NCBI GenBank assembly: GCA_003158585.1
Contig: PMKE01000121.1
Span: 16,829 to 64,757 of the forward strand
Length of the DNA: 47,929 bases
From: Alphaproteobacteria bacterium
GTDB taxonomy: Bacteria; Pseudomonadota; Alphaproteobacteria; Micropepsales; Micropepsaceae
Direction of reading: 5' to 3'
Part shown: positions 1-47,929 of the stretch, in pieces
Numbering within the stretch: the stretch's first letter is position 1
Layout: every line of letters starts with the position of its first letter
Made by a program: the position numbers and the translations under genes
The notes under the pieces: model-generated
What the model saw: the letters and a program-made list of their open reading frames with translations, nothing else
Told to the model about the DNA's origin: nothing
Databases searched by the model: none

Positions 1-225
1 CGCGCCATGGGCGAGTTCGGCGCGGTATCCGTGGTCAGCGGGCATATCCGCGGACTGACCAACACCATGCCGCTGCACGTGGAAGTGCTCTACAACGATT
101 ACCAGTTCGTCGGCGCCTTCGCGGTGGCGTCGCTGCTGGCCCTGCTGGCCATCGTGACCCTGGTCGTCAAGTCGTTTCTCGAATGGCACTTCGCGGACGA
201 GATCGCCGCGACGCATCGCCACTGA
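1..225 (+). CDS. cysW: Sulfate ABC transporter permease CysW, C-terminal fragment
   Basis: This is the last 74 codons of a gene that begins before the window. The visible part has the [11 protein letters not shown] stretch typical of the cytoplasmic EAA loop of CysW/CysT permeases, followed by one membrane segment ([20 protein letters not shown]) and a short charged tail. In the family it forms the transmembrane channel for sulfate/thiosulfate together with CysT. The ATPase gene cysA follows after 11 bp, the normal order, so the two are surely co-transcribed. Identification rests on the motif plus the neighbour; the N-terminal part cannot be assessed. Confidence 0.88.
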
Positions 226-236
226 CGGAGTTGTCC

Positions 237-980
237 ATGTCGCTCACCGTCGATTCCATCGTCAAACGCTTCGAGCGCTTCCCGGCGCTCAACGGCGTCA
301 GTTTCACGGCGCCGCAAGGAGCTTTCGTAGCGCTGCTGGGACCGTCCGGCTCCGGCAAGACGACGCTGCTGCGAATCCTGGGCGGACTGGAATTTCCCGA
401 TTCCGGCACGGTGCGCTTCGCCGACCTCAACTGGCTGGACGTGCCCGCCCGCGAGCGCCGCGCCGGCTTCGTCTTCCAGCAATACGCGCTGTTCAAACAC
501 ATGACCGTGGCCCAGAACATCGCTTTCGGACTCTCCGTGCGGCCGCGCCGCCAGAGGCCGGCGCGCCGGGAGATCGCAAAGCGCGTCAACGACCTGCTGG
601 AACTGGTGCAACTCGAAGGGCTCGGCAAGCGCTATCCGAGCCAGCTTTCCGGCGGGCAACGCCAGCGCGTGGCGCTGGCCCGCGCGCTCGCCATCGAGCC
701 GCGCATGCTGCTGCTGGACGAACCGTTCGGCGCGCTGGACGCCAAGGTGCGCAAGGAACTGCGCGTCTGGCTCCGCTCGCTGCACGAACGCATGGGCATC
801 ACGACCGTCTTCGTGACCCACGACCAGGACGAGGCCTTCGCCGTCGCCGACCTGGTCGCGATCATGAATCTCGGCAAGATCGAGCAGTACGGCAGGCCGG
901 AAGACGTGCGTAAATCGCCTAAGTCGGCGTTCGTGGCGGATTTTCTCGAGATCGAAGGCAGTACTGCTCTAGCCGGCTGA
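237..980 (+). CDS. cysA: Sulfate ABC transporter ATP-binding protein CysA, short form
   Basis: The 247-residue ATPase energises sulfate/thiosulfate import. Walker A is GPSGSGKTT (residues 35-43), the signature is LSGGQRQR, Walker B is LLLDEP and the switch is THDQDEA. I chose the ATG at 237, 11 bp after the cysW stop, because the family begins with a sequence like [12 protein letters not shown]; an upstream in-frame ATG at 183 lies inside cysW. Typical CysA has about 350 residues with a C-terminal regulatory/TOBE region. This protein stops soon after the [11 protein letters not shown] element and lacks that region. Its last 12 bp overlap the 3' end of the convergent gene. The ATPase assignment is firm; sulfate specificity follows from cysW. 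Confidence 0.9.
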
Positions 981-1493
981 CGGCTGCTTCGCCTCGCTTT
1001 TCGGAACTTCGGGCTTCGGGCCATCGATGCCGTAGTGCTTGTGGACCTTCTCCAGCCCCTTCAGCATGTTGTCGGCTTCGTCTTCCGACAGATCCGCCGC
1101 ACCGGGACAGACCAGCCGCATGGCCCGCAGATGCACGTCTATCGGCGCCACGTCGTCGATATTCTTCTCGACCATAGCGCCGGCAAAATCGCAGAACCGC
1201 TTCACGACCCTATCGAGAAGCTCGTAACCGAAGGTGCCGGAAAGCGTCAGAAGCCGTCCGGCGCGATCGAGCATGGCGTTGATATCTTCAGCCGACAGCC
1301 TGCCCTTGCCGCCAACGGCAATCGCCTCAAGCTCGCCGATCTCGCCGGGGATCGAATTGACATAAACCTCCCGTAGAGTCTCGACGGCCTGAGAGGCGGA
1401 TTTGATCGCCTGCGTGCGCCGGATTCCGCCGGGACGCCGCATCAATTCGCCCAGGCGGTTCTTCACTCGGATGGTTTTGCAGCCCCCGCTCAT
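969..1493 (-). CDS. Conserved hypothetical protein, CheE-like
   Basis: A 174-residue soluble protein with no signal peptide or membrane segment. The N-terminal part is basic ([18 protein letters not shown]), the middle is helical, and the last 20 residues are low-complexity and rich in K, P and E. Its ATG overlaps the stop of the upstream receiver gene in an ATGA arrangement, so translation is coupled. A receiver followed by a protein of this size and N-terminal style recalls the cheYIII-cheE end of the Caulobacter chemotaxis operon. That resemblance is from memory and not verified. No catalytic motif is visible. Confidence 0.55.
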
Positions 1494-2053
1494 GGTGTCA
1501 CCAGCTCTTCCTGTTTGTCCGTTGCCTTTTGCTTAACGTCCTGCGATTCAACGTTCTGACTGTCCGTTTTCCTCCGGTTCTTTCCCGGAGCAGGTTCCCC
1601 GAATTTGAAGCGCCGGCACGGTCCCGTGTAGCCATCGGCCTCTACGAAAGGGCGGTCCATTTTTGCAGACCAAGCGATGTGATCGAACAGGACCGCGGGC
1701 GCCACCGGTTTGCGCACGAAGCTATTGGCGCCGCTGTCGCGCGCCGCCGTCACGTTCGAGAACTGCGCGTAGCCGGTCAGCATGACGACCGGCATGTATT
1801 TGACCGCCGGATTGGTCAATCTACGCATCCAGCGGACGAGTTCGGCGGCCCGCATGTCCGGCAGAACGCATTCCGTGATCACAAGATCGTAGTGGCTTCC
1901 GAGCAGCAGTTTTTTCGCATCGGTGCCGGTCGAAGCCAAGTTTTGACGCATCAGGCCGAACCCCCGTAGAATCTGGGTGACGATCCCCTGGGAATACCGG
2001 TCGCTGTCCACGACAAGCGCGGTCAGTTGCGAGAAATTGAGTGCTTCTTCCAC
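1490..2053 (-). CDS. Atypical CheY-like receiver protein with Glu at the phosphoacceptor position
   Basis: The 187-residue protein is a single receiver domain (about residues 10-128) plus a 60-residue hydrophilic tail rich in K, Q and E. The fold landmarks are present: ALVVDSD for the acidic pocket, MLTGYA with T93, and VRKPV with K115. In the beta3 strand the usual phosphorylated Asp is replaced by Glu: DLVITECVLPD, E61. The normal acidic pair is also reduced, reading D16-S17. A Glu there often mimics the phosphorylated state, so it may be constitutively active or work without phosphorylation. It is translationally coupled to the CheE-like gene. There is no output domain. Confidence 0.8.
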   Translation of the reverse strand: MEEALNFSQLTALVVDSDRYSQGIVTQILRGFGLMRQNLASTGTDAKKLLLGSHYDLVITECVLPDMRAAELVRWMRRLTNPAVKYMPVVMLTGYAQFSNVTAARDSGANSFVRKPVAPAVLFDHIAWSAKMDRPFVEADGYTGPCRRFKFGEPAPGKNRRKTDSQNVESQDVKQKATDKQEELVTP

Positions 2054-3612
<1,559 letters not shown>

Positions 3613-3614
3613 CC

Positions 3615-4628
3615 ATGCCCGCGATGAACATGATCCAGGCGCTTAATTCCGCCCTCGACACGATGCTGGCCGCCGATCCCAACGTTCTCGTCTTCGGCGA
3701 GGACGTCGGCTATTTCGGCGGAGTGTTCCGCGTCACCGACGGTCTGCAGAAGAAGCACGGCGTGACGCGCTGCTTCGACACCCCCATCGGCGAGGCGGGC
3801 ATCATCGGTGCCGCCATCGGCATGAGCGCCTATGGGCTGAGGCCGGTGGTGGAGATCCAGTTCGCCGATTACATCTATCCGGCCTACGACCAGATTGTTT
3901 CGGAGGCGGCACGCATCCGCTACCGCTCGGCGGGCGATTTCCATGTGCCGCTGACCATCCGCACGCCTTATGGCGGGGGCATCTTCGGCGGCCAGACCCA
4001 TAGCCAGAGCCCGGAGGCGCTGTTCACGCACGTCGCCGGCGTCAAGACCGTGATCCCCTCCAATCCGCGAGACGCCAAGGGGCTGCTCATCAGTGCCATC
4101 GAGGACGACGATCCGGTGATCTTCCTGGAGCCCAAGCGGCTCTATAACGGTCCCTTCGACGGCCATCACGAGCGGCCCATCCAGCCGTGGTCCAAGCATC
4201 CGCTGAGCGAGGTTCCGGAGGGCCATTACACCGTACCGCTCGGCAAGGCCGCCGTGGCGCGGCCCGGCGAGGCGCTGACCGTGCTCGTCTACGGCACGAT
4301 GGTGCATGTGGCGATTGCTGCCGCGGAAGAAAGCGGCATCGATGCCGAAGTGATCGACCTGCGCACGCTGATGCCCGTCGACATCGAGACCATCGTCAAG
4401 TCGGTCGAGAAGACGGGGCGCTGCCTGGTGGCGCACGAGGCGACGCTGACCAGCGGCTTCGGGGCGGAGCTGTGCGCGCTGGTGCAGGAGCATTGCTTTT
4501 ATCATCTCGAGGCGCCCATCCGGCGCGTCGCGGGATGGGACATGCCCTATCCGCACGCCTTCGAGTGGGACTACTTCCCCGGCCCCGGCCGGGTCGCCGA
4601 CGGCATGCGCCGCGTCATGGAGAAATAG
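3615..4628 (+). CDS. bkdA2: Branched-chain 2-oxoacid dehydrogenase E1 beta subunit
   Basis: The 337-residue beta subunit forms the alpha2beta2 E1 with the preceding gene product. Family marks include FGEDVGYFGGVFRVT near the N terminus, TPIGEAGIIGAAIGM, the EIQFADYIYPAYDQ segment, and the C-terminal RRVAGWDMPYPHAFEWDYFP region. I chose the ATG at 3615, immediately after the E1 alpha stop; longer in-frame upstream sequence would lie inside bkdA1. The stop is directly abutted by the bkdB start, indicating tight co-expression. Length matches the family. Confidence 0.94.
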   Translation: MPAMNMIQALNSALDTMLAADPNVLVFGEDVGYFGGVFRVTDGLQKKHGVTRCFDTPIGEAGIIGAAIGMSAYGLRPVVEIQFADYIYPAYDQIVSEAARIRYRSAGDFHVPLTIRTPYGGGIFGGQTHSQSPEALFTHVAGVKTVIPSNPRDAKGLLISAIEDDDPVIFLEPKRLYNGPFDGHHERPIQPWSKHPLSEVPEGHYTVPLGKAAVARPGEALTVLVYGTMVHVAIAAAEESGIDAEVIDLRTLMPVDIETIVKSVEKTGRCLVAHEATLTSGFGAELCALVQEHCFYHLEAPIRRVAGWDMPYPHAFEWDYFPGPGRVADGMRRVMEK

Positions 4629-5825
4629 ATGGGCCGATACGTCTTCAAACTGCCGGACGTGGGCGAAGGAACGGCCGAGGCCGAGATCGTGGCGTGGCAC
4701 GTCAAGGTGGGCGATGAGGTGCGCGAGGATCAGCAACTCGTCGACGTGATGACGGACAAGGCGACCGTCGAGATCACCTCGCCGGTGGCGGGGACCATCG
4801 TGTCGCTGAACGGCCAGCCGGGCGATATGGCCGCCGTCGGTGCCATGCTAGTCGAATTCGAAACCGAGGGTGCCGAGGAACCGAAGAAGGACACCGTTCC
4901 CGCCGCGGCTGCGGTGAAGGAGCAACCGGAACCGCCGTCAGCCGAGGCTGTGCAACAGACGCTCGCTTCGCCGGCCGTGCGCCAGCGCGCGGAGGACATG
5001 GGGATTGCGCTGCATCTCGTGCGCGGCACAGGCCCGGACGGGCGTATCACACATGGAGACCTAGACGGTTATCTGACCGCCTCCGGCGCAAAGCGGCCTT
5101 CCCCCACCGCTAAACCCGTTCCCCTCGAAGGCGGCGAAGAGATCAAGGTCATCGGCCTGCGCCGCCGTATCGCCGAGAAGATGCAGGAGTCCAAGCGCCG
5201 CATCCCGCATTTCACCTATGTCGAAGAAATCGATATGACGGAGCTGGAGAGCGAGCGCGCCCGTCTCAATGCGTCGCGGGGGCCCGGACAGCCGAAGCTG
5301 ACCGTGCTGCCGTTCCTGATGCGGGCGCTGGTACGCGCGCTGCCGGAATTCCCGCAGATCAACGCCCATTTCGACGACGAGGCGGGAATCGTGCGCCGCT
5401 ACAAGGCGGTCCATATCGGCATTGCCACCCAGACCGAGGCCGGATTGATGGTGCCGGTGGTGAAGAACGCCGAAGGGCTGGATATCTGGCACGCGGCATC
5501 GGAGGTGGCGCGCCTGGCGGCGCTGGCCCGCGAGGGCAAGGCCTCGAAGGAAGACCTCACGGGATCGACGATTACCGTCACGAGCCTCGGGGCGTTGGGC
5601 GGGGTGGTGACGACGCCCATCATCAACCAGCCGGAAGTGGCGATCATCGGACCCAACGCGATCCATGAACGGCCCGTGGTGCGCGACGGGCAGATCGTGG
5701 TGCGCAAGATGATGAACCTGTCGTCGTCCTTCGATCATCGCGTGGTGGACGGCGCCGACGCCGCGGCCTTCGTGCAGAAGCTCAAGACGCTGCTTGAGCA
5801 GCCCGAGGTGTTGTTGAAGGATTGA
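4629..5825 (+). CDS. bkdB: Branched-chain 2-oxoacid dehydrogenase E2, lipoyl acyltransferase
   Basis: The 398-residue E2 core transfers the branched acyl group from lipoate to CoA. The lipoyl domain spans residues 1-78 with K44 in MTDKATVE. A hinge rich in E, P and A leads to the peripheral subunit-binding domain (about 115-148: SPAVRQRAEDMGI to GDLDGYL). The catalytic domain follows, ending in the active-site motif FDHRVVDGADAAAF. One lipoyl domain is normal for bacterial BkdB. No lipoamide dehydrogenase gene follows; a palindromic repeat and a leftward gene come next, so E3 must be encoded elsewhere. Confidence 0.94.
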   Translation: MGRYVFKLPDVGEGTAEAEIVAWHVKVGDEVREDQQLVDVMTDKATVEITSPVAGTIVSLNGQPGDMAAVGAMLVEFETEGAEEPKKDTVPAAAAVKEQPEPPSAEAVQQTLASPAVRQRAEDMGIALHLVRGTGPDGRITHGDLDGYLTASGAKRPSPTAKPVPLEGGEEIKVIGLRRRIAEKMQESKRRIPHFTYVEEIDMTELESERARLNASRGPGQPKLTVLPFLMRALVRALPEFPQINAHFDDEAGIVRRYKAVHIGIATQTEAGLMVPVVKNAEGLDIWHAASEVARLAALAREGKASKEDLTGSTITVTSLGALGGVVTTPIINQPEVAIIGPNAIHERPVVRDGQIVVRKMMNLSSSFDHRVVDGADAAAFVQKLKTLLEQPEVLLKD

Positions 5826-5836
5826 GTGCTACATAG

Positions 5837-6001
5837 TTGTCATCCCGGGCGAGCGTCCTGACCCTGAGCTTGTCGAAGGGGAAGGGCGCGAGGCCCGGGA
5901 CCCACTTCATAACGCACGGTTGCTTCCCGGTGGGTCCCGGCCCTGCGCGATCGCGTCCGTTCGCTGTCGCTCCCGGACCGATCGCTTGGCCGGGATGACA
6001 A
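5837..6001. repeat. Palindromic intergenic repeat element
   Basis: The 165-bp element is bounded by perfect 12-bp inverted ends, TTGTCATCCCGG (5837-5848) and CCGGGATGACAA (5990-6001). An inner pair, CCGGGACCCA (5895-5904) and TGGGTCCCGG (5931-5940), can form a second stem. It lies exactly between the convergent bkdB and the kinase gene. Such GTCATCCCGG...CCGGGATGAC elements are familiar as dispersed non-coding repeats in alphaproteobacteria. It could act as a bidirectional terminator, but it has no T-tract. Confidence 0.8.
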
Positions 6002-6011
6002 TCAGGTTTTT

Positions 6012-6818
6012 TCAGACCCCAACTTCCGACAGCAGCCCCTCGACCAGCGCGCGGTAGCCGCTGCCGAACAGGCGCAGATGGACCAAAGCGGGCCACAGGC
6101 GGTAAATCGCGAGGCGCTCGCCTTCGCCCGGCTCAAGCTTTCCGTAGGCGGAATAAAACGCCGGAGTTGGATGGTCGAACAACATGAGCATAGCGATGTC
6201 GACCTCGCCGTGGCCGTAATAGCAGGCCGGGTCGATCAGGCCCGTGACGCGGCCCTCAGACGTCAGCACGTTGCCGCCCCACAAATCGCCGTGCAGCAGC
6301 GAGGGCGCGGGCCGCTGCGGCAGACGGTTCGGGAGATCGGCGGCCAGGGTTTCGATGCGGCGCGAAAACCCCGTGCCGACGAAGGGAACGTTCACCAGCA
6401 GGCGCCGCTCGGCCCAGAACGCGGGCCAGTCGTCCGACCAGCCGTTCTCGATGGCGACGGGGCCGAAAGCGTAATCTTCGTTCCAGCCGTAGCGTTCGCC
6501 ATGCGCGGTATGCAGCGTGGCGAGCACGCTGCCCAGGTGATTCCAGGCGCCGCCGAGGCCGCCGCCGGAGGGCAGCACCTCGATCACCAGCACTTTGTCG
6601 TCGGCGGCGAAAACTTGCGGGGCGGGCGCGCCCGAGGCACGGATGGCCCGCAGCATCTCTGCCTCCATGCGGGGCGAAGGACCCGTCTTGACGATGGCTT
6701 GGCGGCCGTCGGTCAGGGTGAGACGGATGAGCTGGGACAGAGAACCGCCGCCGATCATGCCGATGCGGGCGACCTTGCCGCCGAGCAGCGCTGCTCCCAT
6801 TTCCGCCAGCGAGTTCAT
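6012..6818 (-). CDS. Fructosamine/ketosamine kinase family protein
   Basis: The 268-residue protein belongs to the fructosamine-3-kinase family of the aminoglycoside-phosphotransferase fold. Visible are a Gly-rich N-terminal loop (GGGSLSQ), the catalytic loop LLHGDLWGGNVL and the metal-binding LIDPACYYGHGEVDIAM. Bacterial members phosphorylate ribulosamines or erythrulosamines on glycated proteins as a repair step. I chose the ATG at 6818 because it overlaps the stop of the phosphatase gene by ATGA and starts MNSLAEMGAALL; the longer in-frame reading has an unrelated basic leader. It is co-translated with the phosphatase. Confidence 0.88.
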   Translation of the reverse strand: MNSLAEMGAALLGGKVARIGMIGGGSLSQLIRLTLTDGRQAIVKTGPSPRMEAEMLRAIRASGAPAPQVFAADDKVLVIEVLPSGGGLGGAWNHLGSVLATLHTAHGERYGWNEDYAFGPVAIENGWSDDWPAFWAERRLLVNVPFVGTGFSRRIETLAADLPNRLPQRPAPSLLHGDLWGGNVLTSEGRVTGLIDPACYYGHGEVDIAMLMLFDHPTPAFYSAYGKLEPGEGERLAIYRLWPALVHLRLFGSGYRALVEGLLSEVGV

Positions 6819-7297
6819 GCCTTGCCCGCAAGCTTGAGAGCGAGGGCTTTGGCGCCTTCCGTGACCTCCGCCCAAGCCCGCTCGAAATCGGCCGGGCCGC
6901 CGTACCAGGGATCGTCCACCGCTTCGCCTTCGCGCCCTGCAACGTGATCCATCAGAAGGCCGATCTCGGCCTCGCTGCCTCGCGGCTTCATGCGGCGGAG
7001 GGCAACGAGATTCTCGCGGTCGAGCGCCACGATATGGCTGAAGCGCTTGAAGTCCTGCGGCTTCACCTGCCGGGCGCGATAACCGGAGATGTCGATGCCG
7101 TGGCGCCGCGCCACCGCCTGCGCGCGCCGGTCGGGCGCCTCGCCTTCGTGCCAGTCGCCGATGCCGGCGGAGTCGACCTCTACATCGAGACCGAGGCGCG
7201 CGGCCTCGGCGCGGAACGCCGCTTCGGCCAAGGGCGAACGGCAGATGTTCCCGAGGCAGACGAACAACACGGCGGGTTTCTTGCGGTCCATTCCCAT
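6815..7297 (-). CDS. Low-molecular-weight protein-tyrosine-phosphatase family
   Basis: A protein of about 160 residues carrying the active-site loop CLGNICRSP close to the N terminus and the general-acid motif VDDPWYGG near the C terminus, both hallmarks of LMW phosphatases. The in-frame TTG at 7342 adds a 15-residue leader unlike the family. ATG 7297 or ATG 7291 fits better, and I give 7297. Next to a fructosamine-kinase homologue, the known role of such phosphatases is dephosphorylation of ribulose-5-phosphate adducts on proteins (ribulosamine 5-phosphatase). That role is inferred from context; a signalling or capsule role is the alternative. Confidence 0.88.
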   Translation of the reverse strand: MGMDRKKPAVLFVCLGNICRSPLAEAAFRAEAARLGLDVEVDSAGIGDWHEGEAPDRRAQAVARRHGIDISGYRARQVKPQDFKRFSHIVALDRENLVALRRMKPRGSEAEIGLLMDHVAGREGEAVDDPWYGGPADFERAWAEVTEGAKALALKLAGKA

Positions 7298-7427
7298 CGG
7301 CCGGTCAAACGCGGTCCGTCCATACGCGAACTCGGTTGACAAGCCAAAGCCGCAGCCCTGTTTGGCGTCCTCTTTGAGTTGCTTTTGCGAATTAGTTGCG
7401 CATCTACAACGATGACTGCGGAAGCGC

Positions 7428-8396
7428 CTAGCCCCGTCTGGGAACCCTGCCGCGGTGGAGCAGCGTCCAGCCCGCCCAGAGCAGCGCCAGCGTGGCAGCG
7501 ATCACGTAGCCAAGGCCACCCGGTACGCCCTGCACGGGCCGCCAGAAGTCCTCAGGAATGAGGGTCATCGCCTCAATGCCGCCCACCACCAGGGCCGCAA
7601 CCACGGACACGAAAGTGATCGTCAGGTTGTAATAAAGCTTGCGCCCCGGCTCCACGAAGGCCCAGCCGTAGGCGCCCGACATGAAGGTCGAATCCAGCGT
7701 GTCGACCAGCGACATCCCGGCAGTGAAGAGGGCCGGGAAGATCAGGATGTACCAGATGGGCAAGCCGTTTCCTGCCGCCACGGCGGAGATGCCGAGGACG
7801 CCGATCTCGGTCGCGGTGTCGAAACCCAGGCCGAACAGGATGCCGACGATCAGCATGTGACGGCTCTTCGACACCATGCGGAACACCGGCCGCACCAGAC
7901 GCGCGTAAAGGCCCTTGGGCACCAGAAGCTCGTCCAGTTCCTTGCGTTCGATCGTTTCGCCGCGGCGCTGGCGGCGGATGGCGCCGACGATGCCCTTGAG
8001 GACGACGAGATTGGTCGCCGCGATGCCGAGCAGGAACAGTGCGGAGACCCCGGTCCCCACCGTGCCGCCGATCCGGTGCAGGAACTCCATCGGCGGGCAG
8101 GCCGTGTTCACCGCCACGGCGATGCCGATCGAAGCCAACCACACCACAGCGGAATGGCCGAGCGAGAAATAAAGACCCGCCGCCACCGGGCGCTGTCCGG
8201 CCTGCATCAGCTTGCGCGTGACGTTGTCGATGGCCGCGATGTGGTCGGCGTCGAAGGCGTGCCTGAGCCCGAGCGTATAGGCGAGGAACGCCGCACCCAT
8301 GAGGACGCCGCTGTGATGGAAAATCGTGTAAGCCAGCCCCCAGGCGGCGATATTCGCGGCAACCAGAGGCAGAATAAGGCGGACGGCACCTCTCAT
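7428..8396 (-). CDS. Nickel/cobalt transporter, NiCoT (HoxN/NixA) family
   Basis: The 322-residue integral membrane permease has about eight hydrophobic segments. The NiCoT signature HAFDADHIAAIDN carries the HX4DH metal motif; LGHSAVV and GFDTATEIG are the second and third family motifs. I chose ATG 8396 (MRGAVRLILPL), which has a GAAGGG about 10 bp upstream. The longer frame up to 8510 overlaps the divergent hypC start. Its place head-to-head with hypCDFE points to nickel import for a [NiFe] hydrogenase. Cobalt transport cannot be excluded from sequence. Confidence 0.92.
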   Translation of the reverse strand: MRGAVRLILPLVAANIAAWGLAYTIFHHSGVLMGAAFLAYTLGLRHAFDADHIAAIDNVTRKLMQAGQRPVAAGLYFSLGHSAVVWLASIGIAVAVNTACPPMEFLHRIGGTVGTGVSALFLLGIAATNLVVLKGIVGAIRRQRRGETIERKELDELLVPKGLYARLVRPVFRMVSKSRHMLIVGILFGLGFDTATEIGVLGISAVAAGNGLPIWYILIFPALFTAGMSLVDTLDSTFMSGAYGWAFVEPGRKLYYNLTITFVSVVAALVVGGIEAMTLIPEDFWRPVQGVPGGLGYVIAATLALLWAGWTLLHRGRVPRRG

Positions 8397-8509
8397 CGAA
8401 CAATAACCCTTCGCAGCCCTGTCTTCGCTCCGCCGCGTCTTTCGTATGGTCCTTCGAGTCGTGTAAATATACAAATCGCATACGTCAATGAACAGAACGG
8501 ACAGCGCCA

Positions 8510-8752
8510 ATGTGTCTCGGAGTGCCGATGCGGGTGATGGAACGCGACGGGTTCGTCGCGCGCTGCGAGGCCATGGGAATCGAACGCAGCGTCAGCCTGT
8601 TCCTGCTGCAGCACGAGAGTGTCGAGCCCGGCGACCATGTGATGGTGCATGTCGGCTATGCCATCCAGAAGATGAGCGAAGCGGAAGCGAAGAGTATCTG
8701 GGACACTTTCGACGAGATGTTCGACGCCGAGGAAAAAGCGCGCAATGCCTGA
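8510..8752 (+). CDS. hypC: [NiFe] hydrogenase maturation chaperone HypC
   Basis: The 80-residue chaperone begins MCLGVPMRV. The essential Cys2 follows the start Met, and binds the Fe(CN)2CO precursor together with HypD. The rest (GDHVMVHVGYAIQKMSEAEA) matches the small beta-barrel plus C-terminal helix of the HypC/HupF/HybG family. It opens the hypCDFE operon and overlaps hypD by 8 bp. Confidence 0.94.
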   Translation: MCLGVPMRVMERDGFVARCEAMGIERSVSLFLLQHESVEPGDHVMVHVGYAIQKMSEAEAKSIWDTFDEMFDAEEKARNA

Positions 8753-9917
8753 CCCTGTAAACGCGAAGGCGAAGGCGTGGCTGGCGCGCATCCATGCCCT
8801 GCCCTTCAAGGGCCGCGTGCGTGTGATGAACGTCTGCGGCGGGCACGAACGCACCATCTCCATGTCCGGCCTTCGCAGCGCCTTGCCGGAGGCCGTCGAG
8901 TTGATCGCGGGGCCGGGATGCCCGGTCTGCATCTGCCCGGAAGAGGACGTGCACGCCGCCATCGGGCTTTCCCTGCGCGAAGGCGTCACGCTGGTCGCGT
9001 TCGGGGACATGCTGCGGGTGCCCGCCAATGTGCCCAAGCGCGAGCCGCGCTCGCTGGAGGCGGCGCGCGCCGCGGGCGGCGACGTGCGTCCCATCGCCGG
9101 CCCGCGCGAAGCCGCCGCCATCGCGCGCGAGAACCCTTCGCGCGAAGTGGTGTTCTTCGCCGCGGGCTTCGAGACCACGACGGCACCTATCGCCGCGATG
9201 ATCGCCGAGGGCGTGCCGAAGAATCTCTCCATTCTGCTCTCGGCGCGGCGCACCTGGCCCGCCGTGGCGATGCTGCTTGGAGCGTTTTCAGGAAAAGTGG
9301 AAACCGGTTTTCCGTCTGAAAACGCGACAAAACAAAAACCCAGCGAAGAGGCCGGCTTCGACGCCTTGATCGCGCCCGGGCACGTTTCGGCGATCATGGG
9401 ACCGGAGGAATGGCGCTTCGTGCCGGAGGAGCATAATATTCCCTCCGCCGTGGCGGGCTTCGAAGTGGACAGCCTAGTGATGGGGTTCCATTCGGTGCTG
9501 CGCCAGCACCTGGAAGGACGCGCTTTCCTCGACAATTGCTATGCCAACGTCGCCAAGCCCGGCGGCAACCCGACGGCGCAGCGGCTGATCGCGGAATGTT
9601 TCGACGTGGTGGATGCCAACTGGCGCGGCATCGGCATCATTCCGCAATCGGGTTTCGCGCTGAAGCCGGAACTCGAACGGCTCGATGCGGTGCGCCGCTT
9701 TGGGCTCGACAACGAGGCGGCCCGCAAACGTGCGGGCGAGATGCCGCCGGGCTGCGATTGCGCCCGTGTGGTGCTGGGAAAAATCCGTCCCAACGAATGC
9801 GTGCTCTACGGCAAGGCCTGCACGCCGCGCAATCCCGTGGGGCCATGCATGGTGTCGGACGAAGGAGCCTGCCGCATCTGGTGGGCCTCGGGACTGAGAC
9901 ATGGCGCCGAAGCCTGA
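8745..9917 (+). CDS. hypD: [NiFe] hydrogenase maturation scaffold HypD with in-frame insertion
   Basis: The 390-residue iron-sulfur scaffold on which the Fe(CN)2CO group is assembled with HypC and HypE. Family motifs are CGGHERTISMSG, GPGCPVCICPEEDV and the Cys-rich C-terminal part (GCDCARVV, NECVLYGKACTPRNP, GPCMVSDEGACRIW) that binds the 4Fe-4S cluster. Between MLLGAF and DALIAPGHVS there is an extra stretch of about 20 residues, encoded by a 44-bp palindrome (9282-9325). This accounts for the length being slightly above the usual 365-380. All recognised Cys motifs are intact, so it may still work. It overlaps hypC and hypF. Confidence 0.93.
   Translation: MPDPVNAKAKAWLARIHALPFKGRVRVMNVCGGHERTISMSGLRSALPEAVELIAGPGCPVCICPEEDVHAAIGLSLREGVTLVAFGDMLRVPANVPKREPRSLEAARAAGGDVRPIAGPREAAAIARENPSREVVFFAAGFETTTAPIAAMIAEGVPKNLSILLSARRTWPAVAMLLGAFSGKVETGFPSENATKQKPSEEAGFDALIAPGHVSAIMGPEEWRFVPEEHNIPSAVAGFEVDSLVMGFHSVLRQHLEGRAFLDNCYANVAKPGGNPTAQRLIAECFDVVDANWRGIGIIPQSGFALKPELERLDAVRRFGLDNEAARKRAGEMPPGCDCARVVLGKIRPNECVLYGKACTPRNPVGPCMVSDEGACRIWWASGLRHGAEA
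9282..9325. repeat. Palindromic element inserted in frame within hypD
   Basis: The ends GCGTTTTCA (9282-9290) and TGAAAACGC (9317-9325) are perfect inverted repeats. Inside, GGAAAA and TTTTCC flank a centre containing AAACCGGTTT. The style (GCGTTTTC...GTGGA-ACCGGTT...GAAAACGC) matches a widespread alphaproteobacterial palindromic repeat that normally sits between genes. Here it encodes the residues FSGKVETGFPSENA without breaking the hypD frame. Confidence 0.75.
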
Positions 9918-12144
9918 CGCCGCCGCACGGCGCATCGTGCTCTCCGGCCAAGTGCAGGGCGTGGGCTTCCGGCCCTTCGTCTATCGGATCGCGCACACCT
10001 TCGGATTGACAGGCTGGGTGCGCAACGGCGCGGGGCGCGTCTTCATCCATATCGAAGGAGAGCCGCGGCAGATCGCGGAATTCGAGCGTGCCCTGGTGGC
10101 GGAGGCACCGCCGCTGGCGAGGCCCAAGGTCGAAAGCGTGGCCGCCGCCGCGTTCGAGAAGGCGCAGGATTTCCGCATCCTGACCAGCGAGGAGGCGGAG
10201 GTGGCCGACGTGCATCTGCCGCCGGACCTCTTCTGCTGCGAGGATTGCCTCAGCGAGGTTGCGACGCCGGGCGAACGGCGCCATCGCTATCCCTTCACCA
10301 ACTGCACGCGCTGCGGGCCGCGCTATACGATCATCAAGTCGCTGCCCTACGACCGCGCCAATACCTCCGTGGCGGGGTTCACGCTCTGCCGCCATTGCCG
10401 CGAAGAATACGAAAATCCCCTGGACCGGCGCTTCCACGCCCAGCCGCTGGCCTGCCCCGTCTGCGGCCCGAAGCTCACCTTCCGGCGCGCGGGCGAGAAG
10501 GACCTGATGGGCGAAGAGGCAATGCGTGCGGCCGTCACTTGTTTGCGGGCGGGCGGCATCGTCGCGGCCAAAGGCGTGGGCGGCTATCACCTGTTGTGCG
10601 ATCCGATGAACGAGGCGGCGGTGCAGCGTTTGCGGGTGCGCAAGAAGCGACCGCACAAGCCGCTGGCCGTGCTGTTCCCGCAGAGCGGCGCCGACGGCCT
10701 CGATGCGGTACGCCGGCATGCAATCCTGAGCGACATCGAAGCGGATGCACTGCGCGACGTGGCGCGGCCCATCGTACTGGTACGGCGGCGGGACGATTGC
10801 ACGTTGAGTGCCGCCGTCGCGCCGGGACTGAGCGAGCTGGGCGTCTTTCTGCCCTACAGCCCGCTGCATCATCTGCTGCTGACGGATTTCGGCGGACCGC
10901 TGGTCGCCACCAGCGGCAATGTCAGCGGCGAGCCGGTCATCACCGACAACGAGGAAGCGGAAGAGCGGCTGGCGCAAACGGCCGACGCTTTCCTGCATCA
11001 CGACCGGCCCATCGTCCGGCCCGCCGACGATTCCGTGGTGCGCGTCATCGCGGGACAGCCGCGCCCCTTCCGCATCGGGCGCGGCATGGCGCCGCTCGAA
11101 ATCGAACTCGAAGCGGAGTTCCCGGAACCGACGCTCGCCGTGGGCGGACATATGAAAGGCGCGGTCGCACTCGGCTGGGGGCGGCGCGTGGTGGTGTCCC
11201 CCCATATCGGGGAACTCGACAGCCCGCGCAGTTTGAAAGTCTTCGAGCAGGTCATCAGGGATTTGTCGGCGCTTTATCGCGTGGACGTGCGGCGCATCGT
11301 CTGCGACGCGCACCCCGGCTATGCAAGCACCCGCTGGGCGGCGGCGCAAGGATTGCCGGTCGTGCGCGTGCAGCATCATGTGGCGCATGCTTCCGCACTG
11401 GCGGGCGAGTATCCCGAGATTTCCCGCTGGCTGGTATTCACCTGGGACGGCATCGGTCTCGGCGACGATAGAACGCTGTGGGGCGGTGAGGCGTTTTTGG
11501 GGCGGCCCGGCGCCTGGAAACGCGCCGCCAGCATGAGATCGTTCCATCTGCTCGGCGGCGATCTCGCCGGACGCGAGCCCTGGCGCTCGGCCGCCGCACT
11601 GCTGTGGGAGACGGGCCGCGACTATGCTCCGCCGGTCCGTGACGGGAAACTGGCGGCGGAAGCCTGGAAGAAACGCGTCGGCACGACGCAAAGCTCGTCG
11701 GTGGGACGGCTGTTCGATGCCGCGGCGGCGCTGGTTCTCGGCATCGGCACGGCGAGCTACGAGGGCCAGGGGCCGATGATGCTGGAAAGTGCCGCCGAGG
11801 ACGCCGAAGCGGACGCCCTGCCTCTCCGGCACGAAGGCGGGCTCGTCATCGCCGATTGGGAGCCGCTCTTGGCGATGCTTCAAGACGAGCGGATACCACC
11901 CACGCGGCGCGCCGGTGTCTTCCACGAAAGCCTGGCGCAGACCATTGCGGCACAGGCGGAGGTGCTGAAGCCGTTCGACGCCGTGGGCCTCAGCGGCGGC
12001 GTATTCCAGAACAAGCGGCTGGCGGAGCGCGTCACGGCGCTCTTGGCCGCGCGGGACATTCCGGTGTACTTGCCCGAGGCCGTGCCTGCCAACGACGGCG
12101 GCCTGGCCTTCGGCCAGTTGATCGAGACGATGAGCAAGCCATGA
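9901..12144 (+). CDS. hypF: Carbamoyltransferase HypF
   Basis: The 747-residue enzyme makes the carbamoyl group that HypE turns into the cyanide ligands. Domain order is complete. An acylphosphatase domain occupies roughly residues 8-95 (VQGVGFRPFVYRIA). Two zinc fingers follow (CCEDC, NCTRCGPRYTI, CRHCREEYENPLDRRFHAQ, CPVCGPKL). Next comes a YrdC-like domain (KGVGGYHLLCD, KKRPHKPLAVLFP, TSGNVSGEP). The last is a Kae1-like domain (HPGYASTRWAA, HHVAHASALAGEY, LSGGVFQNKRL). The ATG lies 17 bp inside hypD, and the stop overlaps hypE by ATGA. Confidence 0.95.
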   Translation: MAPKPDAAARRIVLSGQVQGVGFRPFVYRIAHTFGLTGWVRNGAGRVFIHIEGEPRQIAEFERALVAEAPPLARPKVESVAAAAFEKAQDFRILTSEEAEVADVHLPPDLFCCEDCLSEVATPGERRHRYPFTNCTRCGPRYTIIKSLPYDRANTSVAGFTLCRHCREEYENPLDRRFHAQPLACPVCGPKLTFRRAGEKDLMGEEAMRAAVTCLRAGGIVAAKGVGGYHLLCDPMNEAAVQRLRVRKKRPHKPLAVLFPQSGADGLDAVRRHAILSDIEADALRDVARPIVLVRRRDDCTLSAAVAPGLSELGVFLPYSPLHHLLLTDFGGPLVATSGNVSGEPVITDNEEAEERLAQTADAFLHHDRPIVRPADDSVVRVIAGQPRPFRIGRGMAPLEIELEAEFPEPTLAVGGHMKGAVALGWGRRVVVSPHIGELDSPRSLKVFEQVIRDLSALYRVDVRRIVCDAHPGYASTRWAAAQGLPVVRVQHHVAHASALAGEYPEISRWLVFTWDGIGLGDDRTLWGGEAFLGRPGAWKRAASMRSFHLLGGDLAGREPWRSAAALLWETGRDYAPPVRDGKLAAEAWKKRVGTTQSSSVGRLFDAAAALVLGIGTASYEGQGPMMLESAAEDAEADALPLRHEGGLVIADWEPLLAMLQDERIPPTRRAGVFHESLAQTIAAQAEVLKPFDAVGLSGGVFQNKRLAERVTALLAARDIPVYLPEAVPANDGGLAFGQLIETMSKP

Positions 12145-13142
12145 TCGAAGACCGCCATGTGACGCTGGCGCACGGCAACGGCGGGCGCTACATGCGCGAG
12201 CTGATCGAAGAGATCTTCATGCGCCATCTCGCCGATCCGGCGCTCGACACCGGCCTCGATGCCGCGCCGCTGGAACTGCCGCCGGGTATGGTGCCGGTGA
12301 TCACCACCGACGGATTCACCGTGCAGCCGCTGGAATTCCCCGGCGGTGACATCGGCTCGCTCGCCGTCAACGGCACGGTGAACGATCTGGCGGTCAGCGG
12401 CGCCGAACCGAAATACCTGACGCTCAATGCCATCATCGAAGAGGGCCTCGAGATCGCTTGCCTGGAGCGCGTGACGGCGAGCATTGCCAGGGCCGTTCGC
12501 GAAGCGGGCGTGCACATCGTGGCGGGCGACACCAAGGTGGTGCCACGCGGCAACGGCGGCGGGCTTTATCTCGTCACCACGGGCGTCGGCGTGCGTGCGC
12601 CGGAGCGCCGCCTCGGCATGGAATTGATCCAGGCGGGCGACGCGATCCTGGTCTCCGGACCCGTGGGCGATCACGGCATCGCCGTAATGCTGGCGCGCGA
12701 GGCTTTCGAGCTGAGCGGCACGCTGAAATCCGATTGCGCGCCCGTCATGCCTTTCACGGCGATCTCGGCAGGCGTGCGCTTCATGCGCGATCCGACGCGC
12801 GGCGGACTCGCCACCGTGGCCCACGACATCGCGCGCGCCACCGCCATGATCATGCGGCTCAAGGAGACGGCGATCCCGGTGCGCGACGAGGTGCGCTCGG
12901 TGTGCAGGATGCTGGGCTACGATCCCTATTACCTCGCCTGCGAGGGTCGCGTGGTGGCAGTGGTTGCGCCCGAAGCGGCGGACGGCATAGTTGCCAAGTG
13001 GCGCACCATTCCCGGCGGCGAAGGAGCCGCCGTCATTGGTACAGTGCAGAAAGGCCGAGCCGCGGTAGTGCTGGAGACCGAAATCGGCGGCGAGCGTTTT
13101 CTCGAAGAACTGGAGGACGATCCCCTGCCCCGGATCTGCTGA
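12141..13142 (+). CDS. hypE: Carbamoyl dehydratase HypE
   Basis: The 333-residue ATP-dependent dehydratase converts the carbamoyl group on its C-terminal cysteine to thiocyanate. The protein ends in the diagnostic PRIC tetrapeptide, so the acceptor Cys is intact. The family N terminus (LAHGNGGRYMRELI) and the phosphate-binding GDTKVVPRGNGGG are present. The start overlaps hypF (ATGA). It is the last gene of the hyp operon, and no hypA, hypB or hydrogenase subunit gene follows; the next gene, 5 bp on, is convergent. Confidence 0.95.
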   Translation: MIEDRHVTLAHGNGGRYMRELIEEIFMRHLADPALDTGLDAAPLELPPGMVPVITTDGFTVQPLEFPGGDIGSLAVNGTVNDLAVSGAEPKYLTLNAIIEEGLEIACLERVTASIARAVREAGVHIVAGDTKVVPRGNGGGLYLVTTGVGVRAPERRLGMELIQAGDAILVSGPVGDHGIAVMLAREAFELSGTLKSDCAPVMPFTAISAGVRFMRDPTRGGLATVAHDIARATAMIMRLKETAIPVRDEVRSVCRMLGYDPYYLACEGRVVAVVAPEAADGIVAKWRTIPGGEGAAVIGTVQKGRAAVVLETEIGGERFLEELEDDPLPRIC

Positions 13143-13147
13143 GGCAG

Positions 13148-14077
13148 CTATTCCTCGAAGGGCTCGATGGTCTGCCGGCAGCCGACCAGAAAGATGTCGC
13201 CGACAAGCTGGAAGGGCCGGTTGTCCACTTCGCACTCGTGCCGTTCGATCAGCTCGGCGAAGCGGCGGTAGAGCGAAGGATATTCCTCCTCGCGCGTCGC
13301 CGAAGCGACCGGCACGCCGTTAATGACAAGTTCGGCTCCGTGGCCCGAGAGCCGCATGGCGCCCTCTTTCGTTTCGATGTCGATGACGCAATCCAGGATG
13401 CCCCGGTGGCGGAAATCGAACTCGGCTTCGATGACCGCGCCCGACTCCGTGCGGAAAACGATCTCCGCGGCGATCGGGGTTTCGCAGTTAGACGGCACGA
13501 GGAGGCGGGCGGATTCGACAAAGAGCGTCTCGGGGATGATCCTGGTCAGGATCGAAATGGCGTTGATCCCCGCATCGAGAACACCGAAACCGCCGGCCTT
13601 CCAGATCCAGGTCTGGCCGGGATGCCATTGCCTGACATCTTCCTTCCAGACGACATGGCCCCGGCCGACCGGCCGCGAATCGAGCCAGCGTTCGGCGGTA
13701 TCCACGGTCGCGGAATGGCGGGCATGCCAGGTCTGGTACAGTGTGCAACGGTTCCTGCGCGCAAGCCGAAGCAAGTGGTCGAGTTGCGCGGTCGTCGAAC
13801 ACGGTGGTTTTTCCAGAAACACATGCTTGTGCCGCTCCAGGGCCAGCCTTGCCGCGTCGTAATGCACCTGGGGCGGAGCACAGATCGCGATGGCGTCGAG
13901 GTCCGGTACGCCGTCGAGCATATCTTCGACCGTTGCGAAGCAGGGCACACCCTCGATCTCCGTCGAGCCGCCGGCGCAAGCCATAAACTCGAATGCCGCG
14001 GAGGATCGCAGGGCCGGAAGGTGCTGATCCCGGGCAATCTTGCCGACGCCAACGATGCCGACGCCAATCCGCTTCAC
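13148..14077 (-). CDS. L-arabinose/D-galactose 1-dehydrogenase, Gfo/Idh/MocA family
   Basis: The 309-residue NAD(P)-dependent enzyme oxidises the sugar at C1 to its lactone. The Rossmann region reads VGIVGVGKIARDQHLPAL. The motifs CAPPQVHYDAARLAL, KHVFLEKPP, TWHARHSA and WKEDVRQWHPGQTWIW closely recall the Azospirillum L-arabinose 1-dehydrogenase and Pseudomonas galactose dehydrogenase group, as I remember them. The start is GTG with GAGGTGG just upstream. It follows the lactonase and GntR genes on the same strand, giving two consecutive oxidative steps. Substrate preference (galactose or arabinose) cannot be read from the sequence. Confidence 0.85.
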   Translation of the reverse strand: MKRIGVGIVGVGKIARDQHLPALRSSAAFEFMACAGGSTEIEGVPCFATVEDMLDGVPDLDAIAICAPPQVHYDAARLALERHKHVFLEKPPCSTTAQLDHLLRLARRNRCTLYQTWHARHSATVDTAERWLDSRPVGRGHVVWKEDVRQWHPGQTWIWKAGGFGVLDAGINAISILTRIIPETLFVESARLLVPSNCETPIAAEIVFRTESGAVIEAEFDFRHRGILDCVIDIETKEGAMRLSGHGAELVINGVPVASATREEEYPSLYRRFAELIERHECEVDNRPFQLVGDIFLVGCRQTIEPFEE

Positions 14078-14167
14078 ACGACCACCTCGTCCGGTTGCTC
14101 AAAAGTACATATTGCCAAACATATAGTGACCAACGCCGACCTCATCTCAGATCGTCCCGACAACGGG

Positions 14168-14920
14168 TCAACGCGAAACCCGCACTTTCACGCTGCGCTG
14201 CCGCGGCTCCGTCTCCGCCTCGCTCTCGGCCTTCTCGATCAGGTTCAGTGCTTCCAGGATCAACTCGCGCATCGCATTCTCTGCACTTTCGGAATCGCCG
14301 GCCAGAATGGCGTCGGAAATCTTCTTGTGATCGGGCACACTGGCGCGGCGCACGCCCTTGAAGCGGTTCTGCATGCGGATGCTGAAGCGCAATGCGGTTT
14401 CTGTGACGCCGCTTAGCTGCGAATAGAACCTGTTGCCGGAGGCGCGCAGCACCGCGACGTGAAAGGCGATGTCCGAAGGAAGCGGATCGTCCTCACCTTC
14501 GTCCGCTGCCGCCATGCGCGCGATGGCGGCATTGATAGCGGCCTTCTTCTCCGGCGTGGCGACGACGGCCGCCAGCGCCGCAGCCTTCGGCTCAACCGCA
14601 AGACGCACCTGTGCGAATTCCCTCAACAACGAGAACGAAATCTTGCGCTCGAGCAGCCAGCGCAGCACGTCCGGGTCGAGCAGATTCCAGTTATCTTCCG
14701 GCTGGACCCAGGTTCCCTGCCGCGGCCGCGCGCTCAAAAGTCCCTTGGCGGTGAGCATCTTAACGGCTTCGCGCAGGACGCTGCGGCTGGCGCCGTATTG
14801 CTTGCATAGATCGGCTTCGATGGGGAACGGGTTCTTGACGGTGTAGGTGCCGGAGACGATGGCGATGCCGAGCGCCTGCACGATCCTGTAGGTCAGGTTC
14901 TGACCGTCCGCGCGTGCCAT
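14168..14920 (-). CDS. FadR-subfamily GntR transcriptional regulator (candidate repressor of the galactan locus)
   Basis: The 250-residue protein has an N-terminal winged helix-turn-helix (residues about 8-75; recognition region YGASRSVLREAVKMLTAKGLL). The C-terminal FCD ligand domain (about 95-230) keeps metal-ligand candidates D150, H154 and H198. The third family His near 220 appears replaced (MRELI). It lies between the lactonase gene (12 bp) and the dehydrogenase gene (90 bp), so it is probably co-transcribed with both. Related regulators sense sugar acids. I infer that it binds the ATTTAT-N3-ATAAAT sites of this locus; no direct evidence is visible. Confidence 0.88.
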   Translation of the reverse strand: MARADGQNLTYRIVQALGIAIVSGTYTVKNPFPIEADLCKQYGASRSVLREAVKMLTAKGLLSARPRQGTWVQPEDNWNLLDPDVLRWLLERKISFSLLREFAQVRLAVEPKAAALAAVVATPEKKAAINAAIARMAAADEGEDDPLPSDIAFHVAVLRASGNRFYSQLSGVTETALRFSIRMQNRFKGVRRASVPDHKKISDAILAGDSESAENAMRELILEALNLIEKAESEAETEPRQRSVKVRVSR

Positions 14921-14932
14921 CCCGCCGTTCCT

Positions 14933-15817
14933 TCAGATGCCAGCCACCCCGTCCCGCCGGAACCGGTGTTCCGGCAGGCCAGTTACATTCACATTGTACA
15001 CCAAGACATCCCCAGCGCCAGATTGGCGAGACAGCGCTTCCCCTCCAAGTCCCTGCCGCGCAGAGGTGACAAAAAGCAGGTCAAGTTGCGGACCTCCGAA
15101 GGCGACACAGGTCGGATGGCTAACCGGCACCTCCAGGACCCGGTCGATGCGACCGTCCGGCGCATAGCGCACGACGCACCCTGCTCCCCATCGGGCATTC
15201 CACACGAAGCCCTCTGCATCGACGGCCGACCCGTCGGGCGAGCCCCTGTCCGGTGTGGTCGCAAAGATGCTGCGGCCGGAGATGGTGCCTTGCACGGCCG
15301 AGAAGGCGTAGCGCCAGATCGTGTTCCAAGCGGAGTCCGCGAGATAGAACCAAGCGCCGTCGGGACTCCAACAGATGCCGTTCAAAATGGTCACGCCGCT
15401 TTCGCAGAGGCGGACGCTGCCGTCGAAACAGTAGAGATGTGCCTTGCCCGCCCCGGCCTCGGTCTCCGCCAAGCCGCCGACCCATAAGCGTCCCTGACGG
15501 TCCACCCGACCGTCGTTGAGACGAAATCCCGGCCGCAGCGACTCGGGCCGCGCCAGCCAGACGATGGAACCGTCATGGGGATCGTAGAGGGCAAAACCGC
15601 TCTCAAAGGCGGCGATCAGGCTGCGGCACCCCTCGACGAAGCCGAACGAGCAGAGCCGTTCCGGGGTGGAGAATTTCCGAAGCTCGCGGCGGCGCCAATC
15701 GAAGCGGTACAGCAGGCGCTCCTCGATGTCGGTCCACCACACCGATTGCGTCTCGCCGTCCCACAGAATGCACTCGCCGAGCGTATTGCCGGCCTTGATC
15801 GTTTCGACAGGTTCCAT
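14933..15817 (-). CDS. SMP-30/gluconolactonase-family sugar lactonase
   Basis: The 294-residue six-bladed propeller hydrolyses sugar lactones. Recognisable family segments are the metal-ligand Glu region LGECILWD near the N terminus, LNDGRVDRQGRLWVGG, ILNGICWSPDG with YLADS, and PDGSAVDAEGFVW. I chose ATG 15817 (MEPVETIKAGNTLGE); the long upstream frame to 16012 overlaps the symporter remnant and is not family-like. With the adjacent 1-dehydrogenase it should open galactono- or arabinono-lactone. It starts right after the symporter remnant. Confidence 0.87.
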   Translation of the reverse strand: MEPVETIKAGNTLGECILWDGETQSVWWTDIEERLLYRFDWRRRELRKFSTPERLCSFGFVEGCRSLIAAFESGFALYDPHDGSIVWLARPESLRPGFRLNDGRVDRQGRLWVGGLAETEAGAGKAHLYCFDGSVRLCESGVTILNGICWSPDGAWFYLADSAWNTIWRYAFSAVQGTISGRSIFATTPDRGSPDGSAVDAEGFVWNARWGAGCVVRYAPDGRIDRVLEVPVSHPTCVAFGGPQLDLLFVTSARQGLGGEALSRQSGAGDVLVYNVNVTGLPEHRFRRDGVAGI

Positions 15818-15819
15818 CC

Positions 15820-16230
15820 TCACCAGAATACCGCATAGAGCGCGACAAGCGTACCCACGATCGCGAGGGCGGCGAGGTTGAAGCCCCTGCCGGTCGAATA
15901 GTCGATGCCGCCGAGTTCGACGCCTTTCTGCGCCTCGGCGACGCTCTTGGCCGCCGGCGCGCGCTGAATGATGTACTGGTTGAACCCCCAGGTGGAGAAA
16001 TTCATGATCCACATGCCGCCGACGATCACCGATATGCCCGGCAGGTATTTATAGAAAGGATTGTCGGACTTCAGAATCATGTGGAAGTGATCCGGCGCCT
16101 TGGTCATCAGCATGTTGAAACCGTCGATCACCCCGGGCAGCCCGCTGCCGCCGGAAATGCGTTCAAGCACGATGACGACGATGACACGCGCGGGATCAAA
16201 TTCCGGACACAACGGAAGCTTACGAATCAC
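15820..16230 (-). pseudogene. Remnant of a sodium:solute symporter gene, internally deleted
   Basis: The 136-codon frame joins two distant pieces of a symporter like the intact one at 33208-34866. The first piece reads DHFHMILKSDNPFYKYLPG through NQYIIQRAPAAKSVAEAQKG, matching the middle of the intact protein. It then jumps straight to IDYSTGRGF...LVALYAVFW, which matches the extreme C terminus. The N-terminal half and about 250 residues in the middle are gone. The first 10 or so codons do not align. It shares the promoter region with the TonB receptor gene and precedes the lactonase by 2 bp. A functional peptide is very unlikely. Confidence 0.82.
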
Positions 16231-16271
16231 GCCAGTTTAATTTGCTGTTGTTATATGATTATTATTCGTGG

Positions 16272-16287
16272 CGTAAGCGCTGTCACG
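16272..16287. promoter_or_regulatory. Possible LacI-family operator upstream of the TonB receptor gene
   Basis: The segment CGTAAGCGCTGTCACG has the central AGCGCT and flanking TAA/GTCA halves seen in many LacI-family operators of alphaproteobacteria. The flanks are asymmetric and no LacI-type gene is in the window, so support is weak. Confidence 0.3.
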
Positions 16288-16429
16288 CCTCGGCCATTCT
16301 GTCGAACCCGCACTACGGCAGGTCTTTGGGCGAATTTGCTTGCGGCAGGGAGTGCACTCTTAAGGTGCAAAAGGCTCGCCATTACCTAAGTAAATATTTG
16401 ATCCGTTGCAGCAAAACAACAATATGCCA

Positions 16430-16457
16430 TTGACGGCGCCGTATTTATATTATAAAT
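16430..16457 (+). promoter_or_regulatory. Promoter with operator copy 1, TonB receptor / lactonase divergent region
   Basis: The perfect palindrome ATTTAT-ATT-ATAAAT lies at 16443-16457. A -35-like TTGACG is at 16430-16435, and TATAAA or TAAATA inside the palindrome can serve as -10. A repressor bound here would cover the -10 region. The region is shared with the leftward symporter-remnant/lactonase/GntR/dehydrogenase unit. Confidence 0.65.
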
Positions 16458-16513
16458 AGGATTATAAAATATCCGCTCTGCAACGGATGCGGATTTATGG
16501 GGAGGGCTATCTC

Positions 16514-19201
16514 GTGAAATCACTACAACGTTTGCTTCTGTGCAGCGCAAGCATCTTGGCGGTCGCAGTACCCGCCATCGCGCAAGAGAGCGTGGAGACG
16601 ATCACCGTTACCGGCATCCGCGAAAGTCTTCGCGATTCGCTGGTGATGAAGCAGAACTCGCCGCTCATCACCGATAACATTTCGACCAAGGATATCGGTC
16701 AGCTTCCCGACGTGACGATCGCGGAAGAGCTCAACCGCCTGCCGGGCGTAACCACGACCCGCGACCGCGGCAATGCGAGCCAGGCAGCGGTTCGCGGTTT
16801 GGGACCACGTCTGGTGTTCGGCCTCGTCAACGGCCGCGAAGTAGCATCGTCGGAACCGTCCCAGGACGTTCGCTGGGAAGTGTATCCGTCCGAAGTGCTG
16901 TCGGGCGCGCAAGTTTACAAGACGCAGGACGCAACTATCATCCCAGGCGGCATTGCGGCGACCATCGACATCCGCACAGTTTCGCCGTTGGACTACGAAG
17001 GCCCGTCGCTCAATCTGCGTGCCGGCCCCACCTACAATCAAGGGGGCAACGACTTCCCGCACTATAATACCTGGGGTCTTCGCGCGAGCGGCGCCTACAT
17101 CAGCCACTTGACGGACAATTTCGCGATCGCGTTGGCCGCAAGCTATCAGAAAGAAAAGAACGGCTATGCCGATCTTCGGTCTTGGGGCTGGAACACGACG
17201 GGTACCAGCCTCCCATCCGATCTGAACGGCGATGGCTATGACGAGTCCACCACCTGGGGCCTCAATTCGGATGTCGAGGAGATTCAGCAGGATCGCATGG
17301 CGGTCATGGGTGCCGCCGGATGGCGTCCGACCTCGAATCTCGAGATCAAATTCGACGCCCTCTATTCCTCCTACAACATCCACGAGAACCAGTTTCAGGG
17401 TTGGTTCGCAAACAACATTCTGGGCAACTGGGACGGGAGCAATGAGCCTCAATACAATTGCGCCGGCTGTTCCTACACGGTCGTCGATCACGTCATTGTC
17501 GCGGGGCATCTGCCTAACGAGAACCTGACTGCAAACTACTGGTGGGCTGGTCACAACATTGACGGGGTTAACGATCAAAGCATGCTCGGCCGCTACGGCG
17601 AACGGCATAATCTGCTCGTGACCGGCCTGAACTTCAATTTGACGGAGGGGTCGTGGGTCGCCAAGCTGGATCTGTCCCACTCGCAAGCCCAACGCAAGAA
17701 CCAATGGATCGGGCTCTATCTCGACACGCAATTTGCCAACGGCCTCGACTTCGACATAGGTGCCGGCCATGCGCCCAGCGCGTCGTTCCTTGGGCCCGTC
17801 GATCCCACCGACCCGGCAATCCAATCGACCGGCGGACGTACCGGCGAGATCGACACCTACCACGAGACCGATCATATCTCGGCGGTAGCCTTAGACGTTA
17901 CGCGTGCGATCGACGGCTCGTTCTTTACTGCTTTCGATGCCGGCATGCGCATGTCCGATCGCGCGAAGGGTAATCAGCAATGGGGGTACTACCCGGCAAC
18001 GGCCACAAACGCGGCTGGGTCTCTACCCGGTTTGGAAGAGTTCTCGATCAAGACAATCACTGCTCCGCCGCTGGTTTATGGCAACTTCGATGAGCTGTAT
18101 CCCTTGGTGTACCCAGGGGCACCTGCCTTAGCTGTGGCGGACAGCGCCGAACTCATGCTGGACAACTCGAAAGTTCACGAAAGTACCATCGAAGGCTATC
18201 TGAAGGTGGAATTCGCGGGCGATATCGGCAGCATACCGATGACCGGCGGCCTCGGCGTACGCGTCGCACATGTCGGTACGTCGAGCAGGGGTTATCAAAC
18301 CTTTGACAATCAGGCCACCTTCTCGCCGGTTATGCTCACGAACAGCTACACCGACGTGCTGCCCAGCCTGAATGCGACCTTCCACTTTACGGACGAGCAA
18401 CAGCTGCGTTTTGGCGCTTCGATTGCCGTATCGCGTCCGCCGCTGGATGCGCTGATCCCGGGCTTGAATTTGGGCACCAATCCTCCGGGATGCACCCCGT
18501 CTCCCTGTACGGGCGGCGGCGGCAACCCGTTCCTCAAGCCTTATAAGGCCAATCAACTCGATCTGTCTTACGAGTGGTACTTCCATGACGAATCGATGTT
18601 GGCCGCGGCCGTGTATTACAAGCACCTCCTGACCTACATCACGGCGCTTTCGACTCAGGAGGTTATCAACGGCCTCAACTACACCATAACCGGACAAGGC
18701 AACGGCAAGGGCGGCGACGTCGAAGGCGTGGAACTGACGTTCCAGACGCGCTTCTACTTCTTGCCGGAGTTCTTTAGCAACTTCGGTACCTATGCGAACT
18801 ACGCCTATGCAATGTCCAACATTCACGAGGTCTACCCCATAGCGTCAGCGTACGAGTCTCCGTTTACGATGGTCGGACTGACCAAGCATACGGCGGAGGT
18901 CGACCTTTACTACGACAACAGCGGCTTCGAAGCGCGGGTTGCTTACAAGTACCACAGTGCGACGACTGCCGCGCCGACCTGGGTCGGCACCGTTCTGAAG
19001 AAACAAGACGCTGAGGGATTGCTCGATGTCAGCGCCTCGTATCAGTGGAACGATCACATCGGTATGCGTCTGCAAGGCCGTAACCTCACCGGCACACCGA
19101 ATCGGTACTCGATGAATAACAACACCAATGAACTGGCGAACGACCAAGGCTACCAAGTGTTCGGCCGTTCCTTCCTGTTCGACATCTCTTACAAGAACTA
19201 A
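16514..19201 (+). CDS. TonB-dependent outer-membrane receptor, probable galactan oligosaccharide uptake
   Basis: The 895-residue beta-barrel receptor imports large substrates across the outer membrane using TonB energy. A signal peptide (VKSLQRLLLCSASILAVAVP, cleavage after AIA) is followed by a TonB-box-like ETITVTG, a plug domain (LPDVTIAEELNRLPGVTTT, AAVRGLGPRLVFGLVNGR, PSEVLSGAQVYKTQ) and a long barrel ending LFDISYKN. I chose GTG 16514, with GGGGAGGG about 7 bp upstream, rather than ATG 16487, which would put that site inside the gene and bury the signal peptide. Two galactanase genes follow, so galactan fragments are the likely cargo. This is inferred from context. Confidence 0.9.
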   Translation: MKSLQRLLLCSASILAVAVPAIAQESVETITVTGIRESLRDSLVMKQNSPLITDNISTKDIGQLPDVTIAEELNRLPGVTTTRDRGNASQAAVRGLGPRLVFGLVNGREVASSEPSQDVRWEVYPSEVLSGAQVYKTQDATIIPGGIAATIDIRTVSPLDYEGPSLNLRAGPTYNQGGNDFPHYNTWGLRASGAYISHLTDNFAIALAASYQKEKNGYADLRSWGWNTTGTSLPSDLNGDGYDESTTWGLNSDVEEIQQDRMAVMGAAGWRPTSNLEIKFDALYSSYNIHENQFQGWFANNILGNWDGSNEPQYNCAGCSYTVVDHVIVAGHLPNENLTANYWWAGHNIDGVNDQSMLGRYGERHNLLVTGLNFNLTEGSWVAKLDLSHSQAQRKNQWIGLYLDTQFANGLDFDIGAGHAPSASFLGPVDPTDPAIQSTGGRTGEIDTYHETDHISAVALDVTRAIDGSFFTAFDAGMRMSDRAKGNQQWGYYPATATNAAGSLPGLEEFSIKTITAPPLVYGNFDELYPLVYPGAPALAVADSAELMLDNSKVHESTIEGYLKVEFAGDIGSIPMTGGLGVRVAHVGTSSRGYQTFDNQATFSPVMLTNSYTDVLPSLNATFHFTDEQQLRFGASIAVSRPPLDALIPGLNLGTNPPGCTPSPCTGGGGNPFLKPYKANQLDLSYEWYFHDESMLAAAVYYKHLLTYITALSTQEVINGLNYTITGQGNGKGGDVEGVELTFQTRFYFLPEFFSNFGTYANYAYAMSNIHEVYPIASAYESPFTMVGLTKHTAEVDLYYDNSGFEARVAYKYHSATTAAPTWVGTVLKKQDAEGLLDVSASYQWNDHIGMRLQGRNLTGTPNRYSMNNNTNELANDQGYQVFGRSFLFDISYKN

Positions 19202-19212
19202 CAGACTGCGTG

Positions 19213-19243
19213 CGGCGGGGGATTTCCACTCCCCCGCCGTTTC
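19213..19243 (+). terminator. Hairpin after the TonB receptor gene
   Basis: A perfect 10-bp stem, CGGCGGGGGA (19213-19222) and TCCCCCGCCG (19230-19239), has a 7-nt loop and is followed by TTTCC. It is probably the first of two tandem terminators. Confidence 0.65.
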
Positions 19244-19276
19244 CTCCCCGAGAAGAAACAGATTTGTTGCATCCTG

Positions 19277-19306
19277 ATCGGCGCCGGTTCCGGCGCCGAT
19301 TTTTTT
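19277..19306 (+). terminator. Strong rho-independent terminator
   Basis: The perfect 11-bp stem ATCGGCGCCGG / CCGGCGCCGAT has a 2-nt loop and is followed by six Ts (19301-19306). It separates the receptor transcript from the galactanase promoter. Confidence 0.9.
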
Positions 19307-19325
19307 GCCTGTCACGGACGTAAAT

Positions 19326-19353
19326 TTGACTGCCCGTCATTTATCATATAAAT
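19326..19353 (+). promoter_or_regulatory. Promoter with operator copy 2, upstream of galactanase 1
   Basis: The perfect palindrome ATTTAT-CAT-ATAAAT lies at 19339-19353. A TTGACT -35 is at 19326-19331, and the -10 (TATAAA or TAAATC) lies within the palindrome. The galactanase start is 74 bp downstream. Confidence 0.7.
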
Positions 19354-19426
19354 CAGACGGCAACGCCGCTCCACCGCGTGCAAGCACCGTTGCGCACCGG
19401 ATGGAGCGCATCAGGGAGGCTATCCG

Positions 19427-20830
19427 GTGACAGCCATTCGTTTCACGCTCCTTTGCGGCGTGGTAGCCGCGCTCTTCGCGCAACCCGTTGCGGCGCGCGA
19501 CTTGTACTTCGGCGCCGATCTTTCCTTCGCCAACGAGATGGACGACTGCGGCGCGGTCTATCGCGAGAACGGCGCGCCCAAGAACCTCTATGCCCTGTTC
19601 AAGGAGCACGGCGCCAATGTCGCCCGCATTCGCATCTGGAACGCGGGCAACCCCACGAAATACAGCAATCTCGCGGATGTCGAACGCAGCTTCAAGCGCG
19701 CCAAGGCGCTGGGCATGCTGACCCTGCTCGACTTCCACTATTCGGACTGGTGGGCGGACGGCGGCAAGCAGATCATTCCCGCGGCCTGGGCAAAGATCAA
19801 AGATCCGAAGAAGCTGGCGCAGGTTCTCTATCGCTATACCTACGATACGCTGATGGCGCTCGACAGGGCCGGCGTGATGCCGGACATGGTGCAGCCCGGC
19901 AATGAGATCAACCACGAAATCCTCGACAAGGGACGCTGGAAAACCGGGCCCATCAACTGGAAGCGCAACGCGCTGCTGCTGAATGCGGCGATCAAGGCGA
20001 TCCGCGATGCGGGCCGCAAGGCAGGCACCCATCCCAAGGTGATGATCCAGATCGCCCAGCCGGAATACAACCTGCCTTGGTACGAGGCGGCGACCAGGGC
20101 GGGCGTCACCGACTTCGACATGATCGGCCTCAGCTACTACCCGAAATGGTCCACCAATTCGTTCCGCGGGCTGGGCCGCACCATCAACCTGCTGCGCAAC
20201 CGCTATCCCGGCAAAGAGGTGCTGGTGGTGGAAACGGCCTATCCCTGGACGCTGGGCGGCAGCGCCGCGGCCAGCGGGCTTGCCAGGGACAACCAGACAC
20301 CCGGCTATCCGGCGACGCCGGAAGGCCAGAAGCGCTTCCTCGTCGATCTCAGCCAGGCCGTGATTGCCAATGGCGGCCTAGGCGTGTTCACCTGGGCACC
20401 CGACTGGGTGCCCGCCCTGTGCCGCGGCAACGCCGATCGGAACGTGGACTGGCCGTCGATGACCTTCTTCGACGATAAGGGCGAGGTGCTTCCCGGCATC
20501 GACTATATGCGGGAGAAGTACGTGATGCCCGTGGAAGTGACCTTCCGCTTCAGCGGCGTGAAGCCGAAGAAAGGCCAGGTCTTCCGGCTGTGGGGCGACC
20601 TCTTCGGTGACCCGGATTTCACCTCGTTTCCGCTGCGCCGAGTGAATAACGAGCTGGTCTACAACACGACGCTGATGCCGGGCAGCCAGGTTCACTTCCA
20701 GGTGTTCGGCGACAAGGCGATGCAGAAGCCGCTCATCGCCGGAAAGAAACTGCTGGAAGGCGTCGTGCCCGAAACCGTGGGCAACACCGACACTGTTTTC
20801 GATTTCGACTTGCGCAAGCCGGTCGACTAG
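19427..20830 (+). CDS. Secreted endo-beta-1,4-galactanase, GH53 (copy 1)
   Basis: The 467-residue enzyme cleaves beta-1,4-galactan. A signal peptide ends near VAA (residue 23). The GH53 barrel follows: FGADLSFANEMDDCG, LDFHYSDWWAD, acid/base E160 in QPGNEINHE, SYYPKWS, and nucleophile E269 in VVETAYPW. After about residue 370 there is an extra domain of roughly 95 residues (VEVTFRFSGVKP, LWGDLFGD, MPGSQVHFQVFG) shared with copy 2. The GTG start has AGGGAGG 7 bp upstream. The next gene lies 80 bp on with no promoter-operator between them, so it is probably co-transcribed. Confidence 0.93.
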   Translation: MTAIRFTLLCGVVAALFAQPVAARDLYFGADLSFANEMDDCGAVYRENGAPKNLYALFKEHGANVARIRIWNAGNPTKYSNLADVERSFKRAKALGMLTLLDFHYSDWWADGGKQIIPAAWAKIKDPKKLAQVLYRYTYDTLMALDRAGVMPDMVQPGNEINHEILDKGRWKTGPINWKRNALLLNAAIKAIRDAGRKAGTHPKVMIQIAQPEYNLPWYEAATRAGVTDFDMIGLSYYPKWSTNSFRGLGRTINLLRNRYPGKEVLVVETAYPWTLGGSAAASGLARDNQTPGYPATPEGQKRFLVDLSQAVIANGGLGVFTWAPDWVPALCRGNADRNVDWPSMTFFDDKGEVLPGIDYMREKYVMPVEVTFRFSGVKPKKGQVFRLWGDLFGDPDFTSFPLRRVNNELVYNTTLMPGSQVHFQVFGDKAMQKPLIAGKKLLEGVVPETVGNTDTVFDFDLRKPVD

Positions 20831-20910
20831 GAGGCCGGTCACGAAATCGCGTGCTGTTGCGGCGTCGGCAGCAGTTTCAGAACGGGAAGCGAAACAGGAA
20901 CCGAACGAAA

Positions 20911-22746
20911 ATGGACAAATTCATCCTTAGTGTTGTCCACAGACCGGAACTGATGCCGGAATACATCAACACCGATGCTCAGGCCGGCAAGACTGAAGAA
21001 CTCGGAGGCACGGAGGTGGTCGGCGAGTCGCTGGACATCTTCCGCCTGCAGCAGGACATCGCGCACGCCAACGGGATCAAATGTACGATCCAGATGACCT
21101 ACGCCTCGCTGTACAACGACGAGGCCATCCAGCTTGCCAAGGATTACCACGAAAAATACGGCGACGAGATCGCGCACACTTTCCTCGGCGTCCAGTGCGA
21201 CCGCTTCCGCGAGACTTACGGCTCCAAGGAACTGGCAATGTGGCTGTTCCCTTGGGATCTGAAAGTGCGGGTCGTGCGTGACTCGTTTGAGCGGTTCAAG
21301 GAAGTCTTTGGATTCTATCCGACCTCGACCGGCTCTTATTTCATGGATGCCGAACTCATCAACTTCATCAAAGCCGAGTACCCGATGGTGAAAACCGCCG
21401 TGGCTGCCTGTTTTGAGGAAGGTCCGAAGGTGTTCCGGCATACCAACAACACCTGGTACACGCTTCTTGATGGCGGCCCGTGGACGGCCTGGGTGCCGTC
21501 CAAAGCGTGCTCTCACGCCATCGCGGAAAACGCCGACGATGATTCCGGCATCGTAGCCGTGCCGCACCTGTCGCGCGATCTGCTCGGCGTCATGGACAAC
21601 CCCGGCGACATGTTCGGCACGCATCCGCAAAACATCATCCGAGGCCTGGCCTACGAGGACGACCGGCTGCCCTTCATGTACAACCTGGTGGACCAGTATC
21701 AGGCCATCAAGCGCTACAACAAAGGCTACTCCTATAATCTCGTCTATGTCGGCCCGGGCTGGATGGGCAAGGCCGGCCGGTGGGAGTGCCCCTACCGGAT
21801 TCTCAAGAAATCCTACGAGGATTTCATGGCCTATTACGGGCAGCTGAAACGCCAGGGCAAGGTCACGGACATGACCATGACCGAGTTCGCCGACTGGTAC
21901 CGCGCAAACAAGGCCGTCAACGAGCCGATCTGCGCCCTCTGGAAGGACACGATCTTCGGCACCAAGAACCAGTGCTTCTGGTATGCCGATTCGAAGTTCC
22001 GCATCCAAATCGATCTCAAGCTCGGCGGGGCAATTACCGATATCCGTCCTTACGCGTCCAAGCTGAAGCGGCCCTGCGGCGCCGGCACATCGGCCAATCA
22101 AGACGCTTCATATCCGTTCATCGTGCAGTCCCGCTATCGCGGTGGCCCCTTCACGCACTATGCCGGCGAAGGCGCCATCAAGAGCGCCAAGCTGCGGTTT
22201 GGCGGCGAAGAAGTGGATTTGAGCGCCTGCCGGTCGACGGGCCGGTATGAGGAGGGCCCCGGCTGGCGCAAACTGATCGTGCGTCCGGTGACCGTCGAGT
22301 TTCAGCACCTGAAGGTGCAGGTCGAGACGTCGTACACGTTCCACGAAAACCAAGGGACCATCGACATCGGCCGCAAGATCGTCGGTCTCAGCGATCCCTC
22401 CGCCAAGGTTGAAGTGGACGAGTTCATCACCGCCTGTTGGGGAACCCGGGAATATCCGGAGGACTTGACCGGCTGCACCCTGGCCGTGATCGACCGCAAC
22501 GGTACACGTAATGCCATCGACTATGCTTACCGCTGCCGTGAGCACGCTGCCGCCGATGCCGCCGCCGTCGAAGCGGTCATTCCGATGGTACAAACCCGCA
22601 TCCGGATGACTCCGAAATCGGGCCCGTGCAAGGGCTACTACGAAGAGGGATACTCCTTCGCTCCGAACCTGAAGATCGGCTTATGCCGCGAACTCGGGCT
22701 CGACGAGGAACTCGTGACCGTCTTCGCCATCGAACGCGCAAACTGA
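20911..22746 (+). CDS. Large cytosolic protein of unknown function, possible polysaccharide-deacetylase/GH57-like barrel
   Basis: The 611-residue protein has no signal peptide or membrane segment. The first ~350 residues look like an alpha/beta barrel: an N-terminal strand FILSVVHRPELMPEYIN, then GFYPTSTGSYFMDAELINFI, which resembles the search-and-match segments of NodB/GH57-type folds, and a Trp/Tyr-rich stretch. The last ~200 residues alternate hydrophobic strands, suggesting a beta-sandwich. It may correspond to the DUF3863/DUF3864 families, from memory and unverified. I chose ATG 20911; the upstream frame is basic and unlike the rest. Placed between two galactanases with a symporter, a role in processing an imported glycan is plausible but unproven. 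Confidence 0.6.
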   Translation: MDKFILSVVHRPELMPEYINTDAQAGKTEELGGTEVVGESLDIFRLQQDIAHANGIKCTIQMTYASLYNDEAIQLAKDYHEKYGDEIAHTFLGVQCDRFRETYGSKELAMWLFPWDLKVRVVRDSFERFKEVFGFYPTSTGSYFMDAELINFIKAEYPMVKTAVAACFEEGPKVFRHTNNTWYTLLDGGPWTAWVPSKACSHAIAENADDDSGIVAVPHLSRDLLGVMDNPGDMFGTHPQNIIRGLAYEDDRLPFMYNLVDQYQAIKRYNKGYSYNLVYVGPGWMGKAGRWECPYRILKKSYEDFMAYYGQLKRQGKVTDMTMTEFADWYRANKAVNEPICALWKDTIFGTKNQCFWYADSKFRIQIDLKLGGAITDIRPYASKLKRPCGAGTSANQDASYPFIVQSRYRGGPFTHYAGEGAIKSAKLRFGGEEVDLSACRSTGRYEEGPGWRKLIVRPVTVEFQHLKVQVETSYTFHENQGTIDIGRKIVGLSDPSAKVEVDEFITACWGTREYPEDLTGCTLAVIDRNGTRNAIDYAYRCREHAAADAAAVEAVIPMVQTRIRMTPKSGPCKGYYEEGYSFAPNLKIGLCRELGLDEELVTVFAIERAN

Positions 22747-22756
22747 GAAAACCGAC

Positions 22757-23029
22757 ATGGCCCAAGGTAAAACCGGAAAGATCAACTACCGTTGCCCGAT
22801 GTGTCTGTTCCGGACCATCGACTACGATCTTCTCTACGACCGTGACGCGGATCAATTCTACTGCCGCCGCTGTAATTGGGAGGGTAACGAGATGGCGATT
22901 CTCTCGTTGTACCGCGTGTACAAGCAGCAATATCCCGACATGCTGAAGCGCTGGACCGTGGAGGAAATCCTCGCCAAAAACGAGGAGGCCGACACACCCG
23001 GGACTCCGGCCGGGAAAGGGCCGTCCTGA
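22757..23029 (+). CDS. Small zinc-ribbon protein, unknown function
   Basis: The 90-residue cytosolic protein has two CxxC knuckles 20 residues apart: C13/C16 (YRCPMCLF) and C36/C39 (FYCRRCNWEG). They form a probable treble-clef or zinc-ribbon site. A helical middle (EMAILSLYRVYKQQYPDMLK) and a flexible, Pro-rich end follow. It starts 10 bp after the large unknown gene and precedes the GPH symporter by 100 bp, so it is part of the cassette. It could be a DNA-binding or protein-partner module. I do not recognise the family. Confidence 0.75.
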   Translation: MAQGKTGKINYRCPMCLFRTIDYDLLYDRDADQFYCRRCNWEGNEMAILSLYRVYKQQYPDMLKRWTVEEILAKNEEADTPGTPAGKGPS

Positions 23030-23129
23030 CTGATGTACCTCCAGCCACAAGCTGGTGCCTTGGCGGTGCTGTATTCTCGTATCCGCCGGTATCAAGAGTT
23101 TCAGATCACCAACCGCCGCAGGAAACGTC

Positions 23130-24656
23130 ATGGGTAAATCCACCGAACTGGGTCGTACGATCGGCAAGAAGCGCGACAAGCTGACGATCAGGGAGAAGTT
23201 CTCCGTCGGCACGGGCGGCATAGCCGTGTCGCTCGGCAATCAGAGTGTCCGGACTACCGGACAGGGCGTTCTGAACATGATTCTGCACATCAACGCCTTT
23301 TGGGTCGGCCTTGTGCTTGCGGTTTCTCTGTTCTGGGACGCCATAATCGATCCCGTCGTAGGCAACATTTCCGACAATTTCCGCTCGCGGTACGGCCGCC
23401 GCCGCCCGTTTATTGTGGTCGGCGCAATAGCGATGGGCTTGACCTTTGCCTGCATATGGATGGTTCCGCTGCAGTGGAGCGACGCGGGCAAGCTGGGTTG
23501 GTTCATCGTCACGAGCCTGGTGTTCTATACGGCCTACTCCACCTTCTTGGTGCCGTACATCGGCCTGACCTACGAAATGACCCCGGACTATGACGAACGC
23601 ACTTCGGTCCAGGGCTATGTGACCTTCTGGAACCGGCTCGGCGAGATGTCCTACATGGGGCTGATCCCACTGTCCCTGACTTACATCGCCTGGAAATACG
23701 GCTACGCGAACACCGATCATCTTACCTCCCCGGAAAAGATGGAGGGCATCCGGACCGTCGCGGCGGTTTATGGTTTTTTCGGCATGACCCTGTTCGGATT
23801 GCTCCCGGCCTTCTTCGGCCGTGAGCGCCTCTATGCGCTGACCGTCAAGGAGCAACGCGGCAAGAAGACTTCGTTCTGGAAGTCCGCCAAGCTCGCGCTG
23901 CAGAACAAAGCATGCGTCTACTTGTGCATCTTTACCATCTTGACGAACATTGCCGGCGTGTTTGCAAGCAACATGGATTGGTACCTGCTGATCTACTACT
24001 TGTCCGACGGCAATATCGCGGTGGGGACGCAATGGAAACTCATCGTGACCATCGGGTACGCCGCGGTGGGCATCTTGGGCATTCCGCTCGTCGTGTGGCT
24101 GACCGCCAAGATGAGCAAGGTCCAGGGTCTGCAGTTCATCTACACCATGATGATAGTGAACTCGGTACTGCGCTGGTTCGTGTACCAGCCCGGGCGCTTT
24201 AGTGAAGCCCTCCACTGGGGCAGTTATACACAATTCGCGCATTCCCTCGCTCTGATCGGCAAATCGTTCATCTGGCTCGATCCGCTTACCGGAGGCGTGT
24301 TCTGGATCGGCATCGGTGTGTTGGGGCAAGCGATGACGGCCGACATCTGCGACGAAGATGAGTTGAAGAACGGTCAGCGCCGCGAAGGTATGTTCGGCGC
24401 TGTCTACCAGTGGGCAACGAAGGCATCCTTTGCGATCGGCTTCGTCCTGGTCGGCACATTCCTGAGTTCCATCGGCTTCGACCCCGCCCTCAATTCCCAG
24501 ACGCCGCATACCTATCTCAGCATGCGGGTTGCCATGTGCCTCGGTGCCGGCATTCCGTCCCTGCTGTGTTTCCTTCTTTTGAAATACTATCCGCTGACCA
24601 GACGGATATCCGAGGAGAACCGGAAAAAACTGGAAGCGCTGCGCGGCGAGGTTTGA
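23130..24656 (+). CDS. GPH-family (MelB-like) sugar:cation symporter
   Basis: The 508-residue permease has about 12 membrane segments. The family signature near the N terminus is visible: WDAIIDPVVGNISDNFRSRYGRRRPFI, which contains the conserved Asp pair of MelB cation sites. Also seen are YTAYSTFLVPYIGLTYEMTPDYDERT and a C-terminal MTADICDEDELKNGQRREGMFGA. I chose ATG 23130 with AGGAAA upstream; the longer frame adds a non-family leader. Family members move galactosides, pentosides or hexuronides with Na+ or H+. Here it probably imports the substrate or product of the cassette's large protein. Confidence 0.88.
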   Translation: MGKSTELGRTIGKKRDKLTIREKFSVGTGGIAVSLGNQSVRTTGQGVLNMILHINAFWVGLVLAVSLFWDAIIDPVVGNISDNFRSRYGRRRPFIVVGAIAMGLTFACIWMVPLQWSDAGKLGWFIVTSLVFYTAYSTFLVPYIGLTYEMTPDYDERTSVQGYVTFWNRLGEMSYMGLIPLSLTYIAWKYGYANTDHLTSPEKMEGIRTVAAVYGFFGMTLFGLLPAFFGRERLYALTVKEQRGKKTSFWKSAKLALQNKACVYLCIFTILTNIAGVFASNMDWYLLIYYLSDGNIAVGTQWKLIVTIGYAAVGILGIPLVVWLTAKMSKVQGLQFIYTMMIVNSVLRWFVYQPGRFSEALHWGSYTQFAHSLALIGKSFIWLDPLTGGVFWIGIGVLGQAMTADICDEDELKNGQRREGMFGAVYQWATKASFAIGFVLVGTFLSSIGFDPALNSQTPHTYLSMRVAMCLGAGIPSLLCFLLLKYYPLTRRISEENRKKLEALRGEV

Positions 24657-24688
24657 GGGCCCGGCGGCACGTAACTCTGCAATTCCGA

Positions 24689-24714
24689 TACGGGGGGAAG
24701 CTTCTCCCTCCGTA
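24689..24714 (+). terminator. Hairpin after the GPH symporter gene
   Basis: TACGGGGGGA (24689-24698) pairs with TCCCTCCGTA (24705-24714) through one G-T wobble, with a short AT/GC loop. There is no T-tract, so it may be a weak or factor-dependent terminator or an mRNA-stabilising hairpin between the cassette and galactanase 2. Confidence 0.45.
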
Positions 24715-24797
24715 CGATCCCGCGGACGATGCACAGCGTCCATGATCCCCTGAGCCATGCTCGCCGCGTCGTGTTTTCGATGCTGCGGAGGAAGATA

Positions 24798-24827
24798 TTG
24801 ACCCAGCCGAGCATTTATCATATAAAT
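24798..24827 (+). promoter_or_regulatory. Promoter with operator copy 3, upstream of galactanase 2
   Basis: TTGACC (24798-24803), a 17-bp spacer and TATAAA (24821-24826) make a near-ideal sigma-70 promoter. The palindrome ATTTAT-CAT-ATAAAT (24813-24827) overlaps its -10. This is the clearest case for steric repression in the locus. Confidence 0.78.
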
Positions 24828-24883
24828 AGGCAAGTGTACGAAAACACAAGAACAGCAGGCATTTTCTTGAGGGAGGCAGAGAG

Positions 24884-26287
24884 ATGATGGGATCGCGGCG
24901 CGCTTGGTTGCTTGCCGGGGTTTTAACCCTCTTCGGCACACTGCCCGCAGGAGCCGCCGACTTCGTGTTCGGCGCCGACCTTTCCTTCGCCAATGAGATG
25001 GACGATTGCGGCGCGGTCTTCAAGGACGACGGCAAGGCGGGAGACGTCTATGCCATCATGAAGGCGCACGGCACCAATCTGGTGCGGCTGCGCCTTTGGA
25101 ACAACCCAAGCTGGACCCAGTATAGCACGCTCGACGACGTGAAGCGTTCCATCGCCCGCGCCAAGGCGCAAGGCATGCAGGTTCTGCTCGATTTCCATTA
25201 TTCCGACGACTGGGCCGATCCCAGCAAGCAGGTTATTCCGGCGGCATGGGCGAACATCAAGGACGACGACGCGCTGGCCAAGGCAGTTTATCAATTCACC
25301 GCCGACACGCTGAAGCAGCTTGCGGCGGCCGGGCTTTCGCCGGACTACGTGCAAGTCGGCAACGAGGTTAATCACGATGTGCTGACGCTCACCGCCACAG
25401 AAGCGCTGACGAATTGGCCGCGCAACGCCAAGCTGCTCAACGCCGGGATAAGAGCGGTGCGCGACACCAATCCCAAGATCAAGGTGATGCTGCACATCGC
25501 GCAGCCGGAAAACATCGAGCCGTGGTTCGAACAAGCGGCAAGCGCGGGCTTGACCGATTTCGATATCATCGGCATCAGCTATTATCCGAAATGGTCGAAG
25601 TACACGTTGGCGGGGCTCGGCGCCCTCATCAACCGGTTGCGCTACAGGTACCCCAAGGCCGAGATTTGGGTGGCTGAAACCTCCTATGCTTGGACTTTGT
25701 CCACCGCCGACAATATGAATAATCTTCTGGACGAAGGTTCCGCCTTGCCCAGCTATCGCTTAACCCAGGAAGGTCAAAAGCAGTTTCTAGTCGATATGGC
25801 GCAGACGATCATTTCGAACGGCGGCAGCGGTCTCGTTTATTGGGCGCCCGATCGGGTTTCTACCAAATGCCGGACACGCTGGGGCCAAGGGTCCGATTGG
25901 GAAAACGCTACGCTGTTCGACTTCGACGGCAACGCGCTTCCCGCCATCGACTACGCGCGCCAGACCTACAAGCAGCAGGTGCACGTGACGTTCAGGTTCC
26001 ACGGCCTGACGCCGCCGCCGGATCAGGCGTTCTATCTGTGGGGCGATTTTCTTGGGTCAAAGACGTTTGCGGTGCGGTTGCCTGCCGATGGCGTGTTCAC
26101 CACCACCATGATGCCGGGCGCCAAAATCCGCTTCCAGGTGTTCGACAACCTGCAACTGCACGCCAAGCTGCTGGCGGGCGGCAAGGTGGTGGACGGCTTC
26201 GCGACCGAAACCGTCCCCTCCGGCGATGCGACCTTCGACTACGTGCTCACGCCACCGCCGGACGCAGTGCCACCGCCTTCGCACTGA
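24884..26287 (+). CDS. Secreted endo-beta-1,4-galactanase, GH53 (copy 2)
   Basis: The 467-residue paralogue of copy 1 has a signal peptide (cleavage near AGA, residue 24). The barrel motifs are FGADLSFANEMDDCG, LDFHYSDDWAD, acid/base E161 in QVGNEVNHD, SYYPKWS and nucleophile E265 in VAETSYAW. The C-terminal accessory domain (VHVTFRFHGLTP, LWGDFLGS, MPGAKIRFQVFD) repeats that of copy 1, and the end is Pro-rich. GGGAGG lies about 7 bp before the ATG. Its last 41 bp overlap the 3' end of the convergent beta-galactosidase gene. Confidence 0.93.
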   Translation: MMGSRRAWLLAGVLTLFGTLPAGAADFVFGADLSFANEMDDCGAVFKDDGKAGDVYAIMKAHGTNLVRLRLWNNPSWTQYSTLDDVKRSIARAKAQGMQVLLDFHYSDDWADPSKQVIPAAWANIKDDDALAKAVYQFTADTLKQLAAAGLSPDYVQVGNEVNHDVLTLTATEALTNWPRNAKLLNAGIRAVRDTNPKIKVMLHIAQPENIEPWFEQAASAGLTDFDIIGISYYPKWSKYTLAGLGALINRLRYRYPKAEIWVAETSYAWTLSTADNMNNLLDEGSALPSYRLTQEGQKQFLVDMAQTIISNGGSGLVYWAPDRVSTKCRTRWGQGSDWENATLFDFDGNALPAIDYARQTYKQQVHVTFRFHGLTPPPDQAFYLWGDFLGSKTFAVRLPADGVFTTTMMPGAKIRFQVFDNLQLHAKLLAGGKVVDGFATETVPSGDATFDYVLTPPPDAVPPPSH

Positions 26288-28763
26288 TCGAGACGGAGGC
26301 GGATTGGAGTCCGGGTGAGGCCGCCTCGATGCGGATATCTCCCGCCTGCTTGCCCGCCTGAACGATGGCGCTGGCGAGGCCGTTGAACGCGGCGCGTTCC
26401 GATGCCTTGTCGGCCTCGTGGCTACTGGGATCGCCGTTGCCGACGCCGATCAGAGCACCCGGTCCCGACACGCGGAAGCTCACCTGATTGCCCGCCGTGG
26501 GCACGATGCGGCCTTGCGCATCGGCAATCGACACCGTGACGACCGTCACGTCTTCGCCGTCCGCGTCGATGACTACCCGGTCGGGTTTCAGCAGAATCTG
26601 CGCCGGTGCACCCGTGGTTTCGCGCTTGTCGGTCGCCACGAGTTTGCCGTCTTTGTAGCCGCGCGCCTCGATCATGCCCGGCTCGAACGTCACGTCCCAT
26701 TCGACATGACCGTACGGCTCCATCTTGCGCACACCTTGGCTGCGGCCATTCAGAAACAACTCGATGCTGTCGAGGTTGGAATAGCACCAGACGTTGACCG
26801 TTTGCCCCGGCTGCCAGTTCCAGTGCGGGAAGAGGTGCAGCACAGGCTCCTTGCCCCACCACGCCTGGTAATAGAAATAATTGTCTTTCGGAAAGCCGCA
26901 GCTGTCCATAATGCCGAATTGCGATGACACGTTCGGCCAGCGGTAGAACGGCGTCGGCTCGCCGCGATAGTCGAAGCCGGTCCACACGAAGCCGCCGGTG
27001 AAAAAGGCGCGCGGCATCGCCACCTGCATCCAAGCTTCCGCCGTGGAGGCCCAAAACGGAGCCTCCAAATCATAGGCCACGCAATAGCCGCGGGCCGCGT
27101 CGCGCACATAGACGCCGCGCGTGCCGACGGTGGCGCCGGCCTCGGTGCTTACGACGGGCATTTTCGGATCACGCATGTGAAAATCCGGAATCTTGGCGGC
27201 GTGGTAGTTGCAGCCCATCACGTCGAGCGCGGGCGTGATGCCGATACCCCATGCGTCGGGATTGTCGATCGCCGCGGTGATCGGGCGCGTGGGATCGAGC
27301 TCGTTGCACAACCGCCGCATCGAAAATGCGATGCGGGCGCCGCGCTCGGTGCCTTGCTGCTGCTGTTCCTCGTTGCCAATCGACCAGGCGATGACGCATG
27401 GATGATTGCGGTCGCGGCGGATCATGCGCGTGAGGTCGGAAATGCATTCCTCGTCCGACGACATGCGGCGCGTTTCGTCGATCACCAGCATGCCGAGCCG
27501 GTCGCAGGCGTCGAGCAACTCGGGCGTCGGCGGATTGTGCGAGGTGCGGTAGGCATTGCAGCCCATCTCCTTCAACCGCTCGATGCGCCAGTACTGCAGG
27601 CGGTCCGGCAGCGCCGCGCCGACGCCGGCATGATCCTGGTGGTTGCAGGTACCGTTCAGCTTGACGGACTTGCCATTCAGGAAGAAGCCCTTTTCGGGAT
27701 CGAAATGGCTGGTGCGGATGCCGAACGCGGTCACCGCGTCGTCCACCACCTTGCCGCCCGCCTGCACTTCGGTCAGCACGCGATAGAGAAGCGGAGTCTC
27801 GACCGACCATAGCGCCGGCTTGCCGAGGACGGCGTGCTGGACGAGCGTGCGCTTTTCGTGCGTGCCCATCGTGAGCTGCGGCGTCTCGAGCGTGGCGACC
27901 GCGCGGCCCTGAGGATCGAACACCGTCGAAACCACGCGGCAGGTGCGTACCGCGAGGGACTCGTTGACCAGTTCGGTCGCGATGCTCAGCGATGCCGAAT
28001 TGCCTTGCAGCGTCGTCTTTACCCAAGTACCCCATTGGGGCACGTGCAGCGGGTCCGTCTTCACCAGCCAGACATGGCGGTAGATGCCTGCGCCTTCGTA
28101 GAACCAGCCTTCGCCGAGGGTCGCGTCCACACGTACCGTCAGCACGTTCTTGCCGCCGTAATTGACGAAGTCGCTGACGTCGACGCGGAACGGCGCATAG
28201 CCGCTCGGGTTGCCGCCGACGATGTAGCCGTTGAACATCACGATGCAGTCGCGGAACACGCCGTCGAACTCCAGCGACAGGCGCCGGCCGAAGTCGGAGG
28301 CGGGCAGATCGAAGACGCGCCGGTACCAGCCGATACTGGTCTCGGGATATTCGCGGCCGAGCGGCTTGAAGCCGTGCGCAGCGCGCGGGTCTTCGTCCGC
28401 CGCCGGCGGATTGGCGCTGGGCACGAAAGGCAGCTCGACCGCCCAGTCGTGCGGCAGGTTCACGTTCTGCCAGTCCTTGTCGTCGAAATCGGCATCCGCG
28501 GCCAAGGCGACGCCCTTCCCCGCCTTGGCAAAAGTGTTCTGTTCGAGGCCAAAGCCGAAATCCTTGGCCGGATCGCAGGCGTGACCGAGATGAAATCGCC
28601 AGCCGAAATCGAGCAAAAGCCGCTCGCGAACCTTGGGCTCGATGGAGGCGACGGGCATGTGCGCGCGCGGTTTGCGCCGAACCGGCACTGCGTGGGCAGG
28701 CATCGTCGCACCCGCCGTGGCGACGGCTCCCGACTTGATCACATCGCGTCTCGTCATTGACAT
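26247..28763 (-). CDS. Tat-exported beta-galactosidase-type GH2 enzyme
   Basis: The 838-residue glycoside hydrolase family 2 protein starts with a twin-arginine signal (MSMTRRDVIKSGAVATAG, then MPAHA), so it folds in the cytoplasm and is exported. The GH2 sugar-binding jelly roll contains LDFGWRFHLG and LPHDWAVELPF; the barrel carries the acid/base Glu in WSIGNEEQ and a nucleophile Glu in VSTEAGATVG. A long C-terminal beta-rich part with YKDGKLVATD and SFRVSGPG follows. I chose ATG 28763, 5 bp after AGGAG. It ends the galT-galK-galE operon, 8 bp after galE. Galactose release from galacto-oligosaccharides is likely from context; other GH2 activities are possible. Confidence 0.88.
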   Translation of the reverse strand: MSMTRRDVIKSGAVATAGATMPAHAVPVRRKPRAHMPVASIEPKVRERLLLDFGWRFHLGHACDPAKDFGFGLEQNTFAKAGKGVALAADADFDDKDWQNVNLPHDWAVELPFVPSANPPAADEDPRAAHGFKPLGREYPETSIGWYRRVFDLPASDFGRRLSLEFDGVFRDCIVMFNGYIVGGNPSGYAPFRVDVSDFVNYGGKNVLTVRVDATLGEGWFYEGAGIYRHVWLVKTDPLHVPQWGTWVKTTLQGNSASLSIATELVNESLAVRTCRVVSTVFDPQGRAVATLETPQLTMGTHEKRTLVQHAVLGKPALWSVETPLLYRVLTEVQAGGKVVDDAVTAFGIRTSHFDPEKGFFLNGKSVKLNGTCNHQDHAGVGAALPDRLQYWRIERLKEMGCNAYRTSHNPPTPELLDACDRLGMLVIDETRRMSSDEECISDLTRMIRRDRNHPCVIAWSIGNEEQQQQGTERGARIAFSMRRLCNELDPTRPITAAIDNPDAWGIGITPALDVMGCNYHAAKIPDFHMRDPKMPVVSTEAGATVGTRGVYVRDAARGYCVAYDLEAPFWASTAEAWMQVAMPRAFFTGGFVWTGFDYRGEPTPFYRWPNVSSQFGIMDSCGFPKDNYFYYQAWWGKEPVLHLFPHWNWQPGQTVNVWCYSNLDSIELFLNGRSQGVRKMEPYGHVEWDVTFEPGMIEARGYKDGKLVATDKRETTGAPAQILLKPDRVVIDADGEDVTVVTVSIADAQGRIVPTAGNQVSFRVSGPGALIGVGNGDPSSHEADKASERAAFNGLASAIVQAGKQAGDIRIEAASPGLQSASVSISAKAVALRPAVA

Positions 28764-28771
28764 GCGATCTC

Positions 28772-29818
28772 CTATGTCCGAGCGGACTTCGCAAGGATCG
28801 TTTCGGTGTAAGTACGCGAGCGGTGCCAAGCGGCCGCGGAGCCGATCATCTGCTCGATTCCCCTTTGCGGCCGCCAGCCGAGAACCTGCTGCGCTTTGCG
28901 GCTGTCCGCAATCAGAACCGCCGGATCGCCCGCCCGGCGCGGCTCCGTTCCAGGCGCAAAATCGGAGCGGTCGAGTACTCTCCTTGCGGCTGCGACGATC
29001 TCGCTCACGGAAAAGCCTGAGCCGCTACCCAGGTTGAAGATATTCGTCCCGCCGCCTTCGCGCAGATAGCGCAATGCCCGCAGGTGTGCGTCGGCGAGGT
29101 CCGCGACGTGGATATAGTCCCGCACCGCCGTGCCGTCGCACGTCGGATAGTCGGTGCCGAACACAGTGAAGCCCTTTTTCAGCCCCAGGGCCTCAAGCAC
29201 CTCCGCTCGCGTCCCGATCAAAGGCAGGACGAGACGCGGAATGAGATGGGTTTCGGGAAAATGCGCTTCGCCCAAACCGGCTTTCGGCTGCGCGCCCGCG
29301 ACGTTGAAATATCGCAGTGCCACCGAGTTCACGTCTGCGACGGTGCGCAGATAGGTTTCCGCCTTGAGTTTCGACTGGCCATAGGGATTGATCGGCCGCG
29401 TCGGTTGGGTTTCGAGGATTGGCGTCTCGGCCGCCTCGCCGTAGACGGCGGCGGTGCTGGAAAAAACGACGTGCCTGACGCCCTTTTCGGCGAGAACATC
29501 GAAGAAGATTTTCGCCTTGTCGCGGTTGTTGGTGAAATAGGCCTCGGGCTTCTGCACGGACTCGCCCACTTCGATGAAGGCGGCGAAATGCAAGGCCGCG
29601 ACCGGCCGGAACTCGTTGCAGACCGCGCGCACGAAATCCGCGTCGCCCACATCGCCTTTGCGGAAGGAGCCCGCCACGGCCCACAGATTGCCCCTGACGA
29701 GGCTGTCGATCACCACCGGCGCATAACCCGCGCCTTTCAACGCATGAGCGACATGGCTACCGATATACCCGGCGCCGCCCGATACGAGAACATTGCCCAG
29801 TTCAGGCTGCGTATTCAT
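28772..29818 (-). CDS. galE: UDP-glucose 4-epimerase GalE
   Basis: The 348-residue short-chain-type epimerase interconverts UDP-galactose and UDP-glucose. The NAD-binding motif is SGGAGYIGSHVA, the catalytic Ser region is VVFSSTAAVYG, and YGQSK supplies the YxxxK pair. The substrate loops ALRYFNVAGA and RDYIHVADLADAH are present. The start overlaps galK by 17 bp. It completes the Leloir set with galT and galK on one transcript. Confidence 0.93.
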   Translation of the reverse strand: MNTQPELGNVLVSGGAGYIGSHVAHALKGAGYAPVVIDSLVRGNLWAVAGSFRKGDVGDADFVRAVCNEFRPVAALHFAAFIEVGESVQKPEAYFTNNRDKAKIFFDVLAEKGVRHVVFSSTAAVYGEAAETPILETQPTRPINPYGQSKLKAETYLRTVADVNSVALRYFNVAGAQPKAGLGEAHFPETHLIPRLVLPLIGTRAEVLEALGLKKGFTVFGTDYPTCDGTAVRDYIHVADLADAHLRALRYLREGGGTNIFNLGSGSGFSVSEIVAAARRVLDRSDFAPGTEPRRAGDPAVLIADSRKAQQVLGWRPQRGIEQMIGSAAAWHRSRTYTETILAKSART

Positions 29819-30884
29819 TCTCGGTGTTTTTCAGCGCGTAGGTCGAGATCAGTTTGCTATTCGGGTTTTCCCTGGAGACGTACGACCACCAGGCGGCCAC
29901 CTTCCGGCGCGGCACCAGGGCGATGATGGCGCCGCCGAAGCCGCCGCCGACCAGCCTTGCCCCGCGCACGCCGAAACGTATCGAGGATTCCACCAGCGCG
30001 TCGATTTCCGGGATCGAACATTCGAAATCGTCGCGTTGCGAGACGTGGCTGGCGGCGATCAGGTCCGCCTGTTTTTCACTGTCGCCGCGCTCCAACGCCG
30101 CCACGAATTCGAGGACGCGCAGATTCTCGGTGATGACATGGCGGGCGCGCTTGGCGACATTCTCGGGCAGTGCCGATAGCCGCGGCAAATCCTTGTAGCC
30201 GAGTTCACAGAGCGTGCCGACGCCCAGCTTGTCGCGTGCCTCGGTGCATTCGGCGACGCGCTGCCTGTACCCCGAGCCTTTGGCAAGGTCGTGCTTCTTG
30301 CCGCAATCGACCAGCATCAAGACGATGTTCGAAGGCAGCGGCACGTTACGGTGTTTTAGTGTCTTAGTATCCAACAGGAGGGCCAGTCCGGGACGGCCCA
30401 CCGATGAGGCGAACTGATCCATCTTCCCGCAAGGCACGCCGACGTAATCATGCTCGGACTCATAGGCCATGAGGGCGATTTCTTCGTCGTTCCAACGCGT
30501 GCCGAAGAGCCCTTTCACGGCCCGCACCACGGCGACGCACAGCGCGGCGGAACTGGAGATGCCGCTGCCGATGGGAACATCGCTCTTCACGGCGACCGTC
30601 AGCGCGGGCAACTCGACGCGCGTTGCCGCAATGCGCAGGCAGCCGACCACATAATCCGTCCAATGGCCGCGGGGCGTTTCCATCAACAGACGCTGGCAAG
30701 GCGGCTCGTCAAAATTCTCGCTCGAGATCGTCACGCGCCCGGCCGTGCCCGTAACCTTCTCCAGCTTGATCGTGGTGTGAAACGGCAAAGGCGTCGGCAG
30801 CACGTGTCCCGCGTTGGTGGCGTAATCGGTGTGTTCGCCGATGATGTTGGCGCGCGCGGGGGCCTTTGCCGAAAAGCTGTTCAT
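29802..30884 (-). CDS. galK: Galactokinase GalK
   Basis: The 360-residue GHMP kinase phosphorylates galactose at C1. The signature reads ARANIIGEHTDY, slightly changed from the usual GRVNLIGEHTDYN. The ATP loop is PIGSGISSSAAL and motif 3 is GGGFGGAIIAL. GKMDQFAS carries the catalytic Asp. It overlaps galT by 4 bp and galE by 17 bp. Confidence 0.93.
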   Translation of the reverse strand: MNSFSAKAPARANIIGEHTDYATNAGHVLPTPLPFHTTIKLEKVTGTAGRVTISSENFDEPPCQRLLMETPRGHWTDYVVGCLRIAATRVELPALTVAVKSDVPIGSGISSSAALCVAVVRAVKGLFGTRWNDEEIALMAYESEHDYVGVPCGKMDQFASSVGRPGLALLLDTKTLKHRNVPLPSNIVLMLVDCGKKHDLAKGSGYRQRVAECTEARDKLGVGTLCELGYKDLPRLSALPENVAKRARHVITENLRVLEFVAALERGDSEKQADLIAASHVSQRDDFECSIPEIDALVESSIRFGVRGARLVGGGFGGAIIALVPRRKVAAWWSYVSRENPNSKLISTYALKNTENEYAA

Positions 30885-31948
30885 GGAACGCCCTCAATGT
30901 TTCGCAGAGACTGCGCTGCCGTTTCCGGCAGAATGTCGACCAGGAAGGAACCGGCGCCAAGCTCGCAGCCCGCGATGAATTTCAGCTTCTGCGGGGCGCG
31001 CAGAAGCGGATAAAATTGAATGTGGAAGGGGAAAAACTCCTCCATGCCGCGCGGCGCGGCATAGACGATCATGACATAGGGACACATGCGGCCGAAGAAA
31101 CGGTCGTATCTGTTGGCTACCGACGCCAGCAGGCGTGCCCAATCGCTTACTTCTCCGGCGTTCAGATCGGCAGGCCGCGCCCGGAAGCGCCGGGGAACGA
31201 TCCATACTTCGTATGGGAACCTGGCAAACGGCGGAACCAGCGCGGCGGCACCGGCGGTTTCGTCGATCGTATACTGCTTCAGCTCCGCCAGCTTCGACAG
31301 ATCGCAGCCTTCGCGGAAGCTCTGCGCCATCGTCTCGATGATCGGCGGCAGATAGGAAAACGCATAAATCTGGCCGTGCGGATGGTGCAGGGTAACACCC
31401 GCCTCTTCGCCGCGGTTCTCGAACGGCATCACGGCCTGGACGGAGGGCATCTCCATCAGCGCCCGCACTCGGTCGCCCCACACCTGGACGAGCAGCTCGC
31501 GACGTTCCTGCGGCAGCGTCGCCATCGAGGCGCGATGGTCCGCCGAGTAGATGATGACTTCGCAGTTGCCGGCCGCTTTCTCGACCGGAAGATCGAGGCC
31601 GGGAATCGGCAGGGGCTTAGGCGGGTTCTTCTGGAAGGACGAAAAGCGGTTGTCGAACACCGCGATCGAGAAATCCTTCACGGGGATTTCACCGTCGGGC
31701 GTCATCGGACAGAAGGGGCAGGTGTCGGCGGAAGGTTTGTAAGTGCGCGTCTGGCGGTGGGCGGAATAGATCACCCATTCGCGCCGCACCGGATGCCAGC
31801 GGCGATGCGAGAAGGCGACTTCGTGCCCCGTGCTTTCCGGCGGCCAGACGGGTTCGCCCGAGAAGGGACCGTAGAAATGCAGCAGCCGTCCGTCCGGCCT
31901 GGTGAATGTCGCCGGTCTCGGCATATGTTTCGGATCGCCCTCTGTCAT
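30881..31948 (-). CDS. galT: Galactose-1-phosphate uridylyltransferase GalT
   Basis: The 355-residue HIT-superfamily enzyme exchanges UMP between UDP-glucose and galactose-1-phosphate. The active-site HPHGQIY and the zinc pair CPFC are intact, as is [17 protein letters not shown]. It is the first gene of the leftward galT-galK-galE-GH2 operon; its promoter faces the aldo/keto reductase gene and includes operator copy 4. Confidence 0.93.
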
Positions 31949-32110
31949 CGGAAATCGGCCCTGCCCGCCCTCATTATTTGGCGCCTTACCGGCGCACGTG
32001 TACGATTCGGTTTACTCTCTACGAGGCGGCGGTGACTGGGCAATAGCACATTTGCTGCCTGTCATATGACCGATTCGAACCTCCCCACCGTATATCAGCC
32101 GGCGTTTTGT

Positions 32111-32141
32111 ATTTATCATATAAATCAGCTATTTTTGTCAA
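32111..32141 (-). promoter_or_regulatory. Promoter with operator copy 4, galT operon / aldo-keto reductase divergent region
   Basis: The perfect palindrome ATTTAT-CAT-ATAAAT is at 32111-32125. Reading leftward, a consensus TTGACA (complement of 32136-32141) precedes it, and the -10 (TATGAT or TGATAA) falls inside it. It sits 163 bp from galT and 117 bp from the reductase start, so it may control both. Confidence 0.7.
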
Positions 32142-32241
32142 GCTTTGTGGCCGCGTTTTTCGGCCACAGGAGCCTAAAAACCTCATATTTCCAGACCCTT
32201 CGCGCGCTAGACTGGGGCGCCGGATTCGCGGGAGCGCAGAC

Positions 32242-33201
32242 ATGAAACAGCGTGTTTTGGGAAAGACCGGATTCCGCGTCAGCGAGATCGGTCACGGCTT
32301 GTGGGGCATAGGAAGCTGGAGCGGCTCCGACGACGAGGCCAGCCGTGCCGCGCTGCGCCAGTCGATCCGCGGCAGCTGTAACTTTTTCGACAGCGCCTTC
32401 GTCTACGGCAACGGCCGCAGCGACAGGCTGATCGGCGAGGTAGCGCGCGAGTTCCCAGGCCATTCCCTGGTGCTCGCCTCAAAAATCCCGCCGGCCGATT
32501 TCAAATGGCCGAGTTCCCCCAAGAATAAACTCCATGATGTCTTTCCGCGCGCCCACGTCCTCGAATACGCCGCGAAGATCAGGAGCGCCTTCGGTCGCCC
32601 CATAGACCTCCTGCAATTCCACGTCTGGGAGGATATCTGGGCCCGCGAAGCGGAATGGCAGGACACGGTGGCGGAGCTGAAGGCGTCCGGCACGATCAAG
32701 GCGTTCGGCATCAGCATCAACCGCTGGCAACCTGAAAACGCCCTCGCTGCCATCGAAACCGGTCTCATCGAAAGCGTGCAGGTGATCTACAACGTTTTCG
32801 ATCAGGCGCCGGAGGACAAGTTGTTTCCCGCCTGCCGCGCCCGCAATGTCGGCGTCATCGCGCGTGTGCCGCTCGACGAAGGCAGCCTCGGCGGCAAAAT
32901 GACGGCCGAGACGCGCTTCCCGCCCGGCGACTGGCGCGCGGGCTATTTCAATCCTGCCAACCTCGCCGAGACGCTGAAGCGCGTGGAAGCGCTCAAGGCC
33001 GAGCTGCCCGAGGGCATGAGCCTTCCGGAGATGGCCCTGCGCTTCATCCTTAGCGAACCGGCTGTCACCACCTTGATAGCCGGCATGCGTGCGCCCGGGC
33101 ACGTGCAGGAGAACCTGGCCGTTTCCGAGAAGGGTCCCCTGCCCGCCGATCTCCTCTCCCGGCTGCGGCCCCATCGCTGGGACCGCAAGCCCGGTAATTG
33201 A
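32242..33201 (+). CDS. Aldo/keto reductase
   Basis: The 319-residue NAD(P)H-dependent barrel enzyme keeps the catalytic tetrad D50, Y55 (DSAFVYGNGRSD), K81 (ASKIP) and H127 (LLQFHVWED). I chose ATG 32242 (MKQRVLGKTGFRVSEIGHG), the usual family start; the longer frame begins in the operator region. Being divergent from galT, it may reduce or oxidise galactose, arabinose or a related sugar, but the substrate is not evident. Its stop is 6 bp from the end of the convergent symporter gene. Confidence 0.88.
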   Translation: MKQRVLGKTGFRVSEIGHGLWGIGSWSGSDDEASRAALRQSIRGSCNFFDSAFVYGNGRSDRLIGEVAREFPGHSLVLASKIPPADFKWPSSPKNKLHDVFPRAHVLEYAAKIRSAFGRPIDLLQFHVWEDIWAREAEWQDTVAELKASGTIKAFGISINRWQPENALAAIETGLIESVQVIYNVFDQAPEDKLFPACRARNVGVIARVPLDEGSLGGKMTAETRFPPGDWRAGYFNPANLAETLKRVEALKAELPEGMSLPEMALRFILSEPAVTTLIAGMRAPGHVQENLAVSEKGPLPADLLSRLRPHRWDRKPGN

Positions 33202-33207
33202 ATCGGC

Positions 33208-34866
33208 TCACCACCAGGTCGCGTACAGTGCGATCAGGATGGCGATGATGGCGCCCGAGGCGATCTTGAAGGACGTCTTTGTCGAATAGTCGACGTTGGT
33301 CACGTCCACCGTCACGTTCTCGGGCTTCAACCTCTGGAACATCGAGAAAACGACGGCGAGGCCAAGGCAGATCAAGAAGATATAGCCCATCCGGTTCATG
33401 AACGGGACCTTGCCCATGTCGTCGAGAAGTCCGGCCAGTTTCGGATCGCCGGCGAGCGGTGCCAGACTGCCGGCGAATTTGTACAGGACCGACAGCGCCA
33501 CCGAGCCCACGGCGGCCATGATCGCGCCCAGCTCGGTCGCCCGCTTCCAGAACAGGCCGAGCAGGAAGATGACGCAGATGCCTGGCGTGAAGAAGCCGGA
33601 GAACTCCTGGATGTACTGGAATGCCTGATCGAACCCGCCGAGCAGCGGCTTGACCACGGCCACTGCGATCACCAGAGCAAGGATGGCGGTCGTGCGGCCG
33701 GTGATCACCAGCGTCCTTTCGCTGGCGTTCTTTTTGAAGGCCCTGAACACGTCCATCGTGAAGATGGTGGCAATCGAATTCACTTTCGATCCCAGCGAGG
33801 CGATGATCGCCGCGATCAGCGCCGCGAACACGATGCCGAGAAGTCCCGGCGGCAACAGCGTCATCAGCACCGGATAAGCGTGATCATTGCAGACTTTCGT
33901 CACGTCGTCGGGGCAGGCCATTTGGGCTTTCGTAGCAATCAATACCGCGGCGATGCCCGGCACCACGACGAGCAGCGGGATCAGCAGCTTCAGGAAAGCG
34001 GCCAGCACGATGCCCTTCTGGGCTTCGTGGATGGACTTGGCAGCGAGGCCGCGCTGGATGATGTACTGGTTGAAACCCCAGTAGGAGAAGTTGGCCACCC
34101 ACATGCCGCCGAAGATCACCGACAGGCCCGGCAGGTCCTTGTAGAATGGATTGTTGGGCTGAAGGATCATATGGAAGTGGTTGTCCGGCACCTTCTGCAG
34201 CAGCAGCTGGAAGCCATGCCAGGCCCCGATCGCACTCGCATCGCCCGACACGCGGGTCAGCGCGATGAACAGGATAACCATCCCGCCAAGCACGAGCATC
34301 GAAACCTGCACCACGTCGGTCAGCGCGATAGCTTTCAGGCCGCCGTACAGCGCATAGGCGCCGGTGAAGGCCGCCAGGATCACGACGCTCCACATTTGCG
34401 GCACGCCGGTCACGGTCGAGAATGCGGTGGCGCCGAGCCACAGGATCGAGGTCAGGTTGACGAAGACGTAGAGCGCCAGCCAGAAGATCGCCATAACGAA
34501 CTGGATGTTCGGCCCGTACCGGCGCTTCAGGAACTCCGGCATGGTGTAGATCTGGTTCTTCAGGAACACCGGCAGGAAGAACACGCCGACGATCAGAAGC
34601 GTCAGCGCCGCCATCCATTCGTAGGAGGCGATACCCAGCCCGATGGCGTATCCCGATCCCGACATGCCGATGATCTGCTCGGCCGAGATGTTTGCGGCGA
34701 TCAGCGATGTGCCGATGGCCCACCAGGGAAGCGAGCGGCTGGCCAGGAAGTAGTCCTGCGCGTTCTTCTTGTGACCCGCCTTTTCGCGCGACACGACCTG
34801 GGCCAGCACAAAGATGCAAAACGCATAGATGACGACGATCCAGATATCGAGTTGAGTAAGGTGCAT
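33208..34866 (-). CDS. Sodium:solute symporter (SSS, SGLT-like), probable galactose transporter
   Basis: The 552-residue permease has about 13-14 membrane segments. The family motifs GTSLIAANISAEQIIGMSGSGY, YALYGGLKAIALTDVVQ and FAALIAAIIASLGSKVNS are visible. Members related to Vibrio SGLT import galactose with Na+. GGGGGA lies about 4 bp before the ATG. It follows the dehydratase gene by 72 bp and is probably co-transcribed with it. The remnant at 15820-16230 derives from a close relative. Confidence 0.9.
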   Translation of the reverse strand: MHLTQLDIWIVVIYAFCIFVLAQVVSREKAGHKKNAQDYFLASRSLPWWAIGTSLIAANISAEQIIGMSGSGYAIGLGIASYEWMAALTLLIVGVFFLPVFLKNQIYTMPEFLKRRYGPNIQFVMAIFWLALYVFVNLTSILWLGATAFSTVTGVPQMWSVVILAAFTGAYALYGGLKAIALTDVVQVSMLVLGGMVILFIALTRVSGDASAIGAWHGFQLLLQKVPDNHFHMILQPNNPFYKDLPGLSVIFGGMWVANFSYWGFNQYIIQRGLAAKSIHEAQKGIVLAAFLKLLIPLLVVVPGIAAVLIATKAQMACPDDVTKVCNDHAYPVLMTLLPPGLLGIVFAALIAAIIASLGSKVNSIATIFTMDVFRAFKKNASERTLVITGRTTAILALVIAVAVVKPLLGGFDQAFQYIQEFSGFFTPGICVIFLLGLFWKRATELGAIMAAVGSVALSVLYKFAGSLAPLAGDPKLAGLLDDMGKVPFMNRMGYIFLICLGLAVVFSMFQRLKPENVTVDVTNVDYSTKTSFKIASGAIIAILIALYATWW

Positions 34867-34938
34867 ACGTTCCCCCTGTTGGCCGGCTTCGCCGGCTCGT
34901 ATTCCGCCCCGGCAGTCAACCGTGACTCATCCGGTTCC

Positions 34939-36669
34939 TCAATGCGACTCGCGATCGACGACAGAGCCGCTTTTACCCACGAGAAAATCGAGGTCGCAAC
35001 CCCGGTCCGCCTGCAGGACGTGGTCCTTGTATAGGCGGTAATAACCGCGCGTGTACTTCGAGGGCGGGCGCGACCTGCGCCAAGTCGCCAGGCGCGATTC
35101 GATCTCGTCCTCGCCGATCAAGAGATCGAGCTTGCGGGCCGGACCGTCGAACAGGATCTCGTCCCCCGACTTGACGATCGCCAGGGGACCGCCCGCCTCT
35201 GCTTCCGGCGCGACATGCAGGATGACCGTGCCGAAGGCCGTGCCGCTCATGCGCGCGTCGGAGATGCGGACCATGTCCTTGATGCCCTGCGCCAGCAGTT
35301 TCTTCGGCAACGGCATGTTGCCCACTTCCGGCATGCCGGGATAACCCTTGGGGCCGCAGCCCTTGAGAACCAGGATGGAGTTTGCGTCCACCGGCAGTTC
35401 GGGATCGTCGATCCGCGTCTTGAAGTCCTCGATGGATTCGAAGACCACAGCGCGCCCGCGATGATGATAGAGCGAAGTCTCGGCGGCGCTGGGTTTCATA
35501 ATGGCGCCCAATGGGCACAGGTTTCCGTGCAGCACCCAGATTCCAGAGGCGCGGCAGGCAGGCCGCTCGAACGGCCGGATGACCTCAGGAGCGAAACATT
35601 CGCCGTCGGCGACGATCTCACGCAGCGTCTGTCCGGAAACGGTCGGCACGTCGAGCTTCAGCAGATCGGCGATCTCTTTGAGCGCAGCAGGCAATCCTCC
35701 GGCATAATGGAACTCTTCCATCAGAAAGCGCCCGGAAGGCTGCAGGTCGACCAGCAGCGGAATCCCGTTGGACAGCCGGTCGAAATCCGCAAGCTCAAGC
35801 GGCACGCCGATGCGCCCGGCGATCGCCAGCAGATGGATGACGGCGTTGGAGGAGCCGCCGATCACCGCAATGGTGCGGATGGCGTTCTCGAAGGACTCGC
35901 GCGTCAGGATGTTCGAGAGGCGCACGTCCTTGCGCGCCATGTCCACAATCCTCCGGCCGGTCTCGTGCGCCAGCACGCGGCGCCGCGAATCCACCGCCGG
36001 GATCGTCGCGTTATACGGCAGCGACAAGCCCATCGCTTCGACCAAGCAGGCGAAGGTGGAGGCCGTGCCCATCGTCATGCAGGTGCCGGGGCTGCGCGAC
36101 ATGCCGCTTTCCGCCGCCATGAAATCCTTGAGCTGCATCTCGCCAGCGCGCACCGCTTCGCTGAACTTCCACACGTCGGTGCCCGAGCCGATGTCGCCGC
36201 CGCGGAACTTGCCGTTCAGCATCGGGCCGGACGACACCACGATGGTAGGAAGATCGACGCTTGCCGCCCCCATGATCTGGCCCGGCGTGGTCTTGTCGCA
36301 GCCGCCGAGCAGAACCACGGCGTCGATGGGATTGCCGCGAATCGATTCCTCGACCTCCATCGACAGGAGATTGCGGAACAGCATCGTCGTCGGCCGCATC
36401 TGGGTCTCGCCCAGCGACATGGCGGGAAACTCCAGCGGCAAGCCGCCCGCCTCCCAAACGCCGCGCTTTACGTGCTCGGCCAGTTCGCGCAGATGGGCGT
36501 TGCAGGGCGTCAGCTCCGACCAGGTGTTGCAGATGCCGATCACCGGCCGGCCGTCGAACACATCGTTCGGCAAGCCTTCGCTTTTCATCCAACTGCGATG
36601 AATGAACCCGTCCCGATCGGACCTGCCATAGGTTCTGGCGCTGCGAAACCTGCTCTTCTGCGCGGACAT
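34939..36669 (-). CDS. IlvD/Edd-family sugar-acid dehydratase (arabonate/galactonate type)
   Basis: The 576-residue iron-sulfur dehydratase has the cluster and substrate motifs NTWSELTPCNAHL, VLLGGCDKTTPGQIMG and RSPGTCMTMGTAST, and a C-terminal half with GCGPKGYPGMPEVGNMPLPK and ISDARMSGTAFGT. The sequence style fits the sugar-acid branch (L-arabonate, D-xylonate, D-galactonate) rather than the ilvD branch. It supplies the third oxidative step after the dehydrogenase and lactonase. No downstream keto-deoxy-acid aldolase or kinase is in the window. The start ATG has no strong Shine-Dalgarno. Confidence 0.87.
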   Translation of the reverse strand: MSAQKSRFRSARTYGRSDRDGFIHRSWMKSEGLPNDVFDGRPVIGICNTWSELTPCNAHLRELAEHVKRGVWEAGGLPLEFPAMSLGETQMRPTTMLFRNLLSMEVEESIRGNPIDAVVLLGGCDKTTPGQIMGAASVDLPTIVVSSGPMLNGKFRGGDIGSGTDVWKFSEAVRAGEMQLKDFMAAESGMSRSPGTCMTMGTASTFACLVEAMGLSLPYNATIPAVDSRRRVLAHETGRRIVDMARKDVRLSNILTRESFENAIRTIAVIGGSSNAVIHLLAIAGRIGVPLELADFDRLSNGIPLLVDLQPSGRFLMEEFHYAGGLPAALKEIADLLKLDVPTVSGQTLREIVADGECFAPEVIRPFERPACRASGIWVLHGNLCPLGAIMKPSAAETSLYHHRGRAVVFESIEDFKTRIDDPELPVDANSILVLKGCGPKGYPGMPEVGNMPLPKKLLAQGIKDMVRISDARMSGTAFGTVILHVAPEAEAGGPLAIVKSGDEILFDGPARKLDLLIGEDEIESRLATWRRSRPPSKYTRGYYRLYKDHVLQADRGCDLDFLVGKSGSVVDRESH

Positions 36670-36726
36670 GCCTGTTCGATCCTGCCCAGGAGGATTGCGC
36701 CGGCCGTTTCGGGACCTGCACCCCTA

Positions 36727-36741
36727 ATTAATATGATAAAT
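36727..36741 (-). promoter_or_regulatory. Operator copy 5 (one mismatch), upstream of the dehydratase gene
   Basis: Reading leftward the site is ATTTAT-CAT-ATTAAT, one base off the perfect palindrome. It lies 57 bp before the dehydratase start. A TTGCAG about 15 bp upstream of TATTAA is a possible promoter. Confidence 0.6.
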
Positions 36742-36863
36742 ATTTCTTCTGCAAAGTGCCAGCAGCATTTGCCGGTTACGGCCCCGTGCGGCGATCAGCC
36801 AGTGTGCCTGCCGGATCGGCTTTGGCGTGCGGAGGGCTGAAAAATAACCGGAAAATCCGCCAT

Positions 36864-37226
36864 TTATTTGCATTCGGCCGTCAGCATTTCTCTGACAAGC
36901 TCGCTCGGGCGGCACAGGCGGACCGCCCTATCCGTTACCACGATCGGCCGGTTGATGAGGATCGGGTTCTCGATCATGGCGTCGAGCAACTCGTTTTCGC
37001 AGACATCTCTTTCGTCGAGTCGCAACTCTTGGAACAAGGGTTCCTTTGTTCTCACCAAGCTTCGTATGGTCCGCTGCATGCGGGCTGCCAAGTCCTTCAG
37101 TTCCTCGCGCGACGGCGGTGTCTTCATGTACTCGATAATACGCGGCTCGAAGCCGGCGGCACGAATGGCTGCCAGGGCATTGCGCGAGGTTCCGCAGTCG
37201 GCGTTGTGATAGATCGTGATTTGCAT
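36864..37226 (-). CDS. arsC: Arsenate reductase, glutaredoxin-linked ArsC family
   Basis: The 120-residue thioredoxin-fold enzyme carries catalytic C11 in HNADCGTSRN and the RPIVVTDRAVRLCRP loop with the arsenate-binding Arg. I chose ATG 37226 (MQITIYHN), preceded by GGAGG about 10 bp upstream; the longer frame adds an unrelated leader. No arsR or efflux gene is nearby. It may be a true arsenate reductase or a member of the looser YffB/Spx-like group. Confidence 0.85.
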   Translation of the reverse strand: MQITIYHNADCGTSRNALAAIRAAGFEPRIIEYMKTPPSREELKDLAARMQRTIRSLVRTKEPLFQELRLDERDVCENELLDAMIENPILINRPIVVTDRAVRLCRPSELVREMLTAECK

Positions 37227-37267
37227 GGTGTTCTTCCACCTCCGTTCCACATCGGTCCGGAGTGCAT

Positions 37268-37573
37268 TCAAAACGTCCCGTGGCTCTCCAGAGGCCGTAC
37301 CGGCGGATTTGAACCGGCCAAATCGGCCTGCCCCGCGTCGCGCGCCAGGGCGCGATTCAGTTCACCGGGATCGACCGGCATATATTCTGTCGTGCCGTCC
37401 CGCGTCAGCGGCATTGTGGTCGCGACGCGCCTCCAGGCTGCGAAAGTAAGACCCTCGAGCAATTCTTCTTCGGTGACGACCGTATAGGTCCCCGCCGGCT
37501 GCGGAGAGTCGAACCCGCTCAGCCAAAACGGGCGGCGGAAGGTCACTTGCCTGCTGTTCGTGCGTGACGCCAT
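37268..37573 (-). CDS. Conserved hypothetical protein
   Basis: A 101-residue soluble protein. The recognisable core is VTFRRPFWLSGFDSPQPAGTYTVVTEEELLEGLTFAAWRR, split here as FRRPFWLSGF and PAGTYTVVTEEELLEGL, a pattern I have seen in small alphaproteobacterial proteins of unknown function. The C-terminal third is low in predicted structure. It precedes arsC by 41 bp on the same strand. No function is assigned. Confidence 0.6.
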   Translation of the reverse strand: MASRTNSRQVTFRRPFWLSGFDSPQPAGTYTVVTEEELLEGLTFAAWRRVATTMPLTRDGTTEYMPVDPGELNRALARDAGQADLAGSNPPVRPLESHGTF

Positions 37574-37754
37574 CGCTTACCTGCCTGCCCCCAAACCGAA
37601 TAGCGAGATGCGGCGACGAAACTGGCGAACTTCGCCGTTCCATCGCCGCTCTCACCCCAGCGTCTCATTTGCCCAAATCACGTCTAATCGGCGTTACTCG
37701 AGCCGGGAACGTGAAGGCCTGCGCCGGTATCCCGTTTACCGGATCGCGAGCGGC

Positions 37755-38264
37755 CTAGTGCCGCTGCCAGCCGTTATCGCGATCGCGGTCGTGATTCCAG
37801 TCGTGGTAGTTGCTGCCATGTTGGCCACGATAGTGGCGGTAGTCGCGGTCATTGTTCCAACGATGCCAGCGATGGCTGTTGTCCCAATAGCCGTCGCGAT
37901 ACGCTAAAGAGATGTCGCTGTAACCGTTCGAATACCCGTTGCCCTGCCAGCCGTCGCCACCATAGCGATCGTGATTCCAATCGCTATAGCTACCGGCGTG
38001 GTGGTTGCGGTAATTCCTGTAGTCGCGGTCGTTGTTCCAACGATGCCAGCGATGGCCGTTGTCCCAATAGCCGTCGCGATACCCGAAGGCAGCGTCGCCA
38101 AAACCTACCGAGATGGTTGCGCCGGACCTATGGCGGTAATTGTCATAGCCATTGTTGTTGCCGACGGTGACGGAAAAACCATCGGCGCTTGCCGGTGTGG
38201 CGATCGCAAACGACGTGCCTGCTAAAGCCAGCACAATCGCGGCACTTGTCAAAAACCTACGCAT
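37755..38264 (-). CDS. Secreted His/Tyr/Trp/Asp-rich protein with two tandem repeats
   Basis: The 169-residue protein has a signal peptide (MRRFLTSAAIVLALAGTSFA, cleavage near ASA). The mature part contains two copies of a 47-residue repeat at residues 61-107 and 121-167. Each starts YRDGYWDN-HRWHRWNNDRDYR and ends DWNHDR...GWQ, with period 60 residues. Many His and Asp side chains suggest metal binding or envelope interaction, but this is inference. I chose ATG 38264, with AAAGGA upstream. The family is not recognised. Confidence 0.75.
   Translation of the reverse strand: MRRFLTSAAIVLALAGTSFAIATPASADGFSVTVGNNNGYDNYRHRSGATISVGFGDAAFGYRDGYWDNGHRWHRWNNDRDYRNYRNHHAGSYSDWNHDRYGGDGWQGNGYSNGYSDISLAYRDGYWDNSHRWHRWNNDRDYRHYRGQHGSNYHDWNHDRDRDNGWQRH
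37764..37904 (-). repeat. Tandem coding repeat, copy B
   Basis: This 141-bp stretch encodes residues 121-167 of the His/Trp-rich protein and is a direct repeat of 37944-38084, 180 bp apart. Confidence 0.8.
37944..38084 (-). repeat. Tandem coding repeat, copy A
   Basis: This 141-bp stretch encodes residues 61-107 of the same protein. Copies A and B share the run YRDGYWDN and HRWHRWNNDRDYR exactly. Confidence 0.8.
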
Positions 38265-38607
38265 GCTCGATTCCTTTCTTGCTGGCTCAGGCGACGCTGG
38301 GGCGCTGCATGGCAGCTGGTTCGGTGTCGGTTTTCTCATCCTGATGATGAGGACACCGGGGCGGCAATTATCTGACGCTAACAATAAATAGTACTGATGC
38401 CAAAGATTACAATATGTATTTATGTAATATTACTGAAATCATCATTTCCACTGTTCAACTAATTGCTGCACCAAATATTACTCTATCTTTCCATATGATT
38501 GAAGAATGCATAGCGCGGCCGACGTCTCAAAGTACATGCTTATCCGCACTCGTTTCGACGGCCTGTCCCGCCTGGGAGACATCCCGGCCGACTTCGGCAA
38601 TCGCGTA
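38265..38607. other. AT-rich intergenic stretch
   Basis: Most of 38385-38520 is clearly richer in A and T than the surroundings. It carries no ORF with a credible start and codon use. It holds the promoter region of the His/Trp-rich gene; no operator was recognised. Confidence 0.45.
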
Positions 38608-38682
38608 TCAGGTGCCCAGAAGCAAAACGGCACCCGAGAGCGCAAGCAGGACGAGGGCCAACATCGTCGTTCTTTTGCTCAT
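38608..38682 (-). CDS. Possible 24-residue hydrophobic peptide
   Basis: ATG 38682 has AAAGG a few bases upstream and opens a frame of 24 codons: MSKRTTMLALVLLALSGAV plus a short end. It looks like a single membrane segment or a truncated lipoprotein signal. It sits just downstream of the DUF3309 gene. There is no family match I know; it could be chance. Confidence 0.3.
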   Translation of the reverse strand: MSKRTTMLALVLLALSGAVLLLGT

Positions 38683-38717
38683 GGCAATGACCTTTGGCTG
38701 AGTGGTTACGGTTGGGG

Positions 38718-38873
38718 CTAGATGCGTCCCATGAGAAGCAAGACGACGACGATGATAACGATCACGCCCAGCCCGCCGCTTGGGCCGTAACCCCAGTTCG
38801 TGCTGTGCCGCCATGTCGGCAACGCGCCGATCAAAAACAGCACCAGGACGACTAAGAGAATAGTACCTAGCAT
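38718..38873 (-). CDS. DUF3309 small membrane protein
   Basis: The 51-residue protein has two hydrophobic segments around ALPTWRHSTNWGYGPSGGLG, the hallmark of DUF3309. I chose ATG 38873 (MLGTILLVVLVLFLIG), with GGGAG about 8 bp upstream. The function is unknown in the family. A stress-cluster motif copy lies 178 bp upstream. Confidence 0.85.
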   Translation of the reverse strand: MLGTILLVVLVLFLIGALPTWRHSTNWGYGPSGGLGVIVIIVVVLLLMGRI

Positions 38874-39051
38874 TGCTTGTACTCCCAATTGGGGCGGCGC
38901 GAGAGGCCGCGCTTGCATCCGTCGGCTTGATACTTGTCGATCCGGGTGCGTCCGAACGCGCGTGAAACGAGAGGCGGATCTCCCCGCCTCCGCTTCATCC
39001 GTGTCCCGGATGATATTCGAGACTAGCTGCGGGATAGTAGTGGAGACAGCC

Positions 39052-39065
39052 TCGGAAACTACTCA
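39052..39065 (-). promoter_or_regulatory. Stress-cluster motif copy 1, upstream of the DUF3309 gene
   Basis: Reads TGAGTAGTTTCCGA leftward, 178 bp before the DUF3309 start. Confidence 0.6.
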
Positions 39066-39095
39066 GCGGTGCCCGCAGGATAGCTTCGGGTAACG

Positions 39096-39362
39096 TTAAA
39101 CGCGCCGGACCAGCCGTATGAGAAGCAGCAGTACGACTGCGCCGATCGCCGCGCTGGCAATCACGGGCACAAGTCCGACGCCGAGATGAACGCCCAATTT
39201 GGGCAACAACCAGCCGCCAAAGAACGCGCCGACAATGCCGACGGCGATATCGCCAAGCAGGCCGAAGCCGCCGCCCCTGACAATCATGCCGGCGAGCCAG
39301 CCCGCAACCGCGCCGACCAAAGCCCAAATGAGTAGAGTTTGGTAGGTAATATCATAGATCAT
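39096..39362 (-). CDS. GlsB/YeaQ/YmgE-type small membrane protein
   Basis: The 88-residue protein has three hydrophobic segments and the Gly-rich pattern AGWLAGMIVRGGGFGLLGDIAVGIVGAFFGG, split as VAGWLAGMIVRGGG and GDIAVGIVGAFFGGWL, typical of the transglycosylase-associated family. Such proteins are often stress-induced inner-membrane proteins of unclear role. AGGAG precedes the ATG by 7 bp. Confidence 0.9.
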   Translation of the reverse strand: MIYDITYQTLLIWALVGAVAGWLAGMIVRGGGFGLLGDIAVGIVGAFFGGWLLPKLGVHLGVGLVPVIASAAIGAVVLLLLIRLVRRV

Positions 39363-39390
39363 TGGTGGTTGCTCCTTCTGTCGAGAAACT

Positions 39391-39419
39391 GCCGTACGGA
39401 TCGCGATGATCCGTACGGC
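39391..39419 (-). terminator. Perfect hairpin downstream of the glycine-zipper gene
   Basis: GCCGTACGGATC (39391-39402) and GATCCGTACGGC (39408-39419) form a 12-bp perfect stem with a 5-nt loop, 43 bp after the leftward gene's stop. Leftward it is followed by AGTTTCT, a weak T-tract. Confidence 0.65.
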
Positions 39420-39461
39420 AATCGCATGCGCCAGCTCGTCTTGAGCGAGCGCGACTGTTGA

Positions 39462-40133
39462 TTAATCCGTGTACCAATTACCGTCGTCGTGACGGCAGGC
39501 CGTGCCGTGGCGGTTGTACGAGCGTCTATTGCTGTAGCCCGCTTCACTGAAATCGCGGCAAGTGTAGCCCGCGCGTGAAAATTCGCGTGTGGGGGTGAAG
39601 GTGCCGTAACTGCCGCCGTTCCCATTACGCCAGCTATAGCGATTGCCGACGCGGCCTTCGAACCCCTGGCTATAGGAACTCATGGCATAGCGACGATCGT
39701 TGCAGTTCATGTTGCCTGAGATCGCATTGCCTGCGAGACCGCCGAGGATGACGCCGCCGACGACGGCGCCGCCATTACCGTGGCTTGCCGCGCTGCCGAT
39801 CAATCCGCCCGCGATGGCGCCCAGGACGGTGCCAGCGGCGGTATTGTTGTTGCAATCGCTGCCGTAATAATACGCGCCGCGTTGATAACGGTTCGCGTGA
39901 CGGTACGGGTCCGAACGATACCGGTCGTTGCGGTCGCGACGGGCATAACCATCGTCGTAACCGTAGTTGTAGCCGTTTCCATACGTGGGCTGGTTCTGAT
40001 CGTTGCGGTCGTACTGACCGGAGTTATATTGACCGTCATTCTGCTGATTGCGATCGTTAGGGTCGGCGTTTGCCGCGCCGGCGCCGAGTACGATTGCGGC
40101 GGTCGCGAGCAACATGCTCATCCTTTTTAACAT
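39462..40133 (-). CDS. Secreted glycine-zipper (17 kDa antigen-like) protein
   Basis: The 223-residue protein has a signal peptide ending near ANA (residue 23). A long N/Q/Y/R/D-rich region covers residues 25-90. A glycine zipper follows (AAGTVLGAIAGGLIGSA and GAVVGGVILGGLAGNAI), then a Tyr/Arg-rich C-terminal part with YTCRDFSEAGY and GTACRHDDGNWY, like the end of rickettsial 17 kDa-type surface antigens. No lipobox Cys is at the cleavage site. It is probably an outer-envelope protein. Motif copy 2 lies 119 bp upstream. Confidence 0.82.
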   Translation of the reverse strand: MLKRMSMLLATAAIVLGAGAANADPNDRNQQNDGQYNSGQYDRNDQNQPTYGNGYNYGYDDGYARRDRNDRYRSDPYRHANRYQRGAYYYGSDCNNNTAAGTVLGAIAGGLIGSAASHGNGGAVVGGVILGGLAGNAISGNMNCNDRRYAMSSYSQGFEGRVGNRYSWRNGNGGSYGTFTPTREFSRAGYTCRDFSEAGYSNRRSYNRHGTACRHDDGNWYTD

Positions 40134-40252
40134 CGAATTTTCCTCGATTGATGCCCGCGCGAGGTTCCGAAGGGAAATAGCGCCGGATAGGGGAAGCGCC
40201 TAAAGCGCTCACTCGATAAGATTGTAGTTAGCGGCGCGGGGCGCGGGCAGTC

Positions 40253-40266
40253 TCGGAAACTACTCA
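40253..40266 (-). promoter_or_regulatory. Stress-cluster motif copy 2, upstream of the glycine-zipper gene
   Basis: Reads TGAGTAGTTTCCGA leftward, 119 bp before the start codon at 40133. Confidence 0.65.
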
Positions 40267-40343
40267 CTTCGATCAGAGGCCGGCCGCCGGCTTGATTCTA
40301 AGCGGCGGTGCAGCCCTTGCTATCGCTGCGATAACAAACGGCT

Positions 40344-40535
40344 TCAGCAGTCGGGACGCTTCAGCGTGACGTAAACTGCCACCGGACGGTCGAAATAGCG
40401 TTTCGAAATCTCACTCAAGGTCGACGCGATATGTTCAAGTGTCACGTTGCCTGAAAGGCGGAACGACGCCTCCCTGTCGGGAAGCACGACTTGTATACGA
40501 GTGTCTCCCAAACGCTCGATGGAATTGCATTGCAT
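40344..40535 (-). CDS. Small hypothetical protein (63 residues) with a decayed tandem paralogue
   Basis: A soluble 63-residue protein with an alternating strand/helix pattern: RIQVVLPDREASFRLSGNVT, then EHIASTLSEISKRYFD, then PVAVYVTLKRPDC. A strong GGAGGGG sits 3 bp before the ATG. The frameshifted copy at 40673-40872 aligns without gaps over the first 32 residues, which supports this as a real gene. The function is unknown. Motif copy 3 lies 109 bp upstream. Confidence 0.68.
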   Translation of the reverse strand: MQCNSIERLGDTRIQVVLPDREASFRLSGNVTLEHIASTLSEISKRYFDRPVAVYVTLKRPDC

Positions 40536-40644
40536 GGGCCCCTCCGTGATTCGTTCGCGCCCGGGCGGTTAATGACCGGCACCCGACGCGTAGCCTCAAA
40601 ACTACCCCGCCAGCGTATATGCGCCCCGGGGCGCGGGGGGAGCT

Positions 40645-40658
40645 TCGGAATCTACTCA
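40645..40658 (-). promoter_or_regulatory. Stress-cluster motif copy 3, upstream of the 63-residue gene
   Basis: Reads TGAGTAGATTCCGA leftward. A 32-bp window around it (40631-40662) matches the window of copy 5 at 30 positions. Confidence 0.68.
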
Positions 40659-40672
40659 GATCATCAGAGAAA

Positions 40673-40872
40673 TCATGAGAGTGAGGCTTCGGGCCGCCTT
40701 ACCGTAACGTCGATTGCGACTTGATTGCCGTAACTCCGTCGTGAATTCTCGGCGAGCGTCCGCGCAATTTCCCCTACGTCACATTGGAGGCAAGGCTGAA
40801 CGACACCACCTTGTTGCCGAACAAAAATCTAAACTGGCTGTGCCTCACTTGATCGATCCGGAATGCCCGCAT
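40673..40872 (-). pseudogene. Frameshifted paralogue of the 63-residue gene
   Basis: From ATG 40872 the frame reads 32 codons ending SFSLASNVT, then hits TAG at 40774-40776. In the next frame the sequence continues GEIARTLAENSRR and VAIDVTVRRPEASLS to a stop at 40673. The intact neighbour has SFRLSGNVT, EHIASTLSEISKR and VAVYVTLKRPDC in the same order. The first 32 residues match in length exactly, so a single-base deletion near 40774-40776 explains the break. A degraded motif copy (4) lies 61 bp upstream. Confidence 0.78.
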
Positions 40873-40933
40873 CTGAAGCTCCGCGATAGGTCTGCCTAGC
40901 AGGCTACCGGCACGTACTGCTGCCGCGATAGGT

Positions 40934-40947
40934 TCGGAATCTACCTG
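40934..40947 (-). promoter_or_regulatory. Stress-cluster motif copy 4 (degenerate), upstream of the pseudogene
   Basis: Reads CAGGTAGATTCCGA leftward, two bases off the common form, 61 bp before the pseudogene start. Confidence 0.5.
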
Positions 40948-40986
40948 CCGGTTATCCGCGGTGCGGCGTTCGCAGGGGGGCTGCGT

Positions 40987-43900
40987 TCAACGGGGGGGAT
41001 TCGACGCAGCAGCAATCGCCAGCCGTGCCAGCGCCGGAAGGGACTTGGAGCCTGTCTTCTGCATGATCGCCGCGCGATGATTCTCGACCGTGCGTTGGCT
41101 GATGCCGAGGTCCGCGGCAATATTCTTGCTGGGATGGCCGGCGAGGACAAGTTCCATGATTCGCTGCTGTTGCGGCGTGAGCTTGGCAATACTATCCGCA
41201 GCGGCGGCTTGCCAGGCGGACAGTTTGGTCTCGTCTTTGGACTGTTCGAGTGCGCGATTGACGCTGGCGAGCAACTCCTTGCTGCTGATCGGCTTCTCGA
41301 GGAAATCCGAAGCGCCCGCCTTCATGGCCTGCACCGCGATCGGCACGTCGCTGTTCCCCGTGATCATGATGGAAGGCAGTTGATGACCGGCCGCATGCAG
41401 CCGTCGCAGCAATTCGAGCCCGCTCATGCCGGGAAGGTAGGCATCGATCAAAAGGCAGCCTTCCGAGCCAGGACGATAGTCAGCGAGGAACGCCTCACAC
41501 GTCGAATAATCCCGCACAGTTCGACCCTCAGCTTCGAACGTGCTGCGAATCCCTTCGCGAATTTGATCGTCGTCGTCGACGATGAAGATGACGGGGGCGC
41601 TCGGCCGAACGGACACCTCGGCCGGGTGCGGATCGCGTGTCTGCAGTGCCGGCCGTGATTTCGGCAGGAGCCGTTTGATGACTTGCGTCAGCTCTTTCGG
41701 CTTCATCGGCTTGTTGAGCTGAATACAGTTCTGATTTGCGATGCGGCGCAAGGTCTTCGTCGTGATATCGCCGGTCAGAACGATGACCGGGATGTCGTGG
41801 TGTAACTTCTCCCGCACCTTTGCAGTGACTTCCAGTCCGTCCATGCCGTTCGGCAGATTGTAGTCCGCAATGATGAGATCGGGCTTGATCGCCCCTCGCG
41901 CGATTACAGCCAGCGCCGCGACACCGTCGGATGCCGCTGCCACGCTATATCCCTCGCTCTTGAGCAGGAGTTCGAGCAGCTCGCGCACTTCCGGATCGTC
42001 TTCGACAACCAGAATGGCGCCCGCGCCGCGTTCGTCATCGACGATCGCGGCATCCTTGCCGACATGGTCTTTCTTGGGTTCCGCCGCCGTTTCGCCCGAT
42101 GCGAGTTTTACCTCTATAGTGAATACCGAGCCTTTGCCCATGCGCGAGCGGACGCGCACCCGATGGCCGAGCATGGTTCCCAAACGCTGCACGATCGACA
42201 GGCCGAGGCCAAGACCGCGGCCGCGTTCGCGCGCTGCATTGTCGAGCTGATGGTATTCCTCGAAAATCGCGGAAAGTTCCTCGGACGGGATGCCTACGCC
42301 AGTATCGCAGACATTGATGCTGAGCATTCCGTTGCCACGGCGGCAGCCGAGCAGCACCTTGCCGTGCTCGGTATATTTCAGCGCATTCGAAAGCAGGTTG
42401 CGGATCATCTGCTCGAGCAGATGCGGATCGCTGTGGATGGATTGGCTGCACTTCACCACCCGCAGGTCTAGCCCCTGGGATTGGGCATGAAAGGCGAACT
42501 CGTCCTTCAGCCGCTCCAGCAGATCGTCGACCGGAAAATCGACCATCTCGGTGCGGACGGTGCCGGCCTCGATCTGGTTCAAATCGAGCAGCGTGTTCAG
42601 CATGCCCGAAATGGAGCCCAAGGTCTGGTCCAGCCGTACGACCAGCTTCTGCGCCCCCTCGCCCTCGACCATCTTCGCCAACAGGCCTTGAAGCAGCGCA
42701 AGCGTTTGCAGAGGTTGGCGGAGATCGTGGCTCGCGGCAGCGAGGAAACGCGATTTTGCGATATTGGCGAGCTCCGCGTTCTGCTTGGCCTCTTCCAGCG
42801 CCCTTGCCGTGCGCTTGCGCTCCGTGACGTCGGTGAAGGTGATAACCACGCCCTCCACCCTATTGTCGTGGGCGCGATAGGGCAGTATGCGGCGGTTGAA
42901 CCAGACGCCGCCCAACGCTTCGACCTCGCGCTCGCTCGGCGTGAGGCTGTGCAGCACGGCACGGGCGTCGGCAGAAAGAGAGCCGTCTGCGGACAGCGAG
43001 CGGAGGTCCGCCAGCGGCCGTCCGATATCCGTCGGAATGATGTTGAAGAGTAGTTTGGTGGCCGGCGTGAAGAACCGGATGTTGAGGTCCTGGTCGAGAA
43101 AAAGCGTCGCGACATTCGTGCTGTAGAGGATGTTTTGCAGATCGTCGGATGCTTCGCGCTGCCGATCCAGGGTTTCCTGAAGCTGGGTGTTGAGGGCGGT
43201 AAGCTCCTCGTTGAGCGACTGCAATTCCTCCTTGGAGGTCAGCAGCTCCTCGTTCGTGGACTGGAATTCCTCGTTGACGGACAACGCTTCTTCGTTGATT
43301 GCCTTCTGTTCTTCGCTGGATATCTCAAGATTGCGGATGGCACCCCTGAGTTCCGATCTGGTGGCTTCGAGTTCATGCTCGAGATCGGCGACCCTCGCAG
43401 TGTCCGCTGCGGAGATCGGGCCGTTCTCCTTCTGCTCCCGCTTCGGCTCGTCGACAAAGCAAATCAGGAAAAGCTCCTCGCCTTCGCAGTGAGCCGGTTG
43501 GACGGTGATAGCGAACGAATAGGATTTACCGTCGTGGCTGGTCTGTCCGCCGGCAACGGTAACGTGTGTTTTCTCCTGGCCGACCTGCTTGATCGCCGAG
43601 CGCAGCTTGGTGCGCATGCCCTCGCTCACCATCGCGAGCAGATCGTAAGTGGGTTGCCCGGCCGGCACGCGCAGATAACGCTCCGTCGGTCCCAGGGAAT
43701 AAAGGCATTCGTGCTTGCGGTTGATCAGGACGGCTGCCGGTGCATAGGCATCCATCACCAAACGCTGACAAAGATCGGCGAACGCGACTTGGCGCGAGGC
43801 TGCTTTGTCTTGTCCGGGAACCGTGAAGGCTCGAACACTCTCGCCGGCAGTTTTCAAAATCTCGAGACCCTCCGACCGGGTGCTGCCGGTGCGCCGATAA

Positions 43901-45405
43901 AGACGCTCCGCCTTCGAGCAGTCCTCAAAACGACCGTCGTCGGTGTTTATCGTCTCCGCGTTGCCGAGAAGAAGCAGCCCGCCCTCGCTCAGCGCAAAAC
44001 GGAAGACCGAAACGGCTTTTGCCTGTGCCTCGGGCCGCAAATAGATCAGGAGGTTGCGGCATGAAACCATGTCGAGGCGCGAGAAGGGCGGATCGACGAG
44101 CAAGTCCTGCACCGTAAAGACCACCGCCGCGCGCAACTCCGGCGACACTCTGTAACCGTGCTTCTCCCTCTTGAAAAAGCGGGCAAGCCGCTCGGGCGAC
44201 ACGTCCGCCTCGATCGTTGCCGGATAAAGGCCTTCCCGGGCGCTCTCTACCGCCTCCTTATCGACATCGGATGCGAAAATCTGCAGCGCGGTGCTTTGTG
44301 CCGCCGCCGCCATTTGCTCGCGGAAGAGAATGGCAAAGGAATAGGCCTCTTCGCCCGTGCTGCATCCGGCAACCCAGATGCGGATTGGGCGATCGGGCGG
44401 CTGCCTGCGGATGATGTCCGGAACGATCTTCTCCGCCAGAAGGGCGAACACCTTCGGGTCGCGGAAAAAGCTGGTGACATTGATGAGCAGGTCTCTGGAA
44501 AGAAGTTCGAGTTCGGTTTTGTTGATCCGCAGGAGCTTGAGATACCGATCCATGTTGCCGGGCGCGATGGCGGCCAGTCCCATGCGCCGTTCGATGCGGC
44601 GCTCAAGCGTCCCGTGCTTGTAGAGTCTGAAATCGTGGGCGGTCCCCTTACGCAGGAGTTCAACGATTTCGGGCAACCGATCCTGCCCGCCATCCTCCGC
44701 CGGCAGCCCGCCCGGCGTTCCGGCGAGGGACGTTCCGCGCGCGAACTTGGCGATCGCCTCGGGCATCTTCGCCACGGGAAGCACCAGGTCCACTGCGCCC
44801 GTTGCCATCGCATTGCGCGGCATGCCGTCGAAACCGGCTTCGTTGGGATCCTGGACGATGACGAGCCCGCCTTTTTCCTTCACCATTTTCAATCCAAGGC
44901 TGCCGTCGGTGCCCGTTCCCGAAAGGACCACGCAGGCGGAACGTGCGCCGCACTCGTTCGCCAGCGAGGTCAGCAGGAAGTCAAACGGCAGACGGGAACC
45001 GTGGCGCGCAAGCGGGTGCGAAAGATGGAGGGCCCCGCCGGCGACGGAGAGATAGGTTCCGGGCGGGATGACATAGAGGTGATCGCGCTCGATCGGTATT
45101 CCCTCCGCTGCCTGGCACACGGTCAACGGCGTGTGGTCTTTCAACAGATCCACCATCATGCTCTCGTGACTTGGATCGAGATGCTGGATCAGGACGAAGG
45201 CAATGCCGGTATCGGCGGGAATCTCGCCCACGAGCTTCCGGCAGGCTTCAAGGCCGCCTGCCGAAGCGCCGATGCCGACGACAAGGATGTCCTTAGTCGC
45301 GCGCGGGGTGACTTCGGGCGCGCGTACGCGAGCGCGCGAAGGCACGGGACGCCTAATCTGTCGCACCCGGCTCTTCGAGGGCCGGTGCGGACGGCTCTTG
45401 GGCAT
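40987..45405 (-). CDS. CheB-CheR-PAS-histidine kinase-REC-REC-HTH fusion protein
   Basis: The 1472-residue soluble protein combines a whole signalling chain. A CheB-type methylesterase domain comes first (38-225; S48 in GASAGG, H75, D167), followed by a CheR-type methyltransferase (about 245-510; GCSTGEEAYS at 348-357). Next are a long coiled coil (660-755) and a PAS domain (756-860). The kinase has H893 in ASHDLRQP and an ATPase domain (N1007, DTGVGIP). Receiver 1 has D1181 and receiver 2 has D1321. A LuxR/FixJ-type HTH closes it (1408-1470, GISQRTVENHRAAIMQK). CheB-CheR-kinase fusions are known; the added FixJ-like receiver-HTH makes sensor and transcription factor one chain. It sits amid the TGAGTAG motif genes. 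Confidence 0.92.
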   Translation of the reverse strand: MPKSRPHRPSKSRVRQIRRPVPSRARVRAPEVTPRATKDILVVGIGASAGGLEACRKLVGEIPADTGIAFVLIQHLDPSHESMMVDLLKDHTPLTVCQAAEGIPIERDHLYVIPPGTYLSVAGGALHLSHPLARHGSRLPFDFLLTSLANECGARSACVVLSGTGTDGSLGLKMVKEKGGLVIVQDPNEAGFDGMPRNAMATGAVDLVLPVAKMPEAIAKFARGTSLAGTPGGLPAEDGGQDRLPEIVELLRKGTAHDFRLYKHGTLERRIERRMGLAAIAPGNMDRYLKLLRINKTELELLSRDLLINVTSFFRDPKVFALLAEKIVPDIIRRQPPDRPIRIWVAGCSTGEEAYSFAILFREQMAAAAQSTALQIFASDVDKEAVESAREGLYPATIEADVSPERLARFFKREKHGYRVSPELRAAVVFTVQDLLVDPPFSRLDMVSCRNLLIYLRPEAQAKAVSVFRFALSEGGLLLLGNAETINTDDGRFEDCSKAERLYRRTGSTRSEGLEILKTAGESVRAFTVPGQDKAASRQVAFADLCQRLVMDAYAPAAVLINRKHECLYSLGPTERYLRVPAGQPTYDLLAMVSEGMRTKLRSAIKQVGQEKTHVTVAGGQTSHDGKSYSFAITVQPAHCEGEELFLICFVDEPKREQKENGPISAADTARVADLEHELEATRSELRGAIRNLEISSEEQKAINEEALSVNEEFQSTNEELLTSKEELQSLNEELTALNTQLQETLDRQREASDDLQNILYSTNVATLFLDQDLNIRFFTPATKLLFNIIPTDIGRPLADLRSLSADGSLSADARAVLHSLTPSEREVEALGGVWFNRRILPYRAHDNRVEGVVITFTDVTERKRTARALEEAKQNAELANIAKSRFLAAASHDLRQPLQTLALLQGLLAKMVEGEGAQKLVVRLDQTLGSISGMLNTLLDLNQIEAGTVRTEMVDFPVDDLLERLKDEFAFHAQSQGLDLRVVKCSQSIHSDPHLLEQMIRNLLSNALKYTEHGKVLLGCRRGNGMLSINVCDTGVGIPSEELSAIFEEYHQLDNAARERGRGLGLGLSIVQRLGTMLGHRVRVRSRMGKGSVFTIEVKLASGETAAEPKKDHVGKDAAIVDDERGAGAILVVEDDPEVRELLELLLKSEGYSVAAASDGVAALAVIARGAIKPDLIIADYNLPNGMDGLEVTAKVREKLHHDIPVIVLTGDITTKTLRRIANQNCIQLNKPMKPKELTQVIKRLLPKSRPALQTRDPHPAEVSVRPSAPVIFIVDDDDQIREGIRSTFEAEGRTVRDYSTCEAFLADYRPGSEGCLLIDAYLPGMSGLELLRRLHAAGHQLPSIMITGNSDVPIAVQAMKAGASDFLEKPISSKELLASVNRALEQSKDETKLSAWQAAAADSIAKLTPQQQRIMELVLAGHPSKNIAADLGISQRTVENHRAAIMQKTGSKSLPALARLAIAAASNPPR

Positions 45406-45496
45406 TCAGCGATGTTCTCTAAGCGTTGATTCCAAACGGGAAGTACAGATGGATAATATCATAATCGGCCTGTCGCGAAACGCGAATGCAGGGATC

Positions 45497-45510
45497 TGAG
45501 TAGATTCCGA
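45497..45510 (+). promoter_or_regulatory. Stress-cluster motif copy 5, upstream of the Dps-like gene
   Basis: Reads TGAGTAGATTCCGA rightward, 115 bp before the Dps-like start and 91 bp from the kinase-fusion start on the other strand, so it could also affect the kinase gene. Confidence 0.68.
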
Positions 45511-45625
45511 ACCTCCCCCCGGGCGATCTTCCAATTCTATCATCAAGCTCAGCAAACTGCGGTTTTAGGCCCGTTCGGCGCGACACCGGACGCCGGGGGC
45601 ATTGTTCAGTACTGGAGATCGAGCC

Positions 45626-46168
45626 TTGCACTCGACAGACACCACGCTCCCCCAGACCGTCCGGGAACAGTCCGCCGAGCTACTCAACAAGTATTTGGCT
45701 GCTGCGATTGATTTGCAGGGCCAGGTCAAACAGGCCCGCTGGAACGCGAAGGGGCCCGATTCCAACTCCATCCGCATATTGTTGGAGAAGGTGTCGGACG
45801 AAGTCCAAAGCTGCTCCGAGCTAATCGCAGAACGCACCCGCGGGCTCGGTGCCTTGGCGCAGGGTACCGTTCAATTCGCAGCAAAACGCTCCTTTCTCCT
45901 GCCTTATCCCCTCGATATCGCCGACGCACGGGAACACGTCTTTGCAGTGATCGCGGCGCTGGCCGCGTTCGGCCAATGCGCTATCGAGGCCGCGGCGGCT
46001 GCGGCGGCCTTCGGCGACGCGAACACCGCCGATCTCCTCAGGGACATCTCTAACCGCATCGACCAGCAGATCTGGCTGGCCCATTTCCACGTGGTTCCGA
46101 AAAACCGGCCTGCACGCCTTGACGAGGTTCCGAGCCAAAGCTGGCAGGCCGCAAAAAGCTCTGTTTGA
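45626..46168 (+). CDS. Dps-like ferritin-fold protein lacking ferroxidase ligands
   Basis: The 180-residue four-helix protein aligns with Dps throughout: ELLNKYLAAAIDLQGQVKQA, WNAKG, LIAERTRGLG, YPLDI and DTADLL-type segments. Against E. coli Dps, the iron ligands H51, H63, D67 and D78 are R38, R50, E54 and E65 here; only E82 is kept as E69. Iron oxidation is therefore doubtful, while DNA or protein binding may remain. I chose TTG 45626 with GGAG 8 bp upstream; TTG 45602 is the alternative. Confidence 0.82.
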   Translation: MHSTDTTLPQTVREQSAELLNKYLAAAIDLQGQVKQARWNAKGPDSNSIRILLEKVSDEVQSCSELIAERTRGLGALAQGTVQFAAKRSFLLPYPLDIADAREHVFAVIAALAAFGQCAIEAAAAAAAFGDANTADLLRDISNRIDQQIWLAHFHVVPKNRPARLDEVPSQSWQAAKSSV

Positions 46169-46213
46169 AACACACAAACCGTCCGGCCGGTCGCGCCGCC
46201 TAAGGAGAGTTTC

Positions 46214-46540
46214 GTGAGTCAAAGCAACATTCTCAAAGTCGGAATGACCGTCGGACTGCTGAATTTTCTGGCCTTCATGATGTCGATGTGGGTGCTGGGA
46301 GGCAGCGCCGTTCTCGGCCTGGCTCTTGACGGCCAGTATTTTCTCGATGCCGGCCGACACCTGGTGCAGGTCAGCGGCGCGGTGTTTTTCTTCAGCAAAT
46401 GGCAAGCGTACAGCTTGATAGCAACATTGCCTTTGGGTCTGGCATGCGCGTGGCGGTGGTCGGAACTCCCGATAAACTCTCGATCGGAAGTCACAGCAGC
46501 AGTGGACGCCGGCGACGCTACAACTGCGCGCCTTGTCTAG
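46214..46540 (+). CDS. Small membrane protein, unknown
   Basis: The 108-residue protein has two or three hydrophobic segments (VGLLNFLAFMMSMWVLGGSA and LIATLPLGLACAW) and a hydrophilic tail. The start is GTG with AAGGAG about 7 bp upstream. It follows the Dps-like gene by 45 bp and is probably on the same transcript. The family is not recognised. Confidence 0.65.
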   Translation: MSQSNILKVGMTVGLLNFLAFMMSMWVLGGSAVLGLALDGQYFLDAGRHLVQVSGAVFFFSKWQAYSLIATLPLGLACAWRWSELPINSRSEVTAAVDAGDATTARLV

Positions 46541-46711
46541 ATTGCAGACACTATAATTCAATGCGACCGTCGTTCAATGAATAATGGCCAATACATCGTT
46601 AAAATCAGCTAAGTAAACGTACTACACAGTAGAAACGCACCGAATTGCAAGTAAAACAATAAAATTACAGTGCTTTTCTTTGCAGGTATTAACACATATT
46701 AGTCAATGGCT

Positions 46712-46725
46712 TGAGTAGTTTCCGA
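46712..46725 (+). promoter_or_regulatory. Stress-cluster motif copy 6, upstream of the SciP-like gene
   Basis: Reads TGAGTAGTTTCCGA rightward, 63 bp before the start codon. A TATTAT at 46736-46741 could be a -10. The 150 bp before it are AT-rich and hold no gene. Confidence 0.65.
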
Positions 46726-46788
46726 TCCTATCCAATATTATTTTGGCGCGTATCGTCCTCTTCGTCTCATGGAGACGTGGAGCGGACC

Positions 46789-47139
46789 ATGCGAACCAAT
46801 CAACAGGAACTGGGAACCGAACGCACGGATAAGGCCGAATCCGGCATCCGCCAGCATTCGGGTGCCAATGAAAATACCGAACCGTGTCATGTCAAAATGC
46901 CGGACATCTTCACGGCTCCTTCTCAACCCAAGCGTTGGGTGGCTCACAGGAAGGCGGAGATTGTGACCGCGGTGCGCGGCGGATATCTCAGTCTCAGCGA
47001 AGCCTGCCTACGCTATGCGCTGTCGATAGAGGAATATCTCTCCTGGGAGCGTGAAATCGACATTTCCGGTTTGCAGGGGTTGCGCATGAACAGAACACAG
47101 CAGCGCCGCCGGACCGGACTAAGTTCTGCGGACCGCTGA
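46789..47139 (+). CDS. SciP-like (DUF1153) DNA-binding protein
   Basis: The 116-residue protein has a C-terminal helix-turn-helix, KRWVAHRKAEIVTAVRGG followed by LSLSEACLRYALSIEEYLSW, strongly like SciP/DUF1153. In Caulobacter, SciP restrains CtrA-dependent transcription. Here an extra ~45-residue polar N-terminal segment precedes the domain, and the gene sits among stress-type genes, so it may be a paralogue with another job. I chose ATG 46789, with GGAG 6 bp upstream. Confidence 0.83.
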   Translation: MRTNQQELGTERTDKAESGIRQHSGANENTEPCHVKMPDIFTAPSQPKRWVAHRKAEIVTAVRGGYLSLSEACLRYALSIEEYLSWEREIDISGLQGLRMNRTQQRRRTGLSSADR

Positions 47140-47200
47140 GAAGAAGAAGGGCACATAGGTGCCGTATTCCGCAAGAAACGGGTAATGGTGGGGTTGTTTC

Positions 47201-47503
47201 ATGTCCGAGTTCGCACTGCCTCTCACGCCGCGAGATCAAGAATGGATCGAATATCGCGAGCGGCTCGCCCGGGCGGCCCGCGAACTCCATTTCTCCGCCA
47301 CCTCGGGCGACGCCGCAAACGGAGCGACGCTTCTCGTGATCGCGGGAAACCTCGCTGGGCTAGCCTTGAGCATTCCCATGCCCCCCGCCCCCGTTCAAGA
47401 CACGACCGGCGGCCCGGTCAGCGCGTACACCCTTTTTGCCACCCAGATCCTCAATCGCGCCATGCAAACGGACGGTGACGACAAGTTCGGCGAGGGTCAT
47501 TGA
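47201..47503 (+). CDS. Hypothetical protein, 100 residues
   Basis: A soluble protein beginning MSEFALPLTPRDQEWIEYRERL, followed by a helical middle (GATLLVIAGNLAGLAL) and a Pro/Gly-rich end. GGTGGGG lies about 7 bp upstream. Its stop overlaps a possible TTG start of the next gene, suggesting coupling. No family is recognised. Confidence 0.6.
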   Translation: MSEFALPLTPRDQEWIEYRERLARAARELHFSATSGDAANGATLLVIAGNLAGLALSIPMPPAPVQDTTGGPVSAYTLFATQILNRAMQTDGDDKFGEGH

Positions 47504-47559
47504 AGGCTGCTCTGGATGGACGTGCCGCCTCGCCGCAGCAGCTTGAGATTGAGGGAACC

Positions 47560-47929
47560 GTGCATTCCAAGACACCCACTTCCGCCGTTCTTGCGCACGA
47601 TCCCGGCCAAGTCCGCCGTGCCAAAATCCGCGTCGACGAGCTCATCAAGAAATCCGGCGCTTTGCAGCAGGCCATTCTCAACAGCTCCAATTTCTCGGTC
47701 ATAGCCACCGACGAGAAGGGCATCGTCCAACTCTTCAACGCCGGCGCGGAACTCATGCTGGGTTACGCGGCCTCCGACGTCGTCGACAAGATCACGCCGG
47801 CCGATATCTCGGACCCGCATGAGTTGAGTGCACGCGCCACCGCGCTGAGCAAGGACCAAGCAACCCCGATCGCACCTGGCTTTGAAGCGCTGGTCTTCAA
47901 GGCCGCGCGCGGAATCGAGGACATCTACG
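47560..47929 (+). CDS. PAS-domain protein, probable sensor kinase, 3' truncated by the window
   Basis: The 123 codons run off the window end. A linker helix (VRRAKIRVDELIKKSGALQQ) leads into a PAS domain: AILNSSNFSVIATDEKGIVQ, FNAGAELMLGYAASDVV, with ITPADISDPHEL typical of PAS. The frame is open back to TTG 47500, which overlaps the preceding stop; GTG 47560 with GAGGG 4 bp upstream is given here, and either is possible. A histidine kinase or diguanylate cyclase output is likely but not visible. Confidence 0.72.
   Translation, partial: MHSKTPTSAVLAHDPGQVRRAKIRVDELIKKSGALQQAILNSSNFSVIATDEKGIVQLFNAGAELMLGYAASDVVDKITPADISDPHELSARATALSKDQATPIAPGFEALVFKAARGIEDIY

Follow-up and report, generated by a model that had tools for sequence, protein, structure and literature searches.

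The type I galactan utilisation loci that contain GH53 are among the nearest described counterparts of the locus reported here, with which they have GH53, GH42/GH2/GH35, transport and Leloir genes in common. Two genes of the present locus, one for a large protein and one for a small zinc-ribbon protein, are not mentioned in the titles and abstract openings consulted from the literature on such loci. Likewise, the portions consulted of the literature on DUF3863/DUF3864, 3LM3 and GH53 with a zinc ribbon hold nothing on this pair, and neither GH53 nor "zinc" occurs in the passages retrieved from a Pontiella paper (PMC7356697). Although the enzymes that degrade pectic side chains have been thoroughly catalogued, this large protein, tied to GH53 in every close relative found, is without a Pfam or NCBIfam model. 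Going by a low-confidence model, its described likenesses in fold are the GH57 4-alpha-glucanotransferase 1k1x of Thermococcus litoralis, a single chain with a barrel and, after it, a mutarotase-like sandwich; the barrels of NodB/CE4 deacetylases and of the PuuE allantoinase; and DUF3863, represented by structure 3lm3 (Parabacteroides distasonis BDI_3119, a "putative glycoside hydrolase/deacetylase"). We know of no function for DUF3863 or 3lm3, and literature searches found no paper on it.

The window analysed here is a stretch of 47,929 nucleotides. A preliminary description had placed three genes between two GH53 genes, and this arrangement is borne out by the open frames and by Pfam assignment of both flanks to GH53 (E 1.3e-92 and 4.1e-108). 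The large-subunit gene (20911-22746, plus strand; 611 aa from ATG) is followed on the same strand by the zinc-ribbon gene (22757-23029; 90 aa, two CxxC) and by a gene for a GPH/MFS_2 sugar:cation symporter (23130-24656), the start of which is most likely ATG 23130 (508 aa) and not GTG 23055. The mechanical ORF of the large gene begins at GTG 20851. The flanking genes encode endo-beta-1,4-galactanases a (GH53a, 19427-20830, plus) and b (GH53b, 24884-26287, plus), which are 49.7% identical and, judged by eye, have signal-like sequences at their N-termini. A TonB-dependent receptor (16487-19201, plus; TIGR01782, 1.6e-171) is likely the outer-membrane importer of the locus, and GH2, galE, galK and galT (26247-31948, minus) serve galactose release and Leloir use. 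The locus also holds a regulator gene of the GntR type. The codon choice of the three central genes had been thought looser than that of the flanking hyp and bkd genes. This impression did not hold: codon adaptation relative to the rest of the window is 0.737 for the large gene, 0.641 for the ribbon gene and 0.659 for the symporter gene, all inside the range of 0.54-0.78 over 23 reading frames, which were picked by eye and of which some may be wrong. No composition anomaly of these genes was found by GC3 or window-based codon adaptation.

A palindrome, ATTTATNNTATAAAT, precedes the genes for the TonB-dependent receptor (16443-16457, as ATTTATATTATAAAT), GH53a (19339-19353, as ATTTATCATATAAAT) and GH53b (24813-24827, identical to the GH53a site). 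It also lies between galT (minus) and a divergent aldo/keto reductase gene (plus) at 32111-32125, and a further copy with mismatches is found at 36727. In all, there are 10 strand-matches at 5 places, as against 0.05 expected. A pattern search of the window found no copy upstream of the large, ribbon or symporter genes, in agreement with the earlier remark that they have no operator of their own. The operator-like site at 19339 is likely the control site for GH53a-large-ribbon-symporter. The large and ribbon genes appear to belong to a transcription unit that has GH53a at its head and a palindromic operator, and the symporter gene is apparently part of it as well.

The symporter matches MFS_2 in Pfam (E 2.9e-63) with 214.3 bits, well over the cut-off of 27, but the TIGR00792 gph match (E 5.7e-42) scores 143.9 bits, below the cut-off of 231. 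This gene has a 77% paralogue elsewhere in the source genome, and it was not found beside the pair in the other six close relatives. These facts rule out the trio as a conserved unit; the symporter lies outside the conserved module and seems to have been recruited locally. The conserved unit is a two-gene module, large plus ribbon. One part of the proposed three-gene cassette stands: the duet, which recurs in other genomes. The two genes are paired in 20 of the 20 places found. All 18 separate loci have them adjacent and on the same strand, with overlapping frames in 15; a 19th place (G257:C12) was established by coordinates, and in the 20th (L021) the two genes are naturally fused. When 288 genomes were searched in reverse, starting from the ribbon profile, 11 strong places came up, every one adjoining a large gene, together with 2 weak matches (E 5e-4 and 7e-4) away from any large gene.

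The designation of the small protein as a zinc ribbon agrees with its double CxxC: four cysteines (C13, C16, C36 and C39), invariant in 18/18 sequences, are followed by a helix. A fold search with its structure model (mean pLDDT 71.9) gave nothing at E<=0.001; we therefore describe the protein only as a "zinc ribbon with following helix". It is probably an obligate partner of the large protein, translated together with it and presumably in complex with it, and it is probably needed for folding, for assembly or to complete the substrate site. To our knowledge, it would be unusual for a carbohydrate-active enzyme to have a zinc ribbon as its obligate partner. Many nucleic-acid-binding proteins contain zinc ribbons, and the small protein has weak matches to TFIIB-type and primase ribbons. 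These points would suit a sensor or regulator in which the pair binds galactan fragments while the ribbon touches nucleic acid or another protein. We consider this very unlikely, given that ordinary regulators (GntR, LacI, AraC) are already present in the loci and that the barrel of the large subunit resembles that of an enzyme and carries invariant acids.

The view that the 611-residue protein has no clear family was upheld by searches of Pfam and NCBIfam (E<=1) and of PHROGs (E<=0.01), all with zero matches. No characterised homologue was found, which supports the suggestion of a new enzyme family. A signal sequence was not seen by eye, consistent with the proposed cytosolic location. The GH57 profile PF03065 had no match at E<=1 in the window protein or in any of 19 family members, and hhalign comparison of the family with two GH57 alignments, which hold some wrong frames, gave probabilities of 0.2-0.7 percent. 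Membership of GH57 is not supported by sequence. Two of the 19 members match DUF3863 (PF12979) at E<=1. The best of these (E 0.01) scores 15.1 bits, below the curated cut-off of 27, and membership of that family is not supported either. A search of 59 genomes for DUF3863 genes came back empty, as did its controls, and carries no weight. A profile search of the PDB lists 3lm3 at E 0.15, and a D-G-x-P ... P-S ... P-A stretch is common to 3lm3 and the large family.

Structure prediction suggests, with low confidence, that the large protein comprises a NodB/GH57-like (beta/alpha) barrel (about residues 1-340) and a mutarotase-like beta-sandwich (about 374-611), in keeping with the barrel proposed earlier. 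The model was built with five sequences and has a mean pLDDT of 54.3, with residues 163-298 and 333-423 below 50. In fold searches with this low-confidence model, which bear only on the families in the resulting match list, the barrel matched NodB-type structures with Z of 16.4, 16.2 and 15.2 over 243-260 residues, and the C-terminal part matched mutarotase-like domains with Z of 13-14. The structure 3lm3 aligned to model residues 1-417 with Z 14.3 and rmsd 4.1 over 258 residues. The top Foldseek match was 1k1x (E 3.9e-8), with an alignment rmsd of 16-19; GH57 enzymes have a (beta/alpha)7 barrel and a C-terminal sandwich. GH38 enzymes have a zinc-dependent barrel and C-terminal sandwich domains; the GH38 row, Man38C, had Z 11.8 with rmsd 20.6, and the GH38 and GH2 rows were left out of the interpretation, their rmsd being about 20. 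Two acids, E86 and D146, are invariant in 48/48 sequences and make up a candidate catalytic pair. In the strand register of the low-confidence model, E86 lies on the third strand and D146 after the fourth, presumably where GH57 has its catalytic acids. The GH57 nucleophile is a Glu at the fourth strand, whereas the large protein would have an Asp at what we take to be that position. The large protein further differs from 1k1x in its zinc-ribbon partner and its galactan context.

The best barrel matches include the annotated deacetylases 3qbu and 3rxz (Z 15-16), and a TraX-family protein follows GH53 in locus L075, with a similar-looking, TraX-like frame by eye in L076. The barrel might accordingly be a carbohydrate deacetylase or esterase that, like NodB/CE4 enzymes, acts on galactan fragments after import and strips them of acetyl or other acyl groups. 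CE4 enzymes have an Asp-His-His metal triad, in Asp-Asp and His-x3-His motifs; the 19-sequence alignment shows no conservation of these motifs. The large protein also differs from NodB/CE4 in its extra C-terminal sandwich and its ribbon partner, and PuuE allantoinase (3cl6), another of the best matches, has the same fold with other chemistry. Such a deacetylase or esterase is distinctly unlikely.

The sandwich also matches the sandwich parts of GH94-type phosphorylases, and galK/galT accompany the pair in loci L005 and L075. These observations would be in line with an enzyme of the cytosol that does not hydrolyse galactose oligosaccharides but acts on them, or on galactose itself, as a phosphorylase, an epimerase/isomerase or the like, and in which the sandwich binds sugar as in mutarotases. 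The modelled barrel, however, is unlike the alpha/alpha barrel of GH94-type phosphorylases. Further, galactokinase is retained in the loci, and free galactose is thus still produced. We regard this alternative as unlikely.

The reading towards which we lean, and which we hold to be a little more probable than not, is that the two proteins are the subunits of a carbohydrate-active enzyme that works in the cytosol and belongs to an unclassified family. Its substrates would be beta-1,4-galacto-oligosaccharides, and it is most likely a glycosidase or transglycosidase. The secreted GH53 enzymes would cut beta-1,4-galactan, and the galacto-oligosaccharides could then enter via the TonB receptor and the GPH symporter. 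The large-ribbon pair would process them in the cytosol, and the resulting galactose would pass to GalK, GalT and GalE. Counting against this reading are the poor model, the high rmsd to 1k1x and the lack of a sequence-level link to GH57; moreover, such NodB-fold glycosidase families as GH57, GH38 and GH119 cleave alpha linkages. Several of these loci have a beta-galactosidase of their own (GH2 in the window, GH42 in L075, GH35 in L004), which would make a plain exo-beta-galactosidase redundant in part.

The galactan context is reinforced by the close clade, in which GH53 is linked to the pair in 7/7 loci. Several of these also have LacI, galK, galT, galE, GH42 or GH35 nearby; LacI regulators occur in L002, L005 and L075, and an AraC regulator in L004. 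In the distant clade, GH53 is present in 0/12 stretches, so galactan cannot be the family-wide substrate; the surroundings there hold sulfatases, GH2, GH28, GH123 and sugar symporters. It is quite possible, if a little short of even, that the pair is the first of a new family of glycoside hydrolases with two-subunit catalysis, a usually overlapping ribbon frame and one clade specialised for beta-1,4-galactan. This family would be the visible part of a wider barrel superfamily, itself unclassified, that also reaches Clostridia and Verrucomicrobiota/Kiritimatiellota and would gain its first functional lead from the pair. Those members of the superfamily that were scanned matched no family of their own.

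Two scans of viral contigs found no relative, and the plasmids searched gave no match. The large gene is present in 1/96 genomes of the family and 1/289 of the class, the source genome being counted in both. Its nearest relative is from Pontiella (74%), to which the present sequence is sister with 100/100 support, and the pair was probably acquired horizontally.

The three reading frames between the two GH53 endo-beta-1,4-galactanase genes of the window (GH53a, 19427-20830, and GH53b, 24884-26287; Pfam E-values of 1.3e-92 and 4.1e-108) are genuine and stand in the order given in the preliminary description: a 611-residue large protein (20911-22746), a 90-residue zinc-ribbon protein carrying C-P-x-C and C-x-x-C (22757-23029), and a symporter of the MFS_2/GPH type (Pfam, E = 2.9e-63). 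The large protein matches nothing in Pfam or NCBIfam (E ≤ 1) or in PHROGs (E ≤ 0.01), and the PDB chains nearest to it in sequence are at chance level (E about 1). No relatives of the large-ribbon family were found in Pfam, NCBIfam or PDB sequences, and literature searches turned up no paper on it. Judged against these sources, the family and its obligate zinc-ribbon partner appear to be new, with an assignment in CAZy or UniProt possible; the fold and pathway of the pair are of already known kinds. Codon choice in the cassette, which had been described as looser, is not unusual.

The three genes had been described as a three-gene cassette, but the conserved unit is a duet. One scan of a genome collection returned four full-length relatives of the large protein, from Pontiella sulfatireligans (74%) and three clostridial MAGs (50-55%). 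In all four a ribbon homologue directly follows the large gene with GH53 close by, and in none of the four surrounding stretches was a symporter homologue found. The ribbon gene adjoins the large gene on the same strand in 18/18 separate loci measured; with start codons set by rule, the frames overlap by 1-34 bases in 15 and are spaced by 10-80 bases in three (10 in the window). A nineteenth pairing, G257:C12, was placed from coordinates. The ribbon's four cysteines are invariant (18/18). A reverse search of 288 genomes with a ribbon profile found 11 strong places in nine genomes, all beside a large gene, and two further weak matches, neither beside one. In one locus, L021, the ribbon is fused onto the C-terminus of the large protein. 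Overlapping frames and a natural fusion are a classic sign of association, and we therefore infer that the two proteins probably form a complex.

Strong relatives (>250 bits in profile searches) are present in 12/387 genomes of Pontiella's phylum (14 places, including the Pontiella orthologue), in 3/295 of one clostridial order, in 1/398 of the phylum of locus L004 (L004 itself), and in 1/96 and 1/289 of the window's family and class, the single genome in both counts being the window's own; these genome sets are overlapping samples. They fall into a close clade of seven distinct places (the window, L002 of Pontiella, L003, L004, L005, L040 and L041) and a distant clade of 13 (L010-L021 and G257:C12). 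GH53 is linked to the close clade in 7/7 loci, that of L005 being fragmentary, whereas it occurs in 0/12 distant-clade stretches (L063-L074; L013, on a 3-kb contig, is left out of the count). Distant-clade neighbours, checked on ten proteins picked from four of the 12 stretches (two without a match), include sulfatases, GH2, GH28, GH123, and SSF and GPH symporters. The family is thus glycan-linked generally and galactan-linked in one clade.

The surroundings of L005 hold LacI, galK and galT; those of L075, GH42, LacI, galK, galE and galT; and those of L004, AraC and GH35. Two GH53 genes with transport-like genes (by eye) occur in L003, where one permease-like frame has no Pfam match and a binding-protein-like frame matches only DUF3502. 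The GH53 beside the pair in L005 (11970-12433) looks broken, with two-frame matches over only about one third of its length. In L075 the frame after GH53 (12182-12973) encodes a membrane protein of the TraX family (Pfam, 5.9e-22), and L076 has a frame of TraX-like appearance after its GH53 (8835-9635; by eye). In Pontiella an ATPase-like gene (L002:12293-13759; by eye) separates the ribbon from a second GH53. By eye, several clostridial GH53 proteins have no signal sequence, which suggests that galactan fragments are handled in the cytosol, the apparent location of the pair as well.

AlphaFold2, given five sequences, yields a weak model of the large protein (mean pLDDT 54.3). Fold comparison of this model pairs residues 1-348 with NodB-type barrels (3qbu, Z 16.4 over 260 residues; 3cl6, 16.2; 3rxz, 15.2; 3lm3, 14.3) and residues 374-611 with mutarotase-like sandwiches (Z 13-14); the first Foldseek match is a GH57 glucanotransferase that has both domains. 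These matches suggest a barrel-plus-sandwich architecture and are no proof of function. Weak matches, in 22 more genomes from the search of Pontiella's phylum and 19 more from the clostridial order, form a wider superfamily with the same barrel (tier C, L022-L062; hhalign probability 99.8 in one pairwise comparison rather than a database search). None of seven scanned members has its own Pfam family above cut-off, and L022 is joined to an AP_endonuc_2-like barrel. Among 48 sequences (19 close or distant, plus 29 tier C matches picked as long enough), E86, D146 and C167 are conserved in 48/48 and D377 in 45/48; the equivalents of E86 and D146, with a Q-x-G-Q-E-N motif, are invariant in the 29 tier C sequences. 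In the low-confidence model the third strand begins at E86, and D146 comes after the fourth. We propose these two residues as catalytic candidates.

Deacetylation, phosphorolysis or isomerisation, and sensing are rival roles for the pair; most likely, it is a cytosolic glycosidase or transglycosidase acting on imported beta-1,4-galacto-oligosaccharides. In this reading the ribbon would be a structural or gating subunit. Our conjecture is that, with a GH2, GH35 or GH42 beta-galactosidase also encoded in several loci, the pair may work on what that enzyme leaves: chains that are still long, ends capped by arabinosyl groups, or the reducing end.

An operator-like palindrome, ATTTATCATATAAAT, and its variants occur at window positions 16443, 19339, 24813, 32111 and 36727. 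The first three precede the TonB receptor, GH53a and GH53b, respectively, and the fourth separates galT from an aldo/keto reductase. None lies between GH53a and the symporter, bearing out the description of the cassette as without its own operator; the simplest reading is thus that large gene, ribbon and symporter are part of the GH53a unit. The repeated sites outline a putative galactan/galactose regulon, and a GntR/FCD regulator (14171-14920) may be the protein that binds them. Within 13148-16012 and 26247-36669 the Leloir genes galE, galK and galT lie alongside candidate oxidative galactose-route genes: Gfo/Idh and aldo/keto reductases, an SMP-30 lactonase, an IlvD/Edd dehydratase and an SSF symporter.

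The window protein and that of Pontiella form one clade inside the close clade (100/100 support), and profile searches did not find the large protein in the other 95 family genomes or the other 288 class genomes. Horizontal acquisition of the pair is therefore the simplest reading. The whole locus lies on one contig of a 143-contig assembly (92.7% complete, 1.2% contamination), and this fragmentation leaves misbinning as a residual risk. Among the other 68 genomes of the genus, the best symporter matches do not exceed 33% in most of the rows listed; the leading row is at 28%, and fragments reach 41%. The symporter may therefore also have been acquired, although not together with the pair as found in other genomes. 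Its 77% paralogue lies on another contig of the window genome, near a second GH2-like gene (by eye). In that region (L103:3376-11159; G000:C50) the GH2-like gene resembles the window's by eye, and two repeat-rich secreted proteins, alike in sequence (by eye), are also encoded.

What the first reader, a model, noticed from the sequence alone, without database searches (positions are those of the whole stretch)
39052..46725. Recurrent motif TGAGTAG(A/T)TTCCGA defines an unrecognised stress-type regulon
Five exact copies and one degenerate copy lie in under 8 kb. Each is upstream of a small gene (DUF3309, glycine-zipper, 63-residue protein and its dead copy, Dps-like, SciP-like) and is oriented toward it. 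Bases beyond the core are also shared (CT at +3/+4, then C-rich), and copies 3 and 5 match at 30 of 32 positions. It matches no sigma-factor or regulator site I know, including the EcfG -35/-10.
Basis: seen in the sequence. Interest (0 to 1): 0.8.

Follow-up and report, generated by a model that had tools for sequence, protein, structure and literature searches.

The report
FixJ-type box of a fused kinase
A short DNA signal repeated before small stress-type genes is most likely the docking site of one giant sensor-kinase protein that carries its own DNA-binding tail, and this protein-plus-signal pair recurs patchily across many alphaproteobacteria as a stress-gene control circuit not described in the papers I could search.

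Summary
The motif is real. The window has 5 exact copies plus one decayed copy. Its genome (3.13 Mb) has 21 exact copies and 5 with one mismatch. The full element is TGAGTAGWTTCCGA-N2-CT, then a sigma70-like -10 (TANNNT) 25-27 nt after the 14-mer in 123 of 188 sites, the layout of an activator-dependent promoter. The claim that it matches no known regulator site is wrong: it is a FixJ-type box (S. meliloti FixJ SELEX consensus GTAGTTTCCC). In 289 Alphaproteobacteria genomes exact copies track the CheB-CheR-PAS-HK-REC-REC-GerE fusion (window 40987-45405): 7/12 genomes with it, 3/277 without (p=3e-9). FixJ-like regulators and CheB-CheR homologues whose match stops before the GerE tail do not track it. 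Across 80 fusion loci there are 164 copies (71 exact) against 0 for a reversed control; 47 of 77 have one pointing away just upstream of the fusion gene. In one genome the GerE regulator is a separate gene with an identical recognition helix, near a box. Downstream genes are stress-type (Dps, CsbD, PRC, BON, DUF3309, trehalose phosphatase, ECF sigma). No binding or expression was tested.

The parts
39052..39065 (-). box 1, upstream of DUF3309 gene
   Evidence: exact match; -10-like TAGTCT at 39020-39025
40253..40266 (-). box 2, upstream of 17kDa_Anti_2/glycine-zipper gene
   Evidence: exact match; TACAAT at 40221-40226
40645..40658 (-). box 3, upstream of 63-residue protein gene
   Evidence: exact match; TACGCT at 40612-40617
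40934..40947 (-). box 4, decayed (CAGGTAGATTCCGA), upstream of broken paralogue
   Evidence: 3 mismatches; CT and TAGCCT at 40901-40906 kept
45497..45510 (+). box 5, upstream of Dps-like gene, divergent to the fusion gene
   Evidence: exact match; TATCAT at 45538-45543
46712..46725 (+). box 6, upstream of DUF1153/SciP-like gene
   Evidence: exact match; TATCGT at 46751-46756
38718..38873 (-). DUF3309 small protein gene (target)
   Evidence: Pfam DUF3309 E=5.5e-23
39462..40133 (-). 17 kDa antigen-like/glycine-zipper protein gene (target)
   Evidence: Pfam 17kDa_Anti_2 E=5e-8
40344..40535 (-). 63-residue protein gene (target), no known family
   Evidence: ORF with RBS 123 nt after box 3
40675..40872 (-). 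frame-broken relative of the 63-residue protein gene
   Evidence: similar pieces in two frames, read by eye
40987..45405 (-). CheB-CheR-PAS-HisKA-HATPase-REC-REC-GerE fusion, proposed regulator
   Evidence: Pfam domains
41017..41184 (-). GerE DNA-binding domain of the fusion (aa 1408-1463)
   Evidence: Pfam GerE E=3.2e-14; closest solved match FixJ 1X3U
45626..46168 (+). Dps-like ferritin gene (target)
   Evidence: Pfam Ferritin; NCBIfam Dps 111.9 bits against cut-off 114
46790..47139 (+). DUF1153/SciP-like gene (target)
   Evidence: Pfam DUF1153 E=6.5e-21; NCBIfam SciP 78.7 bits against cut-off 100

Best explanation
The repeat is the operator of a dedicated regulon. The GerE (FixJ-type) DNA-binding domain at the C-terminus of the fused kinase at 40987-45405 binds, most likely as a phosphorylation-induced dimer, to TGAGTAGWTTCCGA-N2-CT (core GTA-N-WTTCCG-N3-CT). 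A TANNNT -10 element lies 25-27 nt beyond the 14-mer, so the box spans roughly -52 to -35 and takes the place of a good -35 hexamer. The regulator would therefore act as an activator touching sigma70 RNA polymerase. The signal is sensed by the CheB-CheR-PAS-kinase part of the same soluble protein and passed from His to the two receiver domains to the GerE tail, or in some species to a separate REC-GerE protein. Targets are envelope, DNA-protection and dormancy/stress genes. Shown: the box, its promoter geometry, its conservation, its co-occurrence with the fusion, and the gene classes. Inferred: binding, phosphotransfer, activation rather than repression, and the stress trigger.
For: Genome-wide enrichment: 21 exact copies in own genome, control 0. 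Promoter geometry: TANNNT at offset 25-27 in 123/188 sites, against a mean of 3.2 in other 3-nt windows. Co-occurrence in 289 class genomes: exact motif in 7/12 with the GerE-tailed fusion and 3/277 without (single copies, about the rate of the reversed control), Fisher p=2.9e-9; 0/11 for CheB-CheR homologues whose match stops before the GerE tail; three congeners lack both. 34 genomes holding the fusion carry 142 exact copies against 1 for the control. 80 fusion loci: 71 exact and 93 one-mismatch copies, control 0 and 0; a divergent box within 600 bp of the fusion in 47/77 loci, same-direction in 1. The fusion tail is closest to FixJ by sequence, whose SELEX consensus GTAGTTTCCC fits the box. 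Only two proteins with a full GerE domain were found in the own genome; the other, FixJ-like, has relatives in 63 fusion-less genomes, none with an exact motif copy. G051 has a split version: a 1597-aa CheB-CheR ORF plus a separate regulator with an identical SQRTVENHRA helix, and a box just past the end of that ORF.
Against: No binding or expression data. Many fusion genomes have few exact copies and use variants, and G182 has none of the patterns tried. Relatedness of genomes was not modelled in the Fisher test. Some own-genome boxes (L004 first site, L013 minus strand, contig-edge sites) lack a convincing downstream gene. The activator position rests on -10 matches, not on mapped start sites.
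Confidence: 0.82

Rival explanations
1. The box belongs to the ordinary FixJ-like response regulator of the genome (contig C53), and the fusion only lies nearby.
For: FixJ SELEX consensus fits the box; the C53 protein passes the NCBIfam FixJ cut-off (262 against 255 bits).
Against: FixJ-like proteins occur in 63 fusion-less genomes of the sample, including two congeners (G004, G140), with no exact copy in any; boxes sit next to the fusion in 47/77 loci.
Confidence: 0.07
2. The 14-mer is a promoter element read directly by an alternative sigma factor (a -35 block).
For: Conserved block upstream of a -10-like element; targets resemble general stress genes; ECF sigma genes lie below some boxes.
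Against: The distance from the CCGA end to the -10 is 25-27 nt, against 16 nt in the EcfG promoter GGAAC-N16-CGTT (PMC7083833); the -10 is sigma70-like; presence follows a GerE protein rather than a sigma factor.
Confidence: 0.04
3. The box is a repressor site: the fusion tail shuts these genes off until a signal arrives.
For: The box overlaps the expected -35 region.
Against: No recognisable -35 hexamer to be blocked, and a fixed distance to the -10, which is typical of activators.
Confidence: 0.06

Closest known systems
FixJ (S. meliloti FixLJ system), NarL/FixJ response regulators
   Same: GerE DNA-binding domain closest to FixJ 1X3U by sequence; box matches the SELEX consensus GTAGTTTCCC
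   Different: Regulator is fused to its own kinase and to CheB-CheR; its tail scores 232 bits against the FixJ equivalog cut-off of 255; up to about 20 stress-type boxes per genome instead of fixK and nifA
PhyR-NepR-EcfG general stress response of Alphaproteobacteria
   Same: Overlapping kind of targets (csbD, envelope genes; PMC7083833)
   Different: Different cis element (GGAAC-N16-CGTT) and different logic (anti-sigma partner switch); no NepR or PhyR_sigma2 hit in this 92.7% complete genome
Hybrid histidine kinases of the NahK/ErcS type
   Same: Kinase plus receiver core scores 376 bits against cut-off 400 in NCBIfam NF041832
   Different: Adds N-terminal CheB-CheR, a second receiver and a DNA-binding output in the same chain

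Membership tests
NarL/FixJ response regulator regulon (wide sense) | REC plus GerE output domain | tested here: met
   Pfam Response_reg (2 stretches) and GerE in the fusion; FixJ 1X3U is the best solved match
NarL/FixJ response regulator regulon (wide sense) | Binding site near promoters at fixed distance to -10 | tested here: met
   TANNNT at offset 25-27 in 123/188 sites
NarL/FixJ response regulator regulon (wide sense) | Direct phosphorylation-dependent DNA binding | not testable with these tools
   needs EMSA, footprinting or ChIP
FixJ proper (equivalog) | NCBIfam NF006900 cut-off of 255 bits | tested here: not met
   232.4 bits for the fusion tail; the separate C53 regulator reaches 262
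FixJ proper (equivalog) | Small regulon headed by fixK/nifA | tested here: inconclusive
   Sampled targets are mostly stress and envelope genes; only the 25 commonest families were listed, and a Crp-like gene lies below one own-genome box (L023)
EcfG general stress promoter | GGAAC-N16-CGTT | tested here: not met
   Profile of 188 sites shows neither element; consensus from PMC7083833

The most novel reading that the evidence does not exclude
Alphaproteobacteria have a second, patchily inherited general stress system: a single-chain phosphorelay transcription activator (CheB-CheR-PAS-HK-REC-REC-FixJ tail) with its own box, which in some lineages, such as the genome of this window, stands in for the PhyR-NepR-EcfG system.
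Probability: 0.35. Interest if true: 0.82.

Novelty: new variant of a known kind. Interest (0 to 1): 0.64.

Why it matters
It pairs a large family of fused sensor kinases, for which I found no study, with a readable DNA signal, so the regulon can be listed in any genome by a text search and the input signal can be sought with a simple reporter. It also suggests that stress control in alphaproteobacteria is not only by EcfG: genes such as csbD, dps-like and trehalose phosphatase appear wired to a different, FixJ-type switch in some lineages.

Tried and rejected
A paper search for the motif letters listed only unrelated (mostly medical and veterinary) papers, and searches for the fusion architecture showed no paper describing it. 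The box at 46120 was rejected (inside a gene, no CT). The plain FixJ and sigma-factor readings were rejected as binders (see rivals). A link between helix residue and box letters is only suggestive, because relatedness was not controlled. NepR absence is not a rule: 11 of 21 fusion genomes sampled have at least a weak NepR hit, so I do not claim general replacement of EcfG. Genes below boxes were called with a simple codon score and RBS heuristic and a few are surely wrong. Structure prediction was not run, since sequence already placed the tail.

Full report
WHAT IS THERE. The window carries five exact copies of TGAGTAGWTTCCGA (39052-, 40253-, 40645-, 45497+, 46712+) and one decayed copy (40934-). 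The window lies at the end of contig C137 of a 3.13 Mb, 92.7% complete genome. That genome has 21 exact copies and 5 with one mismatch; allowing two mismatches there are 38 hits against 9 for the reversed pattern. The exact reversed pattern occurs 0 times. Copies 3 and 5 agree at 26 of 32 positions, not 30.

FULL ELEMENT. I pooled 188 distinct sites (up to one mismatch) from the own genome and from 80 loci that hold relatives of the kinase fusion. The profile is T-G-A-G-T-A-G-W-T-T-C-C-G-A, two free positions, C-T, a weaker C-rich stretch, then a TANNNT hexamer. TANNNT starts 25-27 nt after the 14-mer in 123 of 188 sites, against a mean of 3.2 (maximum 13) in other 3-nt windows. The five exact boxes of the window each have one; so does the decayed copy. 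With the usual spacing from -10 to start site (inference), the block covers about -52 to -35: the position of an activator that overlaps the -35 region. There is no good -35 hexamer. The box has a partial inverted symmetry, GTAG...CT(A/G)C, as expected for a dimer (inference).

WHICH REGULATOR. But SELEX on S. meliloti FixJ gave GTAGTTTCCC and GTAMGTAG, and the fixK site is TAAGTAATTTCCCTTA (PMC4999443); the box has GTAGTTTCCG. In the own genome a GerE search found three places: a FixJ-like REC-GerE on C53, the fusion, and a weak partial hit whose 213-aa ORF looks like an ECF sigma factor. The fusion's tail is closest among solved structures to FixJ 1X3U (E=5e-13). Its recognition helix is SQRTVENHRA against SPRTVEVHRA in FixJ.

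CO-OCCURRENCE. Of 289 genomes drawn evenly from the class, 10 have an exact copy and 12 have a fusion homologue whose match reaches the GerE tail. Seven have both; three have one copy and no fusion, as the reversed control would give. Fisher p = 2.9e-9 (relatedness not modelled). Three controls agree. Eleven genomes with CheB-CheR homologues whose match stops before the GerE tail have no exact copy. Sixty-three genomes with a FixJ-like protein and no fusion have none. Three genomes of the same genus have neither fusion nor box. A looser pattern finds boxes in 10 of the 12 fusion genomes, and G015, one of the other two, has two exact copies; G182 has none. A longer pattern over the 289 genomes hits 8, six of them with the fusion. 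Among 34 genomes reached through fusion loci, 25 have exact copies, 142 in all against 1 for the control. Around 80 fusion genes there are 71 exact and 93 one-mismatch copies, control 0 and 0. In 47 of 77 loci one lies within 600 bp of the fusion and points away from it; in only one does a box point towards it. In genome G051, counted as a GerE-less homologue because its match stops early, a separate regulator with an identical helix lies beside the 1597-aa CheB-CheR ORF, and a box lies just past the end of that ORF. So the box goes with this GerE tail, whether fused or not. Fusions with a changed residue in VE(N)HRA have fewer TGA-type boxes (2 of 17 against 102 of 174); relatedness was not controlled.

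TARGETS. Genes were called below boxes by a simple score and scanned against Pfam. Recurrent families near the fusion: receiver domains (18), Dps/ferritin (12), LTXXQ (9), PRC-barrel (8), OmpA (7), DUF3309 (6), collagen-like (5), BON (4), Ysc84 (4), YflT (4), CsbD (3), DnaJ and trehalose phosphatase (2 each), ECF sigma. Elsewhere in the own and other genomes: CsbD (7), PRC (6), RcnB, type III polyketide synthase, receivers, ECF sigma, G6PDH, acetate kinase and others. csbD and many envelope genes are EcfG targets in Sphingopyxis (PMC7083833). The own genome gives no hit for NepR or PhyR_sigma2, while three congeners have NepR; but the genome is 7% incomplete, and other fusion genomes have NepR, so replacement of EcfG is a hypothesis only.

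MECHANISM. Most likely the CheB-CheR-PAS part senses a signal, the HisKA/HATPase core autophosphorylates, and phosphate passes through the receivers and frees the GerE tail to dimerise on the box and recruit sigma70 polymerase. The domains are shown; the flow is inferred. The frequent divergent receiver protein may tune it (inference).

NOVELTY. The class of regulator and of site is known (NarL/FixJ). The single-chain architecture with its own widespread box and a stress-type regulon was not found in the literature I could search, which lacks most subscription papers. I rate it a new variant of a known kind.

Noticed in passing
G298 (genome of L050, Caballeronia sp. dw_19) and L076 (Caballeronia sordidicola): A betaproteobacterial genus carries the fusion and clusters of the box (8 exact copies in G298, 4 sites near the fusion in L076), suggesting transfer of regulator and targets together.
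   Followed up: partly
L133 (G315:C14:4000-23900), L068, window 39052-46725: Boxes cluster in islands of five or more within about 8-20 kb in several genomes, as in the window.
   Followed up: partly
L004, L129, L162: A type III polyketide synthase-like gene lies below a box in three genomes; such enzymes make cyst or resorcinolic lipids in other bacteria (own knowledge), hinting at dormancy.
   Followed up: no
L133:17126-17776, L140:164-751, L040:7686-8207, L045:16090-16671: ECF sigma-like genes lie below boxes in several genomes, so the system may sit above an ECF cascade.
   Followed up: no
window 46790-47139 and L086:2680-2991: A DUF1153/SciP-like gene is below a box in the window and, by look, in one other genome: a possible link to CtrA cell-cycle control. 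The window protein is below the NCBIfam SciP cut-off.
   Followed up: partly
window 47503-47929: A PAS-type sensor-like gene starts here and is cut by the end of the contig.
   Followed up: no
L045, L062, L067: Fusion loci labelled Mycobacterium, Solirubrobacterales and Acidobacteria are probably mislabelled or contaminated assemblies.
   Followed up: no
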